A stretch of DNA of 64,000 nt, taken from Thermotoga caldifontis AZM44c09 (GTDB lineage: Bacteria; Thermotogota; Thermotogae; Thermotogales; DSM-5069). The notes under the pieces were generated by a model, which was given only the letters and a program-made list of their open reading frames with translations, was not told the origin of the DNA and made no database searches. A program made the position numbers and the translations under genes. Positions 1-64,000 of this stretch are shown here, piece after piece. How positions within the stretch are numbered: the first letter of the stretch is position 1; the number at the start of each line of letters is the position of its first letter. Location: positions 1,426,001-1,490,000 of the forward strand of contig NZ_AP014509.1 in assembly GCF_000828655.1 (NCBI RefSeq), given 5' to 3'.

Positions 1-273
1 GATCGCGATGACTCTGGAAATCAAAGCGGCGATGAGGGCCATGACGAGAGAATTCCTCACCGCGAAGGTGAGCTGCCAGAAAATGTCCTGACCGAGGGAG
101 TTGGTCCCCAGAATGTGTGGCCATTTTGGAGGTAGATCGCGCATCAACGGATTGCGTTCGTAAGGACCGTACGGGGAGAAGAACGAAAGTACGGAAAGGA
201 ACACTAGGACCAGGAGCACAGAGAAACCGAACGCAAAGCGACCGTCTCTGAGAAGGTCTTTCAGCACACGCAT
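1..273 (-). CDS. ABC transporter permease, OppC/DppC type (partial)
   Basis: Reading the minus strand from the ATG at 273 gives the N-terminal 91 residues of an inner-membrane permease, beginning MRVLKDLLRDGRFAFG; the gene runs off the left edge. One membrane helix (about residues 12-32) is followed by a region with LGTNSLGQDIFWQL, the conserved start of the second-permease family of peptide/oligosaccharide importers. A GAAGGAGTGA ribosome site precedes the start. It lies 15 bases downstream of the first permease gene and presumably pairs with it to form the channel. The substrate is inferred from context (xylanase next door) to be an oligosaccharide, although the family also carries peptides. 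Confidence 0.85.
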   Translation of the reverse strand, partial: MRVLKDLLRDGRFAFGFSVLLVLVFLSVLSFFSPYGPYERNPLMRDLPPKWPHILGTNSLGQDIFWQLTFAVRNSLVMALIAALISRVIAI

Positions 274-288
274 GCTTTCACTCCTTCC

Positions 289-1296
289 TCATCTGTATCT
301 CACTCTCGGGTCGAAGAGTGGATAAAGCAGGTCTATCAAAAGAATGCTCGTCGTAACCAGAAGAATGGAAAGCGTGCTCGCACCCAGCAAGAGATTGTAA
401 TCGCCGGAGAAGATGGCACTGTACATGAGCATTCCGATGCCCGGATATGAGAACACTATTTCGGTGATCAAAGCACCACTGAATATCTGGCCTAAGGACA
501 GTGCAAGACCCGTTATCTGAGGAAGCATCGCGTTCCTTATGACGTACTTGCTGACGATCCTGTTCTCCTCTATTCCACCCATCTTCGCGTACTTGACATA
601 ATCTTCCGACCTGACCCCCTGGACGATGAGTTTCATGCCCTGGAACCAGGCGAACGTGCCGATCAGCACCAGAGACAGCGCCGGGAGAAACGCGTACTTG
701 AGAAGTATCAGCACGTTCTCCAGGGTGAAAGTGAACTTCGTGCCTATCCTGAAGCCTCCACCGATGGGGAAAACGGGGATCACGTAGGCCAGCAGGATCA
801 GGAGCGCGAGTGCTAAGATGTAGTAAGGCATGGGTCTTATCACCATCGCGATGCCGTCGAGCACCTTACCCCAGTTTCTATCGGAATAGTACCCCGCGAG
901 TCCTCCGAGAATGTTTCCGACGATCCAGGAAATCAGGGTGGTCACGAGGAGCAACCCAGCCGTCCACGGCAGAGATTGTTTTATGAGTACGATGACAGGT
1001 GTTGGAAATTGAAAGTACGACGGACCAAAGTTTCCCGTGAAGAGTCGCTTCCAGAATCCCACGTACTGCTCCCAGAGGGTTCCTTCAAGACCGTAGAGCT
1101 GTCTCAGAGTTCTTATCGTCTCCTGTACTGCCGCCGGGTCCCAGTAAGTACCCTGTGAAGACAGACGGTCTATAAAGCTCTGAACCGGGTCTGTAGGGAG
1201 GAAACGGGGAATGAAGAACACCATGGTGATACCCAGCCAGATGACGAGAACGTAAGTCACTAAACGAGGAAGGAGATAACGTTTGACGAAGCTCAA
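289..1296 (-). CDS. ABC transporter permease, OppB/DppB type
   Basis: An integral-membrane protein of about 335 residues with the OppB-family layout: an N-terminal helix (about 12-32), a long extracytoplasmic segment with FLPTDPVQ, then five further helices. The EAA-like coupling loop (EDYVKYAKMGGIEENRIVSK) touches the ATPase, and the end DLLYPLFDPRVRYR is typical of the family. Two TTG starts are possible at 1305 and 1296; I prefer 1296 because AAGGAGG would touch the upstream TTG but sits 9 bases from the second. It follows the binding-protein gene on the same strand after a strong hairpin and precedes the OppC-type gene, so the order is binding protein, permease B, permease C. The ATPases would lie beyond the window. 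Confidence 0.9.
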   Translation of the reverse strand: MSFVKRYLLPRLVTYVLVIWLGITMVFFIPRFLPTDPVQSFIDRLSSQGTYWDPAAVQETIRTLRQLYGLEGTLWEQYVGFWKRLFTGNFGPSYFQFPTPVIVLIKQSLPWTAGLLLVTTLISWIVGNILGGLAGYYSDRNWGKVLDGIAMVIRPMPYYILALALLILLAYVIPVFPIGGGFRIGTKFTFTLENVLILLKYAFLPALSLVLIGTFAWFQGMKLIVQGVRSEDYVKYAKMGGIEENRIVSKYVIRNAMLPQITGLALSLGQIFSGALITEIVFSYPGIGMLMYSAIFSGDYNLLLGASTLSILLVTTSILLIDLLYPLFDPRVRYR

Positions 1297-1326
1297 AACT
1301 TTCAACCTCCTTGTCTGCGTTTTTAA

Positions 1327-1351
1327 AAGGGCCGGGGTCGCCCCGGCCCTT
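1327..1351 (-). terminator. Intra-operon hairpin after the binding-protein gene
   Basis: An 11-bp perfect GC-rich stem (1327-1337 with 1341-1351, loop of 3) is followed on the minus strand by TTTTAAAA. It lies between the binding-protein gene and its permease genes. Read in that direction it should terminate part of transcription or protect the upstream mRNA 3' end, giving more binding protein than permease, as is common in such operons (inference). Confidence 0.75.
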
Positions 1352-1368
1352 CATCAAGGATCAGATCA

Positions 1369-3243
1369 TCACTTCTTTCCTGTCGGTTTCAGGAACGGCA
1401 ACATGTACTTGAAGTTCGGCCAGTGTGGATAAGGCTGTGCGTACATGTTCTCAGCACCCGGGAAGTTCGTCCAGTAGTATTCGTCCCACGCGATGACGCC
1501 AGGATAGTTGAAGGTTGGTATCGTTGGCATCTTCTCGACCAGGATCTTGAGAGCCTCGATACCGAGCTCGATCAACTTCTCAGTATCGTTCCAGTCAGTT
1601 ACCTGCAGTTCTTCGATGATCTTGTCCATTCTCGGATCGGTGAAGCGTGCGTAGTTACCCCACGGTGCACCTTCACCAAGCGCTGGTACGTACGCAGAAT
1701 AGTACGGCGTGAGTGTTCTGGACAGATCCGGATGACCACCCCACGGCTCTGCAGCGGGCCAATCTGTCGACACTTCGAACTCACCCTGCGCGTTCTGTGC
1801 AATTTCCAGCGACTGTGCGACAACGTCGATACCGAACTTCGTCCACGCCTGAACGGCAGCGAAGGCGTTCCTCTCAGCTGGCCCAGCAGGGTTGTTACCC
1901 GTGTTGATCGTGATCTTCCAGAGCTCGCCGTTGGGCAGGCGCCATTTTCCTTGCGCGTCTCTGTAGAAACCGTTCTTCTTGAGGAGCTTCTCCGCAACGT
2001 CGGGTGCGTACTTCCACCAGCCGGGTCCGAAGATCTTCTTGATCTGTTCAGGATCGTCGGGTACAGGATAACCTCTCTTCTTCGCGTACTCTGCGAGCCT
2101 CAGACCCGCTGTTGGATCGTAAGGTTTGAACTTTTCACCGTTTCCAAGATCGAGTTCGAAGTTCATCAGCCACTCTTCCATGCGCTTGTAGTACCACTCG
2201 TAGTATGCTGGCACGAGCGGGATGTGTATCGGTGACAGCGTGACGGCTCCGTCGAACGCATTGGCGGCGTATTCGACGATGTCGATCGCCAGCGTGAGTG
2301 CCCATCTGACCTCAGGATTGTTGAAGGGTTCTATTGCGTTGTTCAAGTGCAAACCGGTGACGCACGGATCGATGTTCACCGTCCACGGGAAGTCTTTTCT
2401 CCACGCGCGTGCGGTCTTGACCCTCCTGAGAACCACCTGCAGGGCCTCGTAGGAGAAGTCAGAGATGTCGAGGTTGTGTTGCGCCATGGCAAGCACTCTC
2501 TTTTCTGCAGCGCTGTAGAACACCATCAACACGTACTTCGGTTGTGGCATACCGTACAGCATACCGGTGGGTGTTCTCTGCCAGTCATCTCTCCTCTGCC
2601 ACAGTATCCAGTATCCGCCTGGATCGTAAGAGTGGAGCACGTATGGGCCTGTACCGACTGGTGGGTTGAAGTTGAAGCTCAGAGGATCTTCAACCTTTTC
2701 GAATATGTGTTTCGGGAGTGGTCTGAACGCTCCCCATCTGTCGACGAAGTTGATGTGGAACCTCGAATTCGGTTTCTCAAGTTTGATGAGCACCGTGTAG
2801 TCGTCGATCTTGACCATCTCTTTCACCTGCTGCATCTGGGTGTGATAGCCGAAGCCACTCGTTTTCTTGGACAGTTCGATCGTGTAAATCAGATCGTCTG
2901 CGGTGAACGGCACGCCATCGCTCCAGTAGACACCCTTCCTCAACTTGATCGTCAGTTGCGTGAAGTCTGGACTGTAGATTGGAGGTTCTGCCGCCAGGGC
3001 GTTGATGACCTCTCCAACCGCGTACTCCATGCACCACAGCGGCTCGAGCAACAGGTTCTGAATTCCCCTGTCGTTCCAGACCCACGTCGCCCAGATGTTG
3101 AAGTTTCCAGGGTTCGCAGCCCTTCCCGTCAACCATTGAGCGATGAGAGTTTCGTTCCTTGGAATGCCTGGAGGCAACTCCTGCGAGAGGGAAAGACCTG
3201 CGAACAATGCCAGCACCAAACCGATGAGGAGAACCTTCTTCAT
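1369..3243 (-). CDS. ABC transporter substrate-binding protein, family 5
   Basis: A secreted 624-residue protein with a clear signal peptide (MKKVLLIGLVLALFAGLSLS). It is a family-5 (SBP_bac_5) receptor, recognised by LTIKLRKGVYWSDGVPFTADDL near residues 100-120, the region with GTGPYVLHSYDPGGYWI, and a C-terminal domain rich in Trp and Tyr. The family binds oligopeptides or, in Thermotogales, often oligosaccharides, and delivers them to OppB/OppC-type permeases, which follow here. The ATG at 3243 has a GGGGGTGAG ribosome site. It is transcribed divergently from the xylanase gene with palindromes in the shared upstream region, so xylo-oligosaccharides are the likely ligand (inference from context). 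Confidence 0.88.
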   Translation of the reverse strand: MKKVLLIGLVLALFAGLSLSQELPPGIPRNETLIAQWLTGRAANPGNFNIWATWVWNDRGIQNLLLEPLWCMEYAVGEVINALAAEPPIYSPDFTQLTIKLRKGVYWSDGVPFTADDLIYTIELSKKTSGFGYHTQMQQVKEMVKIDDYTVLIKLEKPNSRFHINFVDRWGAFRPLPKHIFEKVEDPLSFNFNPPVGTGPYVLHSYDPGGYWILWQRRDDWQRTPTGMLYGMPQPKYVLMVFYSAAEKRVLAMAQHNLDISDFSYEALQVVLRRVKTARAWRKDFPWTVNIDPCVTGLHLNNAIEPFNNPEVRWALTLAIDIVEYAANAFDGAVTLSPIHIPLVPAYYEWYYKRMEEWLMNFELDLGNGEKFKPYDPTAGLRLAEYAKKRGYPVPDDPEQIKKIFGPGWWKYAPDVAEKLLKKNGFYRDAQGKWRLPNGELWKITINTGNNPAGPAERNAFAAVQAWTKFGIDVVAQSLEIAQNAQGEFEVSTDWPAAEPWGGHPDLSRTLTPYYSAYVPALGEGAPWGNYARFTDPRMDKIIEELQVTDWNDTEKLIELGIEALKILVEKMPTIPTFNYPGVIAWDEYYWTNFPGAENMYAQPYPHWPNFKYMLPFLKPTGKK

Positions 3244-3350
3244 CCACGCTCACCCCCTGAATGATGTGATGCTTTTTTTCCTTTCTGGAAGTATCTTAAG
3301 AAAACACCGTTTAAAAATCAAGGCGCGTTTTCCGGGATTTTCGGTGATCG

Positions 3351-3396
3351 CCGGGAAATATTCCCGGTTTCTGTCACTTATCTCAAGGTTTCTTGA
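3351..3396. promoter_or_regulatory. Two palindromes in the transporter-xylanase divergent region
   Basis: The 3244-3476 spacer between the divergently transcribed binding-protein and xylanase genes holds two inverted repeats. One is CCGGGAA-ATA-TTCCCGG at 3351-3367 (7-bp perfect arms). The other is TCAAG-GTTT-CTTGA at 3383-3396. Both lie where an operator could control both directions, and dimeric sugar-responsive regulators use sites of this type. No regulator gene is seen nearby, so the protein is unknown. Confidence 0.5.
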
Positions 3397-3476
3397 TCTT
3401 TGATGAAAAATCACGAAAAACCGCCGCTTGTTACATGGAGCTGAATAAATTATCCTTAAAGATGGGGGTGAAGAGC

Positions 3477-4529
3477 GTGAAAAAACTGCTGGTTGCGTTT
3501 CTGTTGTCTCTTTTGACATTGGGACTTGCATCGAACGGATTGGAGGGAGAAACTTTGAGATCCTTAGCGGAAAAGTTGGGAATCTACGTCGGTTTTGCGT
3601 CGATCAACAACTTCTGGGTCCTCGCAGATGGCAGCACGTACATGGAGGTTGCAAAGCGAGAGTTCAACATACTGACGCCTGAGAACCACATGAAGTGGGA
3701 CAGCATACACCCGGAGCGTGACAGGTACGATTTTTCGAAGGCCGAAAGACACGTCAAGTTCGCGCTCGAGAACGGCATGGTCGTCCACGGTCACACCTTA
3801 GTCTGGCACAACCAGCTCCCACCCTGGTTGAACAAGGAATGGACGAAAGAAGAACTGCTCCAGGTTCTTGAAGAACATATAAAGACAGTCGTGGGATATT
3901 TCAAAGGAAAAGTCAAGATATGGGACGTTGTGAACGAGGCGGTCAGCGACGCTGGGAGGTACCGGGAAACGATCTGGTACAAAGTCATAGGCCCGGAGTA
4001 CATAGAAAAGGCCTTCATCTGGGCCAGGGAAGCGGATCCAGACGCCACTCTCATATACAACGACTACAACATAGAAACGATCAATCCCAAGTCGAATTTC
4101 GTTTACCAGCTCGTGAAAGAGCTCAAAGAGAAGGGCGTACCGATCGACGGCGTGGGCTTTCAGATGCACATAGACATCAACGGGATCAACTACGAGAGCT
4201 TCAGGAACAATTTGAAGAGGTTTGCCGACCTGGGACTCAAACTCTACATCACCGAGATGGACGTGAGGATTCCCAAAAACGCCACGCAGGAGCATCTACA
4301 AAAGCAGGCCGAGATATACGCGAAAATATTCGAAATCTGCCTCGAAAATCCGGCGGTCGAAGCCATACAGTTCTGGGGCTTCACCGACAAATACTCCTGG
4401 GTGCCGGGCTTCTTCACAGGCTACGATCACGCTCTGATTTTCGACAGAGACTACAATCCCAAACCTGCGTACTTCGCGATAAAACAGGTTCTTGCGAAGA
4501 AGCTGGAAGAAAAGCTGAAGGGTAAATGA
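3477..4529 (+). CDS. xynB: Secreted endo-1,4-beta-xylanase, GH10
   Basis: A 350-residue glycoside hydrolase family 10 enzyme that cuts internal beta-1,4 links of xylan outside the cell. The catalytic acid/base is Glu154 in WDVVNEAVSD and the nucleophile Glu260 in ITEMDVRI; HGHTLVWHNQLPPW and the late QFWGFTDKYSWVPGF segment complete the GH10 active site. I place the start at the GTG at 3477, because GGGGTGAAG lies just upstream and the protein then begins with a signal peptide (residues 1 to about 19). An upstream ATG at 3393 would bury this signal. There are no carbohydrate-binding modules, so this is a short single-domain xylanase. The gene symbol follows usage for the short Thermotoga enzyme and is less certain than the function. 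Confidence 0.93.
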   Translation: MKKLLVAFLLSLLTLGLASNGLEGETLRSLAEKLGIYVGFASINNFWVLADGSTYMEVAKREFNILTPENHMKWDSIHPERDRYDFSKAERHVKFALENGMVVHGHTLVWHNQLPPWLNKEWTKEELLQVLEEHIKTVVGYFKGKVKIWDVVNEAVSDAGRYRETIWYKVIGPEYIEKAFIWAREADPDATLIYNDYNIETINPKSNFVYQLVKELKEKGVPIDGVGFQMHIDINGINYESFRNNLKRFADLGLKLYITEMDVRIPKNATQEHLQKQAEIYAKIFEICLENPAVEAIQFWGFTDKYSWVPGFFTGYDHALIFDRDYNPKPAYFAIKQVLAKKLEEKLKGK

Positions 4530-4549
4530 AGTGAGCTTCTCATTTTCTC

Positions 4550-4574
4550 GCCCCGCTCCCGGCGGGGCTTTTTT
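4550..4574 (+). terminator. Intrinsic terminator after the xylanase gene
   Basis: GCCCCGC (4550-4556) pairs with GCGGGGC (4562-4568) around a 5-base loop and is followed by six T residues. It sits 20 bases after the xylanase stop and separates that gene from reverse gyrase. Confidence 0.9.
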
Positions 4575-4582
4575 GCTACAAT
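4574..4582 (+). promoter_or_regulatory. Extended -10 promoter for reverse gyrase
   Basis: TGCTACAAT matches the TGnTAnAAT extended -10 element. It lies directly after the upstream terminator, 20 bases before the reverse gyrase ATG. The -35 position falls in the terminator stem and does not match consensus, as expected for an extended -10 promoter. The same element type precedes the genes at 7980 and 12779. Confidence 0.55.
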
Positions 4583-4602
4583 CGTGAGAGTGAGGTGACA
4601 AC

Positions 4603-7600
4603 ATGCCACTCGCCGTTTACGATGCGCTCTGTCCAAACTGCGGTGGCAGGATCGAAGCGGAAAGGCTCCAGGAGGGTCTGGCCTGCGAAAAGTGCCTCCC
4701 GGAAATCGAAAAGGGAGACCTGTGTGAACTTTTGAAAGAAAAAAAGTTCTACAGCTTCGTGTGCGAACTTGCAGAGAAAGAGCGACAGTTTGCGGAATTT
4801 TTTGAAGAAAGGGTGGGCAATCCTCCGTGGTCACTGCAGAGGCTCTGGGCGAAGCGCGTCTTTCAGAAACAAAGCTTCGCCATCGTTGCACCCACGGGTG
4901 TGGGAAAAACCACCTTCGGTGCGGCCATGGCGAGTTTCCTCGATGGCAAATCTTACATACTCGTTCCGACGCGGATGCTCGTTGAACAGGTGAAAAACAG
5001 ATGCGAATCCTTCACGAACAAAAGGGTGGTTGCCTACACAGGCAAAGAGAACGAAAAGAAAAAGATCGAGCAGGGCGACTTCGACATCCTCATCACCACG
5101 AACATGTTCCTCGCGCAGAATTTCGACATACTCGAAGATAAAAGGTTCGAATTCATCTTCGTTGACGACACAGACTCGCTGCTGAAGTCAGGAAAGAATG
5201 TGGACAAAGTTCTGAGGCTACTCGGCTTCGATCAGTCCCACATCGAACTGGCGCTGAAGAATCAGCTCGAAAGCCCACCTGAGAACACGGCGGTGCTCGT
5301 CGTGTCTTCCGCGACCTTGAAGCCCAGGACGAACCGCGTGGTGCTGTTCAGAAAGCTTCTCGGTTTCGATGTCTCGCCCGTTCGGATCTCGGTGAGGAAC
5401 GTTTTAGACAGTTTCGTCGAGGTGGAAGACGAAGAAACGGCTCGCGCGCAGCTTCTTGATTGGATCGAGAGGTTCGGAAGAGGCGGGCTCGTTTACGTGA
5501 GTTCCAGATTTGGCAAAGAAGGGGTCGAAGAACTCGTATCGTGGTTGAAAGAACACGGGGTGCGGGCGGTCAGCTACGAAGACTTCGATCCAGAAAGTTT
5601 CAGAAAAGGAGAATTCGAAGTCGCCGTAGGGATCGCCCTGCCCAACAACAGCCTGGTCAGGGGGCTCGACCTGCCAGACACGATCCGCTACGCGATATTC
5701 TTCGACGTTCCCCACCTCACCTTTCCGCTCAAACTCGAGAACGAGAACGTTCAGCGCTCACTGCTTCTCGCATTGAGAAATTTTGTGAACGACGAGCGGA
5801 TCGAAAAATATCTGAAGGTCCTGTCCGGACGCGTTTCACTGGCCCAGAGACAACAGATCGAGAACTTTCTTGCAGAACTTTTGGAAAAGAACGAAACCGT
5901 CGAAAAGCTCAAGAACTCAGAGGACATATTGATAGGGGAAAGGGAAGAAGGACTGTACGTGAGCTTCGCGGACGCCGCGACGTACCTGCAGGCTTCCGGT
6001 AGAACCTCGCGCATGTTCGCCGGCGGCGTGAGCAGGGGGATAAGCCTGATCGTCCACTGGAACGAGAGACTGTTCAAGAACCTCAAAAAGAGGCTCAGAC
6101 TCTTCTTCGACGATGTCGACTTCATCGACGCGAAAGAAATAGACTGGCAGCAGGAACTGAAAAGAGTCGACGAAGACCGTGCAACGATCGTGAAGGTCCT
6201 CTCATCAAAAGCTGCGACGCAGATCTCTGTGAAATCGACCCTCGTGGTTGTGGAATCGCCGAACAAGGCGAGGACCATCGCCCGCTTCTTCGGAACACCG
6301 CAGATGAGGTTCGTCGACGATGTTCCGGTCTGGGAGACGACCACGGGTGATCGGCTGATCGCCATCACCGCATCGCTCGGTCACGTTTTCGATCTGGTCG
6401 AGGATGAGGGCATCTACGGCGTGGTTGAGAAGGACGGCGAATACGTTCCCGTCTACACGAGCATAAAGGTCTGCGAAGAGTGCAACGAACAGACGACCGC
6501 ACAAACCTGTTCGAAAAAGCATACCAAGATGAAGGACAAACTGAACCTGGTGAACGCCTTCAGAAAACTCGCCGTACAGTTCGACGAAATATTGATCGCC
6601 ACGGACCCGGACGCGGAAGGTGAAAAGATCGCCTACGATCTGACCATGGCGCTGAAACCCTTCAACCGAAACATCAGGCGCGCCGAGTTCCACGAGGTAA
6701 CCAAGCCCGCGTTCAGACGCGCCATAGATGCCCCGAGAACGATCGATCTTAATTTGGTGAAGGCTCAGCTGGCGCGCCGGATCCTGGACAGGTGGGTCGG
6801 GTTCTCACTGTCCAGCAAGCTGTGGCGCGCTTTCAAGAGGTACGATCTGTCCGCCGGCAGGGTCCAGACCCCCGTGCTTGGATGGATCATCGAACGGGAC
6901 GAGCTCGCGAAACAGAAGAAGGCCATCGTCAGGCTCTTCGCGAAAGATGAGAAAAACAACGGCGTGTGGCTCAATCTCGAGCTGGAAGATGCGAGCCACG
7001 TGAAAAACCTGTTGAACAAACTCGCGGGAAAGAAGATCGAGCTCGTCGAAAGTTTTGAGGAAGAAATACACCCGCCCTTACCTTACAACACCGCGTCCCT
7101 GCTGAGCGAGCTGGGTGGAAGGCTCGGTTGCTCGACCCTCATGGACATCCTTCAGGAACTCTTCGAACAGGGTCTGATCACCTACCACAGAACCGACAGT
7201 TTCACCGTCTCGGAGATCGGGATAAAACTCGCCGAACAGATCATCCTTGAAGAATTCTCCAGAGAACTCTTTTTCCCACGAAGAAATCCATCCGCCAGGG
7301 CGCACGAGTGTATCAGGATCACGAAGCGTCTGAAACCGGAAGAGCTCAGGCTCTGGATCGAGCTTGGAAGGGTGCAACTGTCCCTTCCGAAACAGGCCCA
7401 GCTCGTTTACGGTGCGATCTACAGAAGGTTCCTCGCCTCTCAGATGAAGCCCGTCAAAGTGTTGAAGAAAAAATTCAAGCTCACACTCGGTTCACAGACC
7501 TTCGAATGGGAACTGATCGACACAGTTCTGGAACACGGCTTCGATCTGATCATGCCACTGAAGACTCAGCACACCGAAGGCGATGTGACGATAGTTTCAG

Positions 7601-7929
7601 CGAACGTGAGGTTCGTCCCGAAAGTCCTTCCGTTCACACAGGGAACCCTCACGAAGCAGATGCAGGAAAGAGGGCTGGGCAGGCCCTCAACCTACGCGAA
7701 GATCGTTCAAACCCTGCTCGATCGTGGCTACGTGGTTCAGAAAGGTGAGTACCTCTTCCCCACCGAGCTGGGTGTGAGGGTCTTCGCCTGGTTGAAACGG
7801 CATTATCCTGCGTTCGCCGCCGAGTCCCTGACACACGAGCTCGAAGAGAAATCCGACCTCATAGAGCGCGGTGAGATGGACTATCAGCAGCTCATCAGAT
7901 CGCTCAGGAACAGTGAACTTTTCTCCTGA
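4603..7929 (+). CDS. rgy: Reverse gyrase
   Basis: A 1108-residue ATP-dependent type IA topoisomerase that introduces positive supercoils into DNA, the hallmark enzyme of hyperthermophiles. In order: an N-terminal zinc finger (Cys10, 13, 28, 31); a helicase-like module with Walker A APTGVGKTT (Lys102), the Walker-B-like VDDTDS and the late motif YLQASGRTSRMF; then from about residue 545 a topoisomerase module opening STLVVVESPNKARTIARFFG. A second Cys cluster (CEECNEQTTAQTC) lies near 624, the metal site DPDAEGEK near 667 and the catalytic Tyr861 in ITYHRTDS. The length is normal for a single-chain reverse gyrase and all key residues are present. The start has GAGGTGAC 6 bases upstream. Confidence 0.97.
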   Translation: MPLAVYDALCPNCGGRIEAERLQEGLACEKCLPEIEKGDLCELLKEKKFYSFVCELAEKERQFAEFFEERVGNPPWSLQRLWAKRVFQKQSFAIVAPTGVGKTTFGAAMASFLDGKSYILVPTRMLVEQVKNRCESFTNKRVVAYTGKENEKKKIEQGDFDILITTNMFLAQNFDILEDKRFEFIFVDDTDSLLKSGKNVDKVLRLLGFDQSHIELALKNQLESPPENTAVLVVSSATLKPRTNRVVLFRKLLGFDVSPVRISVRNVLDSFVEVEDEETARAQLLDWIERFGRGGLVYVSSRFGKEGVEELVSWLKEHGVRAVSYEDFDPESFRKGEFEVAVGIALPNNSLVRGLDLPDTIRYAIFFDVPHLTFPLKLENENVQRSLLLALRNFVNDERIEKYLKVLSGRVSLAQRQQIENFLAELLEKNETVEKLKNSEDILIGEREEGLYVSFADAATYLQASGRTSRMFAGGVSRGISLIVHWNERLFKNLKKRLRLFFDDVDFIDAKEIDWQQELKRVDEDRATIVKVLSSKAATQISVKSTLVVVESPNKARTIARFFGTPQMRFVDDVPVWETTTGDRLIAITASLGHVFDLVEDEGIYGVVEKDGEYVPVYTSIKVCEECNEQTTAQTCSKKHTKMKDKLNLVNAFRKLAVQFDEILIATDPDAEGEKIAYDLTMALKPFNRNIRRAEFHEVTKPAFRRAIDAPRTIDLNLVKAQLARRILDRWVGFSLSSKLWRAFKRYDLSAGRVQTPVLGWIIERDELAKQKKAIVRLFAKDEKNNGVWLNLELEDASHVKNLLNKLAGKKIELVESFEEEIHPPLPYNTASLLSELGGRLGCSTLMDILQELFEQGLITYHRTDSFTVSEIGIKLAEQIILEEFSRELFFPRRNPSARAHECIRITKRLKPEELRLWIELGRVQLSLPKQAQLVYGAIYRRFLASQMKPVKVLKKKFKLTLGSQTFEWELIDTVLEHGFDLIMPLKTQHTEGDVTIVSANVRFVPKVLPFTQGTLTKQMQERGLGRPSTYAKIVQTLLDRGYVVQKGEYLFPTELGVRVFAWLKRHYPAFAAESLTHELEEKSDLIERGEMDYQQLIRSLRNSELFS

Positions 7930-7933
7930 CGCG

Positions 7934-7942
7934 TGCTAAAAT
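7934..7942 (+). promoter_or_regulatory. Extended -10 promoter before the phosphate transporter
   Basis: TGCTAAAAT, an extended -10 element, begins 4 bases after the reverse gyrase stop and 46 bases before the phosphate transporter start, so the transporter probably has its own transcript. Confidence 0.5.
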
Positions 7943-7979
7943 ACTATTCACACGGTTCTGAATCGAGAGGTGTTAAAAG

Positions 7980-8903
7980 ATGCTGTACGTGGCCGCGGCA
8001 GTTTTTCTCGGCTGGATCCTCGGGGCGAACAACACCGCGTCCATCCTTGGACCCGCTATCGCCACGGGAGTGTTTCACCATAGAAAGATCACGCTGATCG
8101 CTTCCATCTTCGTCGTGCTCGGAGCGCTCGTGAACGGTCATGAAGGTTTGAGAAACGTTTCCTCGCTGGGTTCAGCTGGCCCGTACGACGGTGTGATCGT
8201 GCTTCTCTGTGCCGGTATTTCGATGTTGCTTCTGACCAGGCTCGGCTTTCCCGCCTCGGCCTCACAGACGGTTTTCGGCGGCTTGGTCGGAGTTGGCCTG
8301 GTAAGGATCGGTGCCGAAAGTATGAACTGGCACACGATCGTGAAATTCATGGTGAGCTGGATCTTGACACCCTTTTTCGCCGCCATGATCGCTTTTTTCA
8401 TCTACCACGTACTCGCACTCTGGTTTCGCACGATCCACAAAACGCACCTGCAGGACCTCTTCATCTACGCCGCATCGTGGCTCGCGGGCCTGTACGATGC
8501 CTACGCGCTCGGTGCCAACAACGTTGCCAACGTGACGGGCCCCGTGCTGACTCACTTCAACTCGATCGAACTCGCGGCTTTCCTCGGAGGTTTATCCATA
8601 GCCTTCGGAGTCCTCACCAGCAGCAGGCGGGTCATCGACACGGTCGGAAAACAGATCGTTGCGCTCGATCATTTCTCCTCAGTCGTTGCGATGCTCGCGC
8701 AGGCGACCACCCTCTTCACCTTCAGCTTCATCGGAGTACCGGTGGCCGCATCCCAGGCCATCGTGGGCGGTGTGATCGGTGCAGGTTACGCGAGGGGCGT
8801 GAAACTGTCGAGTGGAAAGACCGTGCTGTGGATGGTGAGCGCGTGGCTCCTCGCCCCGATAGTTTCAGGTGTGTTCGCCGCGTCGCTGTGCAGAATTCTC
8901 TGA
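7980..8903 (+). CDS. pit: Inorganic phosphate transporter, PiT family
   Basis: A 307-residue, almost wholly hydrophobic protein with about 9-10 predicted membrane segments. The two inverted PiT signature repeats are plain: GANNTASILGPAIATG near residue 16 and GANNVANVTGPVLTHF near residue 178. The Asn/Asp-type residues in these repeats form the phosphate and cation path in the family. It is at the short end of the family and lacks a long central cytoplasmic loop. The ATG follows GAGAGGTG. No PhoU-like partner gene is adjacent. Confidence 0.9.
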   Translation: MLYVAAAVFLGWILGANNTASILGPAIATGVFHHRKITLIASIFVVLGALVNGHEGLRNVSSLGSAGPYDGVIVLLCAGISMLLLTRLGFPASASQTVFGGLVGVGLVRIGAESMNWHTIVKFMVSWILTPFFAAMIAFFIYHVLALWFRTIHKTHLQDLFIYAASWLAGLYDAYALGANNVANVTGPVLTHFNSIELAAFLGGLSIAFGVLTSSRRVIDTVGKQIVALDHFSSVVAMLAQATTLFTFSFIGVPVAASQAIVGGVIGAGYARGVKLSSGKTVLWMVSAWLLAPIVSGVFAASLCRIL

Positions 8904-8912
8904 CCGGGTTGA

Positions 8913-8918
8913 TATAAT
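8913..8918 (+). promoter_or_regulatory. -10 box before the TAXI receptor gene
   Basis: A perfect TATAAT lies 35 bases before the receptor ATG. I cannot see a convincing -35 hexamer at the usual distance, so only the -10 element is claimed. Confidence 0.4.
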
Positions 8919-8953
8919 TCTTTTGATCTTTCAACCTTTCGGGAGGTGAGCGT

Positions 8954-9916
8954 ATGAAGAAGTTGTTGATCTTCGTACTGATGTTCAGTCTGCTGAGTTT
9001 GGTCCTGGCAGAAAAGTGGCCCGCGCAGTTGAGGTTCGTCTCTGGACCGTCCGGTGGAACGTGGTTCGCCCTCGGTGGTACACTCGCTGGAATGTGGACT
9101 CAGAACGTCATACCAACGACCAGCGGTACGGGTGGTGGAACGTCTAACATCGTCACCATCTCCAAAGGTCAGGCCGACATAGGACTGACCACGCTTTCTG
9201 TGTTCAACGCGGCTGTGAAAGGGATCGACCCGTTCAGCGAACCGATCAAGGGCACGGTGCTGTTCGCGAACCTCTACAGACAGTACGCATACTTCATCAT
9301 GAGGAAAGACTACGCCACCAAGAACAACATCAAAACCCTCGGAGATGTTATCAAGAAAAAGCTGCCGATCAGGTTCGCCACCCTTACGCCCGGTACCGCT
9401 TCCGAATTTGTCATCAGGTTGCTCTTCGAAAAGGGCTACGGCGTGAGCTGGTCGGACATCAAGTCCTGGGGCGGTAGAGTTTCGTTCGCATCGTACACGG
9501 ACGGCGCAAACCAGCTGTGTGACAACCAGCTGGACATGTTCGCGTTCCAGATAAGCAGGGTTGCGTCGGTGATCATGGACATCGAAAGCCGAACGGACGT
9601 CGTCATACTGCCCGTGGACGAGGAAGCCATTCAGGCCCTCGCGGATTATCTTGGCACGACCAAGTTCTACATCGAACCAGGAGTGTACAAGAGCGTCACC
9701 GAGCCCATCCCGACCGTTGGAGATTACACCTGTCTCGTGATCAGAGAAAACCTGCCTGAAGACCTCGTGTACAAGCTCGCAGAAGCCCTCTGGAAGAACA
9801 AGGAACAGATCGCCAAAGCCTTCGCCGACATGGCCGAACTGAACCCGAAAGAAGCCGTCGCCGGGAACGTCCCGACGCATCCCGGCGCCCTGAAGTTCTG
9901 GTCGGAGCAGAAGTGA
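8954..9916 (+). CDS. TAXI-family TRAP transporter solute-binding protein
   Basis: A secreted 320-residue receptor with a signal peptide (MKKLLIFVLMFSLLSLVLA). The TAXI-family hallmarks are the early SGPSGGTWFALGGTLAGMW and TGGGTSNIVTISKGQADIGL segments, the IRFATLTPGTASEFVIR region and the late P-x-HPGA (THPGALKFWSEQ). TAXI receptors bind small carboxylates such as glutamate and pass them to a fused TRAP membrane protein, which is the next gene. The ligand cannot be read from the sequence. The start follows GGGAGGTGAG. A hairpin after the stop probably raises receptor level relative to the permease. Confidence 0.92.
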   Translation: MKKLLIFVLMFSLLSLVLAEKWPAQLRFVSGPSGGTWFALGGTLAGMWTQNVIPTTSGTGGGTSNIVTISKGQADIGLTTLSVFNAAVKGIDPFSEPIKGTVLFANLYRQYAYFIMRKDYATKNNIKTLGDVIKKKLPIRFATLTPGTASEFVIRLLFEKGYGVSWSDIKSWGGRVSFASYTDGANQLCDNQLDMFAFQISRVASVIMDIESRTDVVILPVDEEAIQALADYLGTTKFYIEPGVYKSVTEPIPTVGDYTCLVIRENLPEDLVYKLAEALWKNKEQIAKAFADMAELNPKEAVAGNVPTHPGALKFWSEQK

Positions 9917-9921
9917 ATCCC

Positions 9922-9945
9922 GAGGGGGCTTTTGCCCCCTCATTT
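9922..9945 (+). terminator. Intergenic hairpin between TRAP receptor and permease
   Basis: GAGGGGGC (9922-9929) pairs with GCCCCCTC (9934-9941) around TTTT and is followed by ATTTT. It fills the short gap between the two TRAP genes. The downstream gene has no obvious promoter of its own, so this is more likely a partial terminator or mRNA stabiliser than a full operon end. Confidence 0.65.
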
Positions 9946-9961
9946 TGACGGGGTGATGAAG

Positions 9962-11812
9962 ATGCGCAAGCTCCACGGGGCAACGTACTATTTCGCGTTC
10001 TTCTCGCTCGTCGCGATGGCCATTTTTCACATATACACCGCAGTTTTTGGCACCCTCGAAGCTTACCTGCAGAGGAACATACACTTGGCCTTCGCCCTGC
10101 CTCTCGCGTTCATCTTCTATCCTGCGACGAAGAACAGCCCGAAGGACAGAGTCCCCTGGTACGACTGGCTCCTTGCAACACTCGCTCTGCTGCCGTGTTT
10201 GTACGCCATCGTGAACTACGAAACGATCATCTACAGAATGGTCCAGGTGGACGAGGTCACACCCGTTCAGATCCTGCTCGGCACGATCCTGGTGATCACG
10301 ATCCTCGAGGCAACCCGAAGGATCGTCGGTCTGGCGCTGACCATCCTCGCAGCGGCATCGGTCTTTTACATGTACATAGGCCACCTTCTGCCGGGCGAGT
10401 TCAAGGGCATGTACGTCACTTACGACAGGATCATAGAGCATCTGTATCTGACGGGTGAGGGAATCTTCTCCACGCCACTCGGAGTTTCCGCCACGCTCGT
10501 CATGATGTTCCTGATCCTCGGCGGTTTTCTCGAGCACAGCGGTGTGGGCGAATACTTCATGGACCTGTCGAAAGCCCTGGCCGGTAAGGCTGTGGGAGGA
10601 CCCGCAAAGATCGCGGTGGTGAGCTCTGGATTGTTCGGAAGCATCTCTGGCTCAGCCGTTGCGAACGTGTACGCGACTGGCACCTTCACCATACCGATGA
10701 TGAAACAGCTCGGCTTTTCTCCCGTTTTCGCGGGTGCGGTCGAGGCCGTCGCAAGCAGCGGTGGACAGATCATGCCTCCCATCATGGGAGCTGCAGCGTT
10801 CATAATGGCTTCGTTTTTGGGAATTCCTTACAGGCAGGTGATGATCGCCGCCCTGATTCCTGCCGTCCTTTACTATTTCTATGTGTTCATGTCGGTCCAC
10901 GCGAGGGCCGTCAAGCTCGGCTTGAGGGGCCTTCCCGACGAGATGATCCCCAGCGTGAAGTACGTGTTGAAAAAACTCTACGTGCTCGCACCGATCGTCG
11001 TACTCGTCATCATGATCATGAGAGGTTATACTCCAATGAGATCAGCGTTGACAGCCCTGATCGTGAGCTGGCTCGTTTCTCTCCTCGATAAGAGATACCG
11101 CATGGGTCCGAAGAGAATTCTGAACGCTTTGTTCGACGGTTCCAAAAACATCTTCGTCGTGGCGATCGCCTGTGCCGCTGCGGGTATCGTCGTGGGCGCC
11201 GTCACCCTGACGGGCATCGGGTTCAAGCTGGTCAGCTTCATATTCAGTCTCGCTCAGAACGTTCCCTTCATGGCGCTGATCATGGTCATGCTGATGGCCA
11301 TAGTGCTCGGAATGGGTCTGCCGACGACGGCAGCCTACATAGTCGCTTCTGCCCTGGCTGTTCCTGCGCTGATAAATCTCGGCTTCAAACCTTTGGCATC
11401 ACACATGTTCGTCTTCTACTACGCCGTCTTCTCAGCGATCACGCCACCCGTGGCGCTCGCAGCCTACGCGGCCAGTTCGATCTCCGGAGCGAAGCCTTCC
11501 GACACGGGTTATCAGGCGTTCCGTCTGGGTATGATCGCCATGATCATCCCGTTCGCGTTCATGTACGATGCCGGCTTTCTGCTCCAATCGAACTGGTTGA
11601 ACAACCTTTTTGCGATCGTGGCGGGTCTGGTTTCTGCGATGGCGCTGAGCTACGCGATCGAAGGCTATTTCAAAACCAAGCTCACACTCGCGATGAGATC
11701 GTTACTGGCCGCGCTCGGAGTTCTGGTGCTCTTACCTGTGCTCTGGCTCAGGATCGTCTGCATCTTGGCCTTCGTGCTGGTCTACACGATGTTCACGATC
11801 AAAAAAGCTTGA
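9962..11812 (+). CDS. TRAP transporter fused permease (4TM plus 12TM)
   Basis: A membrane protein of about 616 residues combining the small and large TRAP membrane subunits, as is usual for TAXI systems. The N-terminal quarter holds four to five helices (4TM domain); the rest is a DctM-like ion-driven permease with the conserved GGFLEHSGVGEYFMDL, SSGLFGSISGSAVANVYATG, GAVEAVASSGGQIMPP and GMGLPTTAAYIVA segments. I choose the ATG at 9962 because GGGGTGAT lies 5 bases upstream; earlier in-frame TTG/ATG codons at 9932 and 9956 have no good ribosome site. With the receptor gene before it, this forms a complete sodium- or proton-coupled importer. Confidence 0.92.
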   Translation: MRKLHGATYYFAFFSLVAMAIFHIYTAVFGTLEAYLQRNIHLAFALPLAFIFYPATKNSPKDRVPWYDWLLATLALLPCLYAIVNYETIIYRMVQVDEVTPVQILLGTILVITILEATRRIVGLALTILAAASVFYMYIGHLLPGEFKGMYVTYDRIIEHLYLTGEGIFSTPLGVSATLVMMFLILGGFLEHSGVGEYFMDLSKALAGKAVGGPAKIAVVSSGLFGSISGSAVANVYATGTFTIPMMKQLGFSPVFAGAVEAVASSGGQIMPPIMGAAAFIMASFLGIPYRQVMIAALIPAVLYYFYVFMSVHARAVKLGLRGLPDEMIPSVKYVLKKLYVLAPIVVLVIMIMRGYTPMRSALTALIVSWLVSLLDKRYRMGPKRILNALFDGSKNIFVVAIACAAAGIVVGAVTLTGIGFKLVSFIFSLAQNVPFMALIMVMLMAIVLGMGLPTTAAYIVASALAVPALINLGFKPLASHMFVFYYAVFSAITPPVALAAYAASSISGAKPSDTGYQAFRLGMIAMIIPFAFMYDAGFLLQSNWLNNLFAIVAGLVSAMALSYAIEGYFKTKLTLAMRSLLAALGVLVLLPVLWLRIVCILAFVLVYTMFTIKKA

Positions 11813-11831
11813 AGGCGCCGCGGGCGCCTTC
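11811..11831. terminator. Bidirectional terminator between convergent genes
   Basis: A 9-bp perfect stem, GAAGGCGCC (11811-11819) with GGCGCCTTC (11823-11831), overlaps the TRAP permease stop and separates it from the convergent minus-strand gene. A-rich sequence on the left gives a T run for minus-strand transcripts. Confidence 0.75.
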
Positions 11832-11836
11832 TTCAT

Positions 11837-12643
11837 TCAGCTGTTCTGTACAAAGACTTTGAGTTTCTCGAAGGCTTCCCTCGCCACCTCGCACGCGTTC
11901 AACTGCCAGTAGCGCTCGTTGAACAGCTCCACACTCACAGGACCAGAATAACCTATCTTTCTCAAGGTCTTGAAAAAATCCCTCAGCGGCAAGATCCCGT
12001 CGCCCGGCATGAGTCTGTCAGAGTCTTTCACATCTTCGAGCTTCGGCAGATCGTTGACGTGCACGATGACGATCTTCGAAGCGTCTATCCGTTCAAGATC
12101 TTCCAGCTTCGAACCACCCGCGAAGAAGTGACACGTATCGATTATCAGATCGACGTTGTCTTCACCAACCTGCTCGACGATCTTCCAGGCGAGAACGAGC
12201 GTGTTCACCGAACAGTCTGGAAATCCGAGGAACTCGAAACCAAGTTTCACCTTGAACCTTCCCGCGATGCGTGCCATCTGTTTGAGCACCTCAACGGATT
12301 CCTTCACGACCGTTCCCTCATCGAGCCTTTCTCTGACAAATCCCGGCACGACCACGATGGCTTCCACGTTCAGCGTGTTCGCAAGTTCGCACAGCCTTTC
12401 ACACTCTTTGAACTTTTCTTCTCTGTTCGAAAACGTCGCTTGCTCGATCGAATTGATCGTCACGGGTTTCAACGCGTTCTGCTCGAACAATTCTTTCACC
12501 GCTTCGACGCCGTCACTCTCGATCGTGTCAAACAGCTTGCTCTTCCATATCTCGAGCATCTCGAAACCAGCCTTCTTTGCACAAACGATGTCTTCGGCGA
12601 GGTTCGCCCCCATCGTCGTTGCCCCGTTGAACGCGAACTTCAA
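11837..12643 (-). CDS. Sugar phosphate isomerase/epimerase-like TIM barrel
   Basis: About 268 residues, AP-endonuclease-2/xylose-isomerase-like fold. Family marks are the opening KFAFNGATTM, the regions with LGFEFLGF and LIIDTCHFFAGG (metal-binding Glu and His), IVHVNDLP and SVELFNERYW near the end. These are the metal ligands of IolE/IolI-type and ketose-epimerase-type enzymes. The exact substrate is unknown. I prefer the TTG at 12643, which has GGGGGTGA 4 bases upstream, over the ATG at 12667 with no ribosome site. It is a single gene, convergent with the TRAP operon and divergent from the polysaccharide locus. Confidence 0.75.
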   Translation of the reverse strand: MKFAFNGATTMGANLAEDIVCAKKAGFEMLEIWKSKLFDTIESDGVEAVKELFEQNALKPVTINSIEQATFSNREEKFKECERLCELANTLNVEAIVVVPGFVRERLDEGTVVKESVEVLKQMARIAGRFKVKLGFEFLGFPDCSVNTLVLAWKIVEQVGEDNVDLIIDTCHFFAGGSKLEDLERIDASKIVIVHVNDLPKLEDVKDSDRLMPGDGILPLRDFFKTLRKIGYSGPVSVELFNERYWQLNACEVAREAFEKLKVFVQNS

Positions 12644-12730
12644 ACGCTTCACCCCCAACACTATCATAGCTCAGCACGTGGAACGATCCCGGGATCTCAC
12701 TTCCAGACGATCGAAGCCCGAAAAAGGGTG

Positions 12731-12739
12731 TGTTAAAAT
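12731..12739 (+). promoter_or_regulatory. Extended -10 promoter of polysaccharide module A
   Basis: TGTTAAAAT is an extended -10 element 40 bases before the first gene of the polysaccharide locus. No other promoter-like sequence is obvious until 21015, so it may drive the genes to about 20.9 kb. Confidence 0.5.
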
Positions 12740-12778
12740 TCAGGATGGATCGTAAAAAAAACGCTTGGGGGAAGATGG

Positions 12779-14047
12779 GTGAAGAGATACAGCTCCTTTG
12801 CGCTCTATCTATCGAACTACGTCGCCCTGGCGCTCATCTATCTGATCCTGACCAGATCGCTCGCAGGTTCAATCCTGACCGCCATCACCGCGTGCATTTC
12901 TCTGTTTTCCTTCAGAGTCTTCGACAAAGAAAATCTGAGCGATTTCAACCAGCTCATCGTGAGATCTTTCATCGCGCTGCTGTTTGCAAACGTTGTGAAC
13001 TACGTGATCGCCCGCCTGATCTATCTGTCCTTCTTCGGTGGAGTAGGTAGAGTGAGGCTGGCCCCACTGGGCGTGCACACGATCGTTTCAACCTTCGCAG
13101 TATCGCTCCTCAGTTATTATCTTTTCAAATTCCTCAAAAAAAGAGTTAGGCCAGGAAACTGCGCCGTGATCGGCCGCAAGGACGAACTCGATGAACTGCT
13201 CAGAGAAATAGAGCAGAAGAGCGATGAGTACAGGTTCGTTCAGTTCATCGAGAGCGAGGAAGATCTCAAAAAGATTCGAGACGATGTAACGGGCGTAGTC
13301 GTGGCGGATTACTCGATGTACGAATCGCTCCGATCACGCCTTTCCACAATGAACAATCTTGAAATCGTCTTTCTCCCACACATCGCCGAAAGCGTTTTGA
13401 AGAGAATCCCGCTCGCCCTGGTGGACAGGTTCAAAGCTTACTACGAAACTTCTTTCAACCGCGTCGTGGAGAGCGCACCGAAGAGAATTCTGGACGCTGT
13501 CTTCGCCACCCTGGGTCTGATCGTCACATCACCCGTGATGCTGATCATCGCCATCCTGATCCTTCTGGAAGACGGAAGGCCTGTCATCTACAGACAGAAA
13601 CGTGTGGGCAGAGACTCTAAGGAATTCGAATTCATAAAGTTCCGCTCGCTCAAGCAGGAAGGTTTCGATCCGTCCGATCCGAACAGAAACATAGAACAGA
13701 GAGTGCTCAAAATCGGCAAATTCATTCGAAAATACAGACTCGACGAACTGCCCCAGCTATGGCTGGTGCTCAAAGGCACGATGAGCCTGGTCGGACCCCG
13801 TCCGGAGATGGTAGAATACCATCTGCAGTGTGCAAACAAAATACCCTACTATCTCTACAGGCTCAAGCTCAAACCCGGCCTCACTGGCTGGGCGCAGATA
13901 AACTATCGGCACACCACTACTTTGGAAGAGTACAGAACCAAGCTCGAGTACGATCTTTACTACGTTAAGAACCATTCTGTGTGGCTGGATCTGAACATCG
14001 TGCTCAGAACTTTTGAGGCCGTGATCTTCAAGCGAGGTGCGCGGTGA
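12779..14047 (+). CDS. Priming sugar-phosphate transferase (WbaP/WcaJ-like), copy 1
   Basis: A 422-residue bacterial sugar transferase that links the first sugar phosphate to undecaprenyl phosphate on the inner membrane. Four N-terminal helices (about residues 5-115) and a nucleotide-binding-like middle part precede a hydrophobic segment near 245 and the catalytic core: KRILDAVFATLGL, YRQKRVGRDSKEFEFIKFRS, KYRLDELPQLW, SLVGPRPEM and KPGLTGWAQINYR, all standard signatures. It is closely similar in layout to the gene at 24444. The GTG start lies behind GGGGGAAGATG. It overlaps the next gene by four bases, so translation is coupled. Confidence 0.92.
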   Translation: MKRYSSFALYLSNYVALALIYLILTRSLAGSILTAITACISLFSFRVFDKENLSDFNQLIVRSFIALLFANVVNYVIARLIYLSFFGGVGRVRLAPLGVHTIVSTFAVSLLSYYLFKFLKKRVRPGNCAVIGRKDELDELLREIEQKSDEYRFVQFIESEEDLKKIRDDVTGVVVADYSMYESLRSRLSTMNNLEIVFLPHIAESVLKRIPLALVDRFKAYYETSFNRVVESAPKRILDAVFATLGLIVTSPVMLIIAILILLEDGRPVIYRQKRVGRDSKEFEFIKFRSLKQEGFDPSDPNRNIEQRVLKIGKFIRKYRLDELPQLWLVLKGTMSLVGPRPEMVEYHLQCANKIPYYLYRLKLKPGLTGWAQINYRHTTTLEEYRTKLEYDLYYVKNHSVWLDLNIVLRTFEAVIFKRGAR

Positions 14048-15036
14048 TGAAATGTGTCATCCTGGCGGGGGGTAGTGGGGAGCGATTCTGGCCTCTGTCG
14101 ACGAAAGAAACTCCGAAGCAGTTCTTGAAGCTCTTTTCGAACAAAACCCTTTTGAGGGAAACCTTCGAAAGGATATCCTTCAGGTTGAAACCACAGGACA
14201 TCTACATCGTCACGAACCATTCTTACGCCGAAGCCACCTACAGAGAAATACCCGAACTTCCGAAAGAAAACGTACTGCTCGAACCGGCGAAGAAGAACAC
14301 TGCTCCCGCATGCACGTACGCGACTCTGATGTTCGCTCCGGAAGAGATCGTGTTCATCGTTCCATCGGACCACTACATACCAGAGACTGAGAAATTCTGG
14401 CGGTGCGTGGAGATCGCCGAGCGGTTTTTACAAACGCACGAAGGTATCATCACCTTCGGAGTAGTTCCGAGTCGTGTCGAAACGGCCTACGGTTACATTG
14501 AGGCGGGTGAGCAGATCGAACCGGGCATCTTCAAAGCTAAAAAATTCCACGAGAAACCGGACCGTGACACCGCCTCCATCTACATAGAACGGGGCAACTA
14601 CTTTTGGAACAGTGGTATGTTCATGTACAGGGTGAGCTACTTCATCGAGCAGATGAAGAAGCACGCACCGCAGGTGATAGGACCTTTCTTGACGGAGAAA
14701 GACACGAAAAAGATCTACGAACAAACACCATCCATAAGCATAGACTACGCCCTCATGGAAAAAGCCGACAGGATCTTCATGGTGAGAGCAGATTTTGTCT
14801 GGTCGGACGTTGGCAGTTTCAGATCGCTGAAAGAACTCGGTGTGGCCAATTCGAAGCGAGCGGTCGTGATGAACGGAGAAAATCTGTTCGTGAAAACGAG
14901 CAAACCAACGATCGTGATAGGCGTCAGCGATGTCGCTGTGGTCGAGAGTGAGCACGGAATACTGGTCTGCAGGATGGACCAGCTGGATAAATTGAGAGAA
15001 GCGCTGAAAATGCTTGAAACAGATGCATCAACGTAG
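14044..15036 (+). CDS. manC: Mannose-1-phosphate guanylyltransferase
   Basis: A 330-residue cytoplasmic enzyme making GDP-mannose from mannose-1-phosphate and GTP. The nucleotidyltransferase signature LAGGSGERFWPLST and the following KQFLKLF sit at the start; PSDHYI near residue 103, EKPD near 176 and NSGMFMYR complete the active site. It is the short single-function form: the cupin-type phosphomannose isomerase domain of long ManC is absent. GDP-mannose feeds the dehydratase and fucose synthase encoded just downstream. The GTG at 14044 and the ATG at 14047 are both possible starts. Confidence 0.93.
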   Translation: MMKCVILAGGSGERFWPLSTKETPKQFLKLFSNKTLLRETFERISFRLKPQDIYIVTNHSYAEATYREIPELPKENVLLEPAKKNTAPACTYATLMFAPEEIVFIVPSDHYIPETEKFWRCVEIAERFLQTHEGIITFGVVPSRVETAYGYIEAGEQIEPGIFKAKKFHEKPDRDTASIYIERGNYFWNSGMFMYRVSYFIEQMKKHAPQVIGPFLTEKDTKKIYEQTPSISIDYALMEKADRIFMVRADFVWSDVGSFRSLKELGVANSKRAVVMNGENLFVKTSKPTIVIGVSDVAVVESEHGILVCRMDQLDKLREALKMLETDAST

Positions 15037-15067
15037 CGTTGAAGCAGACAACGCAGGAGGTATTCCC

Positions 15068-15886
15068 TTGGAAACGTTGATCAGCATCGTTACACCAACC
15101 TACAACGTAAAAGAAGAACTGCTCGACACACTTTTATGCGTGTCTGAGATAAAAAGGCTCGATCCATCGATCGAGTATCTGATCATCGATGGAAACTCAC
15201 AGGACGGCACGCTGGAACTCATCACCGAGTACCATCGAAAAGGCGTGGTCGACAGATTCATCTCCGAGAGAGACAGCGGTGTGTACAACGCGCTGAACAA
15301 AGGCATAAAGATGAGCGCTGGAAAATACATCCTGATCGTCGGGGCTGGCGACACGCTCGTTCCAAGCAAGTTCAAGAAAGTCATGGAGATAGTCCGTGAA
15401 GAAGCACCTGACGTCGTCTACGGCGATCAGCTCATGATAGATCCAGAAACGAAAAAGGTTCGCAGATGTTTCATCCCTGGACCTTTCTCGATAGAAAAAC
15501 TGAACTTCGGCTGGCATCCACCGCACGCGAGTACGCTTGTGAGAGCAGACCTTTTGAAATCCATAGGCGGTTTCGACGAAAGGTACCGAATAGCGTCCGA
15601 CATAAAGATGCACTGGCAGGTGTTTTCGAAGGCAAACACTGTGGTGTACGTACCCGAAGTTTTATCGATATTCCGTCTCGGCGGCATGAGCAACGCGAGC
15701 CTCAAAAACATCGTGAAGGCGAACGTTGAAAGCTACAGGATAGCGAAGGAACTCAAATTCAAATTCCCGGCGTTCGTCGTGCTCGGCAAGATGCTGTGGA
15801 AAACGAAGATGAAATTCCTCACACCGTTCGTGAAGATCGATGAGGAAGTCAGACAGTTTCTCGAGAGGGGCGTCATGAGAGCATGA
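15068..15886 (+). CDS. Glycosyltransferase, family 2
   Basis: A GT-A-fold enzyme of 272 residues that adds a sugar to the lipid-linked oligosaccharide on the cytoplasmic face. The motifs are [14 protein letters not shown] at the start, [35 protein letters not shown] with the nucleotide-binding Asp, and [32 protein letters not shown] choose the TTG at 15068 because GGAGGT lies 6 bases upstream and the family fold then begins at once; the earlier start at 15014 adds 18 residues without a ribosome site and overlaps manC. The linkage made is unknown. Confidence 0.88.
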
Positions 15887-17043
15887 AGAAAGCCCTCATA
15901 ACGGGGATCACGGGCCAGGATGGCAGTTTCCTTGCGGAACTGTTGCTCGAGAAAGGCTACGAAGTTCACGGCATAATCCGTAGAAGTTCCTCCTTCAACA
16001 CGGCGCGCATAGATCATCTTTACCGCGATCCTCACGAAAAGGACGTTCGTTTGTTTCTCCACTACGGAGATCTCACAGATTCCACCAACCTGATCCGCCT
16101 GCTTCAGCAGATCCAGCCGGACGAGATCTACAACCTCGGTGCCCAGAGCCACGTGAAAGTTTCGTTCGAGACACCGGAATACACAGCCAACGCGGACGCG
16201 CTCGGTGTGCTCAGGCTGCTTGAAGCCATCAGGCTGCTCGGCATGGAAAAGAAGGTGAAGTTTTACCAAGCCAGCACGTCCGAACTGTTCGGGAAAGCCG
16301 TCGAAGTTCCACAGAAAGAAACGACACCGTTCTATCCGAGGAGCCCATACGCCGTCGCCAAGCTCTACGCCTACTGGATAACCGTCAATTACAGGGAGGC
16401 TTACGGTATCTTCGCCTGCAACGGTATACTCTTCAACCACGAATCGGAGAGAAGGGGTGAAACCTTCGTCACCAGAAAGATCACCCGCGCCGCAACCAGG
16501 ATACTCGTCGGCACGCAGAAGAAACTTTACCTCGGAAACCTCAACGCGGTGAGGGACTGGGGCTACGCGAAAGATTACGTCGAGGGCATGTGGCTCATGC
16601 TGCAGCAACCTGAGCCCGACGATTACGTCCTCGCCACCGGTGAAGGCCACACCGTGAGGGAATTCTGTGAAAGGGCGTTCAGAGAGATCGGCATCGAACT
16701 GGAATGGGTGGGCCACGGTGTCGATGAAAAGGGCATCGTGAAAAATGTAGACAGGTATAAAACGCAGGAGCACGTTGAAAAACTGAAAGAAAAGCATCCC
16801 GATCTCAGGAACTTCAAACTCAGCGTGGACCATTTGAAAAAGGGTGACATCGTCGTGGAAGTCGATCCGCGCTACTTCAGGCCGACGGAAGTGGACCTTC
16901 TCATCGGCGATGCGACGAAGGCGAGAACAAAACTCGGCTGGAAACCGCGCGTGAGCTTCGAAGAGTTGATAAAGATCATGGTCGAACACGATCTGGGTCT
17001 GGCGGTCAAGGAGAAGTGGAGAAACGAGCGCATCAACGAGTGA
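15883..17043 (+). CDS. gmd: GDP-mannose 4,6-dehydratase
   Basis: A 386-residue extended short-chain dehydrogenase converting GDP-mannose to GDP-4-keto-6-deoxymannose. Cofactor loop [14 protein letters not shown] at residues 7-20, the family-specific [18 protein letters not shown], the catalytic STSELFG with [23 protein letters not shown] (Tyr-x3-Lys), and the late [21 protein letters not shown]. It is slightly longer than the usual 345-375 residues, from extra sequence around residues 285-320. It overlaps the glycosyltransferase gene by four bases and is followed by its pathway partner. Confidence 0.96.
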
Positions 17044-17058
17044 TACCGGGGTGGGACC

Positions 17059-18129
17059 GTGAAGAGGGATTCGAAGATATACGTCGCGGGCCATAGGGGA
17101 ATGGTCGGCAGTGCGATCGTGAGAAAGCTGAAGGAAAAAGGATACACGAACATAATCGTGAAGACCCACCAGGAGCTCGATCTGACGGACCAGAAAGCGG
17201 TGCGCGAGTTCTTCGAACAGGAGAGGCCCGAGTACGTCTTCCTCGCGGCTGCGAAAGTCGGCGGCATCCTCGCGAACATGACCTACAAGGCCGATTTCAT
17301 ATACCAGAACATCATGATCGCAGCCAACGTGATCGAGGCTTCGTACAGATACGGAGTCAAGAAACTCCTCAACCTCGGCTCGTCCTGCATCTATCCCAGG
17401 CACGCGCCACAGCCCATGAAAGAAGAATACCTGCTCACAGGACCGCTCGAACCGACGAACGAACCCTACGCGATAGCGAAGATCGCAGCGATAAAGTTGT
17501 GCCGGTACTTCAACGAGCAATATGGGACGAATTTCATATCCGTGATGCCCACGAACCTCTACGGTCCCAACGACAACTACAATTTGGAAACGGCCCACGT
17601 GCTACCGGCGATCATGAGAAAGTTCCACCTCGCGAAACTGCTCATGAGGCAGGACTGGGATGGATTGATCAAGGAGATGAAGAGATACCCGCTCGGTTTC
17701 GGGCTGGACGGCAGGATAGACTTCAGCAGTAAAGACAGCGTCCTTCAGGCGCTCGAAATGGTGGGCGTGAAAAAGAACAGCGTGGTCGTTTGGGGAACCG
17801 GAAACGTCTACAGAGAATTTCTTCACGTCGACGATCTCGCCGACGCGTGCGTGTATCTGATGGAAAACGTCGATGCGGAAGACATGAGAAAGATCTGTCC
17901 AGACTATTTCGTGAACGTCGGAACCGGTGAAGACATCATGCTCAACCATCTGTACGAGCTGGTGAAAAACATCGTGGGATACGAAGGTGAGATAGAGCAC
18001 GACACGAGCAAACCAGACGGAGTGGTGAGGAAGCTTCTGGACGTTGGCAGATTGAGAAGCTTGGGATGGAGACACAGAATCACGTTGAGTGACGGTGTGA
18101 GAAAGGTTTACACGGAAACTTTCAGTTGA
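17059..18129 (+). CDS. fcl: GDP-L-fucose synthase
   Basis: A 356-residue epimerase-reductase finishing GDP-L-fucose synthesis from the dehydratase product. The NADP loop GHRGMVGSAIVRKLKEKG, the region with FLAAAKVGGILANMTY, the Ser-Ser-Cys of LGSSCIYP (Cys acts in epimerisation), and EPYAIAKIAAIKLC (Tyr-x3-Lys) are all present. It is longer than the usual 310-320 residues: about 35 extra residues lie around positions 195-235, a known variant in some bacteria. GTG start with GGGTGGGA upstream. Together with manC and gmd it supplies activated fucose for the surface polymer. Confidence 0.95.
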   Translation: MKRDSKIYVAGHRGMVGSAIVRKLKEKGYTNIIVKTHQELDLTDQKAVREFFEQERPEYVFLAAAKVGGILANMTYKADFIYQNIMIAANVIEASYRYGVKKLLNLGSSCIYPRHAPQPMKEEYLLTGPLEPTNEPYAIAKIAAIKLCRYFNEQYGTNFISVMPTNLYGPNDNYNLETAHVLPAIMRKFHLAKLLMRQDWDGLIKEMKRYPLGFGLDGRIDFSSKDSVLQALEMVGVKKNSVVVWGTGNVYREFLHVDDLADACVYLMENVDAEDMRKICPDYFVNVGTGEDIMLNHLYELVKNIVGYEGEIEHDTSKPDGVVRKLLDVGRLRSLGWRHRITLSDGVRKVYTETFS

Positions 18130-18208
18130 GATGTGATCGTTCATTTGGTTTGGGAGTTTCGGTGTGACTTTCCAGCTGAGTGCCCCAGGGCTTCACGGGA
18201 GGTAAACG

Positions 18209-19336
18209 ATGCGCGTAGGTATCAACTTACTCTGGTTGAAACCGAAAGCCATAGGTGGGGTTGAGGTATTCGTCAAGAACCTGCTGAGAGGCATCGATGA
18301 ATTGTCTCCAGACATGGAATTCGTTGTGTTTGTCAACCGCACGGCGCTCGACTACGTGAAGTCCTGGAGGATAAGCGATCGGTATCGACTGGTCGTGAAA
18401 GATGTGGATCCTTTCAACGTCTTCAGAACGTTGATCTACCAGCGTCTGCACATGAAGAAATTGTGCGAGGAATACAGGATCGATCTACTGTACCATCCTA
18501 CCCCGATTTACCCGATTGGAAAGATCAGGAAAGCCAAGCAAATGGTCACCATTCATGATCTACAGTTTCTCCATTATCCACAGTACGCGACGAAACTTCA
18601 AAGACTCAAATATCTCTACTCGTGGAAGAAATGCCTTCAACATGCGGACAAAGTGATCGCCATTTCGAACTTCACCAAACAAGATATACTGAACAACTTC
18701 CACGTGAAAGAAGACAAAATCACTGTCATCCACAATCCCGTGGTTCTACCGGAAACGCCGGCTGACTTTTCAGAAATCAGCAAACGCCTCGGTGTTGGGA
18801 AGAAGGAATATTTTTACACCATAAGCTCCCTGCTGCCACACAAGAACACAGAAGTCCTCATAAGGTTGATGAAATTGATAGAACAGGAAAAACCACTGGC
18901 ACTTCCCAAAAAATTGATCATCTCTGGTATCGGAAAGATGCGAGGAACGAGGCTTGAACGAATGATCAACGAATTCGGTCTATCGGACCGGATAATATTC
19001 ACCGGTTTCGTCAGTGACGAAGAAAAACGAGCCCTCCTGGAAAATTGTTACTGCTTTCTTTTTCCAAGTCTTTTCGAAGGTTTCGGAATGCCGCCAGTTG
19101 AAGCGCTGATGCTGAACGTACCGGTCGTAACAACGAAGGCAGGAGCCATTGAAGAAACCACCATGGGTCTTGCAATATATGTGGACAACCCTACTGACGA
19201 ACGAGAATGGCTCGAAAAGATCGTGCACCAAGTACCGAAGTTCAGTGTCGTTGATGCAGACCGCTTGAAGGATGAGTACGACTTCAGAAATATATGCCAG
19301 CGGTATATAAATGTGTTCTACGAACTTGGCGGTTGA
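18209..19336 (+). CDS. Glycosyltransferase, family 4
   Basis: A 375-residue GT-B enzyme. The N-terminal acceptor domain opens MRVGINLLWLKPKAIGGVEVFVKNLLRG, a typical GT4 beginning; the C-terminal donor domain has SSLLPHKNTEVLI, IFTGFVSDEEKRALLENC and FPSLFEGFGMPPVEALMLNVPVV with the E-x7-E pair. Such enzymes commonly transfer mannose or related sugars from GDP- or UDP-donors. It has its own GGGAGGT ribosome site after a 79-base gap; base composition becomes more AT-rich from here, unlike the preceding GDP-fucose genes. Confidence 0.9.
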   Translation: MRVGINLLWLKPKAIGGVEVFVKNLLRGIDELSPDMEFVVFVNRTALDYVKSWRISDRYRLVVKDVDPFNVFRTLIYQRLHMKKLCEEYRIDLLYHPTPIYPIGKIRKAKQMVTIHDLQFLHYPQYATKLQRLKYLYSWKKCLQHADKVIAISNFTKQDILNNFHVKEDKITVIHNPVVLPETPADFSEISKRLGVGKKEYFYTISSLLPHKNTEVLIRLMKLIEQEKPLALPKKLIISGIGKMRGTRLERMINEFGLSDRIIFTGFVSDEEKRALLENCYCFLFPSLFEGFGMPPVEALMLNVPVVTTKAGAIEETTMGLAIYVDNPTDEREWLEKIVHQVPKFSVVDADRLKDEYDFRNICQRYINVFYELGG

Positions 19337-19392
19337 GATAAATGTGCCAAGTGGTAAAGCCGTATTTCATGTGATGTGCGGAGGGACCGTAC

Positions 19393-19700
19393 TTGAAAGT
19401 CCTTTTTCTCACGAACATCCCGAGTCCATACCGGGTGGATTTTTTTGAAGAACTCGGCAAATACGTCGATCTGACAGTCTTGTTCGAAAGATTGCATGCG
19501 AAAGATAGAGAAAGAGATTGGCACAAACTCGCTTTCAAGAACTTTCGGGCTGACTTCTTGATATGCTGGCGATCGCACGCTGGAGGAAAACTATCCGACG
19601 GTGGACCTTGAAGCGCAGGCACGTGGCAGCTATGTGATCACGTCAGATTCAGGTGGGTGCAAAGAAACCATAGCTTTTTATACGCAGCCACATGGAGGCA
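19393..19700 (+). pseudogene. Glycosyltransferase remnant with internal deletion
   Basis: The first 57 or so codons from 19393 read like a GT4 start (LKVLFLTNIPSPYRVDFFEE). At about 19565 the sequence jumps to what is, in another frame, the end of a GT-B donor domain: YPTVDLEAQARGSYVITSDS followed by GGCKETI at about 19589-19672. The middle 200 or more residues are missing and the frame is broken, so no functional enzyme can be made. The ends of the remnant lie snugly between two intact glycosyltransferase genes. Confidence 0.75.
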
Positions 19701-19718
19701 CGGGTGAGGTGACAAGAT

Positions 19719-20900
19719 TTGAAGATTGTGCACGTTCACATAGGCCCTTACTCGGAAAAATGGGCTTATCATGAAAACCTACTCCCTAAGTATCACAAAA
19801 GGCTTGGTCACGAAGTGACATGCATAACCTCCACTCTGGCTTTGTCAGAGACCGGAAGGATCATCGTCGAGCCTGAAAAAACGTTTGTGAATAGCGAAGG
19901 AGTAAAGGTGATCAGATTACCCCTTTCAAAGTTTTTACCCGCGAAAGTCGCATACAGGCTTGGATTAATTGATGGATTAGGAGACGTGCTCCGGGCGGAA
20001 AGACCTGACCTGATCTATGTGCATGGCGCAGGGCGACTTTCTAACCTCGAGCTTGTTCGATACTTGCGTGAATGTGTGAAATCTCACGGAAAACCTATCC
20101 TGCTCGTTGACAATCACGCCGACGAGTTCAACTCAGCTCGTAATTGGTTAAGCAGGTTGATCCACAAAACACTGTGGAGATTTGTGGTTAAACAGTTAGA
20201 CACGTACGCCACCGAGTTCTACGCGGTAAACGAAGCGTGCAAGAACTTTCTCACTAAGTACTATCGCGTGCCATCCGATCGCATCGAAGTACTCCCAATG
20301 GGGGGTGATCCGGACTGGTTTTCTCCTCAGAAAAGAGCATCAGTACGCAGAGCCCTCGAGATAGATGACGAAGATTTCGTTATGATAACCGGGGGCAAAA
20401 TCGATGCCAACAAAAAGACCATCGAACTCATGCAGATAGTATCTAAATTACCGTTCGATAGGGTAAGGTTGATTGTCTTTGGTTCAATTCACGAGTCTGT
20501 GAGGAACAAGTTCAATGAACTGCTCGAGCGTAACAAAGAGAGAATCAGATTCATTGGCTGGCTTTCTCCCAGAGATATGTATGACCACTTCGTCGCAGCC
20601 GATCTTGGAGTCTTTCCAGGCACCCAGTCCGTGGTCTGGAATCATGCGATATTTTGTGGTTTACCGCTCGTGCTAAGACGATGGCCCGGCATGGTCGATT
20701 TCACACTCGGTGGGAAGTACTTATCCTGCTTGCTGATTGATGACGTTTTCGAACTCGAATCGGTTCTCCGGAGAATAATCACAGATTCCGAACTGTACGC
20801 AAAGATGAAAGAAGACGCAAGGAAAGTGCGAGACTTCTTCTCGTACGAGTACATTGCAATGAAGACAATAGAAAAAGTACATCCTAAGAGTCAATTCTAA
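19719..20900 (+). CDS. Glycosyltransferase, family 4
   Basis: A 393-residue GT-B enzyme. Start LKIVHVHIGPYSEKWAYHEN with the histidine-rich opening of a GT4 subgroup, LLPKYHKRLGHEVTCITST, then a donor domain with MITGGKIDANKKTIELMQ, RFIGWLSPRDMYDHFVAADLG and PGTQSVVWNHAIFCGLPLV. The usual E-x7-E motif is replaced by a Gln/His-rich version (TQSVVWNHAIF), so donor choice may differ. TTG start behind GAGGTGAC. Sugar and acceptor unknown. Confidence 0.85.
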   Translation: MKIVHVHIGPYSEKWAYHENLLPKYHKRLGHEVTCITSTLALSETGRIIVEPEKTFVNSEGVKVIRLPLSKFLPAKVAYRLGLIDGLGDVLRAERPDLIYVHGAGRLSNLELVRYLRECVKSHGKPILLVDNHADEFNSARNWLSRLIHKTLWRFVVKQLDTYATEFYAVNEACKNFLTKYYRVPSDRIEVLPMGGDPDWFSPQKRASVRRALEIDDEDFVMITGGKIDANKKTIELMQIVSKLPFDRVRLIVFGSIHESVRNKFNELLERNKERIRFIGWLSPRDMYDHFVAADLGVFPGTQSVVWNHAIFCGLPLVLRRWPGMVDFTLGGKYLSCLLIDDVFELESVLRRIITDSELYAKMKEDARKVRDFFSYEYIAMKTIEKVHPKSQF

Positions 20901-21014
20901 AAGATTTAGTCTCGAAGGTCGTGAGTAGAGGGTCAAGTAATAGCTATCGTGGATTCTCAGGTACACATCGATTAAATCCAACGCGAGATCGATATTCAAA
21001 ACGGTCGAAAAATT

Positions 21015-21043
21015 TTGTTGCAGAAACTCCTGCTTGCTACAAT
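21015..21043 (+). promoter_or_regulatory. Internal promoter before the 2-epimerase copy 1
   Basis: TTGTTG (21015-21020), a 17-base spacer and TACAAT (21038-21043) with a TG one base before the -10. It lies in the 233-base gap after the glycosyltransferase gene. A hairpin with 7-bp arms (ACAAGGT and ACCTTGT, 21073-21091) follows in the leader. Confidence 0.55.
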
Positions 21044-21133
21044 ATAACGCGGTTAAGTTCGCGCAACTGCATGTACAAGGTGTGAGACCTTGTCAGCTCA
21101 GCTGAGTCAAACGACGGAAGGCAATTTTAAGGG

Positions 21134-22273
21134 ATGGAATCCGACATTGCGATGAGTTTAGGGGTGCCTTCCCTCGTCCGGGCACGACCGCAGATCACAA
21201 AGGAAGCGGTACTGAATAAAGAATTTCAAAAAGCCGGGATAAATGAAATCCTGGTCCATTCAGACCAGCACTACGATTACAACATGTCCGACGTGTTCTT
21301 CAAGGTGTTGAACATAAGACAACCGGATTACAACTTGAACGTGGGCTCTGGCACCCACGCAGAAATGACAGGGAAAATCATGATAGAGTTTGAGAAAGTC
21401 GTGCTCAAAGAAAAACCGGACTTTATATTAGTCTACGGTGATACGAACACTACCTTAGCTGGAGCGCTGGTGGGAGCGAAGTTGAAGATACCTGTCGCAC
21501 ACGTCGAGGCTGGCTTGAGACAGAAACCGAAAGACATGCCTGAAGAGATAAACAGGATAGTCACGGACCATGTTTCGAGCTTGCTCTTCTGTCCGAGTGA
21601 GCTTGCCGTAGAGAATTTGAAGAAAGAAGGCATCATTGAGGGAGTGCACTTCGTTGGTGATGTCATGTACGAACTGTTTTTGAAGATGAAGCCTTATTTC
21701 ACATACGAGCTGATAGAACAGCTGGGCTTAAAAGAGAACAACTACATCGTGTGCACGATTCACCGGGACTTCAACACCGATGCGAAAGAGAACCTTGAGG
21801 CCATTTTCAAAGAGCTTTCAGAAATTGCCAGAGAAATTCAGATCGTTTTTCCAATCCATCCCAGGACAAGAAAGAAGATAGCCGAGTTTGGACTCGATGA
21901 TTATGCAAAGAATTTGACTTTGATCGATCCTGTGGATTATTTGAGCATGATGGGATTGGTTGAGAAAAGCCTTTGCGTGATCACGGACTCAGGCGGGCTG
22001 CAGAAAGAAGCGTACTGGTGTGAAAAAAGAGCCATAGTTGTGATGCCGGACACAGGCTGGAGAGAACTGATCCAGTGCGGCTGGAACATGCTCGCTGATC
22101 CAGGAAAGATACGCGAAACATTGAATGAATTGTTGAAAAGTGATAACATCGACTATCCCAGAAATGTTTACGGCGAAAGTGATTCGAGTCAGAGGATCGT
22201 TAGAATACTGCAGACCTGTGGAGCAGGTTGGAACGCGGGTCTGGTGAACCCTGGAGGTAGAATCAGATTGTGA
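21134..22273 (+). CDS. wecB: UDP-N-acetylglucosamine 2-epimerase, copy 1 (altered N-terminus)
   Basis: Almost the whole protein is identical to the copy at 34380, but the N-terminus is unlike it. Where the other copy has MKILSLVGARPQIIKEAV, this one reads VPSLVRARPQITKEAV after a run of unrelated codons. The Gly of the G-x-RP UDP-binding loop is changed to Arg, and no good ribosome site fits the possible starts (ATG 21134, ATG 21152, GTG 21164). The enzyme would convert UDP-GlcNAc to UDP-ManNAc. I consider this copy damaged and possibly inactive, while the open frame has stayed intact. It is followed by a 30-base stub of the next gene in the other copy. Confidence 0.7.
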   Translation: MESDIAMSLGVPSLVRARPQITKEAVLNKEFQKAGINEILVHSDQHYDYNMSDVFFKVLNIRQPDYNLNVGSGTHAEMTGKIMIEFEKVVLKEKPDFILVYGDTNTTLAGALVGAKLKIPVAHVEAGLRQKPKDMPEEINRIVTDHVSSLLFCPSELAVENLKKEGIIEGVHFVGDVMYELFLKMKPYFTYELIEQLGLKENNYIVCTIHRDFNTDAKENLEAIFKELSEIAREIQIVFPIHPRTRKKIAEFGLDDYAKNLTLIDPVDYLSMMGLVEKSLCVITDSGGLQKEAYWCEKRAIVVMPDTGWRELIQCGWNMLADPGKIRETLNELLKSDNIDYPRNVYGESDSSQRIVRILQTCGAGWNAGLVNPGGRIRL

Positions 22274-22299
22274 AAGTCCTCGTTGTAACCAACCTCGCT
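21178..22299 (+). repeat. 1.1-kb direct repeat, copy 1
   Basis: Aligned without gaps to 34400-35521 at a constant offset of 13,222 bases. Over about 960 central bases I find one difference (near 21345). Differences cluster at both ends: two near 21200, two near 22165, four within 22270-22296. The repeat covers the epimerase gene and the first ten codons of the downstream glycosyltransferase. Confidence 0.9.
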
Positions 22300-22529
22300 T
22301 CATGTTATTGAAATCACGTTAAGGAGATAATGGCCATGGATAATGGTCATACTGGTTGTTCGTGTGTGATTTGCAAAGCTTTCATAAGGTGTTGAAACAG
22401 TGATACAGCTCAGAAATGCCATCATGATCCAGTTGTGAGAGTTGCCGAAAGGAATCAAGAATCAAAGAATTACTTGTTCATTGGATTACGAATTGCTAAA
22501 GAACTCCGACTACGCTTGGGAGGACCTCT
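22270..22529 (+). pseudogene. Ten-codon stub of a glycosyltransferase, then unassigned sequence
   Basis: 22270-22299 matches the start of the intact glycosyltransferase gene at 35492 (26 of 30 bases), beginning with GTG overlapping the epimerase stop. Homology ends abruptly at 22300. The following 230 bases hold only short open frames; I recognise nothing in them except the GGGAGGAC ribosome site for the flippase. Confidence 0.75.
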
Positions 22530-23969
22530 ATGACTCTCAACGAACGTGATCTTTTGAAGAAATACATCTCCTTCTCTCTTGGCACCTGGCTCAGAACGCT
22601 CATTTCTTTCTTCACCACACCCATCACAACCTGGTTGATCAACCCCGAAGAGTTCGGTAAAGCCACCATGTTCTCCACAGTGTATTCGATCCTTCTTCTT
22701 GTAGCTCTCCTCGGTACTACAAATTCTTTCCTCAGATTCTTCCCGCAGAAATCAGAACAGGAAAAACAAACTCTCCTGTGGAGTTGTCTGATCCCACCAG
22801 TCCTTTTGAGCATCTTGGCGAGCCTTGTTGTTTTCATCTTTAGATCTTCCATAAACACATTTCTCGTGGGAACATCTGATTCAAAAGCTCACGTCATTTT
22901 GATCGCTACGCTCATGACTGGAATTTTCCAAACCTTCAATTTGAACCTCGTGAGGTCCAAGGGAAGAGCCATTCTTTTCTCAACGATCGAAGTGGTTCAG
23001 TCTCTCAGTCAAGTGGGCTTCATCCTGCTCTACGCCCTGCTTGTGGGCCGCAACTTCTACGCTCTGCTGTATGCTCAGCTTTTTTCCAATCTCGTAGCAC
23101 TCATGGTCGGTATGGCCTTCGAAAGATCGTACTGGTTTCCAGTAAAGGTAAACAGAAAGCTTGTCCTCGAGATTATAAAGTACGGATATCCCTTCGTTTT
23201 TTCTGGCCTTGTCTGGTGGCTTCTCCACTGGATAGACAGACTCGTGCTCCGTTTGTACACAAACTTTTCTGAGATAGGTCTTTACTCTGCCGCGTTCAAA
23301 ATAATCTCAGCCATGAACCTTTTCACAACTGGTTTCTCCACCCTTTGGTATCCTTTCGCATACGAGCAGTACGAGAAGAACCCTGAAAACCAGACGATCT
23401 TCAAAAGAGCGCTCGATTATGTGGCTTTCCTGGTGTTCTCTGCCGGGTTTCTTCTTCTTTCCTTCAAGGACGTTATCTTCCTTCTGCTCGCAAGATCTTA
23501 CCGTCCAGCTTCGGCAATTGCTCCGTTTCTGATCCTGAACCCTGTGATGATAACCATGGCCATCGTCGTTGCAAGAGGAATAGATTTTTCCAAAAAAACG
23601 TACTGGTTCATCGTGAGCGATGGAACAGCCGCCGTGCTCAACCTCGCTGGAAACTTCTTGCTGATTCCCATCTTCGGTGCAAGAGGAGCCGCCGTCTCCA
23701 CAGGGTTGTGTTTCATAGTCGTGTTCGCCATCGAGGCGGGTGTGTCCAAAAGGTTGTATCCTGTTCCCTACGATTTGAAAAAGGTCTACTACCTCGTGGC
23801 TGTTTTTGTTTTCTCGGCGATCTTGCACACATTCTCTCAAAATCTGTTTCTGCCAGTTCTTTCGTCTGCATTGGGGCTTCTTGCCACGATCTTTCTGTAC
23901 AGATCGGAGTTTTCAAAAGTTTTGTCCATAGCTGCCGATTTTCTCAAAACCATTCTCCACCGTAAATAG
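22530..23969 (+). CDS. wzx: Polysaccharide flippase (Wzx/MATE-like), copy 1
   Basis: A 479-residue membrane protein with about 14 hydrophobic segments spread along its length, the size and pattern of the polysaccharide branch of the MOP flippase superfamily. Its first part (KKYISFSLGTWLRTLISFF, then TTPITTWLINPEEFGKATMF) is the family start. It would move undecaprenyl-linked repeat units across the inner membrane. A second flippase lies at 36679; they share the family but not detailed sequence. It ends module A; no polymerase lies in that module. Confidence 0.9.
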   Translation: MTLNERDLLKKYISFSLGTWLRTLISFFTTPITTWLINPEEFGKATMFSTVYSILLLVALLGTTNSFLRFFPQKSEQEKQTLLWSCLIPPVLLSILASLVVFIFRSSINTFLVGTSDSKAHVILIATLMTGIFQTFNLNLVRSKGRAILFSTIEVVQSLSQVGFILLYALLVGRNFYALLYAQLFSNLVALMVGMAFERSYWFPVKVNRKLVLEIIKYGYPFVFSGLVWWLLHWIDRLVLRLYTNFSEIGLYSAAFKIISAMNLFTTGFSTLWYPFAYEQYEKNPENQTIFKRALDYVAFLVFSAGFLLLSFKDVIFLLLARSYRPASAIAPFLILNPVMITMAIVVARGIDFSKKTYWFIVSDGTAAVLNLAGNFLLIPIFGARGAAVSTGLCFIVVFAIEAGVSKRLYPVPYDLKKVYYLVAVFVFSAILHTFSQNLFLPVLSSALGLLATIFLYRSEFSKVLSIAADFLKTILHRK

Positions 23970-24155
23970 TTTCGACATCTTCATCCCAAAACACACAGAA
24001 AAACTTGCAGGAAAGAAAGCGCACCGAAGCGGAACCAGATTTTCACAGCTCCTGCGTCCTGGAAACTCCATTTTATGATTCACGTAGTTCACACCCTGTC
24101 AGCAAATGTTATGTTAGCCCAGTGCTTAGCTTGCCCATGATTATGTTCAACAAGC

Positions 24156-24184
24156 TTGACAGACATTCACTAAAATGTTATCAT
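24156..24184 (+). promoter_or_regulatory. Consensus-like sigma-A promoter
   Basis: TTGACA (24156-24161), exactly 17 bases, then TATCAT (24179-24184). It lies within the 474-base gap between the first flippase and the second priming transferase and is the best match to a housekeeping promoter in that gap. Confidence 0.6.
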
Positions 24185-24324
24185 GTACGTGGAAATCACT
24201 TTAGAACACTTGCAAAATATTTTGACAGTCTGAAGCGAATGCGTTCGTCAGAACCGATTTGAAAAATGAAGATTCGACGTTTCCTGAATGGCTCTGAAGT
24301 TGTCTCATTCGAACGGATTGGGTA

Positions 24325-24431
24325 TATAATGTTACTGCTCAGGGCGTTGAGCAACAGGCAGGAAAGTAATGTATCAATTATCCCCCGCTTGGTAGACGAA
24401 GCAAGGGTCCAGAAAATTGCTCAAGGGGGAT
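24325..24431 (+). promoter_or_regulatory. -10 box and structured leader before polysaccharide module B
   Basis: A perfect TATAAT (24325-24330) is followed by a GCTCA/TGAGC hairpin (24337-24352) and a longer pairing of ATCCCCC (24380-24386) with GGGGGAT (24425-24431). The latter stem closes directly before the ribosome site of the next gene. The leader could influence translation or elongation of a long polysaccharide transcript. I found no ops-type element and no known riboswitch pattern. The rest of the 23970-24443 gap shows no gene. Confidence 0.4.
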
Positions 24432-24443
24432 CAAGGTGAAGAG

Positions 24444-25682
24444 ATGAAAAAAGCAGCAGTGCTGTTCTTTCTGGATTGGTCGGTGCTCTTGCTTTTGAAT
24501 TACACACTGAGTGAAGCTTTGCTTGCCAGTGTTGTATTTTCTTTCATCTGTTGTGTTCTTCTGTTTGCCTTCAGGGTGTACGAAGACGAGTACCTGACCG
24601 ATCTTTATCAGCAATTTGTGAGAATTCTGGTCGCGCTGCTCCTTTCAGGTTTTGCCAGATACATACTCTATCCCTTATTTCACGACGCGATTGGGCTGAG
24701 ACATCTTGCCATCAATGTTTTGCTTGGAAGCGTTACGATCGGCTCTGTTAACTGCTCGCTGGGTGTACTGTTCAGAAAGAAAGTCAAGCCGAAAAGATGT
24801 GTGGTGATCGGAAAAGCGGAGATAGAACCCGTGCTTGAAGAAATCGCGAAGAAGAGCAACGGTGAGTTCGTCTTCGTCGAAAGGATCAATCCAGACCCAG
24901 CCAAACTGAGGCAAAAAGCAAGCAGCGTCGATGCCGTCGTTGTGGCCGACTACGGACTGTTCCAGTCTGTGAGAAACCAGCTCGATGGAAAGTACCAGAT
25001 ACTCTTACTCCCGGAGCTCGCAGAACGCGTTCTGAAGAGAATACCACTTGAAGTGGCTGAATCTTTCAGAAGTTACTACGAAATACTCTTCACTCAGGCA
25101 AAAGAATCACCGGCAAAGCGTGTGCTGGATATCGTTTGTGGCCTTGCAGGTTTGATAATCTTTTCCCCCGTGATGCTCGTCGTGGCTTTGTGTATACTCG
25201 TAGAAGATGGAAGGCCGGTGGTATTCAAACAGCAGCGCGTTGGTAGAGACGGAAAAACCTTCACCATCTACAAATTCAGAACGATGAGGAACGAGAAGCC
25301 AGGCGAAGCGAGGTTCGTTGACAAGGAAGCACACAGAATTTTGAAGATAGGCAGGTTGATCAGACCGATAAGGCTCGATGAAACTCTGCAGTTCGTCAAC
25401 ATTTTGAAAGGCGACATGAGCATCGTTGGACCGAGACCGGAGCAGATCGATTTTGTGAAAGAGTTCGAGCAAAAACTTCCCTTCTACAGCTACAGGCACA
25501 AATTGAAACCCGGTCTCACCGGCTGGGCGCAGATCATGTACAAATACGCATCAAATCTGGAAGAAACCAGAACGAAGCTGTCTTACGATTTGTACTATGT
25601 CAAAAACAGAACGATCTTCATGGATATCGCGATACTGTTGCAAACGATAGAGGCAGTCATCTGGAGGAGGGGGGCTAAATGA
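24444..25682 (+). CDS. Priming sugar-phosphate transferase, copy 2
   Basis: A 412-residue paralogue of the transferase at 12779: N-terminal helices, a middle domain and the catalytic core KRVLDIVCGLAGLIIFSPVM, FKQQRVGRDGKTFTIYKFRT, PIRLDETLQFVNILKGDMS, VGPRPEQIDF and KPGLTGWAQIMYKY. The LDE-T-Q differs from the LDELPQ of copy 1, which may reflect another sugar. I place the start at the ATG at 24444, after AAGGTGAAG; the frame is open from 24417. It opens module B and overlaps the next gene by four bases. Confidence 0.9.
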   Translation: MKKAAVLFFLDWSVLLLLNYTLSEALLASVVFSFICCVLLFAFRVYEDEYLTDLYQQFVRILVALLLSGFARYILYPLFHDAIGLRHLAINVLLGSVTIGSVNCSLGVLFRKKVKPKRCVVIGKAEIEPVLEEIAKKSNGEFVFVERINPDPAKLRQKASSVDAVVVADYGLFQSVRNQLDGKYQILLLPELAERVLKRIPLEVAESFRSYYEILFTQAKESPAKRVLDIVCGLAGLIIFSPVMLVVALCILVEDGRPVVFKQQRVGRDGKTFTIYKFRTMRNEKPGEARFVDKEAHRILKIGRLIRPIRLDETLQFVNILKGDMSIVGPRPEQIDFVKEFEQKLPFYSYRHKLKPGLTGWAQIMYKYASNLEETRTKLSYDLYYVKNRTIFMDIAILLQTIEAVIWRRGAK

Positions 25683-26965
25683 GAAAAAGTAGGTTATCGA
25701 TTTTGTTGATAAACAATTACTTTCCACCGGAGATCGGAGCAGCTTCGCATCTGTACTACTACCTTGCCAAGCAACTTGTCGCAAGGGGTCATGAAGTCAC
25801 CGTTTTGACCGGTGTGCCGAGGTACAACGTTGCAAAGCAACTGTATCAAAGCTATTCCGATAGGTTCAAAGATAGGTCTGTACTCGAAGAGAACTACGAA
25901 GGGATAAAAGTCCTCAGAGTCAAGCTGCCCTACGTCGATCGTCGGAACGTTATCAGAAGAGGCTTTGAACACTTTGAAATCGCTTGGAAGTTGTACAGGA
26001 ATTTCGTCAAACTTCTTGATCGTGGTTCACATCGTGTCGACGTGTCGCTCGTTTATTCTCCTCCTCTCACACTTTACTGGACTGCTGAAAAGGTGAGACA
26101 AAAAACGGGCGCACCTTACGTGCTAAATGTTCAAGATCTTTTTCCTCAAGCCGCGATTGACTTAGGACTTATGCGAAGTCCACTCATAATTAAGTTCTTC
26201 CGTTGGCTCGAGAAAAAAGCGTATGAATCTGCCGATTTGGTCATGACTCATTCAGAGAAAAACAAGGAATACGTTGCTTCGGTTGTTGGGAATCACAAGA
26301 AAGTCTTGTTCATTGAAAATTGGGTTGATACAGAGGAGATACTGCCAGGGCAGAAAAAGAACGAGTTCTCCGAGAAGTATGGCTTGGTCGACAAATTCGT
26401 CGTTTCTTTCGCAGGAACACTGGGTTTTTCCCAGGACATAGAAGTGATACTTCGCGCTGCCCAACTGTTGAGACAGCAAAAGGATATCGTTTTCGTGATT
26501 GTCGGGGACGGTACACGGCTTGAAGAAGCAAAAAGGATGGTGCATGAGCATAAACTGGAAAATGTTCTGTTGTTACCACCGGTTACTAAGGAAAAATACC
26601 CTCTGGTGCTTCAATCCTCCGATGTTTCCCTTGTCACGCTGACGAAGGATGTAAAAACACCAGTGGTACCCTCCAAAATCCTGAGCATAATGTCAGCTGG
26701 TATTCCTGTACTTGGAGCAATGAACCTGGATGGAGACGCCCCAGATCTCATAAGAAGAGCAAAAGCGGGTTACGTGGTGGCAGCGGGCGACTATGAGTCT
26801 CTTGCGCAGAAAATAATCTACTTATACCAGAATCCAGAGATCAGAAGGGAACTTGGTACGAACGGAAGGAAATACATCGAAGAGAACCTTTCTGTTAAGA
26901 GAGCTGCTGTGAAATTGGAATGCATATTTAACGATCTCTTGATCAGAAGAGAAGGGAGGCATTAG
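25679..26965 (+). CDS. Glycosyltransferase, family 4, WbuB-like
   Basis: A 428-residue GT-B enzyme of the WbuB type. The start LSILLINNYFPPEIGAASHL, the long acceptor domain with LTGVPRYNVAKQLYQ, and VQDLFPQAAIDLGLM are characteristic; the donor domain has VSFAGTLGFSQDIEVILRAA, FVIVGDGTRLEEAKRMV, LLPPVTKEKYPLVLQSSDVS and VPSKILSIMSAGIPVLG. WbuB enzymes are often the second step on lipid-linked GlcNAc or FucNAc, which fits its place right after a priming transferase. Confidence 0.88.
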   Translation: MRKSRLSILLINNYFPPEIGAASHLYYYLAKQLVARGHEVTVLTGVPRYNVAKQLYQSYSDRFKDRSVLEENYEGIKVLRVKLPYVDRRNVIRRGFEHFEIAWKLYRNFVKLLDRGSHRVDVSLVYSPPLTLYWTAEKVRQKTGAPYVLNVQDLFPQAAIDLGLMRSPLIIKFFRWLEKKAYESADLVMTHSEKNKEYVASVVGNHKKVLFIENWVDTEEILPGQKKNEFSEKYGLVDKFVVSFAGTLGFSQDIEVILRAAQLLRQQKDIVFVIVGDGTRLEEAKRMVHEHKLENVLLLPPVTKEKYPLVLQSSDVSLVTLTKDVKTPVVPSKILSIMSAGIPVLGAMNLDGDAPDLIRRAKAGYVVAAGDYESLAQKIIYLYQNPEIRRELGTNGRKYIEENLSVKRAAVKLECIFNDLLIRREGRH

Positions 26966-26969
26966 GTGA

Positions 26970-27998
26970 ATGGACTATCTAAGTTATTACAAGGGCAAAA
27001 GAGTGCTGGTAACGGGTGGCGCAGGAGCGGTAGGTTCGAATTTGGTTAAAAAGTTGGTTGAGCTTGGTTCGTTCGTAGTTGTCATTGACAACCTCTCGAG
27101 CGGATACACCTGGCTTTTGCCTCAAGATTCTTCCAACTTGCTGTTTATCAAAGGGGACATAACCAACGATATCGACTTGAAACGTGTTTTCAACGAAGAA
27201 CCAGAAGTAATTTTCCATTTGGCTGCTTTCTTCGCCAATCAGAATTCCGTTGACTATCCAGAAAAGGACCTAATGGTGAATGGGTTAGGAACTCTTAAAC
27301 TACTTGAGTACTGCAGAATTTACGGAAAAGTGGAGCGCTTTGTGTACGCATCAAGTGGATGTTCCATATATCCATCGGACGCGCCGATGCCGTACAAAGA
27401 AGACCTCCCGCTCTCTTCATGGCTCAGCACACCTTATCAGATAACCAAGGCTCTGGGTGAACTGTATGGAAATTATTACTACAAGATGTATGGGATCCCC
27501 TTCACAAAAGCACGTTTCTTCAATTCGTTTGGTCCTGGTGAAGTGCCAGGTCAGTACCGCAACGTGATACCAAACTTCATCTACTGGGCTATGCTTGGTA
27601 AGCCTCTCCCAATAACCGGCACCGGTGAAGAAACGAGGGACTTTACATATGTTGGAGATATCGTTGACGGTCTCCTTAGGATGGGATATTACAAAGAAGC
27701 TATTGGTGAAGCTTTCAACCTGGCGGCTGGGAGAGAAATCAAAATAAGGTATCTGGCTGAGAAAGTAAACGAACTCACCGGCAACAATGCTGGCATTGTG
27801 TTCAAAGAAAGAAGAAAGTGGGATACGAAGCCAAGGATGCTTGCATCGAACGAGAAAGCGAAGAGGATCTTGGGCTTTCAGCCCGACACAGACTTTGAAA
27901 GACGGCTCAAAGAAACGGTCGAATGGTTCAAGGAAAATTGGGATAAAATCGTTGAGTGTGCTGAGTTTGGTCCTGGGATCAGCTCTGCGGTGAGGTAG
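26970..27998 (+). CDS. NAD-dependent nucleotide-sugar epimerase/dehydratase
   Basis: A 342-residue extended SDR enzyme. NAD loop VTGGAGAVGSNLVKKL at residues 12-27, VIDNLSSGYTWLL, FHLAAFFANQNSVDYPEKD, then YASSGCSIYPSD and TPYQITKALGELYGNYYY with the Tyr-x3-Lys pair. It resembles UDP-glucose 4-epimerase and dTDP/UDP-sugar dehydratase relatives. The product is not determinable. Unusual is the Cys in SSGCSIY where many relatives have a Ser/Thr. Only four bases separate it from the previous gene. Confidence 0.85.
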   Translation: MDYLSYYKGKRVLVTGGAGAVGSNLVKKLVELGSFVVVIDNLSSGYTWLLPQDSSNLLFIKGDITNDIDLKRVFNEEPEVIFHLAAFFANQNSVDYPEKDLMVNGLGTLKLLEYCRIYGKVERFVYASSGCSIYPSDAPMPYKEDLPLSSWLSTPYQITKALGELYGNYYYKMYGIPFTKARFFNSFGPGEVPGQYRNVIPNFIYWAMLGKPLPITGTGEETRDFTYVGDIVDGLLRMGYYKEAIGEAFNLAAGREIKIRYLAEKVNELTGNNAGIVFKERRKWDTKPRMLASNEKAKRILGFQPDTDFERRLKETVEWFKENWDKIVECAEFGPGISSAVR

Positions 27999-28029
27999 AA
28001 CTGTATTCTTGCTTAGTGAAAGGGGGTTA

Positions 28030-30219
28030 ATGTTTCTGCTCCAACTCATTCAGAACTACAGAACAGGAAAAATCGAGCTCGTTGATGTACCCGTACCGAG
28101 GGTGGGATCGAAGTTTGTGCTGGTGAAGAACGCAGCCTCTGTCGTCAGTGTGGGTACTGAACGCTCGATGATTGAACTTGGTAGAAAGAGCTTACTCGGA
28201 AAAGCAAGAGCAAGACCTGATCTTGTGAAGAGATTTTTCGAGAAAGCGAAGCAACAAGGGTTCATCAAAACTCTCCAAGAAGCACTCGAAAGGCTGGACG
28301 AACCAGTCCCTCTTGGTTACTCGTCTGCAGGTGTGGTTGTTGAAGTTGGTTCAGCAGTGAGGAGTCTTTCTCCAGGTGACCGCGTTGCTTGCATAGGAGC
28401 TGGTTTTGCTTCTCACGCAGAGTACGTCTGTGTCCCTGAGATGTTGTGTTCGAAGATTCCGCCCAATGTGGATTTTGATGAAGCAGCATTTGGAATGCTT
28501 GGAATCATCTCGATGCATGGTATAAGATCCGCGAATTTGTCCGTAGGGGAAAAAGTAGCTGTCGTCGGACTGGGCCTATTAGGGATTCTAACCTGTCAAC
28601 TCCTCAACGCGTACGGTTTCGACTTTGTGGGATTCGATATAGATTCATCTAAGGTCGAATTTGCGAAGAAACTGGGATTTTCAGGTGTTTATTCGGATGT
28701 CGAAAAATTCAAGAAAGCAGTACTAAACTCAACTAAAGGTTTTGGAACCGATTCCGTACTGATCACAGCAGCTACGGAAAGTTCTGAACCAGTGCGACTT
28801 GCCGTCGATCTTGTTCGCCCCAGGGGGAAAATTGTGGTTGTCGGAGTAGCTGACATCCATCCGAACCGCAACGAGTTATGGCACAAAGAAGCAGAAATAG
28901 TAGTTTCAAAGGCAGAGGGGCCTGGTATTAGCGATCCAGTTTATGAAATGGAAGGCGTAGATTATCCTATCGGCTATGTACGATGGACTGAGAACAGAAA
29001 CCTCGAAGAATTTCTCAGATTGCTGTCAAAGAAGTCGATTAACGTAAGAAGCCTGATCACTCACAGAGTTAAAATCCACGATTCTGTCCAGCTTTATGAA
29101 GCAATTCTATCCGGTCAGATAAAGCCAATAGGAGTGGTAATTGATTATGATACAACCCAGGAAAACAAAAACAAGTTTGCTCTTATCAATCAAAGAAATG
29201 TCTCTTCTAATCAAACCGATCACAATGTTACAATTGGCGTAGTTGGTTCAGGTCTTTTCGGCAAATCCGTGCTGTTACCTAGGTTACGAAAGCTGGTCAA
29301 AAAAGATCCACGGGTGAAGTTGAAATGGCTTGTTAGTTCGCGTGGATATACAGGATTTCATGCCGCACGGAAATTTGGCTTTGAGGCTTGTTCTACCCAG
29401 TTTGAGCAAGTGCTAGAAGACCCTGAAGTTTCTGCCGTCATGATACTCACACGACATAGTCAGCATAAGCATATGGTGATAGAGGCGTTGAAGAACGGGA
29501 AGAAGGTGTACGTAGAAAAACCCCTCTGTGTGAACGAGCAGGAGCTGGAAGAAATAACGAGCGCCTATACTGACCTGATAAAGCAGGGTGGATCTCCCGT
29601 TGTGTTCGTTGGTTACAACAGAAGGTTTTCGTCCCATGCAAAGATGTGCAAGGAGTATTTCCGCGATCGACGTTCGCCAATGATGATAAACTATCGCGCC
29701 AACGTTGGTCCAATACCAGCAGATCTCTGGGTACACTCTGAGAAAGAAGGTGGGGGAATGATCATCTCAGAGGTGTGTCATTTTGTCGATTTGTTGATAT
29801 ACTTGATCGGTTCGAGACCTATCAGAATATATACTGAAGCGATAAGAGGTGATGGACAAACGGTGATCCATAAAGACAATGTGGTCATAAGTATTGGATT
29901 CGAAGATGGATCAGTTGGTAACATCTTTTACACTGCTGTGGGTTCACGATCGTATTCAAGAGAAAAGGTGGAAGTCTTCTGTGACGGTAAAGCAGCTGTT
30001 ATAAACGATTTTCGGCGAACAGAGTTTTTTGGAGACCGCAGATGGAAATTCCAGACAATCAGCCAGGATATGGGATATGAGAATGAGTTAAAGCATTTCC
30101 TGGAAGTTATCAAGGGTAAACAACCGCTTTCCCTCACGTACGAGGAGATATACTATTCCACACTCGCGATTTTCAAAGCTGTGGAGTCACTCAACAAGTG
30201 TTCATCGGTGAATTTGTGA
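28030..30219 (+). CDS. Fused zinc-type alcohol dehydrogenase and Gfo/Idh/MocA oxidoreductase
   Basis: A 729-residue two-domain protein. Residues 1 to about 370 are a medium-chain dehydrogenase (VPVPRVGSKFVLVKNAASVV, GYSSAGVVVEVGSAVRSLSP, VAVVGLGLLGILTCQLL). From about 400 a Gfo/Idh/MocA domain follows (VTIGVVGSGLFGKSVLLPRL, EALKNGKKVYVEKPLCV with the catalytic Lys-Pro, and GGGMIISEVCHFVDLLIYL). Such bi-domain proteins recur in polysaccharide loci, but the reaction is not established to my knowledge; oxidation-reduction of a sugar nucleotide is likely. I take the ATG at 28030, which has AGGGGG 3 bases upstream, instead of the TTG at 28009. Confidence 0.88.
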   Translation: MFLLQLIQNYRTGKIELVDVPVPRVGSKFVLVKNAASVVSVGTERSMIELGRKSLLGKARARPDLVKRFFEKAKQQGFIKTLQEALERLDEPVPLGYSSAGVVVEVGSAVRSLSPGDRVACIGAGFASHAEYVCVPEMLCSKIPPNVDFDEAAFGMLGIISMHGIRSANLSVGEKVAVVGLGLLGILTCQLLNAYGFDFVGFDIDSSKVEFAKKLGFSGVYSDVEKFKKAVLNSTKGFGTDSVLITAATESSEPVRLAVDLVRPRGKIVVVGVADIHPNRNELWHKEAEIVVSKAEGPGISDPVYEMEGVDYPIGYVRWTENRNLEEFLRLLSKKSINVRSLITHRVKIHDSVQLYEAILSGQIKPIGVVIDYDTTQENKNKFALINQRNVSSNQTDHNVTIGVVGSGLFGKSVLLPRLRKLVKKDPRVKLKWLVSSRGYTGFHAARKFGFEACSTQFEQVLEDPEVSAVMILTRHSQHKHMVIEALKNGKKVYVEKPLCVNEQELEEITSAYTDLIKQGGSPVVFVGYNRRFSSHAKMCKEYFRDRRSPMMINYRANVGPIPADLWVHSEKEGGGMIISEVCHFVDLLIYLIGSRPIRIYTEAIRGDGQTVIHKDNVVISIGFEDGSVGNIFYTAVGSRSYSREKVEVFCDGKAAVINDFRRTEFFGDRRWKFQTISQDMGYENELKHFLEVIKGKQPLSLTYEEIYYSTLAIFKAVESLNKCSSVNL

Positions 30220-30229
30220 GGGTAGTTTG

Positions 30230-30397
30230 ATGAAGGTGTTGCAAATAAACACAGCATGTGGTAGAGGAAGTACAGGACGAATAGTTCTGAACATTCATAA
30301 AACGCTCCTGCAGATGGGTCACGAAAGTTATGTGGCGTACGGTAGACCTCTTGCTATCTGCTGCCCGGAAGCCATAAGGATATATAAAGGCGACTGA
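30230..30397 (+). pseudogene. N-terminal fragment of a family 4 glycosyltransferase
   Basis: 55 codons beginning MKVLQINTACGRGSTGRIVL, the unmistakable start of one GT4 subgroup, continuing MGHESYVAYGRPLA and then stopping at TGA 30395. The remaining 300 or so residues are absent. It still has a ribosome-site-like GAGGGTAG and sits exactly between two intact genes, so it is a truncation left by a cassette exchange or deletion. Confidence 0.8.
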
Positions 30398-30413
30398 AGG
30401 AGGAAGTTCCGCC

Positions 30414-31514
30414 TTGCGAGTTTGTGTAGTATCATTGAAATTCTCACCCGGGCATTTTTCACATATGATTGCGTACGCTGAGCTGTTCCGCGAATTGGGC
30501 CATGACGCGTTCTTATTTCTGTCAAAAGATTATTCCAAGATGATCGAAGGGCAAGAAATACCGGTTTTATTCTTCGAAGAAGATGCCCGATATCCGGAAG
30601 CTGATCTTGTGTTTTTCCAAAATGTATCAACAATCAATCACAAGGTTGCAGCTTACTACAGGAAGATTGGTAACAAAATTCTATATCTTTATCACGAGCC
30701 ATTCGACAGTATCTCCGAGTATCTGAAACAAGGAGTAAAGCAGGCAATAAAAGCTGTAGTAGCGCATCATTTCTCCGTCAAGCTGTTGAAACTGTCAGAT
30801 TTGGTAATTGTACCCTCTAATTTCGCTTTGAAGCTTTACCAGAGAGGCGACGTAAAGTACTGCAAAAATGTAGTAGTCATACCACTCCTGTTCACGGATG
30901 AACTGCAGGAAGACCTGGATATTCAGAAAAAAGAATACTTCTCGTACATCGGCCATGCTGTGATTGGCCATGCGTTTGATGTTTACCTGGATTTCATCAA
31001 GTACGCCTACAAAAACCAGAGCAGGCTTAAATTCATGATCGCAACCAGAACAGATCTGAGCAAAGTTATCTCGAAGGACGAAATCCTTCAGGAGATGATC
31101 TCAAAAGATGCTTTGAAGGTAATGCACGGAAGGCCCTTGAAGAATTCCGAGATAAACGATGCGTATGCAAAGAGTTTTTGTGTGTGGAACATTTACAGAA
31201 GAAGTACTCAGAGTGGAGTTCTGCCAAAAGCCTTCATGTTTGGAACACCAGTTTTGGCGTCCAGTGTTGGTAGTTTTCCAGAGTATGTTGTGAACGGTAA
31301 GAATGGATATATTTTTGACATAGACAGTGCGAGGAACTACGAGAACCTCCTGCGAGTTGTTTGCGAAGTCCAGGCTAGATTAGAAACCATGAGTCTGGAA
31401 GCAAGAAGAACCTTTGAGAATATCTTCCACTATAAATCGCAGGTAGAGAATGCAAAAAATATAATAGGCTCCCTTTTCGTGCGTACTTTCGAAGATGGCA
31501 AGACTTTAGATTAA
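30414..31514 (+). CDS. Glycosyltransferase (GT4-like)
   Basis: A 366-residue GT-B-like protein. It starts LRVCVVSLKFSPGHFSHMIA and AELFRELGHDAFLFLSKDY, and contains ILYLYHEPFDSISEYL, LSDLVIVPSNFALKLYQ and the donor-domain region FGTPVLASSVGSFPEYVVNG with GYIFDIDSARNYENLL. The TTG start follows GGAGG. It is more AT-rich than the GDP-fucose genes. The sugar transferred is unknown. Confidence 0.78.
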   Translation: MRVCVVSLKFSPGHFSHMIAYAELFRELGHDAFLFLSKDYSKMIEGQEIPVLFFEEDARYPEADLVFFQNVSTINHKVAAYYRKIGNKILYLYHEPFDSISEYLKQGVKQAIKAVVAHHFSVKLLKLSDLVIVPSNFALKLYQRGDVKYCKNVVVIPLLFTDELQEDLDIQKKEYFSYIGHAVIGHAFDVYLDFIKYAYKNQSRLKFMIATRTDLSKVISKDEILQEMISKDALKVMHGRPLKNSEINDAYAKSFCVWNIYRRSTQSGVLPKAFMFGTPVLASSVGSFPEYVVNGKNGYIFDIDSARNYENLLRVVCEVQARLETMSLEARRTFENIFHYKSQVENAKNIIGSLFVRTFEDGKTLD

Positions 31515-31934
31515 ACGAATTCCCACCTAGAGGTGAAAGCAAGAATAACGGGGAAGGGACTAGAAAGCAAGGTTTGGATACAGGGAACTTACAAGATTTC
31601 TTTGAAGGAGGTGGAACACTTGGGGCAAAAAATCTTAAGCGTTGTAATTCAATTCGATGAGGGCCGACAGTCAGGGAGTTATATATTACGTGTTTTATGG
31701 TAAGATGCGGAGCAGAGGAGTTGGAGTTAGCTGGTATCGAATACAACAATAGAGCGGAGCTAGGAAAGAAAAATTCAGCGGAAGGCATTGCTACAAAATC
31801 TTTAAGATCATGAGAAAAGAGATAAATTGACAGAAGATCCTGGCCAGCACATTCGAGATGTGTTTGGCGTGCCGAAAGAGAAACTGCCACAGCGAAATTC
31901 CTGTTGCGTGTTTATGTAACGCTCAAGGAGGACG
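31515..31934 (+). pseudogene. Decayed polysaccharide gene region
   Basis: 420 bases without an intact gene. At 31605-31613 a near-perfect AAGGAGGTG ribosome site precedes a TTG at 31620 that opens a 27-codon frame LGQKILSVVIQFDEGRQSGS, resembling the start of a family 2 glycosyltransferase (ILSVVI), closing at TAA 31701. Further short frames follow, with ELAGIEYNNRAELGKKNSAE near 31720-31785 and DVFGVPKEKLP near 31855, out of frame with each other. I read this as a remnant of at least one deleted gene; the exact family is uncertain. Confidence 0.5.
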
Positions 31935-33296
31935 ATGATGACTTACAGAATTGACGTTTTGAAGGTAGTTTTCATAGGGTGGTTGCTAGGTATCTCTTCG
32001 CTGATTTGGACATCATCCGATTTGCTTAAACAGCAAACGTTTCTGCTCTTCGTACTACTTGTTCCTTCCGCGCTGTTTTGTCTTGACGACTCGCTTGCCT
32101 TGCCTACGTTCCTATATTTTTACCTCTTGAGGAGATTCTTCATAATATTCGACAACTATATTTCGACATACCTTATATATTTCCTGGGCAGCGCTGCAAT
32201 CGTCAAAGTTAGTTTTAGAAAGGTTCCATTAACCGCGAGTTTTCTCAGATCACTGCTATTACTTTTTACTGCTCTTGCTGGGTACGATCTTTTGATCAAG
32301 TTTGCACTTTATGGCACGAACAATGGTATTGAATCATTTCAGACAGTTGCTTCAAGCCATCTTTTATCGTGGCTCTCAACCTTTGCGACTATTATTTTGG
32401 CATACTATTACTGTTACTTTTTCGAAACGCGACTAGCAGGTAATAACGATAAAAGCCTCTTTGTTACTTTGTTTTTAGCCAACATCTCGTACGCTTTATT
32501 CCTGGTGAACAACGCTTCCATTTTACAAAGAGTTGTAGTTGTTAGTGAAGTCATCGGTCTCGAAACGACAAGTTTTACAAGGGTAGATCCGAATTTCTAT
32601 GTATCTGAAACGCTGATTATAGCTTTACTGTTTTTAAGGAGGAAAGGTCTCCTAGTTGCATTGCTCATGCTGCTCTTCGTTCTCAATGCACTTTATCTCA
32701 ACTCAATGACTGGTTTCGTTCTGATCATATTTGTTACAGTTTTCCTATTCCTCCGAAAAAAGACTCCAGCTAGGTATGCTGTGACATTAATTGCAGTCGC
32801 ATTGATACTTTTTATTGCTTCAATACCTGCGTACTTGAAGTATCTGGAAATTACAAACACCATAGGTGTCTCCCAATATGGTGCTTTGAATCTCATCCTC
32901 ACTGGCAGAATCGAAAAGTGGTTTGGCTATATCCGACTAATATTAGACAATCCATTCGGTTTAGGACGGGATAGCGCTTGGAAGTTCACCACAAAATACA
33001 TAGGTTATGCAACGTATGCACACAATTTCTACATTCAGACAATGGCGGATCATGGGATTTTACTCGGTGGGGTATTGATAATTTACCTTCTTGCGCAACT
33101 GAGAGACCTTTATCGAATCAGAAAAAGCGAACCGCAAATGTACATTGCGTATCTTCTTTTTCTTTTGGCAGGTACCGTTCTTTCTAACAATTATACTGTT
33201 CCTATGTTCTTTTTGCTAGCTATGCGGTACACTAAAGAGTTGAAAGTAGAAAGTAGGAGGAACATTTATGAAGATCGCTATTCTCTCAGCACATAA
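31935..33296 (+). CDS. wzy: O-antigen polymerase/ligase-like membrane protein (Wzy candidate)
   Basis: A 453-residue protein with about 11 hydrophobic segments and a large loop between about residues 320 and 370. The loop region holds LTGRIEKWFGYIRLILDNPF, GLGRDSAW and TYAHNFYIQTMADHGILLGG, the pattern (Gly-rich, H-N-x-Y-x-Q) of the Wzy_C/O-antigen ligase family. It probably polymerises repeat units in the periplasmic leaflet. It is the only polymerase candidate in the window although there are two flippases and two priming enzymes. The start follows GGAGGACG. It overlaps the next gene by 29 bases. Confidence 0.82.
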   Translation: MMTYRIDVLKVVFIGWLLGISSLIWTSSDLLKQQTFLLFVLLVPSALFCLDDSLALPTFLYFYLLRRFFIIFDNYISTYLIYFLGSAAIVKVSFRKVPLTASFLRSLLLLFTALAGYDLLIKFALYGTNNGIESFQTVASSHLLSWLSTFATIILAYYYCYFFETRLAGNNDKSLFVTLFLANISYALFLVNNASILQRVVVVSEVIGLETTSFTRVDPNFYVSETLIIALLFLRRKGLLVALLMLLFVLNALYLNSMTGFVLIIFVTVFLFLRKKTPARYAVTLIAVALILFIASIPAYLKYLEITNTIGVSQYGALNLILTGRIEKWFGYIRLILDNPFGLGRDSAWKFTTKYIGYATYAHNFYIQTMADHGILLGGVLIIYLLAQLRDLYRIRKSEPQMYIAYLLFLLAGTVLSNNYTVPMFFLLAMRYTKELKVESRRNIYEDRYSLST

Positions 33297-34362
33297 GAGT
33301 TATGATTACAGAATCCACAGGCATATTAGAATGCTCCTGTCATTAGGACATGAGGTGGATTACTACAACATCAGCAATGAATCGGCGCCGGACCCAGGTA
33401 TAAGTGACTCTCGTTTTAACTATATACACCTTTATTTGAGGAAGAAATTTTCACCACAAACTCTCAAAGTAGCGTATAAGCTGATCAAAATGCTCATGAA
33501 AACGCATTATGATTATTACTTCGTTCAGGACGAGGAACTACTTGCCTTGTTCCCTTTGGTTCGAACCATCGAAAAGGGAAAAATCATTCTTGATGTTCAT
33601 GAAATGCTGCGCGGTGATTTTCTAAAGCGCATCTTGATACGTACTTTGCTTAGTTTTCCAAAAAAACACAGGGCTTGTCTAACTGCGTTGCACAGCAACG
33701 TTGAATACCTGAAGCGTTATTTCGATGATGTCTATGTTCTCGACAACCTGCCTTTATACACCGACTTCGACGTCTGTGCTGAAATGAAACAAAAGGAAAA
33801 ACTGAACGTCATTTATGTTGGAATGATAACCGAAGAAAACAGGCAAATGTTGAAGACCTTGGATGTCATGCACAAATTAATCGATACAGGTCGATTCACG
33901 GCAACGTTGATAGGACCTATCGCAAACCGCACTCGTCGTGATGAGATTGAACGCAGAATAAAGCATCTTCAATCAGAACACCCACAGGACTTCCATTACC
34001 TTGGTCCACTTGGAAGAAAGGAAGTGGTTGCTTATCTTTGTCATGCTGATATCATGATAGTGTTACTAAGCTTTCCAAGCGAATGTAAGGTGGCGTCAAA
34101 TAAATTTCTCGAAGCAATCGCCGCCGGGTTGGTTTTGGTCACTGACCACGTTAATTTCTCGCCAGCTGTTCCCGAGCATTTGATTGTGAAGGTGGACAAG
34201 AATGATACACCAGATTGGATTGCTGATAGGATAGTAAGTTTGTATGATTGCCAAGAGAAAATTCTCACGGCGAAAAAAGAGATAAGAAAATGGTTCAAAA
34301 ATTCTAGGCTATTTTGGGAATCATACGAGTACGTTTATAAGCAATTGTTCCGAACAAATTGA
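33268..34362 (+). CDS. Glycosyltransferase (GT4-like)
   Basis: A 364-residue GT-B-type protein: MKIAILSAHKSYDYRIHRHI at the start, with LDVHEMLRGDF, VYVGMITEENRQMLKTL (donor-domain beginning), HYLGPLGRKEVVAYLCHADI and SNKFLEAIAAGLVLV, an EAxAxG-type donor motif. It starts inside the polymerase gene behind AGGAGGAAC, so the two are translationally linked. Substrates unknown. Confidence 0.82.
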   Translation: MKIAILSAHKSYDYRIHRHIRMLLSLGHEVDYYNISNESAPDPGISDSRFNYIHLYLRKKFSPQTLKVAYKLIKMLMKTHYDYYFVQDEELLALFPLVRTIEKGKIILDVHEMLRGDFLKRILIRTLLSFPKKHRACLTALHSNVEYLKRYFDDVYVLDNLPLYTDFDVCAEMKQKEKLNVIYVGMITEENRQMLKTLDVMHKLIDTGRFTATLIGPIANRTRRDEIERRIKHLQSEHPQDFHYLGPLGRKEVVAYLCHADIMIVLLSFPSECKVASNKFLEAIAAGLVLVTDHVNFSPAVPEHLIVKVDKNDTPDWIADRIVSLYDCQEKILTAKKEIRKWFKNSRLFWESYEYVYKQLFRTN

Positions 34363-34379
34363 CTCGAAAGTGAAGGAGC

Positions 34380-35495
34380 ATGAAAATCCTTTCCCTTGTT
34401 GGGGCACGACCGCAGATCATAAAGGAAGCGGTGCTGAATAAAGAATTTCAAAAAGCCGGGATAAATGAAATCCTGGTCCATTCAGACCAGCACTACGATT
34501 ACAACATGTCCGACGTGTTCTTCAAGGTGTTGAACATAAGACAACCGGATTACAACTTGAACGTGGGTTCTGGCACCCACGCAGAAATGACAGGGAAAAT
34601 CATGATAGAGTTTGAGAAAGTCGTGCTCAAAGAAAAACCGGACTTTATATTAGTCTACGGTGATACGAACACTACCTTAGCTGGAGCGCTGGTGGGAGCG
34701 AAGTTGAAGATACCTGTCGCACACGTCGAGGCTGGCTTGAGACAGAAACCGAAAGACATGCCTGAAGAGATAAACAGGATAGTCACGGACCATGTTTCGA
34801 GCTTGCTCTTCTGTCCGAGTGAGCTTGCCGTAGAGAATTTGAAGAAAGAAGGCATCATTGAGGGAGTGCACTTCGTTGGTGATGTCATGTACGAACTGTT
34901 TTTGAAGATGAAGCCTTATTTCACATACGAGCTGATAGAACAGCTGGGCTTAAAAGAGAACAACTACATCGTGTGCACGATTCACCGGGACTTCAACACC
35001 GATGCGAAAGAGAACCTTGAGGCCATTTTCAAAGAGCTTTCAGAAATTGCCAGAGAAATTCAGATCGTTTTTCCAATCCATCCCAGGACAAGAAAGAAGA
35101 TAGCCGAGTTTGGACTCGATGATTATGCAAAGAATTTGACTTTGATCGATCCTGTGGATTATTTGAGCATGATGGGATTGGTTGAGAAAAGCCTTTGCGT
35201 GATCACGGACTCAGGCGGGCTGCAGAAAGAAGCGTACTGGTGTGAAAAAAGAGCCATAGTTGTGATGCCGGACACAGGCTGGAGAGAACTGATCCAGTGC
35301 GGCTGGAACATGCTCGCTGATCCAGGAAAGATACGCGAAACATTGAATGAATTGTTGAAAAGTGATAACATCGACTATCCCAGAAATGTTTACGGTGAAG
35401 GTGATTCGAGTCAGAGGATCGTTAGAATACTGCAGACCTGTGGAGCAGGTTGGAACGCGGGTCTGGTGAACCCTGGAGGTAGAATCAGATTATGA
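34380..35495 (+). CDS. wecB: UDP-N-acetylglucosamine 2-epimerase, copy 2 (intact)
   Basis: A 371-residue non-hydrolysing epimerase interconverting UDP-GlcNAc and UDP-ManNAc in the cytoplasm. The start MKILSLVGARPQIIKEAVLN carries the UDP-binding G-x-RP loop; ILVHSDQHYDYNMSDVFF, LVYGDTNTTLAGALVGAKL, HVEAGLRQKPKDMPEEINR and TDSGGLQKEAYWCEKRAIVV are catalytic-site signatures. It has its own ribosome site (GAAGGAG) and overlaps the next gene by four bases. UDP-ManNAc would be a repeat-unit precursor, or be oxidised further by an enzyme not seen here. Confidence 0.95.
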   Translation: MKILSLVGARPQIIKEAVLNKEFQKAGINEILVHSDQHYDYNMSDVFFKVLNIRQPDYNLNVGSGTHAEMTGKIMIEFEKVVLKEKPDFILVYGDTNTTLAGALVGAKLKIPVAHVEAGLRQKPKDMPEEINRIVTDHVSSLLFCPSELAVENLKKEGIIEGVHFVGDVMYELFLKMKPYFTYELIEQLGLKENNYIVCTIHRDFNTDAKENLEAIFKELSEIAREIQIVFPIHPRTRKKIAEFGLDDYAKNLTLIDPVDYLSMMGLVEKSLCVITDSGGLQKEAYWCEKRAIVVMPDTGWRELIQCGWNMLADPGKIRETLNELLKSDNIDYPRNVYGEGDSSQRIVRILQTCGAGWNAGLVNPGGRIRL

Positions 35496-35521
35496 GAGTT
35501 CTCGTTGTAACCAACCTTGCT
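34400..35521 (+). repeat. 1.1-kb direct repeat, copy 2
   Basis: The partner of 21178-22299. Here the repeat lies in an intact context: a full epimerase gene overlapping a full glycosyltransferase gene. This makes it the likely template, with copy 1 the partial one. Confidence 0.9.
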
Positions 35522-36685
35522 CCTTTGAAGACGAATCCGAACGCTGGCATATTCGTTGTTCGAAGATTGCAGCATTATAGCGTGCATGGTGTGAACTTCG
35601 ATGCTGTCTCACTGGGTTTCGAAAACAGCAAAACGGTGTTGCTGTTGAAAAGATTTCTGCGAAGGTCCACTACAGGAAATCCCTTAGAAGAACATGAAGG
35701 TGTGAAGTTCAAGCCAGTCTTGATCCCGAGGAACCTGGGCATAGTTTTGATGAACAAAGTCTCTCGAAATTACTTTGTGAAGATCGCTGAACGCTGTGCC
35801 GAGAGGATCGAACGATCGTTCAAGATTGTAGAATACGATCTGATACACGCTCATGGCATGTACGATGTTCCAGCAGGCTTGATAGCGAAGATTCTTGCAG
35901 ATAAGTACAGAAAACCATTCATTGTCACCGCACATGGAAGTGACGTTAATATTCTTATGCCACGGAGAAGAGAAATATACGTGGACGTTCTTGAAAGCGC
36001 ATCGGCAACAATATTTGTTAGTAATGCGCTTCTTGAAAGAGCAAAATCTTTAGGATTTTCCGGCAGAAATGCGGTGGTGATACCAAACGGGTATGATGAA
36101 ACGATATTCAAACCCATGGACAAAGAAATGGTCAGGAAAGAACTTGGAATATACAAAGAAGGGTACAAGTACGTGGGCTTTGTGGGAAATCTCATACCGA
36201 TAAAGCGGGCGGACAAACTGGGAGAGATATTCAACCTAATTGCAAAGGAAATTCCAGAAACGTTCTTCATCGTGGTCGGGGATGGCTCACTGAGACAAAG
36301 GATAGAAAAAGAAACGAAAGGACTGAACATAATCTTCACCGGGAGACTACCACAGACTGAGGTCGCAAAGTACATGAACGCGATGGACGTGATGGTGCTT
36401 CCAAGCAGGAATGAAGGATGGCCCTGTGTCGTCCTTGAAGCTCAGGCCTGTGGAACATGTGTGGTGGGGAGCAATAACGGAGGAATTCCAGAAGCAATAG
36501 GATTTTCAGAATACGTTGTTGAGGAAGGAGATGACTTTGAAGAGAGATTTGCAAAAAGAGTGGTGGAGGTATTGAAAGAAGGGTACGATGTGAATGAGCA
36601 TTTAGAAAGAGCAAAAGCGTTTACCTGGAGAGGTGTTACGGAAAAGGAGATACACTTATACAAGAGGTTGATAGGACTGTGCTAA
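35492..36685 (+). CDS. Glycosyltransferase, family 4
   Basis: A 397-residue GT-B enzyme. Acceptor domain MRVLVVTNLAPLKTNPNAGI with FVVRRLQHYSVHGVNFD; DLIHAHGMYDVPAGLIAK and VTAHGSDVNILMPRR; donor domain VGFVGNLIPIKRADKLGEIF, FFIVVGDGSLRQRIEKE, IIFTGRLPQTEVAKYMNAMD and LPSRNEGWPCVVLEAQACGT with the E-x7-E motif. The ATG overlaps the epimerase stop. It overlaps the following flippase gene by seven bases. Confidence 0.92.
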   Translation: MRVLVVTNLAPLKTNPNAGIFVVRRLQHYSVHGVNFDAVSLGFENSKTVLLLKRFLRRSTTGNPLEEHEGVKFKPVLIPRNLGIVLMNKVSRNYFVKIAERCAERIERSFKIVEYDLIHAHGMYDVPAGLIAKILADKYRKPFIVTAHGSDVNILMPRRREIYVDVLESASATIFVSNALLERAKSLGFSGRNAVVIPNGYDETIFKPMDKEMVRKELGIYKEGYKYVGFVGNLIPIKRADKLGEIFNLIAKEIPETFFIVVGDGSLRQRIEKETKGLNIIFTGRLPQTEVAKYMNAMDVMVLPSRNEGWPCVVLEAQACGTCVVGSNNGGIPEAIGFSEYVVEEGDDFEERFAKRVVEVLKEGYDVNEHLERAKAFTWRGVTEKEIHLYKRLIGLC

Positions 36686-37941
36686 GTTCCTTGAAGAATG
36701 ACCTTAGATTCGCTCTCAAGACAGGTTTCGCTTACATATTCTCTGCAAACGTAGCGAACAAGATCATTCAGTTTGGTACTTCCATTGTAGTTGTGAGGAT
36801 CGTTTCCAAGGAGATTTATGGACAGTGGTCGTATGCCAACAATATCTTAAACTTCTTTCTTCTCCTCAGCGGTTTGGGAGTTGCCTCTGGCCTTTTACAG
36901 TTTGCGAGTTCTTCAGCTAATGCGATTGATAAGCTATCGTACCTCAAATACAGCCTCAGGGTCGGGGCAAGCTTCAACCTAATCATTGCTGTCACGCTGT
37001 TTTGCCTTTCCTGGATTATCAAACTCCCACTGGTCGGAAGCGTCGAAATCCTGAGATGGTTATCGTTTCTTCCGCTATTCACAATTTCATTCGATATCGC
37101 CCAGTGTTTTCTGAGAGCAGAACTGAAGAACGCGCAATTTTCGATCGTAACAATGGTGAATACGTTCTCCCTGTTTCTCGGTATCCTGGTCTTTGGTTAC
37201 TACTACCAGGTGAAAGGGCTCATTCTAAGCAGGTACATCGCTTATTTCATCACACTGATAATTGCTGGTTACATGCTGAAACCTTACTTAAGCATGTATA
37301 AAACCGTGGCACTACCTGACGCGGAAAGTAGGAAACATTTTCTGAAGTTCTCCATCACAAACATGCTTTCGAATGTCATGTCTCAGATTCTTTATCTCAT
37401 AGACGTATTGCTGGTTGGCCTCATTGTGAAATCTGACACCGTCGTGGCAACATACAAAACTTCCACCCTTGTACCATTCGCGTTGAACTTCATTCCGTTA
37501 TCGGTCATGACCTACGTGTATCCATACTTCGCCCGAAAGAAAATGGAGAAACAATGGATCAAAGAGCGTTATCGCCGATTGGTAGAATATTTATTGCTTT
37601 TGAACAGTTGCATCTCGATATTTTTGATCATAACTGCTCCTTTGGTAATTCGAGTACTCTTTGGTTCCAGATATCTCGACGCAGTGACAACCTTCAGGAT
37701 CCTTGCCTTTGGCTACCTGATCGCAGGAACTTTCAGAATACCGGCTGGTAACATTTTGGCGAGTCTGGGAAAGGTAGAGGTGAATCTCTGGAACGCTATT
37801 ATTAGTGGAATTGCGAACGTGATACTGGATGTAGTATTGATAAAAGCCTACGGTGCTATTGGAGCAGCCGTGGCTACTGTCCTCGTTTTTCTAATATCCT
37901 CCCTCTTTGGATCGCTCTATCTGAAAAGGTATCTGTCTTAA
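36679..37941 (+). CDS. wzx: Polysaccharide flippase, copy 2
   Basis: A 420-residue membrane protein with about 12 hydrophobic segments, beginning with an amphipathic stretch and AYIFSANVANKIIQFGTSIV, then VRIVSKEIYGQWSYANNI, the polysaccharide-flippase opening. The GTG start lies inside the end of the glycosyltransferase gene. It is shorter than the copy at 22530 and shares no long identical stretch with it, so the two were acquired separately rather than duplicated. Confidence 0.9.
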   Translation: MLSSLKNDLRFALKTGFAYIFSANVANKIIQFGTSIVVVRIVSKEIYGQWSYANNILNFFLLLSGLGVASGLLQFASSSANAIDKLSYLKYSLRVGASFNLIIAVTLFCLSWIIKLPLVGSVEILRWLSFLPLFTISFDIAQCFLRAELKNAQFSIVTMVNTFSLFLGILVFGYYYQVKGLILSRYIAYFITLIIAGYMLKPYLSMYKTVALPDAESRKHFLKFSITNMLSNVMSQILYLIDVLLVGLIVKSDTVVATYKTSTLVPFALNFIPLSVMTYVYPYFARKKMEKQWIKERYRRLVEYLLLLNSCISIFLIITAPLVIRVLFGSRYLDAVTTFRILAFGYLIAGTFRIPAGNILASLGKVEVNLWNAIISGIANVILDVVLIKAYGAIGAAVATVLVFLISSLFGSLYLKRYLS

Positions 37942-37963
37942 CCCGTAGAAAGGGGGAAGCTTT

Positions 37964-39691
37964 ATGCCAGGTTTTCTTGCGGAAATATCTCTGAGGCAGG
38001 GTAGGGTAGAGAAAAATTTCAATCCCACACGTGAGAGTAACTTGATAGTCGAGTCTGTGGAAGGAAAGCATTACTATATCGAAAGAAGGACTATAAGGAA
38101 GTTTGAGCGAGACAAGGTGTTCGATGAGGATGAAAACTACATCGTTTTGACGGAGGGTGTGATACTCAACTCTTCGGAGATACTGGAAAAATATAGGTCC
38201 GGTGATTTAAAAGAAGCCATCGTGAAAATGTACCAGCAAAATGGAGAGACATTCTTTAACGAATTCAGAGGGAGCTTTTCTGGACTGGTGTACGACAAAA
38301 AAGCTGACAAGTGGCTCATCTACACAAACCACTTCGGAGATAAACAGATATTCTATCTGTTGCTTGAAGATAGGCTTCTGGTTGCTTCAGAGATGACCTG
38401 GATCGTCGATTACATGAAAAACAATCGCATACCTTATTCTCTCAATGAAATCGGAGCATATTTTCTTCTCACCTACGGTTACATGCTGGAAGATTACACC
38501 ATAATAGAGCCGATAAAGAAGTTGACGGCAGGCAGTTACATAAAAGTGGAAAATGGCATATTCAGCGTTAATCGCTACTTCGTAGTTGACAACGAACCGG
38601 ACAACACGCAGACGGAAGACGAAATCATTGAGAACATAGATAAGCTGTTTCGTAAGGCAGTTAAGTTAGAGTTCGAGAAGGACAGAGAGTACGGTTTCAA
38701 ACATATCGCTTCCCTGAGCGGTGGACTCGATTCAAGAATGACAGTGTGGGTCGCTCACGAAATGGGTTACACAGAACAGCTGAATGTCACGTTTTCGCAG
38801 ACGGATTACATAGATGAAGTTGTGGCGAAAAGCATTGCCCGAGACTTGAGACACGATTGGGTTTTCTTCTCCCTTGATAATGGTCTGTACCTGACTAACA
38901 TTTACGACATGCTCAGGATCAACTACGGGAACGTTCTTTATTCCGGCGCTGCTCATGTTCATCATGCTGTGAGTAAATTGAATTTTCAGAATTATGGACT
39001 GTATCATACAGGCCAGTTGGGGGACGTGATTCTTGGAACCTACTATGGTTCCGAAGATCCCAAACGGCCTTACACACCGGGTGCGGGCGCGTACTCTACA
39101 AAATTGATCACGACAGATGAAGGAAAGTTTCTGCAATGGGAGTGCCCAAATGAAGAGATTTTCAAGTTCTACAATCGTGGTTTCAACGGTATCCTGTCTG
39201 GTAATTTACCAGTTCAAAGGTACACCGAGGTAGCTTCACCATTTCTGGAAGTGGACTTCTTCACGTATTGTTTGAAGATACCTTTGAGGTATCGCTTCGA
39301 TCACAGGATATACAAAAAGTGGATCTTGAAGAAACACCCTGATGCCGCGAGATACGTTTGGGAGAAGATACAGGGGAAAATAACGGATCCTTCTATAACA
39401 ATACGAGGTCGCGCCGTGGCTTTGAAAGCGCTACCGAGGAAGGCTTTCATAAAGCTTTTCAAGAGGAACCCTTTGGCCAGCAAATGGCACATGAACCCCG
39501 TGGACTACTGGTACAACACAAACGAGAAACTCAGAGATTTCATAGACTCCTTCTACGCTGAAAACATAAATTCTGTGCAGAATCTCCGTGTGAGAGAGAT
39601 GTGTGAAAAACTTTTCAAACAAGGAACCGCTCTGGAGAAAACTCAGGTTCTTACAGTACTTGCGGCATGGAAAATGTATTTTGGAGATTAG
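37964..39691 (+). CDS. Asparagine synthase-related protein lacking the N-terminal Cys
   Basis: A 575-residue protein with the layout of glutamine-dependent asparagine synthetase: an N-terminal Ntn-amidotransferase-like part (about 1-190; GSFSGLVYDKKADKWLIYTN, ASEMTWIVDY) and a synthetase part with the ATP-pyrophosphatase loop SLSGGLDSRMTVW near residue 250. The essential Cys2 of the amidotransferase is missing: the protein starts MPGFLAEI rather than MCG. It may therefore use free ammonia or another nucleophile, or adenylate a sugar acid. Genes of this type occur in polysaccharide loci, where amidation of uronic acids is a plausible role (inference). Ribosome site AGGGGG. Confidence 0.8.
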   Translation: MPGFLAEISLRQGRVEKNFNPTRESNLIVESVEGKHYYIERRTIRKFERDKVFDEDENYIVLTEGVILNSSEILEKYRSGDLKEAIVKMYQQNGETFFNEFRGSFSGLVYDKKADKWLIYTNHFGDKQIFYLLLEDRLLVASEMTWIVDYMKNNRIPYSLNEIGAYFLLTYGYMLEDYTIIEPIKKLTAGSYIKVENGIFSVNRYFVVDNEPDNTQTEDEIIENIDKLFRKAVKLEFEKDREYGFKHIASLSGGLDSRMTVWVAHEMGYTEQLNVTFSQTDYIDEVVAKSIARDLRHDWVFFSLDNGLYLTNIYDMLRINYGNVLYSGAAHVHHAVSKLNFQNYGLYHTGQLGDVILGTYYGSEDPKRPYTPGAGAYSTKLITTDEGKFLQWECPNEEIFKFYNRGFNGILSGNLPVQRYTEVASPFLEVDFFTYCLKIPLRYRFDHRIYKKWILKKHPDAARYVWEKIQGKITDPSITIRGRAVALKALPRKAFIKLFKRNPLASKWHMNPVDYWYNTNEKLRDFIDSFYAENINSVQNLRVREMCEKLFKQGTALEKTQVLTVLAAWKMYFGD

Positions 39692-40175
39692 TATGCGTTG
39701 AAACGTAAAACAGAACATACCTGGGACACGTTGTTCGAAAGCCCAGCTTGAGGTGGGATAAACAACCTGGAAAAAACATGATGAACTGAAAGTCATCGGA
39801 AGCTTCACAAACAGTCCAGCCGCCGTGAAACCGATCACTCACCGCGAGAGACAGGAGATAGAACTTCAGAAAGTCACAGTAACACAACAGATAGCTGAAA
39901 AAACGACCTGTACCAAACTCAATCGCTGCGAGTCTTTCGGTTTGCTCGCAGGCCCAGTTCTTTGCCACGATCGCAAAGAAGGAATTCGTGCCTTGTGGAG
40001 TATGTGCAGCAAAAGCCCCCAAGATAATCTGAAAGGTTCTCGGCCGGAGAATGTGAATGGTCGAACAGGAAAGTGTGGGTGGATCGAACGGAGCATCGTG
40101 AGTGAAAGTCTTTCTACAGACGAGCGAATCTTGATTTAGAATAGAATAGCACGCGCGATGCAGCGGGGGGATTCG
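39692..40175. other. Intergenic region between the polysaccharide locus and rmuC
   Basis: About 480 bases. The only open frames are short, or long minus-strand frames that mirror rmuC; none has a ribosome site or a recognisable motif. I see no terminator hairpin with a T run and no mobile element. GGGGGG near 40165 is the rmuC ribosome site. Confidence 0.5.
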
Positions 40176-41414
40176 ATGGATTCCATGAATTTGTTTTTTG
40201 TGGCTCTCGGAACAGTCTTTCTTTTTGGATTTCTGCTCGGGTACGTTGTGGGACGATCGGCCGCAAAGAGCAAAAGCCAGAAGAACGTCGAATCGTTGTT
40301 GGCGCTTTTGCTGCAACAGTTCTCTGAATTTGTGAAGCAGCAAGGTGCTTTTTCGTCCCACATGAATTCTCTGAGCAACCTTTCCAGTCTCGTGGCGGAA
40401 CTCAAAGCGAGGTACGAAGAGATCAAAGACAGCGAGAAGAAGCTGACGCTGGAGCGCGACAAAAGGATGGAGGAGTTCATGCAGAACATGAAACGCACCT
40501 TCGAGGAATTCTCCAAGAACATGCTGAAGATCGATGAGGAAAAAGAGAAAAGAATAGCGCAGCTTGTCGAAAACATGAAACGTTTCATCGACGAACAGAG
40601 AGCTTCCACCGAGCAGTTCCTGCTGCAGCAGGGCGTCACGAGGGAAGAGATAGAAAAGCGCCGTGACGCGGAACTGAAGGACATGAGAAGGATCATGGAG
40701 AACATCATGCACACGATCTCCGGAACCGCGAGCAGGGGAAAGATGGGAGAGATGCTCCTGAGCGAGGCTCTGAGCGAAACGATAAAAACAGGAACGGTTG
40801 TCAAGAATCTCTCTGTAGGTTCGATGACCGTGGAGTTCGCGTGGAACCTGGGCGATGGAAAGTACATCCCGATCGATTCCAAGTTCCCGGAGATTTTCTC
40901 TCTGGCTGAAGAATACGAAGAAAAAGAAAAGCCTGAGGAGCGAGAGCAGCTGAAGAAGCAGATCGTTCAGAGGGTGATGAAGGAAGTGGAGAACGTCAAA
41001 AAATACTGCAACCATGCCAACACGATAGACAGCTGCATCATGGTGCTGCCCTCGCTCGTCCTCGACATCGCCCCTGAGCTCGTCGCGGCAGCGAAACAGC
41101 ACAACGTTTTTCTGTGTTCTTACAAAGAAATCCTGGCGGTCGCGCACTATCTGGAAGCGAGGTACTTCACCACGAAGCAGAACGAAGCGGGAAAGTACAG
41201 ACAGATCGTGGAGGCTCTGTTGAAGCTCCTCGAAGACATAGACAGGAGGATCTCGTCCATAGATAGGGCACTGAAATCTATCTCGAACGCGAGCGACGAG
41301 ATAAAGAAACTCGCTTCGAAAGGTAGATCGATCGCAAGCGGTGACGTTTCGATGGAGATGAACACGGCGGACGAAACGATCAAAGCGGATGAAGATGTTC
41401 GCACAGGTAGCTGA
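40176..41414 (+). CDS. rmuC: DNA recombination protein RmuC
   Basis: A 412-residue protein with one N-terminal membrane helix (LFFVALGTVFLFGFLLGYVVG), a long coiled coil to about residue 180 and the RmuC nuclease-like domain: GKMGEMLLSEALSETIK, then YIPIDSKFPEIFSLAEEYEE (PD-(D/E)XK-type core) and VLDIAPELVAAAKQHNVFLC. RmuC limits inversions and processes DNA ends. I choose the ATG at 40176, 5 bases after GGGGGG, over the ATG at 40158. It precedes a broken gene for another PD-(D/E)XK-like protein, whose GTG start lies 12 bases after the rmuC stop. Confidence 0.92.
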   Translation: MDSMNLFFVALGTVFLFGFLLGYVVGRSAAKSKSQKNVESLLALLLQQFSEFVKQQGAFSSHMNSLSNLSSLVAELKARYEEIKDSEKKLTLERDKRMEEFMQNMKRTFEEFSKNMLKIDEEKEKRIAQLVENMKRFIDEQRASTEQFLLQQGVTREEIEKRRDAELKDMRRIMENIMHTISGTASRGKMGEMLLSEALSETIKTGTVVKNLSVGSMTVEFAWNLGDGKYIPIDSKFPEIFSLAEEYEEKEKPEEREQLKKQIVQRVMKEVENVKKYCNHANTIDSCIMVLPSLVLDIAPELVAAAKQHNVFLCSYKEILAVAHYLEARYFTTKQNEAGKYRQIVEALLKLLEDIDRRISSIDRALKSISNASDEIKKLASKGRSIASGDVSMEMNTADETIKADEDVRTGS

Positions 41415-41426
41415 AGGGTGAAACGT

Positions 41427-42228
41427 GTGAGCCTGACATCTTTCTTGAAAGATGAAGAAGTACGCAACGCGTTCAGAAAGTTTTTCAAAATCCCGAAGTT
41501 CAACGTTTCTGCCGAGCTTTTGGCACCTACTTTCACGGAGAACTATTCGCTCGCTGGAACAGCCTTCGATTATCTACTGCGTTTCTACGTGAAACGGTTG
41601 AATCGTGATGCCATGGAGAGTCCGTGGGCCAGCGAGAAGGCCCTCGATCTGCTGTTTTTGGCACCGCTTTTACAGTCGCGCGACGCGTTGCCTTTCGATA
41701 CTGGTATCATACGAAAAGCTGAAGAAACGATCGAATTTGCAAAGAAGCTTACGGCGAATACCTCAAAACGGGTGTTGCGAACCATGAGCTGTTCAAAGCG
41801 GTGTTGCTGTTGGCACAGCTGGAAAGGGTGTACAGGGAAGGTCTGGAAGTGGCGTACAAGGAAAACTTTTTAGATGAAAGCAGATATGCATCCTGAACCC
41901 AACCTTTGGGAGGGCGTCTCGACTGGTCCGTGGGGCAGATTGCGATCTGCTGATAGACGATGCGCTGATCGATATAAAAACTACAAAAAAGCTCGAGCTG
42001 AAGCAAAGCTACTTTCACCAGCTGGTGGGTTACTACGTTCTCCACACGATCGGAAAAATCGACGGCGCGCCGCCAGACCACAGAGTGAAAAGGTTGGGGA
42101 TATATTTTTCCAGGTACGCGTACCTTCACACCTTCGATGTGCTTTACATCGCTGGAAGTGACTTTCTCGACTTTGTGAACTGGTTCGAAAAGAAAGCGAG
42201 GGAGAAGTATTTCCGATCATCTTCGTGA
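41427..42228 (+). pseudogene. PD-(D/E)XK-like nuclease gene with two frameshifts
   Basis: Three consecutive frames form one protein-like sequence. Frame one starts at GTG 41427 behind GAAGGGTGA (SLTSFLKDEEVRNAFRKFF) and runs to about 41745. Frame two then continues AYGEYLKTGVANHELFKAVL to FLDESRYAS with a stop at 41894. Frame three from about 41897 reads NPTFGRASRLVRGADCDLLI, then DDALIDIKTTKKLELKQSYF and HQLVGYYVLHTI to the stop at 42226. The D...(D/E)xK pattern in DCDLLIDDALIDIKTTK is the PD-(D/E)XK nuclease core. Two shifts in 800 bases make this a decayed gene, or possibly a sequencing error at two points. Confidence 0.72.
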
Positions 42229-42425
42229 TGGTATTTCATTCGCTCAGGGAGGAAACGTGGGGGTTCGAGACTTTCCAGTTCGATCGCCTTTTTCACTTCT
42301 GTAAGCATCTTCCTGGATCGGGTCTTCCTACACCACCAGAAGTTCGACATCGCCTGAAGGTGATGAAGTTTCCTTCGCGTACGAGCCAAGGAGCACCACG
42401 AGTGTCAGGCGATCTTTTCAGCACG
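42225..42425 (-). pseudogene. Decayed MNT-type nucleotidyltransferase
   Basis: On the minus strand LTLVVLLGSYAKETSSPSGD and VELLVV, then a stop codon, then EDPIQEDAYR, and in another frame EVKKAIELESLEPPRF. This aligns with the intact nucleotidyltransferase at 45743-46099 (LVVLFGSYAKGNFTAFSDVD, LLVVYDDPIREDAYRIVKKT, IRLKGLEPHVYSL). It has at least one in-frame stop and one frameshift, and the first Asp of the DxD motif survives but the second is changed to Glu. 42426-42618 beyond it has no recognisable gene. Confidence 0.75.
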
Positions 42426-42618
42426 GCTCAATAGGCTCATTGTAGAAACTGTGTCGTATTGACTTGACCAGGCTTCTTCTGAAATCGTTATTCCTGGTGG
42501 AGGCTGATCGACATTCATGAAAGCACTGTGGCTCGTGGAGCTCACCTTTCGAACTGATGAAAGCTTCCTCGTGTGCTGAGAGCAGAGATTTCTTCGAACA
42601 GCATGAACACAGAGGTTG

Positions 42619-44016
42619 CTATTCGTTGCCTTCAAACACCGCAAGGAAGAGCCACGCGGGGATCGCCACGATGTTCTCGTCCCTGAAAGCTGCATCCTGG
42701 GTGATGAGGATTCCCTTCTTGAAGACTTTCTTCATTCCAAGATAATCGGATCTGTTTATCTTGTTCTGGTATATGATTTCAACCGGTATGAAAGAACCTC
42801 TGTGTTCGAAAACGAAATCTATCTCGTTTCCACGATCCGAATACCAGAAAAATGGTCCCTCGTAAAGGTTAGTGCCGTTCAGCAGGGTCTTTCCGCTCCC
42901 TATAAGGTGTCTCAGAATCAGCATCTCCACGATCTGGCGAAGCTTGATCTGTTTTCCGCTGATGTCTTCAACAATGTCAGCCACGATCTTGTCGATAGGG
43001 TACGTTTTCTTTTGTTTCTTCAACCTGATGGTCTTTCTGGAAATATCAACGAAGAACACGTTCACGAGAATGAAGCTGTAACCGAGATAATCGAAGTATT
43101 TCTGAATCGTGTCGACACTTTCTATAGCACCGCTGAACACATTGACGAGAGAGTTCCAGGAGAAGCGCTGTCCAGCTATGTCTGGAAGTTTTTTGAAGAA
43201 TTCCACGATCCTGATCCTCGATCCCAAATATCTTTCCGCGTCGCCCAGGATGAAATCGCGGAAAGTTCCTTTCGTGATCTCGTCGATCCTGCCTTCTTTC
43301 AAGAAAGCGTCTATCACTTTTGGGAATCCACCCGTGTTCAGATATTTCAAGAAGTACTCCTTCAAAAAGGCGTTCTTGAGACACAGAGTTCGAAGTTCCT
43401 CATCGCTCCGTGCGAAGACATCATCCACTGACATTCTTTCCACCGAAACTCCCATACTTTCCAGAAATTCTCTGAAGGTGAGAGGAAGATACACCAGATC
43501 TTCACCGTGGTCTTTTCTTCCCGGAAGCCTTTCACTCGATTTCTTCAGGTCGAAAGCGGAAGAACCGGTGAGTACGACGAGGCAGTTTTCAAGCAAACCG
43601 ATGTCCACCAGATATTTGATGGACTTCTGCCAGTCCTCCAGCGATGTTATCTCGTCTATGAAAAGATACCTCGTCTCGTTCGCCTTTCTTTCGAAAATCT
43701 GAAAGTAGATCTTCAGCGTTTCTATCAGCTCGAACCTATCTTTCACCGCGTCGCAGGTGAAAAAGAAAATGTTTGAGGGCTTCACGCCGTCGTTCAAAAG
43801 CTTTCTTATGTAGAGCTTCAGGAAAGTTGTTTTCCCTATCTGGCGGGGACCCCTTATCGTGTATATCCCGGGTTTGCTCGATGGGATTTTCTTGAAAAGA
43901 CTCTCTGGAAAGTACTTGAATCTGCAGCTTTCGAACGTCGATACGTGCCGATCAAAGTTTATACCCTCTGGATCCCGCCACCAGGGGTTCATTATGTAGA
44001 GCTCGTCCATTCTCAC
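42619..44016 (-). CDS. AAA-type ATPase with DUF4143-like C-terminus
   Basis: A 465-residue P-loop ATPase. Walker A GPRQIGKTTFLKLY lies near residues 58-71, Walker B RYLFIDEITSLEDW near 112-125, and sensor-like VVLTGSSAFDLKKSSERLPG near 150. The C-terminal part carries the restriction-nuclease-like FFWYSDRGNEIDFVFEHRGS with FIPVEIIYQNKI typical of DUF4143/DUF234 proteins. These are widespread in Thermotogae and archaea; function unknown, possibly conflict-related. I choose the GTG at 44016 (GGGAG 8 bases upstream). A near-perfect 28-bp palindrome lies 66 bases upstream. It is one of three such ATPases on this strand within 8 kb. Confidence 0.85.
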   Translation of the reverse strand: MRMDELYIMNPWWRDPEGINFDRHVSTFESCRFKYFPESLFKKIPSSKPGIYTIRGPRQIGKTTFLKLYIRKLLNDGVKPSNIFFFTCDAVKDRFELIETLKIYFQIFERKANETRYLFIDEITSLEDWQKSIKYLVDIGLLENCLVVLTGSSAFDLKKSSERLPGRKDHGEDLVYLPLTFREFLESMGVSVERMSVDDVFARSDEELRTLCLKNAFLKEYFLKYLNTGGFPKVIDAFLKEGRIDEITKGTFRDFILGDAERYLGSRIRIVEFFKKLPDIAGQRFSWNSLVNVFSGAIESVDTIQKYFDYLGYSFILVNVFFVDISRKTIRLKKQKKTYPIDKIVADIVEDISGKQIKLRQIVEMLILRHLIGSGKTLLNGTNLYEGPFFWYSDRGNEIDFVFEHRGSFIPVEIIYQNKINRSDYLGMKKVFKKGILITQDAAFRDENIVAIPAWLFLAVFEGNE

Positions 44017-44052
44017 CGCGAACCACTCCCTGGAGGAATACTATCCTGTTCT

Positions 44053-44109
44053 ATCATATTCGTTCGAATTTCTCTATTTCGTTCGATAAAATCGTACGAA
44101 TTTATCGAA
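44053..44109 (-). promoter_or_regulatory. Promoter and 28-bp palindrome of ATPase 1
   Basis: On the minus strand a TATGAT -10 box (44053-44058) is preceded by a palindrome at 44082-44109. Its parts are TTCGATAAA (44082-44090), a central TCGTACGA (44092-44099) and TTTATCGAA (44101-44109); only the bases at 44091 and 44100 break symmetry. A smaller palindrome, ATTCG-TT-CGAAT, overlaps the spacer at 44058-44069. It is well placed for control of the ATPase gene. Confidence 0.6.
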
Positions 44110-44131
44110 TGCGGTCGATAAATACCGACAC
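44082..44131. repeat. 50-bp dispersed repeat R1, copy a
   Basis: Contains the 28-bp palindrome plus 22 bases to its right. It is repeated at 46772-46821 with only three differences, although the sequences on both sides of the two copies are unrelated. Confidence 0.85.
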
Positions 44132-44141
44132 GATTTTCAAA

Positions 44142-44163
44142 TTATAAAACCCTGCCAGCGAAA
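44142..44163. repeat. Dispersed repeat R3, copy a
   Basis: TTATAAAACCCTG then C-CAGCGAAA; repeated at 45570-45591 with one difference. Weaker similarity continues for about 80 bases beyond in both. The surrounding 44132-44605 stretch has no intact gene; a short frame with DDARIMNAVALEFKSNGLVL near 44205 vaguely resembles part of a PIN domain but is not long enough to call. Confidence 0.6.
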
Positions 44164-44605
44164 AAACTGTCGAGCCTGTCCATCATCCATCGAGTATGTC
44201 GACGATGCCAGGATTATGAATGCCGTTGCCCTGGAATTTAAATCGAATGGTCTCGTTTTGAGGAAAAAAGATTGAACAGGCACGCATTCGGTGTGTGCGA
44301 ACTGGCAGACAAAATAAGGAAATCGTCTATAGGGCACAGAAAGCTCAAGGGGCGTCTAAGTGAACTTTCAAAAAAGTAGAGTATTTCAGGTATGAAGAAA
44401 CGTTCTATTTATATCTTCGTCAAATTCGTGCGAAAACTCCTGTATGGGCAGGGAACAGTGATTCAAAGAGCGACACTGTTCAGGCAACTGGAATAATGCG
44501 TTCCCTGCGATGGTGGACAGAAGCTCTTCTCAGAGGTATGAGTGATTTTGCGTATGATCCCATTGGGAAAACAAGACGCCCTGACGATGCATAAGAAAGA
44601 GCATT

Positions 44606-45010
44606 TCAAAGAGTGCGTCCAATGAACTTCTCAATGAACTCAGAGGGAGTGTACATCTCTGTTCCTTTCATGTTTCCAGGATGCTTTTTATTTCCTGTCA
44701 CGATAGGGGCTTTTGCTGAAAAGGCAACTTCTAAAAAGGGAAGATCCGACTCGTCGAGTGGATCTATTCCGAGAAGTGATGGTACCACGAAAACAGACTT
44801 TCTTTTTATGAAATCCAGGAGTATTCTCACAGGCTCGCCAGGAAAAGAAAACTTTGGACTTAGAAGAACTCTTTCATACTCACTGTATATTCTCGAATCA
44901 ATACAGAGTATGAGCCTTCCATCAAGGACAAGATTGAGGATATGGGCAGGCCTGCCGTGTGGATTTATGATTCCAGACACCAAAACGTTTGTGTCAACAA
45001 CGACTTTCAT
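44606..45010 (-). CDS. PIN-domain toxin of a type II toxin-antitoxin pair
   Basis: A 134-residue PIN-fold ribonuclease candidate of the COG1569 type. The acidic residues of the active site are visible: Asp6 in VVVDTNVLVSG, Glu in SRIYSEYERVLL, and the DESDLPFLEVAFSAKAPIVT segment (Asp/Glu cluster), ending with TGNKKH where relatives have T-G/D-N. It probably cleaves RNA when freed from its antitoxin. Its start overlaps the antitoxin stop by four bases, so the two are co-translated. Confidence 0.85.
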   Translation of the reverse strand: MKVVVDTNVLVSGIINPHGRPAHILNLVLDGRLILCIDSRIYSEYERVLLSPKFSFPGEPVRILLDFIKRKSVFVVPSLLGIDPLDESDLPFLEVAFSAKAPIVTGNKKHPGNMKGTEMYTPSEFIEKFIGRTL

Positions 45011-45273
45011 TTCTGTTTCCTTGCCTCTCTTATTATCTCTTCGATTTCATCCTCTGAGAGCCTGTTCAGTCCTTTTTCCAGTGAGAACATCCGTAACTTC
45101 TCAACGGCCATCTGGACCCTCATTCTTTCTATGAAATCCAGAATCTCTTTTGGATCTCCTTCGATTCTCACAACAACAGCCTTTGGCTTTCCATTCACCG
45201 TGATGACCGTTTCGCTGTCCTTCCAGAGCACGGCCGGATTGTTCCTGATATCCCTGCTTGAAACAAAGCGCAT
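45007..45273 (-). CDS. Phd/YefM-like antitoxin
   Basis: An 88-residue DNA-binding antitoxin. Its N-terminal half, MRFVSSRDIRNNPAVLWKDS and ETVITVNGKPKAVVVRI, is the Phd/YefM fold (dimer that binds operator DNA); the C-terminal half, with many charges (SLEKGLNRLSEDEIEEIIRE), should wrap the toxin. A strong GGAGGTGAT ribosome site precedes the ATG. The gene comes first in the pair and its promoter contains tandem 12-base repeats, consistent with autorepression. A decayed relative lies at 46525-46617. Confidence 0.85.
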   Translation of the reverse strand: MRFVSSRDIRNNPAVLWKDSETVITVNGKPKAVVVRIEGDPKEILDFIERMRVQMAVEKLRMFSLEKGLNRLSEDEIEEIIREARKQK

Positions 45274-45291
45274 ACCATCACCTCCAGTAAT

Positions 45292-45320
45292 ATCATACGA
45301 TATGTCCTACAATATGTCAA
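45292..45320 (-). promoter_or_regulatory. Promoter/operator of the PIN-Phd pair
   Basis: On the minus strand TTGACA (45320-45315), 17 bases, then TATGAT (45297-45292), essentially consensus. The same stretch contains tandem 12-base near-repeats CATATTGTAGGA and CATATCGTATGA, and the palindrome ATATC-GTAT-GATAT over the -10 box, so antitoxin binding would block polymerase. Confidence 0.8.
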
Positions 45321-45418
45321 ACAAAACATCACAATACTTCTGAGACTGCGGGTTCTTCAGGTGCGCTGAATCCTTCGCCACCTTTTAGTGTGATTTTATC
45401 CATTCGGTGAACTACCCG

Positions 45419-45565
45419 CCTTATAGAAGGCTTTCTGCTTGGACCTGTGATGGCTCGTGAAACTCTTTTGAGTTCCGCCGCCTCTGAACCTGCAGGTTCG
45501 AAGCGTCTTTGTCACGTCATCAAGATTTGATGTATTTTTGTAATCCATTCCGCAGAAAACTGCGC
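45419..45565. repeat. Dispersed repeat R2, copy a (coding remnant)
   Basis: Shares long stretches with 46629-46757, including CTTGGACCTGTGATGGCTCG and CAGAAAACTGCGC. Read on the minus strand both copies encode a similar peptide (ELKRVSRAITGPSRKPSIRR here, ELKRISRAITGPSGKRSIKQ there), each interrupted by stops. It is a decayed gene of unknown family. It fills most of the 45321-45742 gap. Confidence 0.7.
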
Positions 45566-45569
45566 TAAG

Positions 45570-45591
45570 TTATAAAACCCTGTCAGCGAAA
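45570..45591. repeat. Dispersed repeat R3, copy b
   Basis: TTATAAAACCCTG then T-CAGCGAAA, matching 44142-44163. It directly follows R2 here but not at the other site, so the island has been shuffled. Confidence 0.6.
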
Positions 45592-45742
45592 GCTGTGAGT
45601 CTGCCAGCGATGCCAAGGCGGTAATGAAAATCGAATGACACGAAGGTGATTTTGTGAAACGAACAGCAGCCGATCTTTTGAGTGTTCTGGTGGACAGAAG
45701 ATCTTAATTCAATATCGGGCACTTCAACGCAAGGATTCCCAT

Positions 45743-46099
45743 CTATGGAATTTCTTCCTTGTAAACAACCACTCCGTTTTCGATCATCTTCGCGATGGTC
45801 TTTTCCATCTGTCTGTACTCGCTCAGGGAATAGACGTGGGGTTCGAGGCCTTTCAACCTGATGGTCTTTTTCACTATTCTGTAGGCATCTTCTCTGATTG
45901 GGTCATCATAAACTACGAGGAGATCGACGTCGCTGAAGGCGGTGAAGTTTCCTTTCGCGTAAGAGCCAAAGAGCACAACAAGCCTCACGGGAAGTACCTT
46001 CAGAAGCTGTGGAAGGGAGTTTCTGATTATCTCCAGGACCTTTTCTTTGTCATATTCTGGATAGAAGATCCTCACAGAACCTGACGATCTTTTCGGCAT
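45743..46099 (-). CDS. mntA: MNT-type nucleotidyltransferase (antitoxin of MNT/HEPN pair)
   Basis: A 118-residue minimal nucleotidyltransferase. The motif G-S-x9-D-x-D is complete in VVLFGSYAKGNFTAFSDVDL, and the second-helix region DPIREDAYRIVKKTIRLKGL is typical. MNT antitoxins silence HEPN partner RNases by adding nucleotides. Its start lies inside the HEPN gene: ATG at 46099 gives a 50-base overlap, GTG at 46078 a 28-base overlap; I cannot decide between them. A broken paralogue is at 42225-42425. Confidence 0.85.
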   Translation of the reverse strand: MPKRSSGSVRIFYPEYDKEKVLEIIRNSLPQLLKVLPVRLVVLFGSYAKGNFTAFSDVDLLVVYDDPIREDAYRIVKKTIRLKGLEPHVYSLSEYRQMEKTIAKMIENGVVVYKEEIP

Positions 46100-46442
46100 A
46101 GTTCACCAGCCTTTCAGCTTCGATTCTGGTATATCTGTTTCTGGGAGATCCAGAGGGGAGGGCATCCGGGTACCTGGTGGGGATATAGGCTTTGTCCAGT
46201 TCGAGAGCAAAATCCAGGAGTTCTTCAGGGATTTCAAAGTGGCTGGAGAGTTCCTCGAGCAAATCTGCTACGGAGTGTCCCCATGCCTGTGCACCCATTC
46301 TTTGGAACACAGCTTTCACAGCTTTTCCTGCCGCCTGCTGGGAAGAAAAGCATGCCCAGTTGTAGAAACCGTGCTCCAGATCGTGTTTGGCGTGCTCCAG
46401 ATCATCTTTTGCCGCATCCAGCCAATCTTTGCTCTTCTCCAA
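46050..46442 (-). CDS. hepT: HEPN-domain protein (toxin of MNT/HEPN pair)
   Basis: A helical HEPN protein of about 130 residues: SKDWLDAAKDDLEHAKHDLE, then FYNWACFSSQQAAGKAVKAV, AQAWGHSVADLLEELSSHF and the late TRYPDALPSG with RIEAERLVNYAEKIVRFCED. This is the HEPN type that travels with minimal nucleotidyltransferases. The usual R-x4-6-H catalytic motif appears only as QRMGAQAWGH, with seven residues between Arg and His, so RNase activity is uncertain. I favour the TTG at 46442, with AAAGGTGGT before it, over the ATG at 46460 that lies at the expected transcript start. Confidence 0.82.
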   Translation of the reverse strand: MEKSKDWLDAAKDDLEHAKHDLEHGFYNWACFSSQQAAGKAVKAVFQRMGAQAWGHSVADLLEELSSHFEIPEELLDFALELDKAYIPTRYPDALPSGSPRNRYTRIEAERLVNYAEKIVRFCEDLLSRI

Positions 46443-46463
46443 ATCAATACCACCTTTCATTTT

Positions 46464-46469
46464 ATTATA
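46464..46469 (-). promoter_or_regulatory. -10 box of the HEPN/MNT pair
   Basis: A perfect TATAAT on the minus strand, 22 bases before the TTG start. The -35 region is weak. The closeness implies a very short leader. Confidence 0.5.
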
Positions 46470-46524
46470 CTCTGCCGGTTTGAAAAACTACGGTCCCTTT
46501 CAACACCTGTCGTGTCTCTCGATG

Positions 46525-46617
46525 ATACTTGGCTTTCCATTCACCGTGATGACCGCTTCGTCCTCTTCCCAGAACACGGCCGGATTGTTGCTGATGTCTC
46601 TAATTGAAACAAAGCGC
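46525..46617 (-). pseudogene. Decayed Phd-like antitoxin
   Basis: Minus-strand RFVSIRDISNNPAVFWEEDE and AVITVNGKPS match the intact antitoxin at 45007-45273 (RFVSSRDIRNNPAVLWKDSE, TVITVNGKPK). The start codon is gone, the frame is lost after the matching 31 residues and no toxin gene follows. It is joined upstream to repeat R2. Confidence 0.78.
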
Positions 46618-46628
46618 GAAATGTCCTG

Positions 46629-46757
46629 CTTTATAGAACGCTTCCCGCTTGGACCTGTGATGGCTCGTGAAATTCTTTTGAGTTCCACCGCTTCTGAACT
46701 GTTACGCCACAAACATGCTAAATCCGTAGATCCATCTCAATTCCACAGAAAACTGCG
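46629..46757. repeat. Dispersed repeat R2, copy b
   Basis: Partner of 45419-45565. Here it adjoins the decayed antitoxin in an apparently continuous minus-strand frame with stops, whereas copy a lies upstream of the intact antitoxin at a distance of about 150 bases. Confidence 0.7.
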
Positions 46758-46771
46758 CCTTCTTTGCGATG

Positions 46772-46821
46772 TTCGATAAGATCGTACGAATCTATCGAAT
46801 GCGGTCGATGAATACCGACAC
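46772..46821. repeat. 50-bp dispersed repeat R1, copy b (orphan operator)
   Basis: Matches 44082-44131 at 47 of 50 positions and keeps the palindromic core TCGTACGA, but no ATPase gene follows. The remaining 46822-47094 has no intact gene; the minus-strand stretch KTFNDLDNLPHEALVETR after the next ATPase stop is not recognised. Confidence 0.8.
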
Positions 46822-47094
46822 CTTCAATCTTCTGGGCAGGAAAGCCAGTTCCGAAGGGGGCAGGTTTGTCAACGATGTTGAGACGAAAATTTCAGTCATC
46901 GAAGAGGTTCTCCGTATTTTTGTAAAGCCCGACAGGATTCCCTGTTGCCTACAGGGGCTCGGGAAGAAATAGATGGTGATGAAAATCTCCAGCAGGAGCC
47001 TTCGGCGAAGCCACTGTGTGAATGTGACCTGCTGGAAGGTCAACGTGTTTCAACAAGTGCCTCATGCGGCAGGTTGTCGAGATCGTTGAAGGTT

Positions 47095-48261
47095 TCACCA
47101 CAGCATGCCGAGCATCCACAAAGGGATCACATTTCTCAACGGAAGGTCGATATCGTCTCTGAGCACAAAATCGCTCGATTTGGAAGATTTCTTCTTGCCT
47201 CCGATTTCAAGTTTCAGACCTTCAAAGATGAAATCTGCCTCGCGTTCATCCTCCGCAGCGTAGATCTTTCCTTTCTCTTTCAATGCGAACACGGTGAAAG
47301 CTTCTCGAAAGTTTCCAACCTCTCCTTCAAAAACGTAGTACAGGGTCGGATCGGCGAAGAACATCTTTGAACCTTTTGAGTACGGTCTTTCAACCTTTCC
47401 CTTAGGCACGATGTTGATCAAACCGACCTGTTCCATGGCCATGAGCAGCTGATAAAGTTTCGGTTTTCCTATCGACCATTCCTTGCACATGGATTCAACG
47501 TTGATGGTTGGAATCTCTGAATACAAGAGATGACTGATTATGGCCTTCATGACTCCGAAGTGGTTATCGCTCACAGCACCAACGAAGTGGGTGATATCGT
47601 AATATATTGTTTTTTCAAGGATGTTCATCATCTTTTCTCTGAAATTTCCCTCAGTGTAGAACGGTCTTGTTCCTTTCTCACGGTAGTCTTTGAAGTAGTT
47701 CATCACATCAACCTGTCTCATCACCTCAGTCGCGTAGCCCAAAAGATCTTCTGAAGGAAAACGCAGTCTGTCTATGACCTTGCCCGTTTCAAGGTAGATA
47801 TATTCTCTCAGGGACATCAGGGGGAGTTTGATCAGCACGAACCTTCTTGAAAGGTCCACCACGGTTTGCCTCAGTATCACCGAGCTACTGTCGCTGGCCC
47901 ATACGATCCTGTTGGGAAACGAATCGTAGATGTTTTTGAGAATGAGGCTCCAGTTTGGTAGAGAATGGACTTCGTCTATGATGATGCCGTGATAATTCAT
48001 GAGGATCTGTTCGATCAAACTGTGTAGAGGACAACTCAAAAGTAGCGGATCGTCGCCGGAGATGTAGAGTAAGTTCTGCTTTTTTGCCATGAAGAGCAAG
48101 AAAGTAGTTTTGCCGACACCCCTTGGACCATACAGCAGGATCGCCCTGTTTTGAAATTGTTCTTCTAAATCGTCGAAGTAAAGCCTTTTTCTTTCCGGCA
48201 AGAAGCTGATCAGCCTGTTCATACGCAGTTCGAGTTTTTCAATCATCCGATCCAGCTCCAT
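47095..48261 (-). CDS. AAA-type ATPase, DUF4143-like
   Basis: A P-loop ATPase of about 388 residues. Walker A LYGPRGVGKTTFLLFM near residue 45, a Walker-B-like HGIIIDEVHSLPNW near 85, VWASDSSSVILRQTVV as sensor, and the C-terminal KMFFADPTLYYVFEGEVGNF, EADFIFEGLKLEIGGKKKSS and the family-typical end NVIPLWMLGMLW. A winged-helix-like stretch (INVESMCKEWSIGKPKLYQL) sits near residue 265 and could bind DNA. I prefer the ATG at 48261 (GCGGGGGAATG upstream) to the TTG at 48291. Three inverted-repeat sites lie upstream. Function unknown. Confidence 0.84.
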   Translation of the reverse strand: MELDRMIEKLELRMNRLISFLPERKRLYFDDLEEQFQNRAILLYGPRGVGKTTFLLFMAKKQNLLYISGDDPLLLSCPLHSLIEQILMNYHGIIIDEVHSLPNWSLILKNIYDSFPNRIVWASDSSSVILRQTVVDLSRRFVLIKLPLMSLREYIYLETGKVIDRLRFPSEDLLGYATEVMRQVDVMNYFKDYREKGTRPFYTEGNFREKMMNILEKTIYYDITHFVGAVSDNHFGVMKAIISHLLYSEIPTINVESMCKEWSIGKPKLYQLLMAMEQVGLINIVPKGKVERPYSKGSKMFFADPTLYYVFEGEVGNFREAFTVFALKEKGKIYAAEDEREADFIFEGLKLEIGGKKKSSKSSDFVLRDDIDLPLRNVIPLWMLGMLW

Positions 48262-48301
48262 GTCGCATTCCCCCGCATGTTCATACTTCAAAACTGATTA
48301 C

Positions 48302-48400
48302 ATCATAGACCGTTTTTGTGTGAAACGGATTGTGGCAATTTTTCCAAATATCGTTTCGATACGAAACGATTCAGGCTTAAAAACGTTTCACAGTGAAACG
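48302..48400 (-). promoter_or_regulatory. Promoter and palindrome array of ATPase 2
   Basis: On the minus strand a TATGAT -10 box (48302-48307) is preceded by three related sites. They are an imperfect CGTTT...GAAACG site at 48311-48327, ATCGTTTCG-ATA-CGAAACGAT at 48350-48370 (9-bp perfect arms), and CGTTTCAC-A-GTGAAACG at 48384-48400 (8-bp perfect arms). The direct repeat GTGAAACGGATT occurs at 48320-48331 and 48393-48404. This is a multi-site operator. Confidence 0.65.
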
Positions 48401-48517
48401 GATTTAGTCGTTGCTGGACGCAGGTGATTCATCGGCATGGAAAGATATAATAAAACTGAAATCGTCGGGTCTCAAAAACCGTCATCGTGTTTCATCTTCA
48501 TGAAGGGGGGAACTTCT

Positions 48518-49258
48518 GTGAAGAAGGGCTTGCTGGTGGCGGTACTGCTCTTTGCGGTGTTCATCTTCGCATCGTTCGAGAAAGAAATGAACCAGCTGTT
48601 TTACGAGGCGAGAAGGGACAGAGACGTGGCAAAGATGGAATGGATAATCAAAACGATCGAAGCCAGAAGTGATTTGAAGAGTAACTCACTTTTGCTCACG
48701 ATACTGGCGGACTGTTATCTGGAGTACGGAGACTGGGGCGTTTCGAAAGAACTGAAGGAAAAGACCCTCGAGCAGGCGAGAAAATACGCGGAAGAAGCTC
48801 TGAAGCTGGACGGCAACAACGGTAGGGCGAGCTACGTAGCCGGTGCGGCGATCGGAAGACTGGCTCAGTACAAAGGAATCGTCCAGAGCCTGTTCATGCT
48901 CGGTGATTTCGACAAATACATAAACAGGGCGATCTCTCTCTTGAACGAAAACGATGAAGAACAGAGACTGTACAAAACCTTCGCCCTGATCGCTTCAGGA
49001 ATGAGGTACAGAGACGTTCCCTGGCCACTGAACGATTTCAAAAAATCTGAAGAACTGCTTCTCGCCGCGGCACAGCTCACACCGAACTATCCGAACGTAT
49101 ATCTGGAACTCGGTTTTCTCTATCTGAAGACGAACAAGAAAGACAGGGCGAGAGAGATGTTCCAGAAAGTCGTGGTGGGTGAGCCACACCCACTGTTGGT
49201 AGGAACACACAGAGAAGCTGTGAAAACGGCTCAAGAAGAGCTCGAGAAGTTGAAATAG
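48518..49258 (+). CDS. Secreted TPR-like protein
   Basis: A 246-residue protein with a signal peptide (VKKGLLVAVLLFAVFIFASF) and a helical body with tetratricopeptide-like repeats: SLLLTILADCYLEYGDWG, KYAEEALKLDGNNGRASYVA and LTPNYPNVYLELGFLYLKTN with KKDRAREMFQKVV. The GTG at 48518 follows AAGGGGGGAAC; the frame is open from 48437 but the earlier start would hide the signal peptide. It presumably acts in the periplasm or outer sheath as a binding scaffold. No enzyme motif. It is on the opposite strand to the ATPases on both sides. Confidence 0.8.
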   Translation: MKKGLLVAVLLFAVFIFASFEKEMNQLFYEARRDRDVAKMEWIIKTIEARSDLKSNSLLLTILADCYLEYGDWGVSKELKEKTLEQARKYAEEALKLDGNNGRASYVAGAAIGRLAQYKGIVQSLFMLGDFDKYINRAISLLNENDEEQRLYKTFALIASGMRYRDVPWPLNDFKKSEELLLAAAQLTPNYPNVYLELGFLYLKTNKKDRAREMFQKVVVGEPHPLLVGTHREAVKTAQEELEKLK

Positions 49259-49270
49259 CGGCCGGACCTT

Positions 49271-50380
49271 TTAAAGGTTCATCCTTCTTTGAATGTATTT
49301 TTCGAACAGAGGATCGGTTATCAGATACTTGCCCCTGGCTATCTTTTCGACGATGCCGTACTCGCTCAGAACCCTGATCGTTTTGTTCACGATCGCGGGG
49401 TTTGGAATCTCGTACTTTCTCAAGGCGTCCTGGCTGAATATGTCCTGACCTTCCATGGAGAGGAGTGCGAGGACGTTCTTCGCGTAGCGATAGCCGAGCT
49501 GGTCGATGAGCGCATCGTAGCTGTAAGCTTCACGGTCTAAAAGAGCTTCGAAGGATTCACGGACGATCTCAACCGTTGCAGTGTTTTCGGTTCTGTTCCA
49601 GACTTCGAAGCAGAGGAGCTGGAAGAAGTAGGGATGACCCCGGGTGAGCTCGTAGATGAGATCGGCGGCGTCGTCGCTCAGGTTCTTGTGAGAGTTTTTG
49701 AACTTACCCTTCGCGTACGCGATGCATTCGTCTTTTGGAAGGTAGGTCTCTATGTCCAGTCTGAGCGCGGAGCGGAACAGCGTGCCGGAGTTGTGGAAGA
49801 AGAGTTTTTCGAGCATGTGCCGCCTCGAACCGGCGAAGATGAAAGACACTCTGTTTTCGGATTGAAAGAAGCTTCGGAGACTTTCTGGAAGGTTCGCGTG
49901 GATCCTCTCGTACTCCTGAAATTCGTCGATTATCACGATCACTCTCTTCTTCAACGTTGAAGCCAGGCTGGAAAGGAGATTGTAAGATTCGTTCAGCAGC
50001 GTTTCGTCGTCCACCTCCGGTGAGAGGCTGAAGGTGACGTTTTTGAGCGCGACCGTGAACGAAACGTACCTCGCGAGGTTTTTGAGATATCTGCTCACGA
50101 ATGCCACGGGATCTTTCGCCTTCAGAATCTTGAAGGACCTGTCTATGATCTGCATCGCGAAACCTTTGAGCGAGATCACTCCGAAAAGGTCCACGTACAC
50201 GACCGTGTGGGGCGTCTCTTCAGCGAACCTGTGAAGAAGCCAGGTCTTGCCGAACCTTCTCGGAGCCAGAAGGACCAGATTGTTCCCGCTCTCGCTCACC
50301 TGCTTCATGTACGCGAGCTCTTTGTCTCTGTCTATGAAATGTTCCCTGCTGTACTCTTTGCCCACCTTGAACGGGTTCAT
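49271..50380 (-). CDS. Archaeal-type ATPase with C-terminal winged helix
   Basis: A P-loop ATPase of about 369 residues of the archaeal-ATPase/STAND-related type. The start NPFKVGKEYSREHFIDRDKE is the family opening; Walker A VLLAPRRFGKTWLLHRF is near residue 37, Walker B VIVIIDEFQEYERIH near 147, and VSFIFAGSRRHMLEKLFFHN with a sensor Arg follows. The C-terminal 80 residues (GQDIFSQDALRKYEIPNPAI, VNKTIRVLSEYGIVEKIARG, YLITDPLFEKYIQRR) form a winged helix likely to bind DNA. I take the ATG at 50380 (GAAGGGGCG upstream) rather than 50428. A perfect inverted repeat lies 59 bases upstream. Confidence 0.86.
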   Translation of the reverse strand: MNPFKVGKEYSREHFIDRDKELAYMKQVSESGNNLVLLAPRRFGKTWLLHRFAEETPHTVVYVDLFGVISLKGFAMQIIDRSFKILKAKDPVAFVSRYLKNLARYVSFTVALKNVTFSLSPEVDDETLLNESYNLLSSLASTLKKRVIVIIDEFQEYERIHANLPESLRSFFQSENRVSFIFAGSRRHMLEKLFFHNSGTLFRSALRLDIETYLPKDECIAYAKGKFKNSHKNLSDDAADLIYELTRGHPYFFQLLCFEVWNRTENTATVEIVRESFEALLDREAYSYDALIDQLGYRYAKNVLALLSMEGQDIFSQDALRKYEIPNPAIVNKTIRVLSEYGIVEKIARGKYLITDPLFEKYIQRRMNL

Positions 50381-50418
50381 AACGTTCGCCCCTTCGTTAG
50401 AAGCTTTGTCACGCTGTG

Positions 50419-50460
50419 ATTCTACCACGGATGGATTGTTTTAAACCATACGGTTTAAAA
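50419..50460 (-). promoter_or_regulatory. Promoter and 22-bp palindrome of ATPase 3
   Basis: Minus-strand extended -10 TGGTAGAAT (TAGAAT at 50424-50419). The palindrome TTTTAAACC-ATAC-GGTTTAAAA (50439-50460, 9-bp perfect arms) covers the -35 position, so a bound protein should affect polymerase directly. Confidence 0.65.
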
Positions 50461-50511
50461 GATTTTGTACTTATCGGTTAGTAACCAGAGCGGCAAAATG
50501 TTCAAAAGGGA

Positions 50512-50539
50512 AAATAAAAGGGCGGCAAAAGCCGCCCTT
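50512..50539 (-). terminator. Terminator of the hybrid-cluster protein gene
   Basis: A 9-bp stem, AAGGGCGGC (50518-50526) with GCCGCCCTT (50531-50539), loop of four, followed on the minus strand by a T-rich tract. Confidence 0.88.
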
Positions 50540-50553
50540 CAGAGAGAATGTCT

Positions 50554-51849
50554 TCAAGATTTCAGGATCGCTTTGATGTCTTCTTCTGGATCGCTGATCA
50601 ATCTGAGATCGTAGCTGGTTTTCAGGATGTTCAGTATCTCCTCGTTGATCCAGGCAGGTAGCACCGGACCGATGTATATACCCTTGATACCCAGCGCGAG
50701 CAGCGTCCAGAGAATGGCCACCGCCTTCTGTTCCATCCACGTGAGAACGAGCGTCAGCGGCAATTCGTTGATTGGCCTGTTGAAAAGCTGTGACAGAGCC
50801 TGGGCTATCTCGATGGCGACGATCGTGTCGTTGCACTGTCCGACGTCTATCAGTCTCGGAACACCGTCTATTTCACCGAAGTCGATGTCGTTCAGCCTGT
50901 ATTTTCCGCAGGCAAGGGTGATGATGACGGTGTCCTTCGGCAGCTTCTGAGCGAACTCTCTGTAATAGCTGCTTTTGCGCATGGGCGTATCGCAACCGCC
51001 TATCACGAAGAAGTGCCTGATCTTTCCAGATTCGACCAGATGCTTTATTTTGTCCGCCAGGCCCAGCACTGATGTCACCGAGAAACCGGTTGTGATTTTG
51101 TAGTTACTCGGCCTTTCTTCGAGCTCGGGCAGAGAGAGCGCCTTCTCTATGACGGGAGAATAATCGTAACCGTCTATGTGTCTCACGTTTGGCAGCCTCG
51201 CGATGCTCGTCGTGAACATCCTGTCCCTGTAAGCCTCTGTGGGTATGAGGACACAGTTCGAAGTTCCCAGGATGGCCGCCGGAACCTTCGCGAACAGGAC
51301 TCTCTGGTCGTGCCACGCACCTCCAAGGTTTCCTGCGAGGTTTTTGAACCTCCTCAATCGTGGATAACCGTGCGCGGGCAACATCTCCGAATGGGTGTAG
51401 ACGTACACGTTGGTTCCTTCCACCTGCTTCAAAAGCTCCTCGAGCGCCTTCAGATTGTGACCGGTGACGATGATGGCATGACCCTTCTTCGTTCCGGTTT
51501 CCACCTGTGTCGGTGTTGGTTCACCGTAGGTTTCTATGTGGGCCTTCTTCAAAAGCTTCATTACCTTGTAGTTCATCATGCCAGCCTCGAGGGAGAGCTG
51601 AACATAACTTTGGGCGTCGAAATTCACGTTTGTGAGAGTTGAGTAGAGAGATCTTGCGAAGAACGCGTCGATCTCTTCGTCCTTGTAACCGAGTTCTCTG
51701 GCGTGGTAGTAGTAGGCCGAAATACCATCCAGAATGTACAGGAGGTTGTCCTGAAGCCTTGTCACCGTCGGGCTCTTACCGCAGACGCCAACCTTCGTGC
51801 ATCCTTCGTTGTTCAGAGCCTGCGAGCACATGTAGCAGAACATGTCCAT
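50554..51849 (-). CDS. hcp: Hybrid-cluster protein (hydroxylamine reductase)
   Basis: A 431-residue cytoplasmic iron-sulfur enzyme that reduces hydroxylamine or nitric oxide; exact physiological substrate debated. The N-terminal cubane motif C-x2-C-x8-C-x5-C is visible (Cys5, 8, 17, 23 in [20 protein letters not shown]). Hybrid-cluster ligands appear in [69 protein letters not shown] and [11 protein letters not shown]. It is the short form found in archaea and Thermotogae, lacking the extra helical domain of the 540-residue type. It has a near-consensus promoter and a clean terminator, so it is monocistronic. Confidence 0.94.
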
Positions 51850-51884
51850 CCGAAAACACCTCCCTTGGGAATTTCTTCACAAAA

Positions 51885-51913
51885 ATGATAGCACAAAATT
51901 TCGACCATTTCAA
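51885..51913 (-). promoter_or_regulatory. Promoter of the hybrid-cluster protein gene
   Basis: Minus strand TTGAAA (51913-51908), 17 bases, TATCAT (51890-51885), with TG one base before the -10. GGGAGGTG follows 8 bases before the ATG. Confidence 0.75.
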
Positions 51914-52190
51914 TATGTATTTCTATGCTCAACAGCACCGTCTCTGCATTCTTACAGGGTTTTCAGAGCTCATAGATGACCATAACTGTGGTAGGATTCT
52001 TTGTCAGCCTGGCTAACAAGCTTGCCGTAGAGATTCAGCCTACCAGCTGAGCGATCTCTCGCACGCCGAGTACGCAATGAGAAACTTCATGGAACAATGA
52101 GTTGCTCACAGTTCACTTTTAGAAAACTGATCGGCATGGGACTGGACATTTTTGATCGAACCGCCGGTGGAAGAAGAATTCATAAAAACA
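51914..52190. other. Intergenic region with no gene seen
   Basis: About 280 bases between the hcp promoter and the next terminator. It contains only short frames. A minus-strand GCTCAGCTGGTAGGC (around 52035) resembles a tRNA D-arm, but I cannot fold a whole tRNA around it. Confidence 0.4.
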
Positions 52191-52212
52191 AAAGCCCCCT
52201 TGCGGGGGCTTT
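52191..52212 (-). terminator. Terminator of the sigma-like/holin-like operon
   Basis: AAAGCCCCC (52191-52199) pairs with GGGGGCTTT (52204-52212), loop TTGC. On the minus strand the stem is followed by TTTTGTTTTT, closing the operon 20 bases after its last stop. Confidence 0.88.
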
Positions 52213-52231
52213 CTTGCGTTTGAACCGTCTT

Positions 52232-52585
52232 TCAGCAGTGAAGGATCGAGCTGTCGTAGAGGTCCAGAGCTTCGTCTTCCATGAGATAGACAGTAGCCTG
52301 TTTTCTTTCCTTCGCGCAGGTGAACGGATGGTTGTTGTGATTCGGGGCGTATTCGCCGTTGAAGAGCATCGCCTTCAGTTTGAGAGTGACGTAGTGGTAG
52401 ATGTATTTGTCTTTGTCCATCTTTCCTTCTTTGTAGGTTCTCAGCGCCATGAGCAGGAGGTAGTGACACGTCTGGAGCAGATCCTCGTAAGAGATTATGA
52501 AGTAATGGTACTTTTTCCAGAACTGGTTGCAGACCATCCTGACCGTCCCCTCGTATTCTTGCCAATCAGCGTAACGTTCGCTCAT
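52232..52585 (-). CDS. Small sigma-region-2-like protein
   Basis: A 117-residue protein. The segment TVRMVCNQFWKKYHYFIISY, then EDLLQTCHYLLLMALRTYKE and KDKYIYHYVTLKLKAML follows the pattern of sigma-70 region 2 (E-D-L-x-Q, then L-x2-A-x3-Y, then Y-x-Y-x2-hydrophobic helix). There is no region 4, so alone it could not recognise a -35 element. The length and layout recall RsoA, the region-2 half of the split SigO-RsoA sigma of Bacillus. I choose the ATG at 52585, which overlaps the stop of the preceding gene (TGATG); the frame extends to 52606. The assignment rests on motif pattern only. Confidence 0.5.
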   Translation of the reverse strand: MSERYADWQEYEGTVRMVCNQFWKKYHYFIISYEDLLQTCHYLLLMALRTYKEGKMDKDKYIYHYVTLKLKAMLFNGEYAPNHNNHPFTCAKERKQATVYLMEDEALDLYDSSILHC

Positions 52586-52830
52586 CAAGCGGCATTCTCC
52601 TTCCACAGCGTCTTGTTCAGGACCTTCACGATGTTGTCGATCATGAAGTCGAGCACGAAGTCGAACACGGGCTGTGGCATCGGCACTTTGATGTTGAAAT
52701 CGTTCAGGAACTGATAGACCATCTTCTTCACTTCCTGTTTCTTGTTCGCACCGTCCTTCGGCCTCTCCACGAGACAGACTCCCAGCATGACGATGCGGCC
52801 GATGAGGTTGAACAGTTCGAGCACGTTCAT
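52585..52830 (-). CDS. Small holin-like membrane protein
   Basis: An 81-residue protein: a hydrophobic N-terminal helix (VLELFNLIGRIVMLGVCLVE), a charged middle (RPKDGANKKQEVKKMV) and a second hydrophobic/amphipathic part (MPQPVFDFVLDFMIDNIVKV, LNKT). The G-x-N/E-KK-x-EV followed by D-x-IVKVLN resembles small phage-holin-like proteins. The ATG at 52830 has a perfect AAGGAGGTGAG; the longer frame to 52917 would include the promoter region. It is co-transcribed with the sigma-like gene, a pairing reminiscent of the UviA-UviB sigma/holin couple of clostridia (inference). Confidence 0.55.
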   Translation of the reverse strand: MNVLELFNLIGRIVMLGVCLVERPKDGANKKQEVKKMVYQFLNDFNIKVPMPQPVFDFVLDFMIDNIVKVLNKTLWKENAA

Positions 52831-52869
52831 ACAGCTCACCTCCTTCGGGTGGGTTTGACGATCCCTGGC

Positions 52870-52901
52870 GGGAGCTCCCACTTTATATATACGAAAGTAT
52901 A
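52870..52901 (-). promoter_or_regulatory. Shared promoter/hairpin element, copy 1
   Basis: Reading the minus strand: CGTATATATAAAGTGGGAGC then TCCC, i.e. a perfect GGGAGCTCCC palindrome (52870-52879) right after a TATATATAAAG box. The sequence to 52893 is almost the same as at 58309-58334, before the DUF1659/DUF2922 operon. A second palindrome TATAC-GAAA-GTATA overlaps at 52888-52901. 40 bases separate the hairpin from the holin-like ATG. Confidence 0.65.
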
Positions 52902-53069
52902 CATGAAGAGTCCGCAACGACTTCTTTCCTAAAAGGTTTCGTTGCGCTCAGCGTGGAGGATCGAAACAACGATCCTTCGCTTCTGAACAGAAAAAGAAGC
53001 TGTCAGAAAGGATGAAGCGGTTCAGGGAAGATCGAACGGAGTCCTTCGGGGTGATTGTTCACCATGGGA

Positions 53070-53085
53070 GTATACTTATGTATAC
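53070..53085. promoter_or_regulatory. GTATAC inverted repeat
   Basis: GTATAC-TTAT-GTATAC, perfect 6-bp arms, 185 bases upstream of the shared promoter element and sharing the GTATA half-site found in it. The 52902-53105 stretch otherwise shows no gene. Confidence 0.4.
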
Positions 53086-53105
53086 ACATGGCTTCGAACG
53101 CCACG

Positions 53106-54416
53106 TTAACTTCGTGCTTGCTCTTTTCGCCTTGGGTCTGAGATGAACTTCAAAAGGAAGAAGAAGTTGAACACACCGATCGCACCCGTCAGGGCCATGG
53201 GGAGTGTGTAACCGAAGCTGTCTGCGAGCTTGCCACAGATCAGCGGTGCGAGGAAAGAGAACGGGGCGGTCAGAAAGTACAGCGAACCCATGTAGAGTTC
53301 CTTGCGCTTGCCGGAAGTGAGATCCAGCGTGATCGCCATGCCACCCACGTTGCCCGTCGTGTTCACGATGCCCATCAACCCGTAGACCACGTAGGCTTGG
53401 CTCAAGCGTGTGCAGCTGATCGTCAACGCGAGCGCCACCACGTAGACGATCTTGTTCACGAGCAGGTTGACCTTGTGACCCTTTCGATCGCCGAGCGGAC
53501 CGAAGAAGAACGAAGAGATGCCCTGTGAAGCCATGACGATCGCGGTGAAGTTCGCCGCCGTGTCGTCCGGTAAGGACAGTTTCTTCAAAAGGTACACCGT
53601 TACGAAACCGCTCGCACCGAAGGTGAAGCTACTGATGATCCTCTCGAACAGAAAGTTTCTGAAGTTCCTGTCCGTGAAAACGTTCTTCATGTTCCTGAAG
53701 TAGTTGATCACGGGTTCGTCTTCGTGGAGCTTCGGATCGGGCACTTCCCTCGTGAGTGCGAGGAAGAAGAAGGAAGCCATGAAGAAAAAGAAGGCCGTGA
53801 GGAAGACGTAACCGAAGTTCTGCGGGAACGGGTTGCTGGCGAGCAGATTCTTCGCGATCATCGAACCTCCTATGCCCAGGATCGCACCCATACCACTACC
53901 CATGGCGAAGTACGTTCCGCGCCTTCTGGCATCGATCACCTTCTCTATCATGCTCATCCAGGGTGGACCGAGGAAGCCCATCGTATACACTGTGAGTGCC
54001 ATCATCAACGTGGCCAGATACAGCGAGAGCCTCGCAAAACGAGAGGCCAGGAAGAAGCTGATCAGCGCGAGGAACAGATAGGGTAGTCTCTCTCCCATCG
54101 TGTATTTGAGAACGAGGTTCAGCTTCTTCGCGGAGCGTTCGGCCATCTTCGCGCCCCAGATGGCGGGAATGCCCCAGCCGAGGTTGATGATCGCCAGGAT
54201 CAAACCCAGTTCCACGTTCGACGCCCCCAGGTTCTTCGCGAAGACGGGAAACAGCGTGAACATGGAACCCATCGCCATGCCAACATTGAAGAGCGCGTTG
54301 TCGGTGCAGTTGACGATGAAGTTCCAGCGATAGTCTTTTTCAGTGAGCCTTTCTGGTGTGTGGCGGTCCAACAGCGATTTCACCAGACTCAACGCACACG
54401 ATCTGTTCGCCTTCAA
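53106..54416 (-). CDS. MFS transporter
   Basis: A 436-residue permease with 12 hydrophobic segments in two halves. The MFS loop between helices 2 and 3 appears as WGIPAIWGAKMAERSAKKLN, and the equivalent in the second half as FFFGPLGDRKGHKVNLLVNK (G-x3-D-R-x-G). The family moves small solutes by proton or sodium coupling; the substrate is unknown. The TTG start at 54416 lies 7 bases after GAGGTG. Only 31 bases separate it from the upstream MBL-fold gene, so the two form a pair. Confidence 0.85.
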   Translation of the reverse strand: MKANRSCALSLVKSLLDRHTPERLTEKDYRWNFIVNCTDNALFNVGMAMGSMFTLFPVFAKNLGASNVELGLILAIINLGWGIPAIWGAKMAERSAKKLNLVLKYTMGERLPYLFLALISFFLASRFARLSLYLATLMMALTVYTMGFLGPPWMSMIEKVIDARRRGTYFAMGSGMGAILGIGGSMIAKNLLASNPFPQNFGYVFLTAFFFFMASFFFLALTREVPDPKLHEDEPVINYFRNMKNVFTDRNFRNFLFERIISSFTFGASGFVTVYLLKKLSLPDDTAANFTAIVMASQGISSFFFGPLGDRKGHKVNLLVNKIVYVVALALTISCTRLSQAYVVYGLMGIVNTTGNVGGMAITLDLTSGKRKELYMGSLYFLTAPFSFLAPLICGKLADSFGYTLPMALTGAIGVFNFFFLLKFISDPRRKEQARS

Positions 54417-54447
54417 AACTGAACACCTCGAGGAAGATTATAACGTT

Positions 54448-55326
54448 TCAGGCTCGAACTTTCCAGAGCAACACGTTTTCTTTGAACACCGTTTCGACCA
54501 TGTTTTCGCTCAGGAGATAGCTCAGATACGCGTGAACGGTGGACCTGTAGAGGACGAACTGCACGAGGTTTTCGATTTTCACACCGAACGCATCGAGCAG
54601 CTCTTTCAAAAGACCTTCCGCGGTGAGCGGGGTCTTCAAAAGCTTCAGGATGCGTTCGACAACGTCTTCGACCGTTTTTCTGTTGATTTCGAGCAGATCT
54701 TTTATGTCGCTCGTTGCCTCTCCGTGGGACGGGACGTAGAGATCGTAGTTTGAACGGCTCAGAAGATCGAGCGTTTCGAGGAACTTTTTCACATCGTACA
54801 CGACGAAGATTCTGTGCTTCTCGATCGCCGATTCAGAGAAAAACGCGTCTCCACAGAAAAGGACGTTGTCCACAGCGACGCCGATCTGGTTCACCGAATG
54901 CCCCGCGAGCGGAACGATGTTCAGAGTGACGTCTTCAAGCTGCAGCGGTCCTTCTTCGAGCGTCCCGTCGACGGTGCAGGGTTTCGCCATGAGGAACTTG
55001 GTGCGCAACTGCTCTGGGGGTGACGCAGTGAAGAGATAGAAAGGCTCCAGGATCGGATCTTCGATGATGTGCGATTCTATCCCCGGTGCGAGGATCTTCG
55101 CGGAAAACTGCTTTCGAAGATAAGAGTTGCCGCCACAGTGATCGGCGTGGGAATGGGTGTTTATGACGAACCTTACAGGCTTTTCCAGTTCGCGGCACAG
55201 CTTCTTCGCCACAGATTCGTCTATGCCGCTGTCGATCAGCAGGCTGGAGTGCGACGTGTAGACGACACCGATGTTCACAGGATTCGGCGCGTAGAACACG
55301 CGTTCCTTCAACCGCTTCAAGCCCAT
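54448..55326 (-). CDS. MBL-fold metallo-hydrolase
   Basis: A 292-residue metallo-beta-lactamase-fold protein. Metal motif H-x-H-x-D-H is complete in VINTHSHADHCGGNSYLRKQ near residue 58; the later His is in VPLAGHSVNQIGVAVDN, the Asp in FCGDAFFSES and the last His in YVPSHGEATSDIKD. The C-terminal 80 residues are a helical extension resembling a winged-helix dimerisation region. Glyoxalase II-like or RNA-processing activity cannot be told apart. The ATG has GAGGTGAA just upstream. It is divergent from the lactate-permease-like gene. Confidence 0.87.
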   Translation of the reverse strand: MGLKRLKERVFYAPNPVNIGVVYTSHSSLLIDSGIDESVAKKLCRELEKPVRFVINTHSHADHCGGNSYLRKQFSAKILAPGIESHIIEDPILEPFYLFTASPPEQLRTKFLMAKPCTVDGTLEEGPLQLEDVTLNIVPLAGHSVNQIGVAVDNVLFCGDAFFSESAIEKHRIFVVYDVKKFLETLDLLSRSNYDLYVPSHGEATSDIKDLLEINRKTVEDVVERILKLLKTPLTAEGLLKELLDAFGVKIENLVQFVLYRSTVHAYLSYLLSENMVETVFKENVLLWKVRA

Positions 55327-55414
55327 AGTTCACCTCGACAGTTCAGGATCATTATACAACTCGAACCGTTCGAAGAATGCACGATCGCGTTATCATCTCT
55401 CTGGAGGGTGTCTC

Positions 55415-56947
55415 TTGAGCGGTGTTCTCGCCTTCAGTCCGGTGGTCGTGGTGTTCTTGCTGCTGCTTTTGACGAAGGCGTCGGTGTTCACAGCGGGGCT
55501 CGCCGGTTATCTTGCAGCCGTTGTGCTCGCGCTCAGCTATTTTTCAACATCGCTGGAAGTGGTGCTCCGCTCGACGATCGCAGGATTTCTGGCTTCGCTT
55601 CCGGTGTCGATCATCGTGGTCGCATCTCTATTCCAGCTCACGCTGATGGAAACTGCCGGGGCGATGGGTACGATCGTCGAGTTTTCGAAAAAACTCTGCG
55701 AAAAAGACAAAGTGTTTCAGATCCTGATCATCGTCATCGGGGTGGGTACGTTGCTCTCTTCCGCCGGTGCGGTGCCCGTGACCGTGATCACACCGATCCT
55801 GGTGGCGCTGGGTTATTCACCCGCGGCGAGCATCGCGCTCTCCGCTCTGGGATACGACGCGCTCTGCACCTACACGATCTTGGGCGTTCCGCTGGTTGTG
55901 TACGCGGAGATGGTGGAGACGGACCTGATCACGGCCGCGAGATACTTTCTGCCGTTCGTGGGGATCGTGTCGGTCGCGATCTCGCTGGCGGTGCTTTATC
56001 TGGCTGGGGGGATGAACTTTCTCAGGCGCGGTTTTCTCTTGACAATCCTGGTCGGTGTCGTGTCACTCCTCGGTGCGATGGCTGGAATATGGATCGGGGC
56101 ACCGGTGCTGACAGGTTTGATCACCGGGTTCCTGATCGTTGCGAGTCTGTCCATCGTCTACAGGTTCAGGAATCGCACACGCATCGTCGCTGAGGGACTG
56201 GATGTGAAGCGTCTGCTGGTCGCTTCGTCACCATGGCTTTTGCTCATATTCTTCATCGTCTTCGTGAATCTCGTAAAGCCCGTGCACGAACTCTTCTACC
56301 AGAAGTGGTCGATGCCGATCGATGTGTTGAAAGGAAAAGCGGTACACCTGAGAGTTCTGTGGCAGGCGTACACGTGGATCTTCGTGAGCGCCCTCCTGGC
56401 GGTCTTCATCTACCGGGTGGATACAAGACAGCTGAGGGAGATCTTCACCAAGACGAAGAAGAGGGTCGTTCAGCCTTTCTGGTCAGCGACGATCTTCTTT
56501 CTCATCGCCTACGTGATGCTGCATTCTGGTTATGAAATGACACCGCACGGACTGAAACTGGTCCAGATCGAGAAAAACATGATACACGCGATGGCGGTCT
56601 CTTCCGCGAAGCTGTTTGGAAGTTTCTATGCGTTCTTCACACCCTTTCTGGGCGTGCTCGGAGGCTTCGTGACGGGTACGCAGACTTCTGCGACGGCGAT
56701 GTTCGCGCGCTACACTTTGGAGACTTCGAAACTTCTGGATCTCTCAGGCTTCTACATGGCGGCGGCCGTAGCGTTCGGCAGTGGGCTCGCGTCGGCGATA
56801 TCGCCTTCGAAGCTTCAGAACGCGGCAGCATCGATCGATAAGATAGGTGAAGAGAAGAAGGTCCTGCCACGGAACGTCCTGATCGTTCTTTCGATGGCGC
56901 TTTTGACAGCCATCGTCGCGTACACGCTGAGAAGACAGTTCGTGTGA
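55415..56947 (+). CDS. L-lactate permease family transporter
   Basis: A 510-residue membrane protein with about 13 hydrophobic segments and the LctP-family opening LAFSPVVVVFLLLLLTKAS. Regions such as ETAGAMGTIVEFSKKLCEKD, SSAGAVPVTVITPILVALGY and the late FVTGTQTSATAMFARYTLET with AVAFGSGLASAISPSKLQNA (Gly/Ser-rich) are conserved in lactate/glycolate permeases. It probably imports or exports a 2-hydroxy acid. TTG start after GGAGGGTG. It is followed 10 bases later by the transglycosylase gene. Confidence 0.82.
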   Translation: MSGVLAFSPVVVVFLLLLLTKASVFTAGLAGYLAAVVLALSYFSTSLEVVLRSTIAGFLASLPVSIIVVASLFQLTLMETAGAMGTIVEFSKKLCEKDKVFQILIIVIGVGTLLSSAGAVPVTVITPILVALGYSPAASIALSALGYDALCTYTILGVPLVVYAEMVETDLITAARYFLPFVGIVSVAISLAVLYLAGGMNFLRRGFLLTILVGVVSLLGAMAGIWIGAPVLTGLITGFLIVASLSIVYRFRNRTRIVAEGLDVKRLLVASSPWLLLIFFIVFVNLVKPVHELFYQKWSMPIDVLKGKAVHLRVLWQAYTWIFVSALLAVFIYRVDTRQLREIFTKTKKRVVQPFWSATIFFLIAYVMLHSGYEMTPHGLKLVQIEKNMIHAMAVSSAKLFGSFYAFFTPFLGVLGGFVTGTQTSATAMFARYTLETSKLLDLSGFYMAAAVAFGSGLASAISPSKLQNAAASIDKIGEEKKVLPRNVLIVLSMALLTAIVAYTLRRQFV

Positions 56948-56957
56948 GGTGTGAAGG

Positions 56958-57839
56958 TTGAAAAAATTGCTGTGGCTCTTTTCTCTCCTGTGTCTGAACC
57001 TTGTTCTGGCGAATCCCTTAGTGCTTCTGAACGAACCTGCAAAGGGTGTCTCTGTCACGTACCAGCCCGAACAGTTCAGGCTCACGGTGCTTTTGCCGGT
57101 GGTTCACCCCGTCGCACCGATCGACTGGTTTTTGCCCAAAGACAGCGCGAAAATTCTCAAAGGCCTGATCGGCGTGGAATCGAATTTCTTCGTCCACGCG
57201 GTTTCCGAAAAGGGTGCGATGGGTCTGACCCAGCTGATGCCAGCGACGGCGAAAGAGCTCGGCGTTCCGAACGCCTTCAACGTGTTCTCTTCGATCGATG
57301 CCGCGAACAGATATTTGAACCAGCTGTTTGCAAGATTCAGCAGCGTTCAGCTCGCGCTCGCCGCCTATCACGAAGGACCGGGCAGGGTTGAAAGGCAGGG
57401 ACCGAGCACGGAGGGGATCGGCTACGCTCAAAAAGTTCTGACACGTTCGCGGCAGCTTGAAGGTAAAACCATCTTTTTGAGAGACGTGACCTATTTTGAA
57501 CCGTACGTCGAACTGGGGAAAGACGTTTCAGGCGGGCTGAACGTTTATCTGTCACTGCTCGGTGCAGGCTACGTGGTGGGTGGGTTTGAGGTTTCGAACA
57601 GTATTTCGCACCAGGTACTGTTCTATCCAGCCATCACGCACGATTTCAGCTTGATCATCGGAGAGAAAGATCTCAAACTGGTTGGGGGATTTCTCTACAG
57701 GAAGGTTCCGAACTTCGGATTTCAGGTTCTTTTCGGCGAGAAGGATTTCGATGCGAGTGGGATCGTGCGCGTGTGGAAGTTCTATGTGACGGCGGGCTTT
57801 TCCAGCGGAAAGCTACGCGTGGGAATGATCTTCAAATGA
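56958..57839 (+). CDS. Lytic transglycosylase, SLT type
   Basis: A secreted 293-residue murein-cleaving protein. After a signal peptide (LKKLLWLFSLLCLNLVLANP) comes the SLT domain (about 55-145): ILKGLIGVESNFFVHAVSEK with catalytic Glu, GAMGLTQLMPATAKELGVPN, and QLALAAYHEGPGRVERQG. The last 130 residues (TYFEPYVELGKDVSGGLNVY, beta-rich) are not a domain I recognise and may bind envelope polymers. The TTG start follows GAGGTGTGAAGG. A bidirectional terminator follows the stop. Confidence 0.88.
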   Translation: MKKLLWLFSLLCLNLVLANPLVLLNEPAKGVSVTYQPEQFRLTVLLPVVHPVAPIDWFLPKDSAKILKGLIGVESNFFVHAVSEKGAMGLTQLMPATAKELGVPNAFNVFSSIDAANRYLNQLFARFSSVQLALAAYHEGPGRVERQGPSTEGIGYAQKVLTRSRQLEGKTIFLRDVTYFEPYVELGKDVSGGLNVYLSLLGAGYVVGGFEVSNSISHQVLFYPAITHDFSLIIGEKDLKLVGGFLYRKVPNFGFQVLFGEKDFDASGIVRVWKFYVTAGFSSGKLRVGMIFK

Positions 57840-57840
57840 A

Positions 57841-57864
57841 GAAGGCCCCCTCGCGGGGGCCTTC
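57841..57864. terminator. Bidirectional terminator between convergent operons
   Basis: A perfect 10-bp stem, GAAGGCCCCC (57841-57850) with GGGGGCCTTC (57855-57864), loop TCGC, between the transglycosylase and the convergent DUF2922 gene. Confidence 0.88.
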
Positions 57865-57866
57865 GT

Positions 57867-58076
57867 TCAGAGCAGGTTGAAGAACTCGTTCGTGGTCGTT
57901 TCGACTATCGCCGCTCTGTCTTTGACGTAACCAGACGGGATCGCTCCGAGACTTATCAACGCGTCCATCGCTTGAGACACCTGTTCGCTCGTGAGATCCA
58001 GCTTCGGGTTGGGTATGGTGATCCTGCGTCTTTTTCCATCGCTCTGGTTCACGAAATCGAGGAAGAGTCTCTTCAT
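57867..58076 (-). CDS. DUF2922 family small protein
   Basis: A 69-residue protein. Its pattern, MKRLFLDFVNQSDGKRRRIT, then IPNPKLDLTSEQVSQAMDAL and an end with Val-Glu-x-Thr-Thr-x-x-Phe, is that of the DUF2922 family, a small beta-rich protein of unknown function almost always found beside a DUF1659 gene, as here. The ATG is preceded by AAAAGGAGGTGTG. Start-to-stop spacing with the upstream gene is 15 bases, so they are one operon. Confidence 0.75.
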   Translation of the reverse strand: MKRLFLDFVNQSDGKRRRITIPNPKLDLTSEQVSQAMDALISLGAIPSGYVKDRAAIVETTTNEFFNLL

Positions 58077-58091
58077 ACATCACACCTCCTT

Positions 58092-58286
58092 TTAGACGAC
58101 CTGGACGGTGGTGATCAGATAGGCTTCCTGGACCGTGTAGTTCGTGAGCGAGTCGATGACGTTGGTGATCTGTTCAGCCTGAACCATCGTGACGGAATCT
58201 TCCACGGCGAAGCTGGCGCGTCTGAGGATGGGCCTGCCCGATTCGTTCACCTCGCCCGTGTTGTAAACGAGCCTGAGCTGTTTCAT
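58092..58286 (-). CDS. DUF1659 family small protein
   Basis: A 64-residue protein: MKQLRLVYNTGEVNESGRPI, LRRASFAVEDSVTMVQAEQI and TNVIDSLTNYTVQEAYLITT. This matches the DUF1659 pattern (short beta-hairpin with G-x-P, then a helix, then a strand). I take the ATG at 58286 behind GGGAGGTG; the frame is open to 58322. DUF1659 and DUF2922 pairs are known in Firmicutes beside YvrJ and sigma-factor genes, but their role is not known to me. The operon shares its promoter element with the sigma-like/holin-like operon at 52.8 kb. Confidence 0.75.
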   Translation of the reverse strand: MKQLRLVYNTGEVNESGRPILRRASFAVEDSVTMVQAEQITNVIDSLTNYTVQEAYLITTVQVV

Positions 58287-58308
58287 AACAGCACCTCCCT
58301 TCGGTTTT

Positions 58309-58334
58309 GGGAGCGCTCCCACTTAATAGATACG
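58309..58334 (-). promoter_or_regulatory. Shared promoter/hairpin element, copy 2
   Basis: Minus strand: CGTATCTATTAAGTGGGAGC then GCTCCC, with the perfect palindrome GGGAGCGCTCCC at 58309-58320. 15 of 17 bases of CCCACTTAATAGATACG agree with 52877-52893. The DUF1659 ribosome site and ATG follow after 23 bases, and the text around the ribosome sites (CCGAAGG-GGTG-CTGT-ATG) is also similar in both operons. Confidence 0.65.
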
Positions 58335-58380
58335 GAGGTGAGCTGTTACCAGAAGGAAACGGTTCTTTGAAGATCGCCCC

Positions 58381-58409
58381 TTGACACGCTCGAAGTCCCG
58401 TGGTATCTT
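58381..58409 (+). promoter_or_regulatory. Promoter of the histidine operon
   Basis: TTGACA (58381-58386), 17-base spacer, TATCTT (58404-58409), with TG one base upstream of the -10. Transcription would start near 58416, just before the leader-peptide ribosome site AGGTGAG (58420-58426). Confidence 0.8.
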
Positions 58410-58431
58410 ATAGCCAAACAGGTGAGTGCGC

Positions 58432-58524
58432 ATGGGCGTGGTTGAAGGGTTCTATAACAACGTTTTGAATCTCGTTCACCATCACGTGTTCGACCCGGTA
58501 GCTTCTCCACCGGGCGTTGCGTGA
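58432..58524 (+). CDS. hisL: Histidine operon leader peptide
   Basis: A 30-codon frame, MGVVEGFYNNVLNLVHHHVF then DPVASPPGVA, stop TGA 58522. It has AGGTGAG 5 bases before the ATG. Three consecutive His codons (58477-58485) lie before the histidine biosynthesis operon, inside the 5' arm of a hairpin that competes with an antiterminator. This is the arrangement of leader peptides controlling amino-acid operons by ribosome stalling. The peptide itself is unlikely to have another role. Confidence 0.85.
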   Translation: MGVVEGFYNNVLNLVHHHVFDPVASPPGVA

Positions 58525-58583
58525 TGGTGGAACGTTGAGAGGCTACCGGGTCACATCCGAAAGGGTGTGACCCTTTTTCTTTT
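58474..58583 (+). promoter_or_regulatory. Ribosome-mediated attenuator of the his operon
   Basis: Segments: A 58474-58486 (contains the His codons), B 58492-58502 (GACCCGGTAGC), C 58520-58533, D 58542-58552 (GCTACCGGGTC), E 58548-58558, F 58563-58573. A pairs with C; B pairs perfectly with D; E pairs with F as an 11-bp stem (one G-U) closed by GAAA and followed by TTTTTCTTTT, a strong terminator. A:C and B:D cross, so they exclude one another; D and E share GGGTC, so B:D and the terminator exclude one another. Stalling at the His codons masks A, frees B to pair with D and prevents termination. Confidence 0.85.
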
Positions 58584-58597
58584 AAGGAGGGACTTCG

Positions 58598-59443
58598 TTG
58601 AGAAAGCTCGACAGATTGATCCAGAACTTCATGCAGACGTGCGTGCGGAACGAATTCGAACTGTTTCTCAGTCCGGAGACGGAGCCGATGAAGGATCTGT
58701 CCCGGATCGGGAACGATGTCGTCTTCTTTCAGGCGAGGAACGGGCAGCTGTTCAAGCTCAGAAACGACTACACCGCTTCGATCGTTGAGTTCTTCAACAG
58801 GAACGTGCCTGATTCCCTCAGGGTCTGGTACTCGGGCTTCGTGTACCGTTACGATCCACTGGGACAGATTCAATCTGTCTACCAGCTCGGAATCGAGAAG
58901 ATCCCGTACGTTTCGTTCGAGGACAACCTCGTGGTTCTGAAGATGCTGGTCGAATCGATTCTCTCTTCTCTGACGGACGAGGTGCTCGTCGAGATAGGCG
59001 ATTCCAGGGTGATAGAAAGATGCGTTCGGCACGTGCCAAGGAGTTTCAGAAAAAAGCTCTTCGAACTCATAGACAGAAAGGACATCTCCGAGCTGGAGCT
59101 GTTCGCTTCCCTGAACGGTCTGGATCTGTCCGAGGTGCTGAAACTCGTCGAAGCGAGCTTCACGAAAAGGAGTGTGGACCAGCTGAAATACTTCGAACTC
59201 GAACCCTCGATCGGGGAAGAGATCGTGGAGGTGGTGGATTTCCTCTCGAACTTTCCCGGGGTGCGCGTCGAGGTTGACTTTTCCATAGCGAGAACCGTGG
59301 AAGAGTACGACGGGCTCACGTTCACGATCTTCGATCTGAGAGAACCCGCGTTGATCGCCGCCGGTGGCAGGTACAGCGTGAACGAGAAGGTGCTCGGTGT
59401 GGGCGGAACGATCTTTCTGGAGGAGAGAGCATGGTCAAGGTAG
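58598..59443 (+). CDS. hisZ: ATP phosphoribosyltransferase regulatory subunit HisZ
   Basis: A 281-residue paralogue of histidyl-tRNA synthetase lacking its anticodon domain; it activates the short HisG and mediates histidine feedback. Class-II fold traces: LFLSPETEPMKDLSRIG, VVFFQARNGQLFKLRNDYTA (motif 2 region), WYSGFVYRYDPLGQIQSVYQ and LGIEKIPY, and the end AAGGRYSVNEKVLGVGGTI. It is short for HisZ (usual 320-400), as in Thermotoga. The TTG start lies behind AAGGAGGGAC right after the attenuator. It overlaps hisG by 13 bases. Confidence 0.9.
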   Translation: MRKLDRLIQNFMQTCVRNEFELFLSPETEPMKDLSRIGNDVVFFQARNGQLFKLRNDYTASIVEFFNRNVPDSLRVWYSGFVYRYDPLGQIQSVYQLGIEKIPYVSFEDNLVVLKMLVESILSSLTDEVLVEIGDSRVIERCVRHVPRSFRKKLFELIDRKDISELELFASLNGLDLSEVLKLVEASFTKRSVDQLKYFELEPSIGEEIVEVVDFLSNFPGVRVEVDFSIARTVEEYDGLTFTIFDLREPALIAAGGRYSVNEKVLGVGGTIFLEERAWSR

Positions 59444-60066
59444 CGCTGGCGAAAGGGAGGCTGGAAGAGGAGGCGTTCCCCTTTCTCGAAAGGTGTGGCT
59501 TCCGGTTCGAAGAAAAGGGCGAGAGGTCGCTGATCGTCACGGACATCGAGGAAAGCTTGAAGATCTTCATCGTGAAACCTGCGGACGTTCCAACGTACGT
59601 GTCCAGCGGTGTGGTGGACGTGGGCATCTGCGGCACAGATTCGATCGTCGAATCGCAGCTCAAACTGATCCAGCCGATGAAACTCCCCTTCGGGAAGGCG
59701 AAGATGGTCGTGTCTGGCTTCGAAGGTTTCAAAATGAAGAACGGCAGCGTGACCGTGGCGACGAAGTTTCCCGTGAGCGCGAAGCTGTACTTCGATTCAA
59801 AAGGTGTGGATGTGAAGATCGTCAAGTTGAACGGTTCCGTTGAACTCGCACCGCTCGTGGGTCTGGCACCCCTGATAGTGGACATCGTTCAAACCGGAAG
59901 GACGCTGAGGGAGAACGGGCTCTCGATTCTGGACGAGATCTATCCCATCAGTGCTGTCGTGACGCTGAACGACGTTTCTTACAGGATCAAGCGTGGAGAG
60001 ATCCTGAGATTTTTAGAACGGCTCGAAAGGGGGTGCGGGCGTGAGGATCTTGATAGAACCCGCTGA
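59431..60066 (+). CDS. hisG: ATP phosphoribosyltransferase, short form
   Basis: A 211-residue first enzyme of histidine synthesis, joining ATP and PRPP. The short form lacks the C-terminal regulatory domain and needs HisZ, encoded just upstream. KVALAKGRLEEEAFPFLERC opens the protein; VVDVGICGTDSIVES, VATKFPVSAKLYFDSKGV and the PRPP loop DIVQTGRTLRENGL (about residue 152) are clear. It overlaps hisD by 26 bases. Confidence 0.96.
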   Translation: MVKVALAKGRLEEEAFPFLERCGFRFEEKGERSLIVTDIEESLKIFIVKPADVPTYVSSGVVDVGICGTDSIVESQLKLIQPMKLPFGKAKMVVSGFEGFKMKNGSVTVATKFPVSAKLYFDSKGVDVKIVKLNGSVELAPLVGLAPLIVDIVQTGRTLRENGLSILDEIYPISAVVTLNDVSYRIKRGEILRFLERLERGCGREDLDRTR

Positions 60067-61330
60067 ACGGCAGCTGCTCGAGATACTCGAAGCGAGAAGG
60101 CTGGACTTCGCGAACATCGAAAAGACGGTGAGAGAAATAGTGGAAGACGTGAAGCACAACGGACAGGCCGCGCTGGAAAAGTACATCGCGCTGTACGAGA
60201 AATGCGCCTTGAAGGATGAACAGATCCTGGTCAGTGAGGAAGAACTTGAGGCCGTAAAGGTCGAGGAAGAGTTCAGAGATCTGTGCGAAAAGCTCATCGA
60301 AAGACTCGAAAGGTTCCACTCGATGCAGCTGCAGGCTTCTCTGTGGAGTCTGACTTCTCACGGCTCTTTCGTGGGGTGTCTGATGAAGCCGATCGAGAGC
60401 GTCGCGATCTACGTGCCCGCCGGCAGGAAGGTGTACTTCACGACGCTACTCATGTGCGCGGTGCCGGCGAAGATAGCGGGGGTCGAAAGGATCGTCGTGG
60501 CATGCCCACCGAACGAGGATGGAAAGGTTCCAGATCGAATACTGTATCTGTGCAGAAGATTGAACATTCGAGAGATCTACAAGGTCGGTGGGGCACACGC
60601 GATCGCGGCCCTGGCCTACGGCACGGGCATCGTGAAGAGGGTCGACAAGATCGTCGGACCGGGGAACGCGTACGTATCGTGTGCGAAGAAGCTCGTGTTT
60701 GGAGATTGCGGGATCGATTCCGTGGCGGGACCGACAGAGCTTCTCATCGTCGCCGACTCCACCGCGAAGCCTGCGTTCGTGGCGGCGGACATGCTCGCAC
60801 AGGCGGAACACGACGAGATGGCCATGAGCGCGCTGATCACGGACGACGAGAACCTGATGGACGGAGTGCTCGAAGAACTCGCAAGCCAGCTCAACTCTCT
60901 GAGCGAGCCGAACAGGTCCGTGGCGAAGGTTTCGCTCGAGAAGAACGGTCTCGCGATACTGCTGAAAGATCTGAAAGACGCGATCGAGGTGGTGAACCTG
61001 CTGGCGCCGGAACATCTCGAACTGTTCGTGGAAGATCCCTTCTCCTGGCTGGGCAGGGTGAGGAACGCGGGTTCCGTCTTCGTTGGCAACAGCTCCGCCG
61101 AGGCGTTCGGTGATTACGGTATCGGACCGAACCACGTGCTCCCCACACTGCAGAACGCCAGGTTCGCTTCCGGTTTGAGCGTTCAGGACTTTTTGAAGAA
61201 GATCTTCGTGACCGTGGTGAGCGAAGAAGAGGTGCGAGAACAGGGCGAATTCTACGCGCGGCTGGCGAGGCTCGAAGGTTTCGAAGCCCACGCACGCTCG
61301 ATCGAAGCGAGAATGGGGGGAGCAAGGTGA
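60041..61330 (+). CDS. hisD: Histidinol dehydrogenase
   Basis: A 429-residue zinc enzyme for the last two oxidations, histidinol to histidine. Recognised by ESVAIYVPAGRKVYFTTLLM, KVGGAHAIAALAYGTGIVKR, KIVGPGNAYVSCAKKLVFG, IDSVAGPTELLIVADSTAKP, AQAEHDEMAMSALITDD (zinc His and Gln) and the late FGDYGIGPNHVLPT. GTG start within hisG after GGGGGTGC; it overlaps hisC by four bases. Confidence 0.97.
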   Translation: MRILIEPAERQLLEILEARRLDFANIEKTVREIVEDVKHNGQAALEKYIALYEKCALKDEQILVSEEELEAVKVEEEFRDLCEKLIERLERFHSMQLQASLWSLTSHGSFVGCLMKPIESVAIYVPAGRKVYFTTLLMCAVPAKIAGVERIVVACPPNEDGKVPDRILYLCRRLNIREIYKVGGAHAIAALAYGTGIVKRVDKIVGPGNAYVSCAKKLVFGDCGIDSVAGPTELLIVADSTAKPAFVAADMLAQAEHDEMAMSALITDDENLMDGVLEELASQLNSLSEPNRSVAKVSLEKNGLAILLKDLKDAIEVVNLLAPEHLELFVEDPFSWLGRVRNAGSVFVGNSSAEAFGDYGIGPNHVLPTLQNARFASGLSVQDFLKKIFVTVVSEEEVREQGEFYARLARLEGFEAHARSIEARMGGAR

Positions 61331-62361
61331 GTTTCAGTTCGGTCGTTGAAGAGATCAGAAAGAACGTAGAGGCGTACCGGTCTGAGCCGAGGACTCTCAC
61401 GTACCTTGCGCTGAACGAAAATCCCTATCCTTTTCCGGAAGAACTGGTGCGGGAGTGTTTCGAACGGATCGACGCGAGCAGGTTGCCGACCTACGTCGAT
61501 TCGCCGTCGGAAGAATTTTTGAACGAACTGGTCGACTACGTTTCGATCGGAGGATGGAAGGCGCAGAAAGAACAGATCAGCGTCGGAAACGGTGCCGATG
61601 AGATCATCTACGTGCTTTTGAGCATGTTCAAAGATCTTTCAATCTACGTCTTTCCACCGACCTACAGCTGTTACGAGATCTTCGCCAGCGCCGTTGGCGT
61701 GAAGCTGAACAGGGTGCCGCTCGCTGGTGAGAGGATCGATCTCGAGAGGTTGAAAGACCTCAACGAGGACTGCGTAGTTTTCCTGCCGAACCCGAACAAT
61801 CCGACGGGACATCTCTTCACGGACGAAGAGATCTTTCGGCTTTTGAACAGCGGTGCGCTCCTCGTTCTCGACGAGGCTTACTACGAATTCTCTGGCAGGA
61901 CCTACGCACCTTTGATAGAGGATTATTCCAACCTGATCGTCGTTCGAACCTTTTCCAAGGCCTTCGGTCTGGCGTCGCAGAGGATAGGCTATCTCATCGC
62001 GAACACCGCACTGATCGACGCCTACAACAGGATCCGACTACCTTACAACGTGAGCTATACAGGACAGCTCTTCGCGACGGTCGCGCTGAAGAACAGACGC
62101 ATCTTCGAAGAGAGAATAGAAAGGATCGTCGAAGAGAGAGAAAGGCTCAAGAGTGCACTGCGAAGGCTCGGTTTCAACGTGAGCGATTCGAAGGCGAACT
62201 TCGTCTTCGTCTATCTGGATCAGAAAGAGGCCGAGAGGATCCATCGGGCGTTGCTGGAACGCGGAATAACCGTGAGGAAAACAGGTTGGGGGCTTCGAAT
62301 CAGTGTGGGACAGACGCAGCAGAACGACCTTGTGATCGAAACGCTGGAGGGATTAATGTGA
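61327..62361 (+). CDS. hisC: Histidinol-phosphate aminotransferase
   Basis: A 344-residue PLP-dependent class I/II aminotransferase turning imidazole-acetol phosphate into histidinol phosphate. LALNENPYPFPEEL at the start, ISVGNGADEIIYVLLSMF, FLPNPNNPTGHLFTDEE, LLVLDEAYYEFSGRTY and the PLP-lysine segment VRTFSKAFGLASQRIGYLIA are all present. The start overlaps the hisD stop; GGGGGGAGCAAG precedes it. Confidence 0.95.
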   Translation: MSFSSVVEEIRKNVEAYRSEPRTLTYLALNENPYPFPEELVRECFERIDASRLPTYVDSPSEEFLNELVDYVSIGGWKAQKEQISVGNGADEIIYVLLSMFKDLSIYVFPPTYSCYEIFASAVGVKLNRVPLAGERIDLERLKDLNEDCVVFLPNPNNPTGHLFTDEEIFRLLNSGALLVLDEAYYEFSGRTYAPLIEDYSNLIVVRTFSKAFGLASQRIGYLIANTALIDAYNRIRLPYNVSYTGQLFATVALKNRRIFEERIERIVEERERLKSALRRLGFNVSDSKANFVFVYLDQKEAERIHRALLERGITVRKTGWGLRISVGQTQQNDLVIETLEGLM

Positions 62362-62954
62362 GGCTGGAAAAGAAGGAAAATTCCTGTTCTATCGGGCGTG
62401 AAACTCAAGAGACCGCCATCGAGCTAAAGCTCGTCGAGGATGGAAAAGGAACTTTCTCTGGCTCGAGCAAGATCGGATTTTTGGACCACATGCTGAAGAC
62501 CTTCTGCAAATTCTCGACGCTGTCTTTGAACGTGGAACGTTTCGAGGCGGATCTGCACGTGGACATGCACCACGCGGTTGAGGATCTTGCGATCGTGCTG
62601 GGCATCGCTTTCAGAGAGCTCTTCGATTATTCAAAGATCGCGCGTTTCGGTCACGCGATCGTCCCGATGGACGAAGCTCTCACTCTGTGTTCCATCGATT
62701 TTTCAGGAAGGGGTTTTCTGAACTTTCAGGTGTTCTTCGAAACGGAAAGGATCGGAGAGTTCCCCACCGAGCTCATCGAAGAGTTCTTCAGAGCCTTCGC
62801 GATGAACGCGAGGGTCACGCTCCACATCGTGAAAATGTTCGGGAAAAACTCGCACCACGTGGCAGAGTCCATCTTCAAAGCGTTCGGCATGAGTGTCAAA
62901 GAAGCGATCAGGAAAGTTGAATCCGTTCAGAGCACGAAGAACGTCATAGATTGA
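62358..62954 (+). CDS. hisB: Imidazoleglycerol-phosphate dehydratase
   Basis: A 198-residue manganese enzyme, single-function HisB without the phosphatase domain. GFLDHMLKTFCKFSTLSL, DLHVDMHHAVEDLAIVLG and the second half KNSHHVAESIFKAFGMSVKE carry the metal His clusters. One usual motif, HxxED, is here HHAVED; the first-half N-terminal ET-x-I is ETQETAIEL. I place the start at GTG 62358, which has GGAGGG 8 bases upstream and overlaps the hisC stop; the frame is open from 62286. Histidinol phosphatase must be elsewhere. Confidence 0.95.
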   Translation: MRLEKKENSCSIGRETQETAIELKLVEDGKGTFSGSSKIGFLDHMLKTFCKFSTLSLNVERFEADLHVDMHHAVEDLAIVLGIAFRELFDYSKIARFGHAIVPMDEALTLCSIDFSGRGFLNFQVFFETERIGEFPTELIEEFFRAFAMNARVTLHIVKMFGKNSHHVAESIFKAFGMSVKEAIRKVESVQSTKNVID

Positions 62955-62974
62955 CCGTGAAGGAAGGTGGGGCG

Positions 62975-63700
62975 ATGCTCGTCATTCCCGCGATCGATCT
63001 TTACGAAGGGCGCGTCGTGAGGTTCGAGAAGGGCAGGAAAGAGAACTGCCGTTTTTACGAGCTCGATCCGATTGAGCTTCTGGAAACCTTCGTGTGGGAG
63101 GGTTTCAAACTCGTGCACGTCGTCGATCTTTCTGCGGCGATCGATGGTTCGAGGTCGAACGAAGCCGTTTTGAAAAAGATCGCGAGCAAGGATCTGGCGC
63201 GCTTCGTTCAGCTGGGAGGTGGGATAAGGGACGTTGAGCGTGCGCTGAAACTCAAAGAGATGGGTTTTGAAAGACAGATCCTCAGTTCCGCCCTGGTCGA
63301 AAACCCATCGCTGGTTCGTGAACTGCTCGCGCGCGGTGTGGACGTGATCTTCTCTCTCGACACGTCGCAGGGTAAGGTACGCGTCAAAGGGTGGAACGGT
63401 CAGAGCGATGTGGACGCGATCGAGCTGCTCGAAAGGCTGAAAAATTTCGGTTTGAGGCGGGTGGTACACACCGACGTGGACGCAGACGGCACCATGAAGG
63501 GTAGAGATCTGCGGTTCACACGGAAGCTCGCGATCGAAACACAGCTCGAGTTCATCGTGGCTGGAGGTGCAGGTTCAGTGGAAGATCTGAAGCGTGTGAG
63601 AGAGCTTTCTTTCGAGGTTCCAAACGTGGTCGGACTGATCGTTGGAAGGGCGTTTTACGAGGGAAAAATCTCTCTGGAGGTGATGAGAAGCTATGTTTAA
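62975..63700 (+). CDS. hisA: Phosphoribosylformimino-AICAR-phosphate isomerase HisA
   Basis: A 241-residue TIM-barrel enzyme opening the ribose of Pro[23 protein letters not shown] opens the barrel; [57 protein letters not shown] with the catalytic Asp, and [16 protein letters not shown] follow. The ATG at 62975 has GGTGGGG 4 bases upstream, better than the earlier frame start at 62951. There are only 20 bases between hisB and this start, with no hisH in between. Confidence 0.94.
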
Positions 63701-64000
63701 GAGAATCGTGGCGTGTCTGGACGTGAAGGACGGTAAGGTCGTTAAAGGAAGACAGTTCGTGGACTTCGTCTATGCGGGTGATCCATTACAGCTCGCCGAG
63801 AAGTACTGCGAAGCTGGCGTGGACGAACTGGTGTTTCTGGACATCACCGCATCTCTCGAATCGAGAAGAACGATGATCGAGCTGGCGAAGAAGGTCGCTG
63901 AAAGGGTGAAGGTACCCTTCATTGTCGGTGGGGGAATCAGGGACGTTGAGACCGCAGCGGAGTTGATCTATGCGGGTGTGGACAAAGTGAGCGTCAACAC
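63693..64000 (+). CDS. hisF: Imidazole glycerol phosphate synthase cyclase subunit HisF (partial)
   Basis: The first 102 residues of the HisF TIM barrel, cut by the window end: [20 protein letters not shown] with catalytic Asp11, [20 protein letters not shown] and [20 protein letters not shown]. It needs the HisH glutaminase for ammonia, whose gene is not seen here. GGAGGTGAT lies within the end of hisA, and the ATG at 63693 overlaps the hisA stop by 8 bases. Confidence 0.96.

Follow-up and report, generated by a model that had tools for sequence, protein, structure and literature searches.

Epimerase repeats around a polysaccharide module in Thermotoga caldifontis: a damaged copy whose centre was probably overwritten by gene conversion

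Homologous recombination at epimerase genes is known from Regions D and D' of Neisseria meningitidis, where a model has the locus acquired into one resident epimerase gene (PMC5349592). Gene conversion between the tuf genes of Salmonella has been measured and is rarer near the gene ends (PMC5485169). Here we describe an epimerase gene pair around a polysaccharide module in Thermotoga caldifontis, and compare it with other genomes of the order. The window is the whole stretch of 64,000 nucleotides that was analysed, and positions are numbered within it.

The two repeat copies lie on the + strand, copy 1 upstream at 21169-22299 and copy 2 downstream at 34391-35521. They are direct, align without gaps at an offset of 13,222 bp and are identical at 1119 of 1131 positions, leaving 12 differences (98.9%). 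The genome, a single contig of 2,014,912 bp, contains just these two epimerase copies at the DNA level; a third Epimerase_2 gene, more distant in sequence, is located far from the locus. In copy-1 coordinates, the first 43 bp differ at 21175, 21178, 21179, 21198 and 21211, and the last 126 bp at 22174, 22178, 22270, 22274, 22278 and 22296. The 962 bp between them (21212-22173) have one difference, at 21346, against 11 in the two edges. The longest run with no difference is 827 bp, at 21347-22173 in copy 1 and 34569-35395 in copy 2. The earlier note had described gap-free 2-epimerase copies with one difference in about 960 central bases, about ten or more in the first 40 and last 130 bases, and direct repeats 13.2 kb apart, and these figures were reproduced.

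A gap this large appeared in 8 of 4,000,000 shuffles of 12 uniformly placed differences (about 2e-6). With 30 bp trimmed from each repeat end, 4 differences were left (P about 0.013), and with 45 bp trimmed, 3 (P about 0.035); since the trimmed tests keep few differences and have higher P, most of the signal is in the outermost 73 bp. These bases (43+30) contain 9 of the differences and the inner 1058 bp contain 3 (Fisher p 2e-9, with the split picked after looking at the data). Their divergence of 12% is about that of an orthologue from another species of the genus (10.3% to G001). Uniform divergence after one recent duplication was rejected by both the shuffle test and the Fisher split. A steady-state conversion gradient alone was also tried and rejected: it is better than a uniform model (likelihood ratio 27.7), but leads to the expectation of too many central differences (P 0.009). 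An empty centre at this P under the fitted gradient means that a single recent tract must be assumed.

Copy 2 contains an open reading frame of 371 aa (34380-35495, +) for a WecB-type non-hydrolysing UDP-GlcNAc 2-epimerase. It matches TIGR00236 at 295 bits, above the curated cut-off of 210, and AAGGAG stands immediately 5' of its ATG. The nearest solved relatives are UDP-diacetamido-glucuronate 2-epimerases. In the identical core, copy 2 agrees with the consensus at 55 of 56 central protein columns conserved at 90% or more. It is best read as an intact, working epimerase gene.

The frame of copy 1 (21134-22273, +; 379 aa) has no normal start, and the normal first residues are missing. All three amino-acid differences within the aligned protein are in copy 1 and at conserved sites, as judged from 90 aligned relatives. 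In copy-2 numbering these are G8R (Gly in 88/88 relatives covering the site), I14T (I, M or V in 88/88) and G341S (Gly in 81/82). Lys15, the neighbour of I14, belongs to the active site and has been investigated in the enzyme of E. coli (PMC10622841). Copy 1 probably makes no active enzyme. The copy-1 repeat is cut inside genes at both ends, and at 22270-22299 (+) it keeps the first 30 bp of a glycosyltransferase gene, with a GTG start; a complete glycosyltransferase gene follows copy 2 at 35492-36685 (+). Asp36 is present in both copies (21263-21265 and 34485-34487), with Gly in 88/88 relatives, and some transfer from copy 1 to copy 2 could account for this shared residue. The leader of copy 1 gave an RNA fold no better than shuffles (z 0.27), and promoter- and terminator-like sites around it were at about twice the shuffle mean across the region, which is uninformative.

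Ten of the differences can be polarised: copy 1 has the derived state at nine of them and copy 2 at one (21211), while 21175 and 22274 are ambiguous. The outgroups for this, read off alignments, were G001 and two glycosyltransferase starts; with one T. caldifontis genome compared and no copy-1 orthologue in relatives, neither copy can be polarised by an outgroup of its own. Copy 1 resembles a gene in decay, with a centre cleaner than its age would lead one to expect.

The explanation we favour, with moderate confidence, is that copy 1 is the remnant of an old module end whose centre was recently overwritten by conversion, most likely with copy 2 as donor. An older module would have ended in an epimerase followed by a glycosyltransferase, and would then have been trimmed by deletion. 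Copy 1, as what was left, would have lost its start, nearly all of the next gene and selection on its sequence. Non-crossover homologous recombination would recently have replaced at least 827 bp of its centre, presumably from copy 2 to copy 1, with the identical core as the minimum tract. The outermost tens of bases would have escaped and kept their divergence of about 12%. Gene conversion is favoured because uniform divergence is rejected, 9 of 10 changes are in copy 1, and ends and centre are discordant in relatives (described below). Hence the earlier proposal of conversion between older copies, in place of one recent duplication, is the better-supported one.

The window copies are 98.9% alike and 89.3-89.7% identical to G001, so that likeness is higher within the genome than between genomes, although a recent duplication would yield the same. 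We consider it quite improbable that one recent duplication of 1.1 kb, with extra end mutations at formation or insertion and no later conversion, explains the pair. The inner 1058 bp differ by only 0.28%, and the cuts inside genes at both ends of copy 1 would suit such an event. Against it, the differences in the outer bases are scattered and some are synonymous, which fits age better than junction error, and the ancestry of the centre differs from that of the ends in G041 and G042.

An assembly artefact is unlikely. It would require copies that differ throughout, with one consensus pasted by the assembler into both centres. The 12 differences are indeed confined to the 178 bp next to the left repeat edge and the 126 bp next to the right one, as would be the case if pasting had spared only what a read could link to unique flank. 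As a control for repeat resolution, a second rRNA operon is lacking, since there is one LSU match, and a search of the genome for IS605 elements for the same use found none. However, the genome is one contig, and a repeat of 1.1 kb is small compared with long reads. Pasting of a mixture should also have brought copy-1 decay into the centre, where only 1 of 56 columns deviates (a weak test), and the mosaic in relatives does not depend on identical copies.

The genes between the repeats are all on the + strand. Flippase A (Wzx-like, 22530-23969) is followed by a second priming sugar transferase (24417-25682). A glycosyltransferase, an SDR epimerase/dehydratase and a fused ADH-like/GFO-IDH-MocA protein occupy 25679-30219; the last of these (28009-30219) joins a zinc-dehydrogenase-like domain to a GFO/IDH/MocA oxidoreductase in one polysaccharide-locus protein. 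Next come a glycosyltransferase (30414-31514), a Wzy_C protein (31935-33296), which is the only Wzy candidate found in the locus, and a glycosyltransferase directly 5' of copy 2 (33268-34362). Another Wzy_C gene, in a 1038-aa frame, is far from the locus. Outside the bracket, flippase B and an asparagine-synthase-like protein (36679-39691, +) are about 92.5% identical to G001. Further along, at 45183-46699, there are two pairs of short direct repeats, 87-89% alike and spaced by about 1.2-1.3 kb, with more partial copies in G001 (L022). No relative was found in the viral contigs searched, and in the plasmids searched all 260 records were below 60% identity.

The stretches on either side of copy 1 (20901-21168 and 22300-22529, +) have no convincing match in the G001 loci compared. 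In G001, the second priming transferase comes immediately after the gene matching that at window position 19719, and neither copy 1 nor flippase A lies between them. The G001 flippase A is on another contig, beside the counterpart of the window right flank and with glycosyltransferases upstream; one of these is similar to the gene that follows copy 2. This arrangement suggests to us that an older module was trimmed and that copy 1 and flippase A are what is left of its end. Gene order in G001 is to be read with care, as the assembly has about 20 contigs, two of them sharing 9,622 identical bases.

These two contigs are C3 and C4 (L015, L016). Contigs C1 and C15 (L022, L104) each have a counterpart, 80% alike, of a short stretch near 48435-48676 of the window. 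Mixed strains, redundant contigs or real duplication are the alternatives for both cases. G001 was not counted as a second genome with two epimerase copies, since its matches on C3 and C4 are possibly one place. It also has a further epimerase relic with four in-frame stops, beside a polysaccharide module (L017:9300-10158).

Copy 2 is not uniform in its distance to G001. Third codon positions differ at 40/96 in codons 5-100 and at 36/247 in codons 101-347 (p 2e-7), so that the 5' third (34392-34679 against L015) has about three times the third-position divergence of the rest. In flippases A and B and the asparagine-synthase-like gene, 11-13% of third positions differ from G001. The 5' part of copy 2 is 81.7% identical to G001 and 79.0% to G022, from another family; the 3' part is 92.6% and 68.0% identical, respectively, for a breakpoint placed after viewing the profile. 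The apparent intragenic mosaic indicates that the 5' third of the epimerase was imported, either by the window genome or by G001.

Homologous recombination has ample substrate in direct repeats of 1.1 kb, and the earlier note had proposed that a crossover between them would switch the surface polymer by deletion. Its list of lost genes omitted flippase A. A deletion of 13.2 kb would remove flippase A, the second priming transferase and the Wzy-like gene at 31935. The product of a central crossover would have the 5' end of copy 1 in its sole copy (no normal start, G8R, I14T). Since the damaged 5' end is kept and the Wzy-like gene and flippase A are lost, function would more probably be lost or altered than cleanly switched, and a clean polymer switch is unlikely. 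The proposed switching is not supported at this locus. That such a crossover alters the polymer in part of the population is highly improbable to us, even though a similarly bracketed island has moved in relatives. The 4 other genomes of the genus did not show a deleted form, and none of these has the whole module.

We searched 45 genomes of the order with the copy-2 protein (E <= 1e-60) and found matches in 31. Two same-strand matches within 20 kb are present in four genomes (G000, G034, G041 and G042), a count made from the match list, in which draft contigs hide further pairs. An opposite-strand pair in G019 is 77.7% alike. G041, G042 and G034 each have one full-length copy and one 5'-truncated copy, in direct orientation and with a spacing of about 11 to 13.5 kb. 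In all three the truncated copy is the downstream one, whereas the damaged copy of the window is upstream. A frame or stop defect is flagged in the full-length copies of G042 and G034. Identity within the pair is 98.1% in G041 and 89.3% in G042 (647 bp), and 81.5% in G034 (496 bp). Between G041 and G042 the epimerase copies are 78-83% alike, below the within-genome values.

The G034 pair encloses a polysaccharide module that includes flippase and asparagine-synthase-like genes. In G041, a scan of the genes points to a catabolic island, with a 2-hydroxyacid dehydrogenase, FGGY kinases, KDPG aldolase, a tripartite tricarboxylate transporter, 6-phosphogluconate dehydrogenase and an IS240-type transposase. 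The G042 island has the same ORFs except for this transposase. Over 11,357 aligned bases, the island of about 12 kb is 99.2% identical between G041 (L108) and G042 (L109). Beyond the pair, identity in collinear stretches is 66-78% (71-74% where longer than 1.5 kb). The change in identity comes about 50 bp before the full copy ends and about 100-150 bp inside the truncated one; on this alignment, both change-over points fall inside the epimerase genes. The island bracketed by epimerase copies has thus evidently moved between species. G012 (L118) has one intact epimerase of the same type at the corresponding place and no island. Elsewhere in G041, a non-collinear stretch of 592 bp outside the pair is 97.0% identical to a glycosyltransferase fragment at the right edge of the G042 island.

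The phylogeny of the ends against the centre, which the earlier note had suggested, was run on the 647-bp repeat of G041 and G042. In the centre, 89/89 informative sites group the full (F) and truncated (T) copies within each genome. At the 5' end, 4/4 informative sites group crosswise; at the 3' end 4/6 group by position and the other 2 within genome. These site counts are descriptive, since the boundaries between ends and centre were chosen from the difference map of G041. The G042 T copy matches the G012 lineage at 103/106 and 56/58 sites in its ends and at 379/495 in its centre, which groups with the full copy of G042 itself. We read this as a truncated copy probably converted by the full copy after transfer, with the ends left behind, and as the same pattern of converted centre and unconverted ends that is seen in the window. 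In the open-licence full-text literature we found no paper on gene conversion in a WecB-type epimerase, nor one on such islands in Fervidobacterium.

Host-type sequence makes up both centres in G041 (487/495 to G012), and F has near its 3' end island-side sequence common to G042. These features, and the change-over points of the exchanged island inside the epimerase copies, would suit insertion in one step, by which a foreign module with epimerase sequence at its ends entered the host epimerase through recombination at two different points. Such an event would duplicate the host centre and leave donor sequence at the ends. For the window we think it rather unlikely. It predicts foreign sequence at the left of copy 2 and the right of copy 1, but the changes in the window are in copy 1, at both its ends, and no empty site was found for the window module. 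Conversion of a decaying copy remains our preferred explanation there.

More tentatively, and we give this rather less than an even chance, a WecB-type epimerase at the edge of a polysaccharide locus may be a recurrent homologous gate for modules and islands across the order. It would leave intact and truncated copies, with conversion keeping the arms reusable. If true, modules and islands enter, leave and cross species by recombination inside the epimerase. With the full copy first in G041 and G042, excision could bring back the state of G012, with one full-length gene. These two genomes are a clean natural experiment, with an island at 99.2% in surroundings at 71-74%, and the route of block transfer can be read directly from the change-over points inside a common gene. 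In the window, a probably dead copy kept near-intact looking by its working twin misleads both annotation and the dating of duplications.

The three pairs in relatives are like that of the window in being direct, similarly spaced and truncated in one copy, and in G041 and G042 also in being mosaic. They differ in the downstream position of the truncated copy, the catabolic cargo of G041 and G042, and their identities. The cap locus of Haemophilus influenzae type b is similar in that repeats around a capsule locus permit deletion or amplification, and unlike the window in being a large tandem duplication with insertion-sequence repeats. The Salmonella genes tufA and tufB are also a pair, each of about 1.2 kb, that differ at 12 positions and are homogenised by non-reciprocal transfer (PMC5485169). 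They lie in inverted orientation at a distance of 762 kb, and both are highly expressed, whereas the window copies are 13 kb apart and one is damaged. In Regions D and D' of Neisseria meningitidis, an intact (galE1) and a truncated (galE2) sugar epimerase flank the polysaccharide locus (PMC5349592). The meningococcal epimerase is GalE and that of the window is WecB, a different family; the meningococcal repeats are inverted and invert the locus, while the direct repeats of the window allow only deletion or amplification. The bracket of one intact and one truncated epimerase around a polysaccharide module is common to the window and meningococcal D and D'.

Follow-up and report, generated by a model that had tools for sequence, protein, structure and literature searches.

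The two small operons DUF1659-DUF2922 and HOL-SIG of the heat-loving bacterium Thermotoga caldifontis AZM44c09 derive from one ancestral operon of four genes, of which each represents a half, and each has retained its promoter, a two-box element followed by a perfect palindrome at the presumed start of the transcript. Both the promoter class and the constraint on the palindrome are well supported. The same promoter, that of the operon of an unrecognised sigma-like gene, also stands at no fewer than ten short, apparently non-coding units, which suggests an undescribed small-RNA control circuit. The account we hold to be probable, if only by a little, is an autoregulated system in which SIG, a sigma-70 region-2 protein that would have lost region 4, acts on the dedicated promoter of the split operon and on further targets that are mostly small RNAs.

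In T. maritima, four sigma factors have been described, and a promoter motif was found for none of the three alternative ones (PMC3636130). To these is added here a further sigma-like protein, with homologues in 43 of the 61 genomes sampled from the group, together with a two-box promoter and candidate small RNAs absent from Rfam. DUF1659 and DUF2922, mentioned by only one paper in the literature searched, are thereby placed in a regulatory context for the first time. Work on the pressure-response transcriptome of Pseudothermotoga mentions neither the DUF nor the sigma genes.

Two operons derived from one

The window (the whole stretch of 64,000 nucleotides that was analysed) contains the following features, listed in the order of transcription for each operon:

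58356..58360, minus strand: putative -35 box GTTTC of the DUF1659-DUF2922 operon, separated from CGTAT by 21 nt
58330..58334, minus strand: putative -10 region CGTAT of the DUF1659-DUF2922 operon, from the pattern match
58308..58321, minus strand: palindrome TGGGAGCGCTCCCA, where the transcript of the DUF1659-DUF2922 operon presumably starts, from the sequence
58092..58286, minus strand: DUF1659 protein, 64 aa (Pfam PF07872, 35 bits, cut-off 24.1)
57867..58076, minus strand: DUF2922 protein, 69 aa (Pfam PF11148, 61 bits, cut-off 25.5)
52914..52918, minus strand: putative -35 box GTTGC of the HOL-SIG operon, separated from CGTAT by 20 nt
52889..52893, minus strand: putative -10 region CGTAT of the HOL-SIG operon, from the pattern match
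52870..52879, minus strand: palindrome GGGAGCTCCC, where the transcript of the HOL-SIG operon presumably starts, from the sequence
52585..52830, minus strand: HOL, 81-aa three-helix protein with the motif LVERPxDGxxKKxEV, encoded third in the ancestral operon
52232..52585, minus strand: SIG, 117-aa sigma-70 region-2-like protein, from the Pfam matches of its homologues and its fold

Both DUF proteins belong to their families, with scores above the Pfam cut-offs; DUF2922 occurs in 51 of the 61 sampled genomes and, among the control genomes, in T. maritima only. Most Thermotogota relatives carry a single operon, DUF1659-DUF2922-HOL-SIG, with SIG and DUF2922 about 500 bp apart. It is broken ahead of HOL in the genome of the window and in G001, G004 and G006, and G001 has one split and two unsplit copies, all with the promoter. 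As the two operons were ancestrally one, a common promoter makes sense; the link that the preliminary description drew between them is thus real history, both halves having kept the promoter after the split.

In another family, SIG alone has been relocated away from the operon. Most of these stand-alone genes have a GTAGATAYAT box about 110-150 bp upstream, resembling the box of the DUF1659 operons of the same family, and lack a clear palindrome. A dyad, GTATAC-N4-GTATAC, is found at the housekeeping-type promoter of stand-alone SIG genes (upstream regions L081, L107, L111, L115, L117, L118 and L120); it also overlaps the -10 box of many operon promoters, with an imperfect copy in the window at 52887-52902, and resembles a site for a repressor or an activator that the module has in common.

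HOL is conserved in nearly all relatives, and its model (pLDDT 89) found no match in a fold search. The earlier label 'holin-like' is not supported, its sole basis being a sub-threshold Pfam match (Phage_holin_6_1, 15.2 bits against a cut-off of 24.9, E 0.029). A phage origin was rejected, DUF2922 being absent from the phage collection searched, and a sequence search for solved structures related to DUF2922 or SIG returned none that is convincing. Weak PADLOC matches (E 5e-4) between DUF2922 and retron-type reverse transcriptases are judged to be chance, since they cover about 45 aa of a profile of about 480 aa. Genes for peptidoglycan hydrolases (lytic transglycosylase-like, amidase, glucosaminidase-like) adjoin DUF1659-DUF2922 in three unrelated lineages (window, 56958-57839, plus strand; L180, 3445-4110; L084, after HOL), and in several genomes, intact SIG or DUF genes are accompanied by a second copy that is decayed or has a broken frame (L066, 3113-3230; L093; L099, plus strand).

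A recurrent two-box promoter

As had been described, the window contains CGTATNTATNAAGTGGGAGC as an exact pair, one copy at 52874-52893 and the other at 58315-58334, both on the minus strand and each closely 5' of a two-gene operon. The accompanying statement that it occurs nowhere else holds for the window, where there is no third match even at 3 mismatches (shuffle expectation 0.01), and this is the sole exact pair of CGTATNTATNAAGTGGGAGC in the complete genome (2,014,912 bases). For the promoter as a whole it does not hold. Further upstream of CGTAT, both window copies have a second box, GTTNC, which had been overlooked, and the pattern GTTNC-N20/21-CGTAT-N6..9-TGG has 13 matches genome-wide (2.01 Mb) versus 0 for the reversed pattern used as a control; the whole-genome search that had been proposed thus finds an element that is not restricted to two operons. 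Twelve of the 13 matches are intergenic and every one of the 12 has the palindrome; they comprise the two operons of the window and 10 sites without a convincing ORF, which we regard as candidate small-RNA genes. The remaining match, at 1790385, lies inside a coding frame, has no palindrome and was discarded. A few further units of the genome have a weaker -35 box.

If the first G of GG is taken as +1, a TATNTA-like hexamer drawn from CGTATC/A would occupy roughly -12 to -7, and GTTNC roughly -40 to -36; the spacing of the element would then be that of a promoter, one unlike the housekeeping promoter of T. maritima (PMC3636130). A housekeeping promoter was rejected here, a TTGACA box being absent at any fixed position. 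In the genus of the window, GTTNC stands 20-21 nt ahead in 20 of 37 distinct upstream regions, and at any other distance in at most two; it is found in none of the 27 of the neighbouring genus, the one with the most element copies, and again, in a distant family, ahead of two operons (L123, L127). The -35 box thus appears to be lineage-specific. In a Thermotoga-like genus, sites of the form GTTNC-N20/21-GGACT (L288, L304, L294, L305) occur without a palindrome before a small reading frame and before another conserved spot, and are possible further members of the regulon.

The palindrome at the presumed transcript start

The palindromes of the two window copies differ by 2 bp in their centre, so that it is the symmetry that is kept and not the sequence. 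Within the 24 nt after TGG, 16 of 16 sites of the genome have a perfect palindrome no shorter than 8 nt, versus 5.9% of shuffles, and in 81% of the 16 it reaches 10 nt or more, versus 1.4%; these counts take in related sites, which are therefore not independent events. The sequences range over GGAGCGCTCC, GAGAGCGCTCTC, GGGAACGTTCCC, GGAGATCTCC, TGGAAGCGCTTCCA and the palindrome of the HOL-SIG operon, and they vary likewise, with the symmetry kept, across the operon leaders of the group. Such persistence of symmetry without a fixed sequence points to base pairing.

The transcript had been expected to begin with a GGGAGC(GC)TCCC hairpin. A plain hairpin is not favoured by the folding energies, which for the leaders, and for the units of G008, are near or above those of shuffled controls. 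Hairpins taken in isolation are no more stable than chance would give, and a simple 5' hairpin was thus rejected. The exception is the DUF1659 leader (z -1.9), in whose best fold the right arm of the palindrome pairs with the Shine-Dalgarno region instead of forming the hairpin; in other leaders, this pairing may merely reflect that CUCC is complementary to GGAGG. The centre of the palindrome, moreover, is also symmetric, which a hairpin would not require. Together with the energies, this leads us to infer an intermolecular RNA duplex or another constraint at the level of the duplex.

The GGGAGCGC class of sites has a further feature: its left arm finds a perfect complement about 70-113 nt downstream at 24 of 85 sites (a few of them counted twice) versus 0.9 expected. 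In the predicted folds, the left arm and this complement close the RNA, and one site, L239, shows a compensated change in the pairing.

The sigma-like protein

The sigma-70 region 2 pattern noted in the small protein is borne out by its family: 21 of 24 SIG homologues match Pfam Sigma70_r2 (best 5.7e-8), and two long ones match Sigma70_r4 in the same chain; the window SIG itself has no Pfam match. Structure prediction, proposed as a check, agrees. With the AlphaFold2 model (pLDDT 81), the Foldseek matches listed, down to rank 50, are all sigma-factor or RNA-polymerase entries, at weak E-values (best 0.16), and the matches listed in a second structural comparison are all sigma or holoenzyme structures, with Z up to 9.4 at an rmsd of 2.2 A over 74 residues. 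The assignment of SIG as a sigma-70 region-2 protein is thus supported by family, via the homologues, and by the modelled fold.

Region 4 is missing from the window SIG, which has no HTH; only longer homologues have it, and these match an ECF-type superfamily model weakly. A search of the genome for a separate region-4 partner recognised none: RpoE and FliA alone score above the region-4_2 cut-off, and those of the weaker matches that were checked are not sigma subunits.

Dispersed units in related genomes

A search of relatives with CGTATACTATATNNTGG, allowing one mismatch, gives matches in G008 (22), G009 (6) and G006 (4). Most of these are units that lie between genes and to which no gene is directly joined. 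A sequence-only model built from 19 units finds 8 in the T. caldifontis genome; three sister species have 10 to 16, four genomes of a neighbouring genus have 5 to 23, and G003 has none; elsewhere it mostly gives one match, at the operon promoter itself. Rfam covariance models have no match over the units at the gathering threshold or at E up to 1.

Occurrence of the units and of SIG does not coincide throughout: G010, a 94% complete draft, has 9 elements, with neither SIG nor DUF2922 found; G003 has SIG and the operon and no dispersed units; and G015 has the operon and no SIG. One candidate unit (L278, G000:C1:1913921-1913962) has the 23S-5S rRNA genes close by, and two others (L271, L161) are near tRNA genes.

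Proposed mechanism and alternative explanations

In the mechanism we propose, the ancestral operon was split and each half kept a dedicated alternative-sigma promoter, from which transcription would start at or near the GG of the palindrome. SIG most likely recognises CGTAT as the -10 region, which would make both operons autoregulated, and some partner other than SIG would provide the -35 contact. The same promoter would drive at least 10 further short intergenic units. In the GGGAGCGC class, the left arm at the 5' end would pair with its downstream copy to form a closed RNA of about 80-115 nt; in the other class, and in the leaders of the mRNAs, the palindrome most likely pairs with itself, as an RNA dimer or a short stem, which might for example protect or regulate the transcript. 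The small alternative-sigma regulon suggested in the preliminary description is supported in part, by the promoter layout of the element, the common ancestry of the operons and the region-2 family and fold of the small protein; the limitation of the element to two operons is not supported.

The promoter accompanies the SIG operon in most arrangements examined, and SIG is thus its simplest cognate factor; rpoE and sigH of the same genome do not have this promoter upstream. Against SIG count the patterns of G010, G003 and G015, the absence of GTTNC in the neighbouring genus with the most copies, the weak Foldseek E-values, and the lack of region 4 and of a recognised partner. The promoter could instead belong to another sigma factor, most plausibly the ECF factor RpoE, in which case SIG would be no more than a target or accessory. 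The combination of a CGTA -10 box and, at about 17 nt, a GTTACCTT-like -35 box resembles ECF promoters, an ECF factor of the standard type is present in the genome along with a likely anti-sigma gene, and some genomes have elements or the operon where SIG was not found. ECF factors usually autoregulate, however, and the absence of the promoter upstream of the ECF operon therefore counts against RpoE, as does the fact that the promoter stays with SIG's own operon through the split; we consider this explanation unlikely. It overlaps in part, as do the two that follow, with the one based on SIG, and the likelihoods given to all four should be read accordingly.

The dispersed units might also be MITE-like repetitive mobile DNA that carries the promoter region of the operon and is itself without function, as could be expected from G008, where many copies share about 190 bp including upstream sequence and have modules shuffled among them. 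Copies in the T. caldifontis genome, however, are otherwise dissimilar and share only the promoter, the palindrome and a short downstream motif; the palindromes change while retaining their symmetry, and one class keeps the downstream complement of its 5' arm far beyond expectation. We give mobile DNA about the same low likelihood as RpoE. Less probable still, in our view, is that a dimeric DNA-binding regulator uses the palindrome as its operator, at a site that overlaps an ordinary housekeeping promoter: the fixed place of the palindrome relative to the presumed start and the TATACT-like -10 of several relatives would fit, but its sequence differs among sites of one genome while the symmetry is perfect including the centre, the half-site spacing of the two window copies differs by 2 bp, and there is no positioned TTGACA box.

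Returning to SIG as the cognate factor, a more far-reaching version can be put forward tentatively, as a possibility we think rather doubtful: that in Thermotogota a sigma factor consisting of region 2 alone controls an undescribed family of small RNAs, at least ten per genome, along with its own operon, and that their self-complementary 5' ends serve RNA-RNA assembly at high temperature. If so, the start of every transcript would allow these RNAs to pair with themselves or with each other.

Comparison with known systems

The nearest functional precedent for SIG is RsoA of B. subtilis, a region-2 subunit which works with a separate region-4 protein (PMC8103513). Common to both are a small, separate region-2 protein and, as proposed for SIG, a narrow autoregulated regulon, which in B. 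subtilis includes yvrJ (PMC8103513). In contrast to SigO-RsoA, no SigO-like region-4 partner is recognised in this genome, for which reason SIG is not assigned to that type; SIG relatives with region 4 have it in the same chain, and the putative targets in T. caldifontis are mostly apparent non-coding units. With ECF (group IV) sigma factors, the system shares the CGTA-type -10 box and, in the long SIG homologues, the combination of regions 2 and 4; it differs in the window SIG, which lacks region 4, in a putative regulon that is mainly non-coding, and in the palindromic start.

The DUF1659-DUF2922 clusters of Bacilli differ in that no palindrome was seen at the loci examined and in that one plasmid copy has YvrJ and an amidase in place of HOL, plus a ComK-like gene. 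The latter (L180, 2061-2567; Pfam E 1.4e-5) lies just 5' of DUF1659-DUF2922-YvrJ on a Peribacillus plasmid. The same two DUF genes in tandem are common to both groups, a CGTATATAG box precedes DUF1659 in two of the loci, and in one a complete sigma-70 family gene lies directly upstream; the expectation that the DUF pair travels with sigma-factor or YvrJ genes is in fact borne out in these Bacilli loci.

Follow-up and report, generated by a model that had tools for sequence, protein, structure and literature searches.

A probable ribosome-mediated transcription attenuator of the histidine operon in Thermotoga caldifontis and related leaders in the Thermotogota

The his operon and its flanking genes

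The stretch of DNA analysed here (the window) comprises 64,000 nucleotides of the Thermotoga caldifontis AZM44c09 genome (contig NZ_AP014509.1, positions 1,426,001 to 1,490,000 of the forward strand) and contains a histidine biosynthetic operon with the gene order hisZ-hisG-hisD-hisC-hisB-hisA-hisF-hisIE, preceded by a leader whose short open reading frame is rich in codons for the very amino acid that the operon makes (Table 1). The last of these genes, hisIE, lies just beyond the window, after hisF, and appears to close the operon. Upstream of the leader, on the minus strand and divergent from it, lie small DUF1659 and DUF2922 genes (57867-58322).

The operon lacks hisH: hisB is followed directly by hisA (62954-62975), and the best score of the hisH model anywhere in the genome is 38 bits, under a cut-off of 105. 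Matches above the cut-off are present in all four congeners, and in the nearest relative (G059) hisH lies between hisB and hisA. With hisH missing, HisF would need free ammonia or another glutaminase. Comparison with G059 shows HisG proteins that are 91% identical, hisB genes that are about 75% identical as DNA, and hisA genes that yield no DNA alignment (62331-63700), a pattern that may reflect acquisition of the rear part of the operon by transfer in place of the original genes, along with the loss of hisH.

Table 1. Elements of the his leader and genes of the operon, in window coordinates
Feature	Position	Strand	Remarks
Sigma-70-type promoter	58381-58409	+	TTGACA 58381-58386, 17 nt, TATCTT 58404-58409; TG precedes the -10 (extended)
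Leader-peptide ribosome-binding site	58420-58426	+	AGGTGAG; from sequence
Leader peptide ORF, 30 codons	58432-58524	+	MGVVEGFYNNVLNLVHHHVFDPVASPPGVA; ATG 58432, TGA 58522-58524
Control codons (His-His-His)	58477-58485	+	CAC CAT CAC; from sequence
Segment A, partner of C	58475-58488	+	Includes the His codons; shuffle p = 0.004
Segment B, antiterminator 5' arm, partner of D	58492-58507	+	16 pairs, 6 of 16 compensatory; shuffle p = 0.002
Small hairpin B:B'	58494-58514	+	58494-58499 with 58509-58514, CCCGGT/ACCGGG; inside A:C, terminated state
Segment C, anti-antiterminator half, partner of A	58518-58531	+	Contains the leader stop codon, 58522-58524
Segment D, antiterminator 3' arm	58537-58552	+	Final 5 nt form the base of the terminator stem
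Intrinsic terminator	58548-58583	+	Stem 58548-58558 with 58563-58573, loop GAAA, T-rich tail 58574-58583
hisZ ribosome-binding site	58584-58591	+	AAGGAGGG; from sequence
hisZ, ATP phosphoribosyltransferase regulatory subunit	58598-59443	+	TTG start; best model TIGR00443, 5.9e-27, under its cut-off
hisG, ATP phosphoribosyltransferase	59431-60066	+	TIGR00070, 186 bits, cut-off 75.75
hisD, histidinol dehydrogenase	60041-61330	+	PF00815
hisC, aminotransferase	61327-62361	+	PF00155; operon position
hisB, imidazoleglycerol-phosphate dehydratase	62331-62954	+	PF00475
hisA	62975-63700	+	PF00977
hisF	63693-64000, leaves the window	+	Translations from L060; sequence and position

Elements of the leader

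An initial annotation, made from the sequence alone, had described the region before hisZ as a complete histidine attenuator with promoter, ribosome site, leader peptide, alternative helices and terminator, and each of these parts was found where it had been placed, between 58381 and 58598. The promoter scores 10 of 12 matches and is the sole promoter-like site in 57500-59500, where shuffled sequences give 0.6. Among the closest relatives, the AGGTGA of the leader ribosome site is kept.

The intrinsic terminator sits between the leader ORF and the first structural gene, hisZ, and has the stem of 11 pairs, the GAAA loop and the T run that had been annotated, one of the pairs being G-U and TTTTTCTTTT following directly after the stem. 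An arrangement of this kind could in principle act on translation, with the hisZ ribosome site masked by the terminator as a whole or by its 3' arm, and CCCTTTTT (from 58571) could pair weakly with that site. Matches between polypyrimidine and Shine-Dalgarno sequences are common, however, and a strong stem that runs straight into TTTTTCTTTT has the usual form of an intrinsic terminator and recurs in all leader-bearing relatives, so that control at the level of hisZ translation is extremely unlikely.

Two long helices can be drawn in the leader. Segment A, which includes the His codons as originally proposed, pairs with segment C over 14 pairs, three of them G-U, while segment B pairs with segment D. 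For B:D the 11 perfect pairs counted in the initial annotation stand, but the helix is longer than described, continuing through one G-U to 16 pairs. Because the segments follow one another in the order A, B, C, D, the two helices cross, and because the linking loops (3 nt from A to B, 5 nt from C to D) are too short for helices of 14 to 16 pairs, full A:C and full B:D cannot exist together, a mutual exclusion that is drawn from the geometry. Inside A:C, B can also form the small hairpin B:B', whose 3' half repeats the ACCGGG of D. The attenuator observation is thus confirmed and had, if anything, been understated: the hairpin B:B', the position of the stop codon within C and the crossing of A:C and B:D all go beyond what had been described.

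A further possibility is that a T-box or another direct RNA sensor runs the operon and that the short ORF is incidental, since some Firmicutes his operons are under the control of histidine T-boxes (PMC9413887). Neither the window nor any of 14 related loci gave a hit to an Rfam cis-regulatory family at the gathering score, the T-box family RF00230 gave no match in either set, and an incidental ORF would leave in-frame runs of specific amino acids unexplained; such a sensor has next to negligible probability. The Rfam His_leader family RF00514 was likewise unmatched, both at its gathering score over the window and at E values up to 10 over 58300-58700. The permissive matches of Rfam models in the leader (E up to 10) were discarded as chance, none of them being meaningful.

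Conservation of the His codons and of both helices

Using HisG as a query against 103 Thermotogota genomes, 34 genomes with HisG were obtained; HisZ as a query on the genome contigs returned no related loci. A His leader is present in 26 of the 34, distributed over six family-level groups (f1, f2, f3, f5, f7 and f10), which bears out the annotated His-His-His run within a 30-codon ORF and the conservation expected of it. In 25 of these genomes an ORF with three or four in-frame His codons lies upstream of hisZ or hisG and is followed by a terminator, present in all 25 leaders examined; one reads HCHH and one HFHH. The 26th leader (G093) is at the end of another contig and was located by covariance model. 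Eight genomes have hisG but no such leader (G057, G038, G001, G054, G055, G100, G101 and G102). In one genome (G090; L036, oriented 879-2120) a TnpB-like IS605 OrfB gene separates the his attenuator from hisZ; read-through would transcribe the transposon gene too.

The His codons of the relatives vary at the third position (CAC or CAT) while their frame is preserved, and across families the sequence diverges widely outside these codons, yet both helices are retained. The partners of A:C are CACCATCACGTG:CACGTGATGGTG in f1, CCACCATCAAAA:TTTTGATGGTGG in f2 and CATACATGGCGTG:CATGCCATGTATG in f10, and those of B:D are GACCCGGTAGCTTCTC:GAGAGGCTACCGGGTC in f1 and CGTGACCG:CGGTCACG in f10. Covariation is seen between f1 and f3, where 6 of the 16 B:D pairs are changed on both sides with pairing retained; these counts come from a manual register, the automatic MAFFT alignment of f1 and f3 misplacing segment C in f3. 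In the f10 leaders (e.g., L055:2030-2157), there is an extra conserved segment, CATACAAGGC, which is complementary to C (GCCATGTATG) and could pair with it within B:D, suggesting that the read-through form of this family may have an additional helix.

Against dinucleotide shuffles of the window sequence, A:C gave p=0.004, and for B:D the value was 0.002, the floor of a single test with 500 shuffles; the windows compared were chosen after inspection. Of the six family representatives, five have both helices stronger than in shuffled sequences, and Fisher combination over the six families gives p=2.2e-7 for A:C and p=2.1e-8 for B:D, again for windows chosen after inspection. The exception is f5 (G002), in which the His leader and terminator are present and neither A:C nor B:D is significant against shuffles.

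The same alignments bear on nascent-peptide arrest of the TnaC or Erm type, in which the ribosome would sense free histidine or another ligand rather than stall for want of charged tRNA. Within a family, the residues that follow the His run are kept (HHHTWRGR.NTCHVC in f10), as such a mechanism would have it, but they are the residues whose codons make A, B and C, and the codons of the B-to-C loop are free to vary in f10 (VNT, CSS, GNS). Moreover, the peptide N-terminal to the His run is wholly different between genera. Arrest by the peptide itself is therefore very improbable indeed.

Predicted folding and a model for the switch

Folding predictions were made for the free RNA and for RNA carrying a ribosome, modelled for the first His codon by masking -18 to +12 around that codon. 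For the free window RNA the terminator is predicted with a probability of 1.00 at 37 C, falling to 0.96 at 75 C. Masking the first His codon raises the antiterminator to 0.62 at 37 C and 0.85 at 75 C, as anticipated from the proposal that a stalled ribosome would favour B:D, while masking B, as by a ribosome lying over it, leaves the terminator at 1.00 and 0.99, respectively. The predicted switch is thus retained at 75 C. In RNA ending just before the 3' arm of the terminator, a ribosome placed on His codon 1 or 2 leaves B:D practically fully formed, whereas one placed over B all but abolishes it (0.04 at 60 C, 0.08 at 75 C). At equilibrium with the whole terminator made, the antiterminator does not win in G074, G076, G005 and most of f10.

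The spacing of the elements is consistent with ribosome stalling. In f1, f2 and f10, B starts 15 nt past the first His codon, and in f3 (Thermotoga) it starts 15 nt past the second of four. The distance from the A site of the ribosome to its leading edge is close to 15 nt, so the start of B fits the leading edge of a ribosome stalled at these codons.

We infer the stalling itself, its timing and how the operon answers to histidine as follows. RNA polymerase would start near 58416, and a ribosome behind it would translate the 30-codon leader. When His-tRNA is scarce, the ribosome would stall at the His codons and cover A, its leading edge ending at about the start of B; B, left free, would pair with the emerging D and take the base of the terminator stem, allowing the polymerase to continue into hisZ-hisG and beyond. 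When His-tRNA is plentiful, the ribosome would proceed over B, and when no ribosome is present A:C would form with B kept in the B:B' hairpin. In either case, with B occupied, D would be free for the terminator and transcription would end at about 58574-58583.

Besides the relatives whose equilibrium folds do not favour the antiterminator, and G002 with no significant A:C or B:D, two features of the predictions count against this model and set requirements on it. While the 3' arm of the terminator is still missing, B:D has the greater stability of the two helices even with no ribosome on the RNA, so the anti-antiterminator A:C must be a kinetic trap. In addition, a ribosome at the stop codon, in a simple masking model at 75 C, favours B:D (0.91); as the stop codon lies inside C, a ribosome there would open A:C, and quick release must be assumed.

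Leaders for other amino acids in the phylum

Covariance-model matches in Thermotogota led to further leaders, in which reading revealed the layout of the his leader combined with other codon runs, the cases below being picked by reading. Upstream of argG, five genomes of the window's family carry an Arg-Arg(-Arg) leader; the peptides of these leaders (L129, L132, L128, L089 and L131) include RRRAGCRR, RRTKGRW, RRRTRCRW and VRRTRCRW, with terminators. Trp-Trp-Trp leaders precede trpE in G057 (L121) and a TrpB-like gene (trpB2) in G057 and G088 (L087 and L101), and all three have A:C and/or B:D helices in the same layout; before trpE of G057, A:C is GTGGCTTTGGGGGA:TCCCCTAAAGCCAC and B:D is GGGATGCCCTCCTT:AAGGAGGGCATCCC, 14 pairs each and crossing alike. 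Met-Met-Met leaders lie before a MetQ/NlpA lipoprotein gene (metQ) in f9 (L085, L086 and L095-L097) and Lys-Lys..Lys leaders before dapF in f8 (L076 and L104), both kinds with terminators and antiterminators, and His-His or basic runs precede amino-acid and peptide transporter genes. No leader-peptide attenuator was found upstream of ilvB, nor upstream of trpE and argG in Thermotoga itself; the window's own genome is without argG, trpE or a full ilvB.

Other model matches and conserved leaders were seen alongside these. Two weak matches in the window's own genome, before a gene that could not be identified and a glycerol-kinase-like gene, were rejected: a persuasive leader peptide is missing from both, and they resemble ordinary terminators. 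Leaders of citrate synthase genes (L080, L082, L112 and L114) have a conserved ORF with NNQPEPK or NNEPEQK followed by a terminator and perhaps sense Glu or Gln. Three Thermotoga loci (L073, L074 and L075) share a conserved leader ORF, ..MIMCTT[IS]KSRPL.GPGVF., with a terminator; over the stretch read, the gene that follows had no Pfam or NCBIfam model.

In five pathways the repeated codon fits the downstream gene; for cases picked by hand, this is the strongest argument for the codons acting as a signal. It bears directly on whether leader peptide and terminator are real while the terminator sets only a constant polarity, with no regulation by histidine. Such a state finds some support in G002, which keeps its His leader and terminator without a clear A:C or B:D. 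That the terminator acts in this passive way is nevertheless very unlikely, since the two alternative helices have been preserved through compensatory changes and the codon matches the pathway for His, Arg, Trp, Met and Lys alike.

Since Arg, Trp, Met and Lys genes are likewise preceded by this layout, each with codons to match, ribosome-mediated attenuation is the best reading, and the element in the window very probably controls the his operon by ribosome-mediated attenuation of transcription; the interpretation offered in the initial annotation is supported. The broader proposal, that Thermotogota possess a phylum-wide set of such attenuators serving amino-acid uptake as well as His, Trp, Arg, Met and Lys genes, functioning at growth temperatures that reach about 80 C, sharing one layout (control codons within A, helices A:C and B:D that cross, D overlapping the terminator) and forming a structural type unlike the enterobacterial one and absent from Rfam, we consider somewhat favoured by the evidence. 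Attenuation of a single geometry that serves several amino acids throughout a phylum of thermophiles would suggest that ribosomes track the polymerase closely enough to control transcription at 70-80 C, and transcription-translation coupling in Thermotogota would become directly testable. Such a set would supply a missing regulator of amino-acid synthesis for the group that includes Thermotoga maritima, from which many his enzymes of known structure come, as well as a new RNA family for databases.

Relation to known attenuators

Leader-peptide attenuation is best known in Proteobacteria, with some cases in Actinobacteria and Firmicutes. Leader-peptide attenuation of amino-acid operons is reported for Actinobacteria (PMC1262725); these attenuators are likewise ribosome-mediated, serve amino-acid operons and lie outside Proteobacteria, in another phylum. 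Candidate his attenuators with three to five His codons occur in Firmicutes, in the Bacillus cereus group, Peptostreptococcaceae and Erysipelotrichales (PMC9413887), and His-rich leader peptides have been described for hisZ/hisS* leaders in bacilli (PMC2965389). Like the Thermotoga caldifontis leader, these have a His-rich peptide before terminator and antiterminator hairpins, and they too belong to another phylum; the main texts of both papers make no mention of Thermotoga or Thermotogales. The main text of a T. maritima transcription map (PMC3636130) mentions neither attenuation nor histidine, and main-text passages of a structured-RNA survey that includes a Thermotogae genome (PMC8632094) contain no such element. 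The initial annotation knew of no description in Thermotogae, and our literature search found none in Thermotogota and nothing contradicting it; the broad attenuator survey of Lopatovskaya et al. (2010) lay outside that search and may contain some.

The logic of the Thermotoga caldifontis leader is that of the E. coli and Salmonella his attenuator (RF00514), which likewise has a peptide with His codons and mutually exclusive terminator and antiterminator before a his operon. The two differ in their parts. Enterobacterial his leader peptides have seven His, whereas the Thermotoga caldifontis peptide has three, and the enterobacterial helix set (A:B, C:D and E:F against B:C and D:E) stands against crossing helices A:C and B:D in a leader without sequence or structure match to RF00514. 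The operons also open differently, with hisZ-hisG in Thermotoga caldifontis and with hisG alone in enterobacteria. In the E. coli trp attenuator (1:2, 2:3, 3:4), as here, the position of the ribosome on the control codons picks antiterminator or terminator; there the 3' arm of the first hairpin makes the antiterminator, whereas in Thermotoga caldifontis it is made by the 5'-lying B, and an additional segment, C, lies between B and D. Judged by these comparisons, the attenuator appears to work like the enterobacterial his and trp kind, but with a different arrangement of helices and with no matching Rfam family.
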